From the IMG/VR virus record IMGVR_UViG_3300048642_000114, positions 1 to 20,156 of that record: a stretch of 20,156 bases of DNA; one strand, 5' to 3'. Below, one piece after another: positions 1 through 20,156 of the stretch. A model generated the notes under the pieces. That model was not told the origin of the DNA and did not search any database. It saw only the letters and a list, made by a program, of their open reading frames with translations. Each line of letters opens with the position of its first letter. The first letter of the stretch is position 1. Source of the DNA: a virus. The translations under genes were made by a program, and so were the position numbers.

Positions 1-688
1 GGCGCGATGCCTCGGAAAAGCGGTTGTCGGCCCCGATGCCGCGCCAGCCCTGGTCGCCAAGGCTGCCATAGGCAGCATTGCAGGTGGCCGCCCGCGCCGC
101 GGCAGGCAGATCGGTATCCATCTCCGGATCGGTACAGAAATCCTGCGGGCGCAGATCGGACAGGAACGCCCGTGACAGCAAGCCCCCCATGGAATGGGCA
201 ACAATATCAAACTGCTCGCCCGCCGGCACTTTGGCCTTCACGAATTCGTTCAGCAGAACCGCATTTGCGAAATTGGACCGCCGCCAGTCATAGGCAAAGA
301 CAAACAGGTCCGTACCCTCGACATAATTGCCCAGGATTTGCTGCTGCGCGGCGCTGTCAAAGATCGACCGTTTGCCCACCAGAAAGTCGATCAGCCCGGA
401 ATAAAGACCGACGTTTACCGTGCCAAACACCAATGGCACCTTCCGCAGGGCATCGGTTGGCGTGAGGGCCACCGGCTCGCCCGTTTCGGGCAGCAGGTCA
501 ATCTGACGAAAGTTGGAAGATTTGAGCGAACTCACCCGCCCCCAGATCACCTCGTCCGACTGGTTCGACAGTTCCGACCCGACGATGCCTGGAATGACGA
601 TCAGCTTGCGGTCAACCTGCGCCTGCGCGGGCAGCGCGCCAATCGACAGGACAAATGCAAGAAGGAACTTCAATACCCGATATGTCAT
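1..688 (-). CDS. LCAT-family (alpha/beta hydrolase) secreted lipase/acyltransferase, partial
   Basis: The reading frame is open from an ATG at 688 to the left edge, giving 229 residues with no stop, so the C-terminus lies outside the window. Residues 1-23 look like a signal peptide: a hydrophobic stretch ending in Ala-Gln-Ala, which suggests export to the periplasm or beyond. The mature part has the hallmarks of lecithin:cholesterol acyltransferase-like hydrolases (PF02450). These are a PGIVGSEL block at about 33-40 (oxyanion region), YDWR at 133-136, and the nucleophile elbow AHSMGG at 164-169 with Ser166 as the probable nucleophile. The Asp and His of the triad would lie in the missing part. 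Expected chemistry is ester hydrolysis or acyl transfer on lipids; the substrate is unknown. Only a weak purine-rich RBS precedes the ATG. A hairpin at 831-859 lies upstream. Confidence 0.8.
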   Translation of the reverse strand, partial: MTYRVLKFLLAFVLSIGALPAQAQVDRKLIVIPGIVGSELSNQSDEVIWGRVSSLKSSNFRQIDLLPETGEPVALTPTDALRKVPLVFGTVNVGLYSGLIDFLVGKRSIFDSAAQQQILGNYVEGTDLFVFAYDWRRSNFANAVLLNEFVKAKVPAGEQFDIVAHSMGGLLSRAFLSDLRPQDFCTDPEMDTDLPAAARAATCNAAYGSLGDQGWRGIGADNRFSEASR

Positions 689-830
689 GAGAAAACCCCG
701 GCTGCATAAAATATGAAAAAGAATAACCTGGCAATATTCTACCCATGGTAGCGCCCATGGGCGATTCGAGGCAAGGCTGCTGAAATTGCTGCCAAACTCC
801 CCCCGCCATCACCCGAGTGTCCAACGCAAA

Positions 831-859
831 CGGGGCAGGCAACACTGTCACCTGCCCCG
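831..859. repeat. Intergenic inverted repeat (9-bp stem)
   Basis: CGGGGCAGG (831-839) and CCTGCCCCG (851-859) form a perfect 9-bp stem around an 11-nt loop. It lies between the terminator of the transglycosylase gene and the lipase start. On the minus strand it is followed by only three T residues, so it is a weak second terminator at best and may be an mRNA leader structure of the lipase gene. Confidence 0.45.
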
Positions 860-872
860 CGATAGGGGAATC

Positions 873-900
873 TGAAAACGTCCTGAGCGCGGCTCAGGAC
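873..900 (-). terminator. Rho-independent terminator of the lytic transglycosylase gene
   Basis: GTCCTGAGC (880-888) and GCTCAGGAC (892-900) form a perfect 9-bp stem with a 3-nt loop. Read on the minus strand it is followed by GTTTTC. It begins 9 nt after the stop codon of the transglycosylase gene, as expected for an intrinsic terminator. Confidence 0.75.
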
Positions 901-909
901 CCATTGATC

Positions 910-2061
910 CTAAAGCGTCTGCAACAGGTCCACCGATGGATCGCCTGTCGCGGCGCGGCCGATGCTGGATTGATAGGCGGCAATCGCCTTGCGGCTGTTG
1001 GGGCCGATCACGCCATCCGCGCCGTCGGTGTCAAAGCCCTTGGCAGTCAGCCGTTTTTGCAACTGGATGCGCTGATCCTTGGTCAGGCCGAACTTGTCGG
1101 GGGGGAAATTGCCCCTGATCGGCCCGCCGCCCGCAATACGGTCCGCCAGGTGACCGACGCCAATCGCATAGCTGTCGGAATTGTTGTATCGCTTGATCAC
1201 GTTGAAATTGGAGGTGACGTTGAAGGTCGGTCCGCCCGGCTGCGGCTGAAGCGCCCGGCCCGCCGGTGCGCCATTGCCAACCTCGCCGCCCCAGCGGGTG
1301 CCGCGGGTCCAGCCGTTGCGCTGCAGGTAGGCGGCAGTCGACGCCAGCGAATCCGTCGGATCGTCCGACCAGATATCGCGCCGCCCGTCGCCGGTGAAAT
1401 CGACGGCAAAGGCCTCGTAGGAAGTCGGGATGAACTGGGTATGGCCCATCGCCCCCGCCCAGGAACCGGTCATGTTCTGGGCCGTGGTGTCCCCGTTCTG
1501 GATGATCTTCAGCGCCGCCAGAAGCTGCTTTTCAAAAAACGCGCCACGCCGCCCGTCGAAGGCCAGCGTCGAAGTGGAGGAGATCACCGGCACATTGCCG
1601 CGCCGCTCGCCGTAGAAGCTTTCCAGCCCCCAGACCGCCGTCACGATCTCGGGTGCCACGCCATAACGGCTTTCGATGGCCGCCAGGGTGCTGCGGTGCC
1701 GGGCAAAGGCCGCGCGTCCTTTGCTGACCCGCTCGTCCGAGGCGGCAATGGCGAGGTAATCCTCCAGCGTGCGGGAAAACTCCGTCTGGTTGCGGTCGCG
1801 GGTGACCACGCCGGGCAGATAGCCTGCGCCGCGAAAGCCCGCACTCAGGGTGGAGGGCGAAATGCCCTGCCCGGCAGCCCGGTCGCGAAAGGACGCGACC
1901 CAGGCGTCATATGCGCCATTGGGCACCGGGCGCAGGTCGTCGGGCAGGCTGCTGCCGCCGCCACTGCCCGCCACGGGCCCCAGCGCGCCGCCGCCCGTGG
2001 TGCAGGCCGCCAGACCCAGCGCACCCAGCCCAAAGGTGAAATTTCTGCGTGTCGAATTCAT
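910..2061 (-). CDS. Lytic murein transglycosylase (MltB-type, SLT_2 + PG_binding_1), Tat lipoprotein
   Basis: This 383-residue enzyme cleaves the MurNAc-GlcNAc bond of peptidoglycan to 1,6-anhydro products. I chose the ATG at 2061, not the upstream in-frame ATG at 2103, because it places a Tat-like motif (T-R-R-N-F, residues 4-8) and a lipobox (L-A-A-C, Cys20) at the N-terminus, so the product is probably an exported lipoprotein. The MltB-like SLT_2 domain spans about 50-310. The catalytic Glu147 sits in VWGLESFYG, followed by the conserved GAMGHTQFIPTSY block at about 203-215. A peptidoglycan-binding domain follows at about 325-380 (LQKRLTAKGF, then DGVIGPNSRKAI). The gene is monocistronic, with terminators on both sides (880-900 and 2108-2128). 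Family assignment is strong; the exact paralogue name is not resolvable. Confidence 0.93.
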   Translation of the reverse strand: MNSTRRNFTFGLGALGLAACTTGGGALGPVAGSGGGSSLPDDLRPVPNGAYDAWVASFRDRAAGQGISPSTLSAGFRGAGYLPGVVTRDRNQTEFSRTLEDYLAIAASDERVSKGRAAFARHRSTLAAIESRYGVAPEIVTAVWGLESFYGERRGNVPVISSTSTLAFDGRRGAFFEKQLLAALKIIQNGDTTAQNMTGSWAGAMGHTQFIPTSYEAFAVDFTGDGRRDIWSDDPTDSLASTAAYLQRNGWTRGTRWGGEVGNGAPAGRALQPQPGGPTFNVTSNFNVIKRYNNSDSYAIGVGHLADRIAGGGPIRGNFPPDKFGLTKDQRIQLQKRLTAKGFDTDGADGVIGPNSRKAIAAYQSSIGRAATGDPSVDLLQTL

Positions 2062-2098
2062 TTTACTGCCCCGTTTCTCGGATTTTTCCTGATGGTAA

Positions 2099-2128
2099 CC
2101 CAAGAAAAACCCCGCGCAAAGCGGGGTT
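2099..2128 (-). terminator. Rho-independent terminator of the creA-like gene
   Basis: AACCCCGC (2108-2115) and GCGGGGTT (2121-2128) form an 8-bp stem with a 5-nt loop. On the minus strand the stem runs into TTTTTCTTG, a proper U-tract. It lies 35 nt after the creA-like stop codon and before the transglycosylase start, so the two genes are separate transcription units. Confidence 0.85.
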
Positions 2129-2162
2129 CTAGCGCATGTGCGGCTTTACGCTGTTCAGCCGG

Positions 2163-2648
2163 TCAATCGACCCCGGCGCCAAACAGGGGCACGGTGGACA
2201 TCGACATCTTGGCCGACCCGTTCTGCACGTCGCGGGCGTGGCTGATATAGATCAGCGTCTGGTTCGCCTCGTCAAAGATGCGCTTGACCCGCAGTGTCTT
2301 GAAGATGATGGAACGGCGTTCGCTGAACACATCCTCCCCCTCGTCGCTGCGGTCGATCTCGCCGATCTCGATCGGCCCGGTCTGGCGGCAGGAGATCGAG
2401 GAATTGGAAGGGTCCTCGAACCAATTGCCTTTTTGCAGGCGGTCGATGAGCCCCCGCTCGAAATAGGCAAGATGGCAGGTCACGCCCTTGACATTGGGGT
2501 CCGCAACCGCTTCGACCACGATGTCGTTGCCCAGCCAGTCGACATCCACGTTTCCCACGACCTCGGCCGCAGCGGGCGTGGCCAGACCCGTGGTCAGACC
2601 AAATGACACGAACATGGCGATGGCGGGAGGCAGGCAATTCAGTTTCAT
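2163..2648 (-). CDS. creA: CreA-family periplasmic protein
   Basis: The protein is 161 residues, close to the usual CreA length (about 155). Residues 1-28 form a signal peptide ending Ala-Ala-Ala before Glu29. The mature protein carries CreA family features (PF05981): the ADPNVKGVTCHL block at about 49-60, ISCRQTGPIEI at about 85-95, and two cysteines (Cys58 and Cys87) well placed for a disulphide. The frame stays open upstream to an ATG at 2939, but the extra 97 residues are Arg/Pro/Ala-rich, lack family similarity and would bury the signal peptide, so I chose 2648. The biochemical role of CreA proteins is not established. The gene is followed by an intrinsic terminator and stands alone. Confidence 0.88.
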   Translation of the reverse strand: MKLNCLPPAIAMFVSFGLTTGLATPAAAEVVGNVDVDWLGNDIVVEAVADPNVKGVTCHLAYFERGLIDRLQKGNWFEDPSNSSISCRQTGPIEIGEIDRSDEGEDVFSERRSIIFKTLRVKRIFDEANQTLIYISHARDVQNGSAKMSMSTVPLFGAGVD

Positions 2649-2978
2649 CCAACCGAACGCACCACTGCGCCGAAGGTTCCGCCGGGTTGCAATCGCTGCA
2701 AGCGGCCCGGTGTGACCGGTGGCGCAGGCCGGGCGGCGCCAGACTGGCGACAAAGCCCTGTTCACCTGATGTCGACTGTCGAGCGCCTTTGCCTCCACGG
2801 TGCGGAATTTGCTGAATCCTGTCTGTGGGCCGCGCCAAGCAATCCTGACCCAATCATCGGGCATTTCCGACCTGATCCGGACTTTCAACGCGGGAAGCGC
2901 GTGGGTCCGCTTTGCGAGACTTTTTTGCCGTTCAATCAATGGAAACCAAAGCCCGGAACAAGCCGAAGGCGCCGGGCC

Positions 2979-3007
2979 ATCGCCTGCCCGCCCCTCGGGT
3001 AGGCGAT
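2979..3007. repeat. 12-bp stem-loop in the intergenic junction
   Basis: ATCGCCTGCCCG (2979-2990) pairs with CGGGTAGGCGAT (2996-3007) around a 5-nt loop, with one G-U wobble in plus-strand RNA. It has no strong T-tract on either side, so it is not a classical terminator. It is stable enough to be a structured RNA end or a boundary element. Confidence 0.4.
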
Positions 3008-3090
3008 TTGGTGAGGCTGGGTGTTCCCTCGTTAGGATTCATCAAAGCTGAGACATAAAGTGGCATGAACATAGGTCAGTATCGCCCACC

Positions 3091-3110
3091 CCGGGCAGGC
3101 GCTGGCCCGG
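3091..3110. repeat. Short GC-rich stem-loop
   Basis: CCGGGC (3091-3096) and GCCCGG (3105-3110) flank an 8-nt loop. No function can be assigned. Confidence 0.3.
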
Positions 3111-3115
3111 CTTGC

Positions 3116-3204
3116 GCTTTGCGTCACTTCGGGCTCAATCCCGCCGTTCGCTGCATTTTTAACGAATGACCGCTGCGCTCTTGCCCCGCGATGTGACACA
3201 AAGC
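3116..3204. repeat. Imperfect inverted repeat pair GCTTTG(C/T)GTCAC
   Basis: GCTTTGCGTCAC at 3116-3127 on the plus strand recurs as GTGACACAAAGC, its reverse complement apart from one C/T difference, at 3193-3204. The same 12-mer, GTGACACAAAGC, appears again at 7200-7211 on the other side of the three-gene island. The spacer holds GCCGTTCGCTGC (3143-3154) and CGAATG (3163-3168), whose complements also recur in order at 7253-7292. This looks like a dispersed intergenic repeat or a degenerate boundary element. Confidence 0.35.
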
Positions 3205-3288
3205 CGGGTTTGCCTGGCATATGACACCCGAAAATGGCGATCCCTGAAGGAATACGCGGTTTCTATATTTTCCAACAGCTTACGCACA

Positions 3289-3345
3289 AAGGTGTCACCA
3301 AACACCGCCTATAGGTTTCAATGGGTTAGGACCCAAGGTGTCACC
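3289..3345. repeat. Two direct copies of AAGGTGTCACC
   Basis: The 11-mer AAGGTGTCACC occurs at 3289-3299 and 3335-3345, 46 bp apart. Its core GGTGTCACC is palindromic around a central T. A half-site-like GACACC also occurs nearby at about 3223. Spacing of about 4.4 helical turns is compatible with a paired protein-binding site, but no partner protein is identified. Confidence 0.3.
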
Positions 3346-3406
3346 TGAAATATGCCGCAAAACTGCGCCGTTGACTATCGCGCGGCCTCGCCATATCCGG
3401 CCGACC

Positions 3407-3610
3407 ATGTCAGAAACACCGCTCTTTCCGCCCAATGTGACGCACGTCGTGGTCCGGTGCTGGAATTGCAAAATGATCGCCCGCCTTGAGCGAAATGATT
3501 TGCTGGAAGGCGTTACAGTCTAAAGCCTGACCGACCGTGTGAAGTGCCAGGAATGCGGCGAGGGGATCCCCGACGTGACGCAGTTCCCTAGGCCGAGAAG
3601 CAGATGGTAA
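3407..3610 (+). pseudogene. Small zinc-ribbon protein gene interrupted by an in-frame TAA
   Basis: From the ATG at 3407 the frame encodes 38 residues, including a CWNC knuckle, and then hits TAA at 3521-3523. The same frame continues without another stop for 28 more codons, giving a second knuckle CQEC-G-E-G and ending at TAA 3608-3610. Two CxxC motifs about 30 residues apart in one frame are what a small treble-clef or zinc-ribbon protein of about 67 residues would show, so the internal TAA is best read as a nonsense mutation. Without readthrough the first product lacks half of the zinc site. Its origin (phage or chromosome) is unknown. GC content here is still high; the AT-rich island begins a little further on. 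Confidence 0.55.
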
Positions 3611-3819
3611 GGGCGGATTCCGGACGTTCGCTGCAGAGACACCCAAAACAACTGTACGCCAGAAAGCAGACATTCGTCTAATTGTGGCCTTCCACCTGAC
3701 GACCAGAACCTTGCTCAGCACTCTTCGCTTAGAACTTAGGTGCTCTGATTGTCTTGGCGGTTGTGGTGAAGTCAGCTAGAAGCAGCACAACAGCACTGCT
3801 AAAGGGAAGAAGTGAGCGA

Positions 3820-4989
3820 ATGATGCACTCTTTAGAAGATCAAGTTTCATCAGAAACTGACGAGATTGATGAAGAGGACGCCAGCTCTGGTATTGGCGTT
3901 GTCGAACCTTGGGACCCAAAGAAGATACGAATAACGACGAAACACTTTTCTCTTAGGGATGTCGTCGACCAAATTGAAGACCATGAGATTGATTTAGCAC
4001 CTGAATTTCAGCGTGACTACGTCTGGAAACAACGGCAAAAAACTAGGCTTATCGAGTCGATCTTATTGGGTATTCCACTGCCAGCGTTCTACTTCAACCA
4101 AACTCAGTTGGGGACATATCAAGTTGTAGATGGCGTTCAACGGCTCTCAACGATTAGTGCCTTTATGCAAAACGTGCATGTTCTTTCTGCGGGCGACTTA
4201 GAATACCTAGAAGATCTTGACGGCGCTAAATATGATTCCTTAGATCAGGCTGTTCTGCGACGCTTTAGAAGCACGCAAATCGTTGTTCACGTTATTGAAC
4301 CGCAGACCCCGGACGAAGTGAAATTCGAGATATTCAACAGGGTAAATACCTTGGGGAGTCCATTATCTCCTCAAGAAATTCGGCACGCTATGGGAAAGAA
4401 GAGGTCACGAGCATTCTTGAATGATCTCGTCAGCTTGAGCCATTTTGACGCGGCGACGGAAAAGTATTTTTGGAAAAAAGAAGAAGGTGAACTGGTACGT
4501 AACAGCCGCAGAATGACGGATAGAGAGCTCGCGCTTAGATTTTGTGCGTTCTTCAGCTTTACCGAAGAGAGCTATCGTAAACACCCTAGCCTGGATCGGT
4601 TCCTTATCGAGTTCCTTAAAAGAGTGGATGATCCTTCGCACCAAGATTTTCTAAGCGATAGTGAGCTTGACCATCTCAAACGCAATTTTGAAAACTCTAT
4701 GAAGATAGCTCACTCTGTGATGGGCAAAGCTGCTTTCAGGCGTTGGCCAGTCGTGGCGAAGAGACGAGGGCCTGTCAACCGTGCGGTTTTTGAAGCGCAA
4801 GCAATAGCATTCGCCAAGTATTCGTTATCTGACGTTTTGCCTCACAAAGATGAAATAGCCAAAAAACTCAGACTGGCGTTTGACGATAACGAATATCTTG
4901 AAGCTGTCACAGTTAGTACCGGCTCCATTGCTCGAATTCGACATAGGCTTGATGAGACTCGAAGGATAGTCGAGGCTATTGTCGCATGA
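3820..4989 (+). CDS. DUF262-domain protein (GmrSD-N/ParB-like fold), first gene of a three-gene defence-like operon
   Basis: This 389-residue protein has the DUF262 (PF03235) motifs in order: PEFQRDYVW at 61-69, VVDGVQRL at 102-109 (the DGxQR nucleotide-handling motif, with Gln107 and Arg108), and FNRVNTLGSPLSPQEIRHA at 172-190. The N-terminal 30 residues are acidic. No HNH/DUF1524 nuclease domain follows; the C-terminal half is the helical extension seen in stand-alone members. I prefer the ATG at 3820, with purine-rich AAGGGAAG upstream; an in-frame TTG at 3754 would add 22 residues. The stop overlaps the next start as ATGA (4986-4989), implying translational coupling. DUF262 domains occur in type IV restriction (GmrSD, BrxU) and in SspE, where they act in NTP-dependent DNA targeting. 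The role here is inferred from the family and context. Confidence 0.88.
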   Translation: MMHSLEDQVSSETDEIDEEDASSGIGVVEPWDPKKIRITTKHFSLRDVVDQIEDHEIDLAPEFQRDYVWKQRQKTRLIESILLGIPLPAFYFNQTQLGTYQVVDGVQRLSTISAFMQNVHVLSAGDLEYLEDLDGAKYDSLDQAVLRRFRSTQIVVHVIEPQTPDEVKFEIFNRVNTLGSPLSPQEIRHAMGKKRSRAFLNDLVSLSHFDAATEKYFWKKEEGELVRNSRRMTDRELALRFCAFFSFTEESYRKHPSLDRFLIEFLKRVDDPSHQDFLSDSELDHLKRNFENSMKIAHSVMGKAAFRRWPVVAKRRGPVNRAVFEAQAIAFAKYSLSDVLPHKDEIAKKLRLAFDDNEYLEAVTVSTGSIARIRHRLDETRRIVEAIVA

Positions 4990-6101
4990 TAAATTCAATC
5001 CGAGTAAAAGGATTTAAACCGTATGTTGATGAGCGAATGGAACTATCGCCATTGACAGTGTTAACTGGAATGAATGGTTCAGGGAAAACCTCACTACTTC
5101 AGGCCATCTTTCTTGCATGTAGCGCGGCGAGGACCGACGAGAAATCCGTAGGTTTGAACGGTCCATTTGGTCTGGAACTCGGCACCGCAGGGGATGTTCT
5201 AAATAGAAACAGCCAAAGTCCTATCGAGATATCTACTACTGATAAAGAGGCCGCAAAATCAGTGTGGAGATTTGATGTGCCTTCTGAATCTGCGCTCTAT
5301 TTGAATATTACGGAGCATCCACCGGAAAAACCTCAAGCATTCTTGGGCAGGACTCGCGCCTTTACATATTTAAGCGCGGAGCGGCTGGGGCCACGGGGAG
5401 CTTCGCAAACATCCATGTTGCCCGAAGACGAGTTGGAAGTAGGCATCCAAGGTGAATTCTCTGCTCACTTGTTAGCTGTTCTCGGTGATCGCCCAATGCA
5501 AAGTACAGATCGTCGTCACCCCAATTATTCGGAAAAGGCTCCTCGGTTGTTGAAGTACGAGGTTGAACAATGGTTATGTGAGATAGCCCGTCCGATAGAA
5601 GTGAATGGTGAACGGCAACCGGGATCCATGGTTGCGGGTCTTTGGTATCGAACACCTGGGTCTGAATGGGTTCGGTCTACCAACATGGGATTTGGCATCA
5701 CATACGCCCTGCCTATTATTTTGGCGGGTTTGGTCGCCGTTGAAGGTGGCATATTGGTAGTCGAGAACCCAGAAGCTCACTTGCATCCCGCTGGTCAGTC
5801 TAGGATGGGAGTTTTTCTCGCGTGGTTGGCTGGAAAAGGTGTGCAAGTCATCGTGGAGACTCATTCTGATCATATCCTAAATGGAATGCGTCGAGCGATT
5901 GCACAGCATTCATACATTTCGGCTGATTCATCGATCTTGCACTTTTTTTCTCAAAGTGAAGATGATGAGTTTGGAACAAACTCGGTTCCACTTCGATTTG
6001 AAGCGAATGGAAGTGTTTCGAGTTGGCCAAAAGGCTTTTTTGATCAGTACCAAATTGATGTAGCTACGCTTGGGCAGCTTAGACGCCGGAGCCAGATTTG
6101 A
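4986..6101 (+). CDS. AAA/ABC-type ATPase with C-terminal DUF3696
   Basis: This 371-residue protein belongs to the SMC/RecF-like predicted ATPases. It has Walker A GMNGSGKTS at 28-36, the family block YLSAERLGPRG at about 128-138, an ABC signature-like region NMGFGITYALPI at 233-244, Walker B GGILVVENPEAHLHP at about 254-268, and the H-loop ETHSDHILNG at 291-300. The C-terminus carries the DUF3696 signature WPKGFFDQYQID at 347-358. All catalytic motifs look intact. The length is typical for a two-lobed ATPase head without a long coiled coil and without an OLD-type Toprim domain. It overlaps both neighbours by 4 bp (ATGA upstream, TTGA downstream), so all three proteins are probably made together. 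The likely role is an ATP-driven sensor or motor of the complex. Confidence 0.9.
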   Translation: MINSIRVKGFKPYVDERMELSPLTVLTGMNGSGKTSLLQAIFLACSAARTDEKSVGLNGPFGLELGTAGDVLNRNSQSPIEISTTDKEAAKSVWRFDVPSESALYLNITEHPPEKPQAFLGRTRAFTYLSAERLGPRGASQTSMLPEDELEVGIQGEFSAHLLAVLGDRPMQSTDRRHPNYSEKAPRLLKYEVEQWLCEIARPIEVNGERQPGSMVAGLWYRTPGSEWVRSTNMGFGITYALPIILAGLVAVEGGILVVENPEAHLHPAGQSRMGVFLAWLAGKGVQVIVETHSDHILNGMRRAIAQHSYISADSSILHFFSQSEDDEFGTNSVPLRFEANGSVSSWPKGFFDQYQIDVATLGQLRRRSQI

Positions 6102-7090
6102 CTTTCATAGTTGACGGTCAGGACTGGCAATTCGATGGTCTTTCTGATGATCAAGTCAGAGCTGAAATTGACAAAGTCCTTGAGTTTGTTGCGATCTCAA
6201 ACGCTCGAGATCAACGTGTTCTTATAGGAGACGATTTTCAAACACGTGAGATGATGGCAGGTCTTGGGCTTTGGGAGTTGCTAGGTCCCAATGCGCAAAT
6301 AGAAATTTCTGGAGAGGTATGGCAGGAATTAGCAGCGTGGTTGGGGCCAAACCCGCTTTACACCATTTTAGATGATTGGCCGGATCAACTTGATGATACA
6401 GTTATCATCGGTAACGAACCGCCAGTTGAGAATGCTGACATTGCTTGGGCGCATCATCACAATCGGGCGTGCAGGGCTACTGCGTGTTTTTCATTGACGA
6501 GACACGGTTCCATAACGACTGAAACTGCCCACGGAACCTCAGATGTTCACTTTGTACGAAACGAGAGACAGTGTGCGGACTTTTGGCGGGACGCAATTGT
6601 GCTAGAGGGCGATACCTCCGACACTCTTTTCCGCATTTATGAGAAAGCTTACCCAAATCTCTACTTTCATAACGCTGTCATCTTTGCCGTAAACCAACTT
6701 GACGGCGGTTATGACGCATCTCGGCATCTAGTGCGCTCAGCACTTGCGACACTCGACGATCACGCCGGTTGGATATTCAACCGACCGCCGCCGACACTCG
6801 GTGTTAATGATGCTTTTGACGCAACCGCAGAGCAACAACCGACCAACCAGATCGTTATCGACCGATTTAGAGGTGTGGGTCTCGTCGTCGCACCGGAAAA
6901 TCCTGATGTGTTCCAAAACCGGCCTTGCCGAGAGGCCCGCGAAATTAACATCGATGGACGCCAACTCTATTGCCACTGGCACGTTAAGATCGAACCTCAT
7001 AGGAACAGAATCCACATCCATCCACCAGTTCCTGAATCCTCAGGTCGAGTAGTCATAGCGATTATACACGAGCACCTTCCCTTGCCGTAG
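6098..7090 (+). CDS. Uncharacterised 330-aa protein, third gene of the defence-like operon
   Basis: I do not recognise this family. It starts at a TTG (6098) that overlaps the ATPase stop as TTGA; the coupling and low GC match its two neighbours, which supports a real gene. The protein is soluble, with no signal peptide or membrane segment, and rich in His and Trp. Visible landmarks are a region around 40-100 with LIGDDFQTREMM and EVWQELAAWLGP, an AHHHNRAC cluster near 118-125, and a compact C-terminal module at about 277-330. That module has the pattern CHWHVKIEP, NRIHIHPP and VVIAIIHEHLP, that is, alternating His/Arg on beta strands. The spacing is loosely reminiscent of RelE/HigB-like folds, a weak inference only. 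It is a candidate effector or specificity subunit because the other two genes cover only nucleotide handling. Confidence 0.8.
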   Translation: MTFIVDGQDWQFDGLSDDQVRAEIDKVLEFVAISNARDQRVLIGDDFQTREMMAGLGLWELLGPNAQIEISGEVWQELAAWLGPNPLYTILDDWPDQLDDTVIIGNEPPVENADIAWAHHHNRACRATACFSLTRHGSITTETAHGTSDVHFVRNERQCADFWRDAIVLEGDTSDTLFRIYEKAYPNLYFHNAVIFAVNQLDGGYDASRHLVRSALATLDDHAGWIFNRPPPTLGVNDAFDATAEQQPTNQIVIDRFRGVGLVVAPENPDVFQNRPCREAREINIDGRQLYCHWHVKIEPHRNRIHIHPPVPESSGRVVIAIIHEHLPLP

Positions 7091-7362
7091 GACTACAAAC
7101 AAGCCAGTATGATCCTCCTAAAAATAAGTTGGTATGTTTGTCGAAGTGAAGAGCAACATCAAAATCTAAACGTGATTCAGAGGGGGTCCGCTTTATGGAG
7201 TGACACAAAGCGGCGCTGGCATGACCAAGGAAGCAAAGTCCTGCACCTTTCCCATTCGCACAACGCAAAGTTTCGCTATCGCAGCGAATGGCTGCTAAGC
7301 GGGCTGCGACTGCAGCATCCCGACCGCCCATCCAATGTCGGGAGTGGGCCGTGAGCGAGATC
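7091..7362. other. Noncoding junction between the defence-like operon and the phage lysis genes
   Basis: These 272 bases separate two convergent gene sets. There is no gene and no clear bidirectional terminator. The contents are an inverted repeat CCGCTTT (7188-7194)/AAAGCGG (7207-7213), a copy of GTGACACAAAGC (7200-7211), the pair CATTCG (7253-7258) and GCAGCGAATGGC (7281-7292) shared with the left junction, and a 6-bp stem CCCGAC/GTCGGG (7319-7324/7337-7342). GC content rises back toward the flank level across this stretch. Confidence 0.45.
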
Positions 7363-7728
7363 TCACGCGTCCCTCAAGAACCTCCCCATCGCCTCGCGCA
7401 CGTACCGCTCCGCCAGCCGATCCAACACACCATCCCCCGGCACCAGCGCGCGGATCGCATCAGGCACCGACCGCTGAGCGTATCGCACCGCGCGGTGCTT
7501 GATCACCTCGATCCCGGCTTCCGGCCCGTCGATCATTGCGGCCTCAACCCCGGTCATGATGGCCGAGTGCAGCGCGCGCATGTGCTTTTCCTCGATGCGG
7601 ATGCCGGTCGCTGCCTGGAACGCCCCTGCGGCGCGGTTGGCGATGAAAGTGAGGACGGCACCGATGATGGTAAGCAGCGCGGTCTGCACCGCCTCGTTTG
7701 TCAGGAACTCTGACAGAAGATCGAACAT
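7363..7728 (-). CDS. Phage holin (LLH/superfamily-6-like)
   Basis: This 121-residue protein has one N-terminal hydrophobic segment at about 12-34 (TALLTIIGAVLTFIANRAAG), then a charged helical tail. That is the layout of LLH-type phage holins, with one membrane helix and a soluble C-terminal domain. It is the last gene of the leftward late operon, directly downstream of the endolysin gene, which supports a lysis role in the inner membrane. A strong Shine-Dalgarno (AAAGGAAAG) lies a few bases before the ATG. Confidence 0.75.
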   Translation of the reverse strand: MFDLLSEFLTNEAVQTALLTIIGAVLTFIANRAAGAFQAATGIRIEEKHMRALHSAIMTGVEAAMIDGPEAGIEVIKHRAVRYAQRSVPDAIRALVPGDGVLDRLAERYVREAMGRFLRDA

Positions 7729-7755
7729 GGTCTTTCCTTTCGGGATGATGAGGCG

Positions 7756-8469
7756 TCACGCCTCGTTGATGCTGGATGCCTCGGCAGAGGTCATCGCGGG
7801 GAGACCAGGTGCGGGCAGCGGATAACTCAAAGGCCAGCGCCAGGACGCAGGCACAAAGCGGTTCTTGTCGATCGGCACGACGCAGACGCGGTTTTGCTGA
7901 TTGCCGCCCAGGCAGTAGATGCGGTGCGCGTCCTCACCCACGGCAAACGCGACGTGGCCGCCCCCGTTGCGGGTGATCGAGATCACGGCACCGACTGTGG
8001 GCTTGCAGGGCTGGCCAAACTCGCGCCAGTTCAGCGCCCAATAGGGGTTGCGCGCCAGGTCGCCGGTGAACCGTTCCTGCGGCAGCGATAGGCGGATGCA
8101 GGTTTCCACGAAGTCGCCGCACCAGGGGAACCGGGACGGATCACCCAGGGCATGCCCATCGCTGGCCAGCCAGCGGCGCAGAATGCCGTTGTCGCGGCCC
8201 TCGTGCAGCCCCATGCGCTTGTACCCCTCGGCCAGCCAGGGAACCGGCGCGGTGGTGACGGGTGTTTCAGGGGGTTCCCGGCGATGCAGCGCGGCCCAGG
8301 TCAACGGCCCCACGTAGTCACGGGCACGAAACCCGATCGAGCGCTTGAACGCGATGATCGCAGCTGAGGTCCGCGACCCTTTCAGGCCGTCAATCGGGCC
8401 GGGATCGAACCCGCGCTTTTTCAGGGCGATCTGGATGTCGCGGGTGCGTTCGGAGTATTTCAACGGCAT
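7756..8469 (-). CDS. Endolysin: PG-binding domain + TIGR02594/CHAP-like cysteine peptidase
   Basis: The protein is 237 residues. An N-terminal peptidoglycan-binding repeat (about 8-60: IQIALKKRGFDPGPIDGLKG, then FKRSIGF and GPLTWAALH) is followed by a TIGR02594-type papain-like domain. The catalytic set is visible: Cys117 in PWCGDF, His172 in GGGHVAF and Asn190 in LGGNQQN. The start at 8469 was chosen over the in-frame ATG at 8487 because GGGGAA sits correctly upstream of it. No signal peptide is present, so it needs the adjacent holin to reach the cell wall. An intrinsic terminator lies just upstream (8485-8509), so its expression may be partly uncoupled from the tail genes. A short inverted repeat GAGGCG/CGCCTC straddles its stop codon. 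Confidence 0.88.
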   Translation of the reverse strand: MPLKYSERTRDIQIALKKRGFDPGPIDGLKGSRTSAAIIAFKRSIGFRARDYVGPLTWAALHRREPPETPVTTAPVPWLAEGYKRMGLHEGRDNGILRRWLASDGHALGDPSRFPWCGDFVETCIRLSLPQERFTGDLARNPYWALNWREFGQPCKPTVGAVISITRNGGGHVAFAVGEDAHRIYCLGGNQQNRVCVVPIDKNRFVPASWRWPLSYPLPAPGLPAMTSAEASSINEA

Positions 8470-8483
8470 GGCGTTTCCCCAAT

Positions 8484-8509
8484 GCAAAAGGCCCGCGCGA
8501 TGGCGGGCC
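8484..8509 (-). terminator. Rho-independent terminator inside the late operon, upstream of the lysis genes
   Basis: GGCCCGC (8490-8496) and GCGGGCC (8503-8509) form a 7-bp GC stem with a 6-nt loop. Read on the minus strand the stem is followed immediately by TTTTGC. It sits between the coiled-coil membrane protein gene and the endolysin gene, where readthrough would be needed for co-transcription. Confidence 0.6.
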
Positions 8510-8566
8510 GGGTTTCAGATTGTCAGGTGGATCAGGCTGTCACTTGCCGCCCCATTTGTGCGCGCC

Positions 8567-8920
8567 TCAGCGCCGCTTGGATTCCTGCTCCCTGAGGGTC
8601 ATGGTGATGTCGCGCAGGGTGGCTTTCATCTCGTCCAGAGACTTGATGAGCGCATCATACTGCGCGATGGTCCGGGCGCTGCTCACCTGCAGGGATGTGA
8701 TCTCATTTCGCGTCTGCGCGGCTTGGGCTGACAAATTCGCGAACCTGACCAAAAAGTCGGCCTCGATCCGCGCCACATTGTCCTTGTTGTGGGTTGCCTT
8801 GGCGTCGATCCGGTTGAACGCAGTGGCCACTGCCACCAGCATCGTTGCGCCCGTCAGAACTGTAGTGACTATCGAAATCAGATTGCCTCTGGTGAATTGC
8901 TTTTCCATCGTCCGCGCCAT
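8567..8920 (-). CDS. Small membrane-anchored coiled-coil phage protein (possible i-spanin-like)
   Basis: The protein is 117 residues. A transmembrane helix at about 14-35 (VTTVLTGATMLVAVATAF) is followed by a long charged helix at about 36-117 with heptad-like spacing of Ile, Leu and Val. The predicted topology is N-terminus in the cytoplasm and coiled coil in the periplasm. Its place next to endolysin and holin genes fits an i-spanin or other lysis accessory, but no matching outer-membrane lipoprotein (o-spanin) reading frame was found inside or beside it. GAGAGG precedes the ATG at 8920, supporting this start over the in-frame ATG four codons later. Family not recognised. Confidence 0.7.
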   Translation of the reverse strand: MARTMEKQFTRGNLISIVTTVLTGATMLVAVATAFNRIDAKATHNKDNVARIEADFLVRFANLSAQAAQTRNEITSLQVSSARTIAQYDALIKSLDEMKATLRDITMTLREQESKRR

Positions 8921-9000
8921 TCAACCTCTCATGCCATTCTTTGGAGTGTTATTTTGCTATGCGCACTTTGAAGCGTATGGCACCCGACGCCGACCAGAAA

Positions 9001-9846
9001 TCACAGCCCGTAGCGACTGGCCACATAGGCCCGCAGCAGTTCCAGCGTGTCCGCCATGCCGCCGTCCAGCAGGTGACCGGTTCCGAACACCATATCCGCC
9101 AGGTCAAAATTTGTATGGATCGTGCCGCCGGTGCCAGCCGCATTGATCGCGCCATTGATCCGGCGGGTGGTTTGCGCGTTCGCGGCCCCCGCTTCGGTAT
9201 CGGTGGACCAAACAATGCCGTCCGTCGAGATTGCCGCCGTGGCGGCAGAGGCATCCCAGGAGAAATAGACCAGGCCCCATTCGCCTATCACAAGGTCGGT
9301 CTCCACAACCGCCTCTGGGATGGCAGCGCCAGCAGGTGCAACCAATCCCCCCCCAACTGTGAACCGCCAGACCCCGCCGTCACTCGCCTGCAGCAGATGT
9401 GTGCCGCCAATGGGGTCGCCTGCGGACACCTGCCCGCCCGCCACGTTGCGCAAACCGGGATTGTCCTCATCGACATTCAGAACCATCAGTCCCCAGAAGT
9501 CCGACGCGGACAGGCCCTCCACCAAAAAATGATCCTCATTGGCTGATCCGTGCTGTGTGGCGGGCTGGCCAAAGGGCGCAGTCGAGACGCCTTCCGCCAG
9601 ATACGCGGGACGGCGGATCACGGTATCCTGCGTCAGCGCCGCGCCGCCCTTGCGGTTGGCGATGGATGCTACCTGATTGTCAATGACGGTTGTGATATGA
9701 GACGTTCCTGCTGTCAGGATTGGCGTGTGCCAGCGGGTGATATTGGCATCAGCGGCAAATGCGTCTCCGAAACTCGGGACAATCGGGTCATAGATCGACC
9801 CGGCGGCGGCGGCGATGGTGATGCCTGGTGCTTTGAGATTGGACAT
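9001..9846 (-). CDS. Tail-associated lectin-like (LamG/ConA-type) protein
   Basis: This 281-residue protein has no signal peptide. It is rich in Gly, Ala and Thr, with beta-strand character. The second half has features of a concanavalin-like jelly roll: WGLVYFSWDAS, a central DGIVWSTD, and a terminal LELLRAYVASRYGL of the kind that closes many LamG-like domains. It lies directly after the tail-fibre gene, 14 bp away, with a good RBS (AGGAG at 9854-9858). An accessory receptor-binding or fibre-capping role is therefore likely, but this is inferred from fold impression and position only. Confidence 0.7.
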   Translation of the reverse strand: MSNLKAPGITIAAAAGSIYDPIVPSFGDAFAADANITRWHTPILTAGTSHITTVIDNQVASIANRKGGAALTQDTVIRRPAYLAEGVSTAPFGQPATQHGSANEDHFLVEGLSASDFWGLMVLNVDEDNPGLRNVAGGQVSAGDPIGGTHLLQASDGGVWRFTVGGGLVAPAGAAIPEAVVETDLVIGEWGLVYFSWDASAATAAISTDGIVWSTDTEAGAANAQTTRRINGAINAAGTGGTIHTNFDLADMVFGTGHLLDGGMADTLELLRAYVASRYGL

Positions 9847-9860
9847 TGTGGTGCTCCTGT

Positions 9861-12758
9861 TTAGGCCGGGTTGGCGTCAGAGATGAAGGCCCAATCGACA
9901 AGATTGCGGCCGGGTTCGGAAAGGCTGGGGGTGGTGTCCTGATTGCGGATGTTGCCCCATGCGCCAGAACGCCCGCCGGGCTTGCTCACCGGGCCGGTGT
10001 AGGCATAGCGCAGATAGGGCGTGACGGTTGGCGCGCCGGAAAGCGTCAGCTCGATCTTGTTCTGATCGGCTGTGTCACCGGGCAGGATGTCGATTGCGTC
10101 GATGGTTTCACTCTCGCCCACCAGTTCGAAGCCCCAGCCAGGGGCCTGCGGCAGCGTCGTGGTGTCCACAACCAATTCGCTGCCCTGATTGTAGAACGGC
10201 ACCGTGATGGTGCTGCCATCGACCACAAGCGGCCCCGCCGGGCGCACGCCCGTCCAGGTGCCGCCGCTCTCCACGATCCGCTTGACCTTGGCATTGTATT
10301 CGCGATGGACGGCATAGGCCAAAGGCGTCGGGTGAATTTCGTCCACATAGGGCAGAAAGTACCAGGGCGCGGTCAGATAGATGTCGCCGGGGTTTTCGGT
10401 CATCAGATCAAGCTGCGACAGCGACACCTGCCGTCCGTCATTGTCCTCGGACGGGGCTACCTGATCCATCCAGACGGTCACCGGATCATCGCCAAGGTTT
10501 TGCCCGGTGATCGCCGCGATGTCCGACAGATATTGCGTGCGCAGCGCGATGAACAGGTCGATGTATTCCTGCCTGGTCTTGCCGCCATCGGCCTGCCCCT
10601 GCGACCAGTTCCAATCGCGCACGATGATGTTGCGGCCATAGATGGCAGCAACATCCTTGATCCGCTGCAGGGTGATAAGCCCGTTCAGATACGAATTGCT
10701 GCCGGTGTCATCCAGATCGGTGATCGAGGCCCCGCCTTGCCCATGCGAGTACCAAACCCGCGTGATGTTTGGCAAGCCCGCCGCCTGCTCGGAGCGCCGG
10801 AGGAAACGGGCGCAGGCCGGGAAGCCCGTCTCACCACCGTAGAACGGCGACACTTCGGACCATTCGGTCGAGACACAGGGCACCAGGTCGGTGATCGCGC
10901 TGCCGTCAACCAGCTGCGCACCGGTCGAGATCAGACCCGTGCCCGGCTCGGTCGTGATCGGCATCAGGTCATGGTGAGGTGTCAGCGCGTCCTCTGTCAC
11001 AATAGTTGGGAGTTCCAGCGCGTTGGTGTCCGACCCACCGCCGCCGGTCGTATAACTCTGGCCATAGATCGTGACCACTTCGACCGGCCCGCGTGTCTCT
11101 GCCATCGCGCAGCCGGGCGTCACGTCACGGCGAAGAAAATACCGCCGGTTCACGCCTGTTTCATCTGGGCCGCGCGCGGTGAAAAGCGCGGCATTGTGGA
11201 TCTTCACTTCTTCAGGGTCTGCCAGCAGACCGACAGGAACCGCCGACAGGTCCAACGCCCGCTTGGTCTCAAATGTGTAAATTGCCTGATCAGAAAGCGT
11301 CAGCCGCAGGCCGTCCGCATCTGCACCCATGAGCAGCGTCTTGCCATCACCCGCGTAGAGGATCGGCTTGACCACCGCGTAATCACCGCTGGCATCAGGC
11401 GCGGGCAGGATCGCCCCGCCGAACACCATGCGCGCAAAATACGCGGCCAGCGCCGCCCCGTCATACCCCATGAAGGTCGCACCACCGGACCCGCGCAGGA
11501 TCGGCGTGATGCCACCCGCATAGTCGCCGTGGCTGTCCCCCTCAATGGTTGCTTGACGAAACGTGAAGCCGGTTGCCCCGACCCACGCGCCCAGCCGTCC
11601 AGCCGCATCGGCCATGCCCGCCCCGTAGACAAAGGCCACCAGATCGGGGTCCATATTCAGAACAGCCGCGACCTTGGCGTGCTCGGCCCGCTCCATCAAC
11701 GGCGCATCCAGCGCCGCCGGGGTCACGGCCTTCGCGCTCTCAGTGCCAAGACGCACATCCGCCTCGACTGCCGCCGTGACGGTTACCGAAGGGGATGCAC
11801 CCAGGTTGCCGCCTGTCACGGCCAGACCGCCACCGGTCAGGGTCTGGGACTTTTCCGCTTTGGCATCCAGCGCCGCCTGCTGCGGCCCGCTAACCGGCTT
11901 GTCGGCATCGGCCGTGTTGTCCACGCTGCCCAGCCCGACATCCGATTTAGCCAAATTGACTGCACCGGTCTTGCTGTTCACTGAAAGAACTTGCGGAGTG
12001 TAGTCTTCTTTGAACCAATCCGTGCCAAACGTCGTGTCGCTGGCATCATCCACGAGGGCCAAGATTCTGTCGCCAACAGTGAACTCTACGCCATCAACAG
12101 TGCCAGCATCAGAAACAATCCACTGATACCCCGCTTGAGCTGATCCAGATCCCGGAAAGACGCCTAACGACGCATCCCACGCACCTTGCAGCACGATTGC
12201 GGCATCCAAAGCGTTAACGCGTGCATCCAAGGACGTAAGCTCGGCCTGCAACCCCACGACCGTCCCGATTTCCTGGGTGCCGGTATGGTTGGCCCGACTC
12301 AGCAGATTCTCGTCGGTATCGTTCGCTGTCGCGCCGTCGTCCACACCCGCCAACTTCGTCCGCTCTGCCGCCGTCATAACCTTGGTATCGGCGCCCTCCG
12401 TCAGGTCATCGGCGCTGCCCGTGGACGCAATGTCGGCGAGCGCGTCAATGGCCGCGAGAGCGCCAACAAGATCCGTGAACCCAGCCGGAAGTTCCGAAGT
12501 CTTCACCCATGTGTCAGTCTGGTACTGATAGACACCATTCAGCGATGGTGTGGTGTCATCCAGCACAAACCCGGTATCCAGATCGGCGGGACTGGTCGCG
12601 TCGAGATTGGCTTTTGTGTCCGCAAAATACAGCGCGCCGTTGAGTGCGCCCTGCGTCTGCATTTCCCGGAGAAGTTGGGCAAGTTCGCTGTTCTTGACCT
12701 GATGCGTCGGAGACACGGGATCGCCTTCGACAACCGCCGTAACGGATTTAGCCACCAT
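9861..12758 (-). CDS. Phage tail fibre/spike with C-terminal SGNH (SASA-like) esterase domain
   Basis: This 965-residue protein is modular. The N-terminal part (about 1-360) is tail-fibre-like, with the common phage motifs LTEGADTKVMTAAERTKLAG (about 119-138), an SRANHTGTQ block, and VNSKTGAVNL through DVGLGSVDNTADADKPVS (about 260-290). A linker of about 200 residues follows. The region at about 560-830 has the layout of a carbohydrate esterase of the SGNH/sialate O-acetylesterase type: nucleophile block YGQS with Ser568, an SHGQGG element (671-676), WNWSQGQADGG (716-726, the counterpart of the family's W-x-QGE block), and a DEIH motif (806-809) giving the Asp-His pair. A beta-rich tail of about 130 residues ends the protein. 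The likely function is recognising and deacylating host surface polysaccharide during adsorption. An AAGGA RBS precedes the ATG. Confidence 0.85.
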   Translation of the reverse strand: MVAKSVTAVVEGDPVSPTHQVKNSELAQLLREMQTQGALNGALYFADTKANLDATSPADLDTGFVLDDTTPSLNGVYQYQTDTWVKTSELPAGFTDLVGALAAIDALADIASTGSADDLTEGADTKVMTAAERTKLAGVDDGATANDTDENLLSRANHTGTQEIGTVVGLQAELTSLDARVNALDAAIVLQGAWDASLGVFPGSGSAQAGYQWIVSDAGTVDGVEFTVGDRILALVDDASDTTFGTDWFKEDYTPQVLSVNSKTGAVNLAKSDVGLGSVDNTADADKPVSGPQQAALDAKAEKSQTLTGGGLAVTGGNLGASPSVTVTAAVEADVRLGTESAKAVTPAALDAPLMERAEHAKVAAVLNMDPDLVAFVYGAGMADAAGRLGAWVGATGFTFRQATIEGDSHGDYAGGITPILRGSGGATFMGYDGAALAAYFARMVFGGAILPAPDASGDYAVVKPILYAGDGKTLLMGADADGLRLTLSDQAIYTFETKRALDLSAVPVGLLADPEEVKIHNAALFTARGPDETGVNRRYFLRRDVTPGCAMAETRGPVEVVTIYGQSYTTGGGGSDTNALELPTIVTEDALTPHHDLMPITTEPGTGLISTGAQLVDGSAITDLVPCVSTEWSEVSPFYGGETGFPACARFLRRSEQAAGLPNITRVWYSHGQGGASITDLDDTGSNSYLNGLITLQRIKDVAAIYGRNIIVRDWNWSQGQADGGKTRQEYIDLFIALRTQYLSDIAAITGQNLGDDPVTVWMDQVAPSEDNDGRQVSLSQLDLMTENPGDIYLTAPWYFLPYVDEIHPTPLAYAVHREYNAKVKRIVESGGTWTGVRPAGPLVVDGSTITVPFYNQGSELVVDTTTLPQAPGWGFELVGESETIDAIDILPGDTADQNKIELTLSGAPTVTPYLRYAYTGPVSKPGGRSGAWGNIRNQDTTPSLSEPGRNLVDWAFISDANPA

Positions 12759-12782
12759 GGGAGTTTTCCTTGATTTTAGGGT

Positions 12783-15413
12783 TTAAGGTACGAACAGGTC
12801 GTGCGGGCCGTCGGGCGTTCCGGCGACACCGGAGATCGCGATTGGAACAACCCAGAAATAGCCCTGATCGAGTTCGACTGATGCTGCGGTTTCGCGCACA
12901 ACGAAGACGTTATCGACATTGCCAGCCCAGCCAGCGTCACTGACCACGGACACGGCGGTCAGGTTGTCAGGTGCCACCTTCAGGCGGCCCTTGGCCTGGT
13001 CGGAGTTTGCACCCATATCGACATCGGTATCGCCCTCGAGGCGAACGAGAACAGTGCCGCCGGAAGAGCCTGTAATCACCATCGACACGCGCAACTCGGT
13101 GCCAACTGCGATACCACTGACGGCCTGCGTCATGCTGTCCTCTACGCCGGACGCCGCCGTGTCGCTGGCAACGCCGGACCCGATGGACCAACCGCCGCCG
13201 AGTGTCCAGGCGGAGCCATCGTCGAAGCCCCCGTTCTCAACCTCGTTGACCGCAGTGGCATCACCCGCAATCACGTCGAAATCGTCCGACGGGTTGCCAT
13301 CCAGGACGCTGCTGATCGGCACGGCGTCGGCGAAGTCGGTTGTATCGCTGCGGTAGATCCTGACGCCGATATGATTGGCATCAGAGCTTGCCGTCCCTGT
13401 TGCTCGGACACGACCGGGTTCCGCCGTCATTGTCACGCCGGTAAGGTCGCCGACGGGACTGTCATCCGCAATTGCCTGAATGGTCAGAACAGTCTCCCCA
13501 CCACCGACATCTGCGGCCCACTCGGTCGCCCTGCCGCCCCCGGCAACTGTCTGCCATTGCACGTCAAATGTTGCGCCATCAGGAACGATTGCTGAGTGGG
13601 CCAGCAATTCCTCCATATCGACCGTGAAATATTCATAGACAGTCTGTCCCGTGAGGGCATAGCGGAAGCGGAACACCCGATCCGGGCGCGATGGCGCATC
13701 GAATGACGCTGCGAAGCGGACAGCGGCACCCACAGACGTTTGCACCGGCACAGCGGCGACGGTCACGTTTGCGGCAATCTCCAACGTGTTGTCGATGTCC
13801 AGGATCGGTGTCGGCGCAGGTGGCGGGCCCTCTTCCCCTTCACCTAGATCAAACCGATCTGCCTGCATCGGCACCGCCGCGAATGCGCAAGCCTGACCAC
13901 TGGCATCCTCCTCCACGTCGGTGATGATCTCGAAATCACCGGTGAAAGTGTCGTCCCATTCGATGTTCACATTGCGCTTGTTCTTGGCAAGGATACCCTT
14001 GATGCTGGTGCCGAACGCGGCGCGCTTTGTTGGCGCTGATCGCAGCCCGAAGTTCTTTGCCAGCCGCACCGCCTGATTGTGGTTCTGACATCCGGCAATC
14101 GTGATTTTTTGATAGTTCGGCTCGCTGACCCCATCATAGTAGTTTGGGTTTTGCCAAGGCGCTGCTGGCTGTTTCGTATAACCGTGCTCGGGCGAAAGGT
14201 ACTCCACGATCACGCCATCAATTGCAACCTCGCCATCGTCGATTACCTGCGTCTCTGCGGTAATGATGTCCCGCTCGGCTGTGAAGGTCAGTGTCGGGGC
14301 CTCATATACGCCTCCGTTCGCATAGGCGCGACCCTCATCATCATAGGCCACGAACCCCGCGAAAGTGTTCAGGATTTCCCGTTCGCATTCATGGCGGGGC
14401 TTATTGTCTGGGAACGCCACACCGCAACGATATCGCGGGATCGGGCTGCCAGACCGGTCAAGGACCGTTGCATCGAAGGTATCGGCCCGCGCGGCAACCT
14501 CCGTCCAGTTGATTTCCGACATAGGCCGGTCGCGGCCGCGCGAATTTGTGCGGAACCAAGCCCAAATGATTTCCGGGTTACCATCCGAGAATGTCCATGT
14601 GTCCGGGTCATTGATGTCGTGACCAATTTCGCGCGGATCATACATCCGGCTGAAGTTGCCGTAGACCGTCACGGAAGGCTCACCAAGACCAAGCGCCCCA
14701 CGGAAACGGTAGACCTTGCCGTAGTTGGCCAGTGGGACAGCCCGACCCTTGATGATGGAATAGGACACACCGGTCAGAAAGAAGTCTTCGGGCAGATCTG
14801 GAAAGGCGTCGGTGAAAGCGGTGGGCTTGATTCCGTAAGGCGATGACGCGTCTGGAGAGACCGTGAAAATCTGCCAGTTAAGCGTCTTTGTGCCAGTGCC
14901 ATCATACTGATCGTCACGCTCTTTGGAGCAGAACTGATCCGTGGTCACGTAACCGTCCACATCGAGCGCGACCTCTATCCCGTCAAGGAAATAAATCGGA
15001 TCAGATTCCAACTCGCAATCCGCGTGTGTCACGATGTACCAAAGCTGACCGGCCTCGTCATACTCAGCAAAGCATCCCAACTCACCGCCGATAAGGCACG
15101 AACCTCCCGCTTGCCAGCGAGGCGCGTCGTTGAGCCTGGTGTTGACCCGCGCCGCCTCGATGCTGGGCGCAGATGGCCGTGAAAGCGCTGACAGCGCGGC
15201 GCTCACGCCGATGTTCAACAGCAGCGACCCCACCGTTCCGGTCAAAAACGTCCCGACTGCAAATATGCCGGGATAAAGCGCAGAGGCCACCGCCGCCGTC
15301 GTGGCTGTTGTGAAGCCCAGACCGGCAAAAAGTGCGGTGATCGGGTCGGCCGCTGCCGTAGTCGGCATGACAATGGCTGTACTGATCAGCAGCAGCGTTT
15401 TCAAATTGACCAT
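12783..15413 (-). CDS. Large phage tail-tip/host-specificity protein (gpJ / GTA gp15-like position)
   Basis: The protein is 876 residues when started at the ATG at 15413, which has AAGGTG upstream; an in-frame ATG at 15446 would add 11. The N-terminus looks like a signal peptide (NLKTLLLISTAIV, then Ala-Ala-Ala-Asp), followed by an Ala/Gly-rich hydrophobic segment to about residue 80. The middle has tail-hub-like text such as WTEVAARADTFD, RHECEREILNTFAG and GDFEIITDVEEDASGQACAF. Residues about 720-840 look like a CBM4/9-type jelly roll (ENGGFDDGSAW, then GTELRVSMVITG and VRLEGDTD). It overlaps the DUF6950 gene by 13 bp and is followed by the fibre gene, matching the adsorption-apparatus position in siphovirus and GTA clusters. 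Confidence 0.8.
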   Translation of the reverse strand: MVNLKTLLLISTAIVMPTTAAADPITALFAGLGFTTATTAAVASALYPGIFAVGTFLTGTVGSLLLNIGVSAALSALSRPSAPSIEAARVNTRLNDAPRWQAGGSCLIGGELGCFAEYDEAGQLWYIVTHADCELESDPIYFLDGIEVALDVDGYVTTDQFCSKERDDQYDGTGTKTLNWQIFTVSPDASSPYGIKPTAFTDAFPDLPEDFFLTGVSYSIIKGRAVPLANYGKVYRFRGALGLGEPSVTVYGNFSRMYDPREIGHDINDPDTWTFSDGNPEIIWAWFRTNSRGRDRPMSEINWTEVAARADTFDATVLDRSGSPIPRYRCGVAFPDNKPRHECEREILNTFAGFVAYDDEGRAYANGGVYEAPTLTFTAERDIITAETQVIDDGEVAIDGVIVEYLSPEHGYTKQPAAPWQNPNYYDGVSEPNYQKITIAGCQNHNQAVRLAKNFGLRSAPTKRAAFGTSIKGILAKNKRNVNIEWDDTFTGDFEIITDVEEDASGQACAFAAVPMQADRFDLGEGEEGPPPAPTPILDIDNTLEIAANVTVAAVPVQTSVGAAVRFAASFDAPSRPDRVFRFRYALTGQTVYEYFTVDMEELLAHSAIVPDGATFDVQWQTVAGGGRATEWAADVGGGETVLTIQAIADDSPVGDLTGVTMTAEPGRVRATGTASSDANHIGVRIYRSDTTDFADAVPISSVLDGNPSDDFDVIAGDATAVNEVENGGFDDGSAWTLGGGWSIGSGVASDTAASGVEDSMTQAVSGIAVGTELRVSMVITGSSGGTVLVRLEGDTDVDMGANSDQAKGRLKVAPDNLTAVSVVSDAGWAGNVDNVFVVRETAASVELDQGYFWVVPIAISGVAGTPDGPHDLFVP

Positions 15414-15781
15414 GAACGGAGCACCTTTGCCGGTAGTTCGATGCACCCGCGTTCTGTGATGAACGCGCAGCGCTTGCCTAGATCGACGCCTGCGATTTGT
15501 TTTCCCATGATGTCTGCCACGACCGGACGGCCATGGGCCCTGTCGCCGCGCTCAAAGCCCGCCAAGGCCATGCCGTAGTCAAACAGCGCCAAGACTCCAC
15601 CATGAGCCTCGTAGATGGCCCTGGCGCCTTCTTCGTCGCTGTATGACCCACGCCAAGGCGCTGCGGGGTCGATGCCTGTTCTGTGCAGCACGTGGTCGCA
15701 GGTCGCCATGATGCAATCGCTCACACCCCAGATCAGCTTTGCCCGACGCCAGCGGTCGAGCGTGTCAGCCACCGACGACAT
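15401..15781 (-). CDS. DUF6950-family tail protein (NlpC/P60-like position)
   Basis: The protein is 126 residues. It has WGVSDCIMATCDHVLHRTG at about 18-36, then AAPWRGSYSDEEGA, and a HGRPVVADIMG segment at about 82-92. This matches the pattern of small DUF6950 phage proteins that occupy the place of the tail-tip NlpC/P60 peptidase in alphaproteobacterial phages and GTAs. Cys23 in SDC could be a peptidase-like cysteine, but I do not see a confident full catalytic triad. It overlaps both neighbours (17 bp upstream, 13 bp downstream), consistent with tight coupling. It starts within the preceding gene and has no strong RBS. Confidence 0.75.
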   Translation of the reverse strand: MSSVADTLDRWRRAKLIWGVSDCIMATCDHVLHRTGIDPAAPWRGSYSDEEGARAIYEAHGGVLALFDYGMALAGFERGDRAHGRPVVADIMGKQIAGVDLGKRCAFITERGCIELPAKVLRSWSI

Positions 15782-16445
15782 AGGTCCGGTTCGAATTGGA
15801 GGCGACGAAGCTGCATCCGCTGTCGCTTTCGACCCCCGCCAGCCGCGCCCTTTCCCGTTGGGCTGTATCGGTCATGGTCCCGCTAGGCACCCGCGACCGT
15901 CCATATTCCAGCGACCGCGCCAGAACCGACACCGATCGGATGCGCTCTAACTTTCCGCCTTCCGCTCGCACGCCCTCTGAAAATGTCGGTCCGCGCATCC
16001 GCATCCGCCATGCGAAACGGATTGGTGTTTGCGGCAAAAGGCCTTCATCACCCTTGATCAAGGCGTGGTAGCAAATGATGTCGCGACCCTTTGCCAGATC
16101 CTGATCGGCCTTAATCAACTGATAGGATTCGGCGTCCAAATAGGGGATCCCGAAGGTGTAGCGCGGGCTGTTCCCCTCGCGTGAATCCTTTACCGCCGGA
16201 ACCTTGTGCAGGTTCGCGCCAGATGCATCGAATGTTCCCAGCCATTCATTCGCGGCCAGCACGCCTGCCGGTGTCTCGACTGCATCACCGACGCTGAGGG
16301 TTGTGGCCAGTACGCCGTGACCTTCCCAAAGCCGCACCGGAAACCCGTCGAAGTCGTAGAAAAAACAGCGCCGAACCATCGCCTTGATGTCGAAGCTATC
16401 CGCAGCCGTTCCGGTCATTTCCAGAAGCTCGCTTTCGAAGCTCAT
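15765..16445 (-). CDS. Phage tail protein, GTA hub-like position
   Basis: The protein is 226 residues and soluble. I recognise it by context rather than by motif: it is the second gene after the tape measure protein, where RcGTA-like clusters carry the hub protein. Visible features include FFYDFDGFPVRLWEGHG (about 28-44), a YTFGIPYLDAESYQLIKAD stretch and an RIRSVSVLARS region. The ATG overlaps the upstream gene's stop by 4 bp, and GAGG sits 7 nt upstream. A structural baseplate role is inferred. Confidence 0.65.
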   Translation of the reverse strand: MSFESELLEMTGTAADSFDIKAMVRRCFFYDFDGFPVRLWEGHGVLATTLSVGDAVETPAGVLAANEWLGTFDASGANLHKVPAVKDSREGNSPRYTFGIPYLDAESYQLIKADQDLAKGRDIICYHALIKGDEGLLPQTPIRFAWRMRMRGPTFSEGVRAEGGKLERIRSVSVLARSLEYGRSRVPSGTMTDTAQRERARLAGVESDSGCSFVASNSNRTYVVGG

Positions 16446-17143
16446 ACTAAAGCCTCAACGAATTGCGCCCGATTGAACTGCATGTGTCGTCCCGATTGGA
16501 ATTGACTCATCACCTCGCGGGCGTTGATGCAGGTGACCAGGGCCGTCGGGCGGAACAGGAGCCGATCATCGGTGGTCAGCGCACGACGAATGGGGGGTGA
16601 CACGGCAATGGTCGCTATGTCCTCGTCGTCATACTCGATGTCCATGACGACATGCACGAAGTCGTAGCCTTCCAGATGAAACCCGATGACATGCCCGATT
16701 TCCAGTACCCGGCCATAATCAGAAAGTTCGGCCTTCATAGACCCGGCACCTTTTGACGCAGCAGCCGCCACGGGGACGCTTGGGTTCCAGGACCAGTAAG
16801 CCCCGCTATCCCATGGCAGATCGTTGTCCCATGGGATGCCGTCCGTCTCAGGGCCGTCCAATGCGTCATCAGAAACAAGCTGAACTGAGTTGTAGAGCGG
16901 CACCCGCATGACGGCCCCGTTCTGGATACGACTGATCGTCCAGGAGGCATCAAGGTTGGCCTCGCGTGTCGCGAAAACGGCGAAAGACATGAAGACTTCG
17001 TAGCGCCCGCCTGGTTCCGGGTTTTCAATTGACGCACCACCAATGGTCATCCCACCCGGGATAGCTTGCCCGGCTGCCCGAACTTCTTGCGTGATCGGCG
17101 CGCACCCCCTGCGCCATTCATATATTTTTGGAACATATACCAT
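16442..17143 (-). CDS. Phage tail protein, distal-tail-like position
   Basis: The protein is 233 residues, Trp/Asp-rich in the middle (GIPWDNDLPWDSGAYWSWNP), with beta-rich flanks and no membrane segment. It is the first gene after the tape measure coding region, the usual place of a distal tail protein in siphoviruses and of gp12 in RcGTA; its length is similar. Its ATG shares one base with the upstream TGA (TGATG at 17141-17145). The family was not identified with confidence, so the function is inferred from order. Confidence 0.65.
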   Translation of the reverse strand: MVYVPKIYEWRRGCAPITQEVRAAGQAIPGGMTIGGASIENPEPGGRYEVFMSFAVFATREANLDASWTISRIQNGAVMRVPLYNSVQLVSDDALDGPETDGIPWDNDLPWDSGAYWSWNPSVPVAAAASKGAGSMKAELSDYGRVLEIGHVIGFHLEGYDFVHVVMDIEYDDEDIATIAVSPPIRRALTTDDRLLFRPTALVTCINAREVMSQFQSGRHMQFNRAQFVEALV

Positions 17144-17667
17144 CAGGAGAGAGATCCATCTGTTTGATGCTGTGAGGTGTAATTGCCCCAGTTGGTCTTT
17201 ATGTGCTGGATGGCTTGGGAGGCACCTTCCTGCGCGGCCTGCCCGCCAACAGATTTGACGTAGGCTTTGATTTTTCCTTCGTCATCCACAGTCACGCCAA
17301 CATCAACCCGAACGTTCTGAGCTGAGTTGCGACCATCCAGCCTGCGCGCTGTATCCTGCCGTGATGTCACCACCGCCCCCAGCGGCGTCGATTTCACAAG
17401 TTCAGGCCCCTTCTCGCCCACGATCCCCGTCTGCCCCTGCCCAATGGTGCCGCCTGAGTCGAACAGACCACCGAAAAGGCCCTTGAAGATGAGGGTGCCC
17501 AGACTGTCGGATGACGATCCACCTTCCACGGACGCAAGCAGTTTCGCCTTTGAGTACGCCACGACCAATTCCTTGATCAGGTCGCCAACCACGTCCGTCA
17601 GGCTTCCGGTGCCGTCGATCAGCTTGTCGATGGCAGAACCGCCTGCCTTTTCGAACTCACCCCACAT
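17143..17667 (-). CDS. C-terminal part of the tail tape measure protein, separated by an in-frame stop
   Basis: From the ATG at 17667 this encodes 174 residues. It has the typical end of phage tape measure proteins: a Gly/Phe-rich segment FKGLFGGLFDSGGTIG and GIVGEKGPELV, then a charged tail. It is in the same frame as the 717-residue N-terminal part, and the 14 codons between the TAA (17710-17712) and this ATG are open, so the two were one gene of about 906 codons. AAGGGA lies 10 nt before the ATG, so separate initiation is conceivable. On its own the fragment would lack the length-setting helical region. Confidence 0.75.
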   Translation of the reverse strand: MWGEFEKAGGSAIDKLIDGTGSLTDVVGDLIKELVVAYSKAKLLASVEGGSSSDSLGTLIFKGLFGGLFDSGGTIGQGQTGIVGEKGPELVKSTPLGAVVTSRQDTARRLDGRNSAQNVRVDVGVTVDDEGKIKAYVKSVGGQAAQEGASQAIQHIKTNWGNYTSQHQTDGSLS

Positions 17668-17709
17668 ATCCGAGGCGTCCCTTGCCGAGGCCGACGCTTC
17701 GTCAAATTT

Positions 17710-19863
17710 TTAGCGCGCAAGGTCATAGGCACGCGCCGCTTCGCCCACCGTGGCGTGACCGCTTTCCAGCGCCTTGTTTATCGTTTCCTGCGCCTCTTCG
17801 AATTCCTGCGTCGCGCGGATTACCGGATCGAGTGACGCCATCAGATTGTCGAATGCTTCAGCCGTTTCGTTCGCTGCCGTGGCGCCAGCCGACCCGCCGC
17901 CGCCACCACGACCAGACCGGGGGGGAGCGGTCAATCGACGGAAGTTCAACACCGCGCCTCTGTTCGTCTCACGCTGGCCGGCATCCGGGATGACCGGCTG
18001 CGACATAAGTAGGTCCTCGTCAGCCATGGCCGGGGTTGTCTGTGAAAGCTGCAAGGCAGTGGACAGCGCGATACCAAGCGCATCCGCAAGCTCATGAGCT
18101 GATGCCGCGGCGCCGCTGAATGATACACCTCCAGCGGCATTCGCAAGGCGGTCAGTGAAGGTGATCGTCGTGTCGATCTCGCCCGTCAGGGCTTTTTGAC
18201 GTTTCTCAAGCTCTGCAATGTTCGCCTCGATCTGTGCCAGCGCGGCGGCTTCGTCTTTCCGCAGCGCCTGACCTGACCGCAGGTCCGTCAAAAACTCCTT
18301 CTGACGATTCAGGACGGAAATCAGATAAAGCTCGGCGTCTTCCAGCGCATCAGTATCGCCAGCACCGATAGAGCGCAGTGCGTCTCTGGCGGTCTGCATG
18401 TCGCCCAAAATGTCTTGGTATGCCGCGCCCTGCATCGCCAGTTCAATACGCTGCGCCACCATGGCATCAACATCAGCGCGGCGCGCCCTGGCCTTATCAA
18501 GCTCAAGGCGGATCGTTTCCAAAGACATCGAGTTGCCGTTTTCAAGCGCATCCCGCAGGTAGTTTGATGCGTTGATCTGGTCACCCATGGCAATTGACGT
18601 GTTGTCGATGGCTGTTTCAAGCGCGGATTGCGCAAGCTCCGCCGTACTGATCGACCGGAACGTGTCCGTCAGGGATGTGATGTACCCACCAAGGACCGAA
18701 AAACTGGAAGAAACAGCCAAAGCCAAACGTGAAACAGCTTCCAGCGCTGGCACCACAAATGTCAGCAGGACATTGCCCAGACCAAGCGCGATATCCGTCA
18801 TCGCTGCTGTAGCCCGTGCCCATCTCTGATCGAGGCTGTCGGCCATCTTCCTGTAGGCCTCATCTGTGGCCCCGGCCTTGTCGGCCATCTGCTCATTGAT
18901 CGCCGCGAACTTCTCGCCCGCGCCCCCGGCAAAGGCCAACACCGCGTTCAGAGCTTCGACCGACCCGAACAGTTCGGCCATGGCCTCTTGGCTGCCGCCG
19001 GTCTTGTCGATCACATCTTCCAGGAACCCGGCAAGTCCCTTTGATTTTAGCGCCTGCGCATCGAATGAGAGCCCCAGCTTGGCTGCCATCTTTTCCGCTT
19101 CTGATGTGGGCTTGATTACCCCGGAAATCACCTGCCGCAGGCCGGTGATGGCAACGCTGGTCGATTGACCTTGCGTTGTCAGTGCCGCCGTAGCCGCAAC
19201 CACTTCGTCAAAGCTCACGCCGACCGCGCTTGCAATCGGGACGATATTGCCCAGACCTGCCGACAGTTCCGCCGCCGTGGTTTTGCCTGCCTTAATCCCA
19301 ACGAAAAGCGCATCGGATGCGGCTGCCGCCGTCAGGCCGGAGGCCGCGTAAGCGTTGGTCGCCGTGGTCAGCGCGTCAACCGCTGTGGTGGTGTCGGTTG
19401 CACCACCGATGGCCAACTTATTGGCGCTTTCCAACAGGGTCGCGGCCTGTTCAACCGAACCAGCGCCAGCCGAGATGGCCTGATAAAAGCCCTCAACCTG
19501 CGATGTTGCGGAGCCTCCAAAGTCCTTGGCGAGTTGCCGGGCGCTGGCGGATAACCCGGACATCTCCGCATCCGTACCCCCGATCAACGTCGACGTTTCC
19601 GCCAGCGCTGCATTGAAGTCCCGCGCGAGATTGACCGACTGAGCCGCCGCTTGAAACGTGACATAAGACGCTGCGGCCGCACCCAAAGCTCGCGCAGCCT
19701 TGACGCCAAAAGCTGAGACGGATGACCCCATGCGGTTGGACGCCTGGTTCACGGTCGTTTCTGTCTCTCGCGCCTCGCGCTTCACCCGGTCAAGAGCTGA
19801 TTCCGCGCGCTTTCCACCCGTCTCCATCCCGGTCGGGTCGATTGCGAGTCTAAGTCCGGCCAT
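17710..19863 (-). CDS. Phage tail tape measure protein (TP901-type), N-terminal 717 residues, truncated by TAA
   Basis: The protein has the TP901 core tape-measure domain: an N-terminal coiled region with KREARETETTVNQ, then LARDFNAALAETSTLIGG, LAKDFGGSATSQVEGFYQAISAG split over about 115-135, a middle TSVAITGLRQVISGVIKPT, and LFGSVEALNAVLAFAGGAG near 290-310. A hydrophobic stretch at about 360-395 and long Ala-rich helices follow. This protein sets tail length and helps DNA ejection. It stops at TAA 17710-17712 after AYDLAR, but the frame reads on into the C-terminal fragment at 17667. The ancestral length of about 906 codons is normal for the family. No tail-assembly chaperone gene lies immediately upstream on this strand, which is unusual. 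Confidence 0.9.
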   Translation of the reverse strand: MAGLRLAIDPTGMETGGKRAESALDRVKREARETETTVNQASNRMGSSVSAFGVKAARALGAAAASYVTFQAAAQSVNLARDFNAALAETSTLIGGTDAEMSGLSASARQLAKDFGGSATSQVEGFYQAISAGAGSVEQAATLLESANKLAIGGATDTTTAVDALTTATNAYAASGLTAAAASDALFVGIKAGKTTAAELSAGLGNIVPIASAVGVSFDEVVAATAALTTQGQSTSVAITGLRQVISGVIKPTSEAEKMAAKLGLSFDAQALKSKGLAGFLEDVIDKTGGSQEAMAELFGSVEALNAVLAFAGGAGEKFAAINEQMADKAGATDEAYRKMADSLDQRWARATAAMTDIALGLGNVLLTFVVPALEAVSRLALAVSSSFSVLGGYITSLTDTFRSISTAELAQSALETAIDNTSIAMGDQINASNYLRDALENGNSMSLETIRLELDKARARRADVDAMVAQRIELAMQGAAYQDILGDMQTARDALRSIGAGDTDALEDAELYLISVLNRQKEFLTDLRSGQALRKDEAAALAQIEANIAELEKRQKALTGEIDTTITFTDRLANAAGGVSFSGAAASAHELADALGIALSTALQLSQTTPAMADEDLLMSQPVIPDAGQRETNRGAVLNFRRLTAPPRSGRGGGGGSAGATAANETAEAFDNLMASLDPVIRATQEFEEAQETINKALESGHATVGEAARAYDLAR

Positions 19864-19931
19864 TAGGAGAATCCTTGTCGAAACTGGTTCAACCCCATCG
19901 CGCTGCCGCGACCGGGTGAAGGAAATTGAAG

Positions 19932-20003
19932 ATGAGGATGTTTTCGGCTTTCGCCGTGGCGATCATGGCAACATCAGCCAGCGCCGGGTTATTTGAGGAA
20001 TGA
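19932..20003 (+). CDS. Possible 23-residue secreted/membrane peptide
   Basis: An ATG at 19932 opens a 23-codon frame, M-R-M-F-S-A-F-A-V-A-I-M-A-T-S-A-S-A-G-L-F-E-E, ending at TGA 20001-20003. AAGGA (19919-19923) lies 8 nt upstream, an ideal Shine-Dalgarno spacing. The peptide reads like a signal sequence, with Arg, a hydrophobic core and Ala-Ser-Ala before Gly. It precedes the Arc-like gene by 38 bp on the same strand and is divergent from the tape measure gene. It is too short to exclude chance. It could be the leader of a lost gene, an entericidin-like peptide or a small lysis-related peptide. Confidence 0.35.
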   Translation: MRMFSAFAVAIMATSASAGLFEE

Positions 20004-20041
20004 CCATTGCGTCATGGACATTTTTTGACCATTTAATATCC
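20000..20041 (+). promoter_or_regulatory. Candidate operator/promoter upstream of the Arc-like gene
   Basis: The 38 bases before the Arc-like ATG are AT-rich for this genome. They contain two direct copies of TGACCAT (20001-20007 and 20026-20032, 25 bp apart) and an inverted repeat ATGAC-6-GTCAT (20000-20004/20011-20015). A loose promoter TTGCGT (20008-20013)/TTTAAT (20032-20037) with an 18-bp spacer would give a near-leaderless mRNA. Arc-family repressors bind short repeated half-sites, so autoregulation here is plausible but inferred. Confidence 0.35.
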
Positions 20042-20156
20042 ATGAGCAAAGAATCACTCACGCCATACAAGATGAACCTTCCATCTGACCTGAAGGACAG
20101 GCTGACGGAGGCCGCTCAACGTTCTGGCCGAAGTCTTTACGCCGAGATCATCACCC
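20042..20156 (+). CDS. Arc-family (ribbon-helix-helix) DNA-binding protein, partial
   Basis: The frame is open from the ATG at 20042 to the right edge (38 codons), so the C-terminus is missing. The sequence YKMNLPSDLKDRLTEAAQ followed by RSGRSLYAEII is the classic Arc-like DNA-binding domain (PF03869): a beta strand for base contacts, then helix A, the GRS turn and helix B. Such proteins act as dimeric transcriptional repressors in phages and toxin-antitoxin modules. It is divergent from the tape measure gene and has repeats upstream that may be its operator. Confidence 0.8.
   Translation, partial: MSKESLTPYKMNLPSDLKDRLTEAAQRSGRSLYAEIIT

Follow-up and report, generated by a model that had tools for sequence, protein, structure and literature searches.

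The stretch of DNA analysed here (the window) is an IMG/VR virus record of 20156 bases in which a long tail fibre gene lies in a tail-gene context, with tail genes upstream and an endolysin-like gene downstream, both recognised by profile matches (Table 1). Downstream of the fibre the order is a 281-aa gene, a 117-aa gene and the endolysin-like gene. Positions 1-3114 are 95.9% identical to a contig end of Sulfitobacter sp. DFL-14, and the flanking lytic transglycosylase is 99% identical to that of the same strain, which came top among 62 genomes of the genus; a preliminary description of this DNA had spoken of marine-type bacteria, and this host gene bears it out. Because of the adjoining host DNA, we take the record for a probable prophage carried by a marine bacterium of Sulfitobacter type; neither an integrase nor an attachment site was found in the window. 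Two more IMG/VR records contain the window fibre at 100% identity: L002 has all of it and L003 has residues 1-593, the match stopping near the locus end. Over 12773 bases, L002 and the window differ at 5, and L017, the only find of a single-sequence scan of viral contigs, is a second copy of L002. Neither the C-terminal beta domain of the fibre nor the gene directly downstream of it, here called the partner gene, had figured in the preliminary description.

Table 1. Features of the window around the tail fibre gene (nucleotide positions in the window; residue numbers of the fibre protein)
Feature	Position	Strand	Basis or remark
Tail genes: DUF6950 protein, two tail proteins, tape measure protein (interrupted)	15401..19863	-	
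Tail-tip gene, upstream of fibre, 887 aa	12783..15446	-	phrog_5616 tail fiber protein, E 1.3e-43
Tail fibre gene, 965 aa: stalk, putative esterase, C-terminal beta domain	9861..12758	-	one uninterrupted ORF
Phage-attachment and stalk part, residues 1-375	11634..12758	-	phrog_20500, 13892, 30593 and others within about 103-367
Linker/neck, residues 376-516	11211..11633	-	common to Sulfitobacter copy, dN/dS 0.19
Predicted SGNH/SASA-type esterase domain, residues 548-830	10269..11117	-	phrog_4201, AlphaFold2 model, fold searches, profile matches
Ser568 codon, predicted nucleophile (block I GQS)	11055..11057	-	Ser in 26/26
Gln720 codon (block III W-x-Q-G)	10599..10601	-	Gln in 24/26
Asp806-Glu-Ile-His809 codons (block V DxxH)	10332..10343	-	His in 26/26, Asp in 22/26
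Predicted C-terminal beta-sandwich, residues 831-965	9864..10268	-	conserved with family (alignment A4) and Pan3 tailspike
Partner gene, 281 aa, predicted ConA/LamG-like	9001..9846	-	begins 14 bases past fibre stop
Endolysin-like gene	7756..8487	-	PG_binding_1; CHAP under its cut-off

The fibre is encoded, as had been described, by one minus-strand frame (12758-9861) whose product includes YGQS at 565-568, WNWSQGQADGG at 716-726 and DEIH at 806-809. In its N-terminal part the stalk matches several phage tail families, and residues 118-305 share 37-40% identity with minor tail proteins of Rhizobium phages. These family matches suggest that the N-terminal part would join the fibre to the tail and make up its stalk. 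Two further fibre genes with the same stalk (51-55% identity) are present in the Sulfitobacter sp. DFL-14 genome; in one of them (L090) the stalk continues into a BNR_2 domain within a single ORF, and in the other (L091) a run of N separates the stalk from the BNR_2 part, which forms an ORF of its own. Another locus of this strain, L076, matches the window fibre from residue 376 onward together with the entire partner gene. A recombination boundary or swapped module at residue 376 was considered and rejected, because a run of 10 N (7476-7485 in L076) directly precedes the fibre match, so that the apparent boundary reflects a gap in the assembly; L077, which is the second copy, begins at a contig end.

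Residues 559-960 of the fibre match phrog_4201 'tail fiber protein' (E 3.1e-39, profile positions 275-669 of 676). The fibre protein itself matches nothing in Pfam (threshold E 1), SASA (PF03629) included, and nothing in NCBIfam (threshold E 0.1). SASA is matched, with a threshold of E 0.1, by nine of the 12 relatives aligned in A1, the best of them at 2.1e-11. In the proposed SGNH/SASA-type assignment, the SASA label reaches the protein by way of these relatives. Solved enzymes are found by a 13-sequence profile, namely the Pan3 tailspike (7.8e-24), 2APJ (3.4e-7) and the CE20 enzyme FI8 (6.5e-5). A 26-sequence profile, comprising the window protein and 25 relatives, lines up with the Pan3 tailspike in both the GQS and the DxxH block; with Arabidopsis 2APJ it does so in the DxxH block, and the block I stretch of 2APJ gives a weak separate match. 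Conservation across these 26 sequences shows the motifs to be more than chance: besides the residues listed in Table 1, Gly566 and Gly721 are invariant in this alignment (26/26 each) and Gln567 is kept in 21/26, and the window protein has Gly675/676 of block II. A separate set of 14 sequences has the serine in 13 (one gene is truncated there), the histidine in all 14 and the aspartate in 11. In such an active site, Ser568 would be activated by His809 and Asp806, and the oxyanion hole would be made by a glutamine and a glycine, with Gln567 and Gln720 as the two candidates for the former. In families CE6 and CE20 a Gln takes the place of the SGNH Asn, according to PMC12313940, which names the Gln of its own GQSNM motif.

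Structure prediction points to the same class of enzyme. An AlphaFold2 model of residues 517-965, built from the 26 sequences (pLDDT 73.4, pTM 0.80; pLDDT below 50 at model residues 57-76 and 87-96, directly past block I), shows a predicted SGNH fold followed by a C-terminal beta-sandwich. A predicted structure lacking an SGNH fold had been named beforehand as one of two outcomes that would refute the esterase proposal; with this model the result is in its favour, as SGNH carbohydrate esterases and phage esterase-type tailspikes come out on top. The top Foldseek and VIA-align 2 matches of this pLDDT 73 model are SGNH enzymes with the three-layer alpha/beta/alpha fold: the Pan3 tailspike (Foldseek E 4.5e-21, VIA-align 2 Z 37.6), XAC1771 (1.8e-12, Z 25.7), sialic acid esterases (1.4e-10 to 1.0e-8, Z 20.4-20.9), 2APJ (3.3e-6, Z 19.8) and G7C gp63.1 (7.0e-5, Z 11.2). 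The window domain is less than 20% identical to the solved enzymes found, and the VIA alignment to 9vyh covers model residues 37-449.

A catalytically dead SGNH domain retained for glycan binding alone would account for two departures from the family, Gln722 where 20/26 sequences have Glu (Ala, Thr and Val are also seen) and Tyr569, shared by 5/26, where 20/26 have Leu. Nevertheless, the window protein retains Ser568, His809 and Asp806, both Gln567 and Gln720, and the glycines of the blocks. Moreover, comparison with the Sulfitobacter copy, ~10% different in DNA from the window esterase domain, gives for this one pair a dN/dS of 0.11 in residues 517-830, 0.15 in residues 831-965 and 0.19 in the partner gene, and by this single-pair estimate the esterase domain is under purifying selection. 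We consider a dead domain quite improbable.

We favour, with a probability of about 0.82, the reading that the fibre C-terminus is an SGNH O-acetylesterase of the SASA/sialate-O-acetylesterase branch which would deacetylate host surface polysaccharide at docking, a proposal that draws on the model, the sequence and analogy with known enzymes. The esterase interpretation given in the preliminary description is upheld as far as the enzyme class by fold, motifs and profile matches. The substrate is probably an O-acetylated surface glycan, judging from characterised phage enzymes, and O-acetyl groups would most likely be taken off host surface polysaccharide during tail docking, the phage recognising and passing the glycan with its backbone uncut. 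By the same analogy we infer deacylation of capsule or O-antigen and a control of host range. The esterase forms part of the fibre, whose gene comes right after that of the tail tip, the usual place for receptor-binding proteins; Sulfitobacter species, however, live with algae, and the target might instead be an exopolysaccharide matrix or an algal polysaccharide whose deacetylation would aid virion diffusion. Although the solved cellular relatives described in PMC12313940 act on plant xyloglucan, xylan and sialic acids, the characterised phage enzymes of SGNH fold are reported to act on capsule or O-antigen, and a target away from the host surface seems to us very improbable.

The partner gene adds a second candidate component to this receptor-binding unit. 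Its product, searched against Pfam with a threshold of E 1, matches no family, Laminin_G_3 included; it is homologous to the partner in locus L097 (blastp 4.7e-8, 25% identity across 243 residues), which scores 28.2 bits against Laminin_G_3, just above the curated cut-off of 27.6. A fold search with its AlphaFold2 model (pLDDT 49), from which at this low confidence the broad class of matches was used and not single matches, retrieved pentraxins, CBM40, galectins and LNS domains, and most of the 50 listed matches are jelly-roll lectin or ConA-like folds, a few being viral spike chains. On the model and the sequence, the window partner is predicted to be a ConA/LamG-like protein, which would most likely serve the same receptor-binding unit as a second component, binding glycan or capping the fibre.

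Genes of similar size recur behind related esterases. Of the 13 annotated loci, 11 have an ORF of 239-301 aa that begins where the esterase gene stops; in the remaining two, a 492-aa tail protein is encoded there instead (PY6) or a different gene intervenes (Ideonella). The IMG/VR set began with 56 loci, of which six with less than 300 residues of frame (L054, L055, L056, L058, L072, L073) were left out before clustering; dereplication gave 25. In 20 of these an ORF of 230-300 aa follows the esterase gene at a distance of no more than 150 bases, and in 19 of the 20 at no more than 45; as for the other five, 3 and 689 bases are left in L057 and L068, the related ORF in L040 differs in length, and L059 and L067 have none. 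A profile of 16 partners matches 51 ORFs, profile members included, in the 80 loci searched (15 repeats or short pieces were skipped), and every one adjoins an esterase gene in this sample, in which loci were chosen by the esterase and partner occurrence away from it lies outside. Laminin_G_3 was hit by five of the ten partners scanned (E no higher than 0.013), and one of the five exceeds the cut-off.

The Rhodobacterales give a thinner picture. There, 20 of 390 genomes contain phrog_4201 (0/14 control genomes), and 25 loci were assembled, 23 from this survey and two others. A directly downstream ORF of 230-300 aa is present in 12 of them, or 11 when L096 is set aside, whose 234-aa ORF was not counted as a partner, its first residues reading like a short-chain dehydrogenase; the 11 include two copies of the window's partner gene and two near-identical ones that come from a single genome. 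The downstream genes of L105 and L088 were likewise rejected as host-like by reading, and 586 bases are left downstream of the esterase gene in L114. By these comparisons close members show the pairing strongly, and distant members, some of which resemble host enzymes, show it less.

Tail fibre assembly proteins also sit directly after fibre genes, and the ConA-like gene could be such a factor, or another minor tail protein, that is a neighbour only and does no joint work with the esterase. In this sense speak the partner-sized gene in just 11 of the 25 Rhodobacterales loci and the window partner itself, for which no relation to the main partner family was detected: against partner family A6, compiled without the window sequence, hhalign gave a probability of 0.3 (E 0.17), and the HMM searches did not link it to the Acinetobacter/Vibrio partners either. 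Likewise, the BNR-type fibres of Sulfitobacter are followed by genes of 296-298 aa (87% alike, one weak Laminin_G_3 match at 0.0024), an arrangement that is not bound to the esterase. Since these genes also come after BNR fibres, the two-gene plan may be general for enzyme-bearing fibres. On the other hand, the predicted fold is of lectin type, and in the 25 viral loci BLAST links downstream neighbours in 98 of 231 pairs (22/25 loci) as against 11 of 190 pairs (20/25) for the adjacent upstream ORFs taken as control. We give the neighbour-only alternative a chance that falls just short of even.

Our own proposal for the pair is a tentative one, which we hold at rather less than an even chance: to 'shave and bind', the esterase would trim acetyls and the lectin-like partner would read or hold the trimmed glycan. 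The two might form a co-inherited two-protein receptor unit, a cassette moving among phages of Acinetobacter, Vibrio, Klebsiella and Rhodobacterales that are not related in other respects; the BNR-type prophage fibres of Sulfitobacter would follow the same two-gene plan. In the parts of PMC11058221 that concern them, fLi-Aba02 and fLi-Aba03 carry an SGNH and a ConA-like fibre protein, with no rule drawn, and our literature search did not find the esterase/ConA-like pairing stated as a general rule.

With this locus, a phage of the Roseobacter group would join those predicted to deacetylate, and not cut, host glycans, and glycan deacetylation by phage has recently been reported as widespread in Klebsiella prophages (PMC13123978). 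No paper was found in the literature that joins Sulfitobacter with phage, O-acetyl and tail fiber. The esterase is ordinary in kind and useful in context; the recurrent pairing is less known and is the part worth following. Were the partner to work with the esterase, a little-studied second component would have been named for many predicted phage deacetylases. If true, this might bear on the frequent laboratory failure of single proteins, and the pair would offer a two-gene handle to find phage deacetylases.

Among known systems, the closest to the window esterase is the tailspike of the cyanopodophage Pan3 (PDB 9VYH), with profile matches of 7.8e-24 and 1.1e-20 that cover block I (GQSLSIG), block V (D-x-x-H) and the C-terminal beta domain, and with a VIA Z of 37.6 across 393 residues; it differs in phage type and host, identity is 18-19%, and a literature search found no paper on it. 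The Acinetobacter tailspike esterases (Phab24 gp164, fLi-Aba02 gp21, Bhz20, HD01) fall by alignment in the same family (26-27% identity) and have a related pair of genes downstream, whereas stalk, hosts and phage types differ. Phab24 gp164 is described as a predicted acetylesterase with 7KMM as closest structure (PMC11126041), and so is the esterase of SH-Ab 15497 (PMC11058221), a member of the family found by tblastn; SASA and SGNH hits are given for fLi-Aba02 gp21 (PMC11058221). Two A. baumannii prophage esterases of this kind are 57% identical, as against 14% for the capsid proteins (PMC12115436), which fits movement of such genes between phages.

The cellular enzymes XAC1771/XacXaeA and other CE20 members (7KMM, 9H4U, 9EGA), as well as mammalian sialic acid esterases (8F9O and others), share with the window protein the predicted SGNH core and, by aligned range, the C-terminal beta-sandwich (VIA Z 20-26). 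CE20 enzymes of the ancillary-domain type have an inserted beta-sandwich domain and a DxH water-mediated triad (PMC12313940), unlike the window protein, which has DxxH and, with about 283 residues from before block I to after block V, no insert by length.

The mode of action proposed here is that of G7C gp63.1 (PDB 4QNL) and Aristophanes gp41, both with an SGNH domain on a tail fibre. The former takes the O3-acetyl off the O-antigen, as told in PMC13123978, and the latter strips O-acetyl from the K26 capsule, pretreated cells resisting the phage (PMC8471582). 4QNL was found by fold (E 7.0e-5, Z 11.2) but is absent among the listed profile matches, and gp41, unlike the window domain, was modelled on the peptidoglycan O-acetylesterase 4K7J (PMC8471582). 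PMC13123978 also cautions that the activity of prophage depolymerases is not reliably predictable from sequence or predicted structure, and reports that two SGNH fibres of Klebsiella prophages are active esterases on p-nitrophenyl acetate. Phage deacetylases of this type are already known, and the window esterase, as predicted, is a further member of them.

Between host DNA on one side and the lysis genes on the other lies a group of three genes, one for a GmrSD_N protein, one for an AAA ATPase and one for a third protein, which matched NsnA (9.7e-114), NsnB (5.9e-100) and NsnC (1.9e-87). The group is a candidate anti-phage defence system. A shorter stretch resembles one located past the lysis genes of L077, the second Sulfitobacter copy, and is perhaps the end of the prophage.

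Features of the window and of related loci
Feature	Location	Strand	Basis
Group matching NsnA/NsnB/NsnC	window 3754-7090	+	PADLOC
221-bp stretch similar to L077 5235-5455	window 3388-3608		79.6% identity
In-frame stop in tape measure gene	window about 17668-17712	-	comparison with L002
Fibre gene, stalk as in window fibre plus BNR_2 part	L090 4620-8246		
Fibre gene, stalk as in window fibre plus BNR_2 part	L091 3718-7223		

The viral record L002, although nearly identical in other respects (5 mismatches in 12773 bases), does not have the in-frame stop that interrupts the tape measure gene of the window, so the window copy may be decaying or may contain a sequencing error. The Acinetobacter-like esterase gene is split into two frames in four viral records (L054-L056 and L058); decay, phase variation or sequencing error may account for the split, and several of these genes may come from one lineage.

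In the two fibre loci of Sulfitobacter sp. DFL-14, L090 and L091, the latter with an N run within its fibre gene, each fibre is followed by a gene of 296-298 aa, one of the two giving a weak LamG match; the BNR_2 part of both fibres is sialidase-like.
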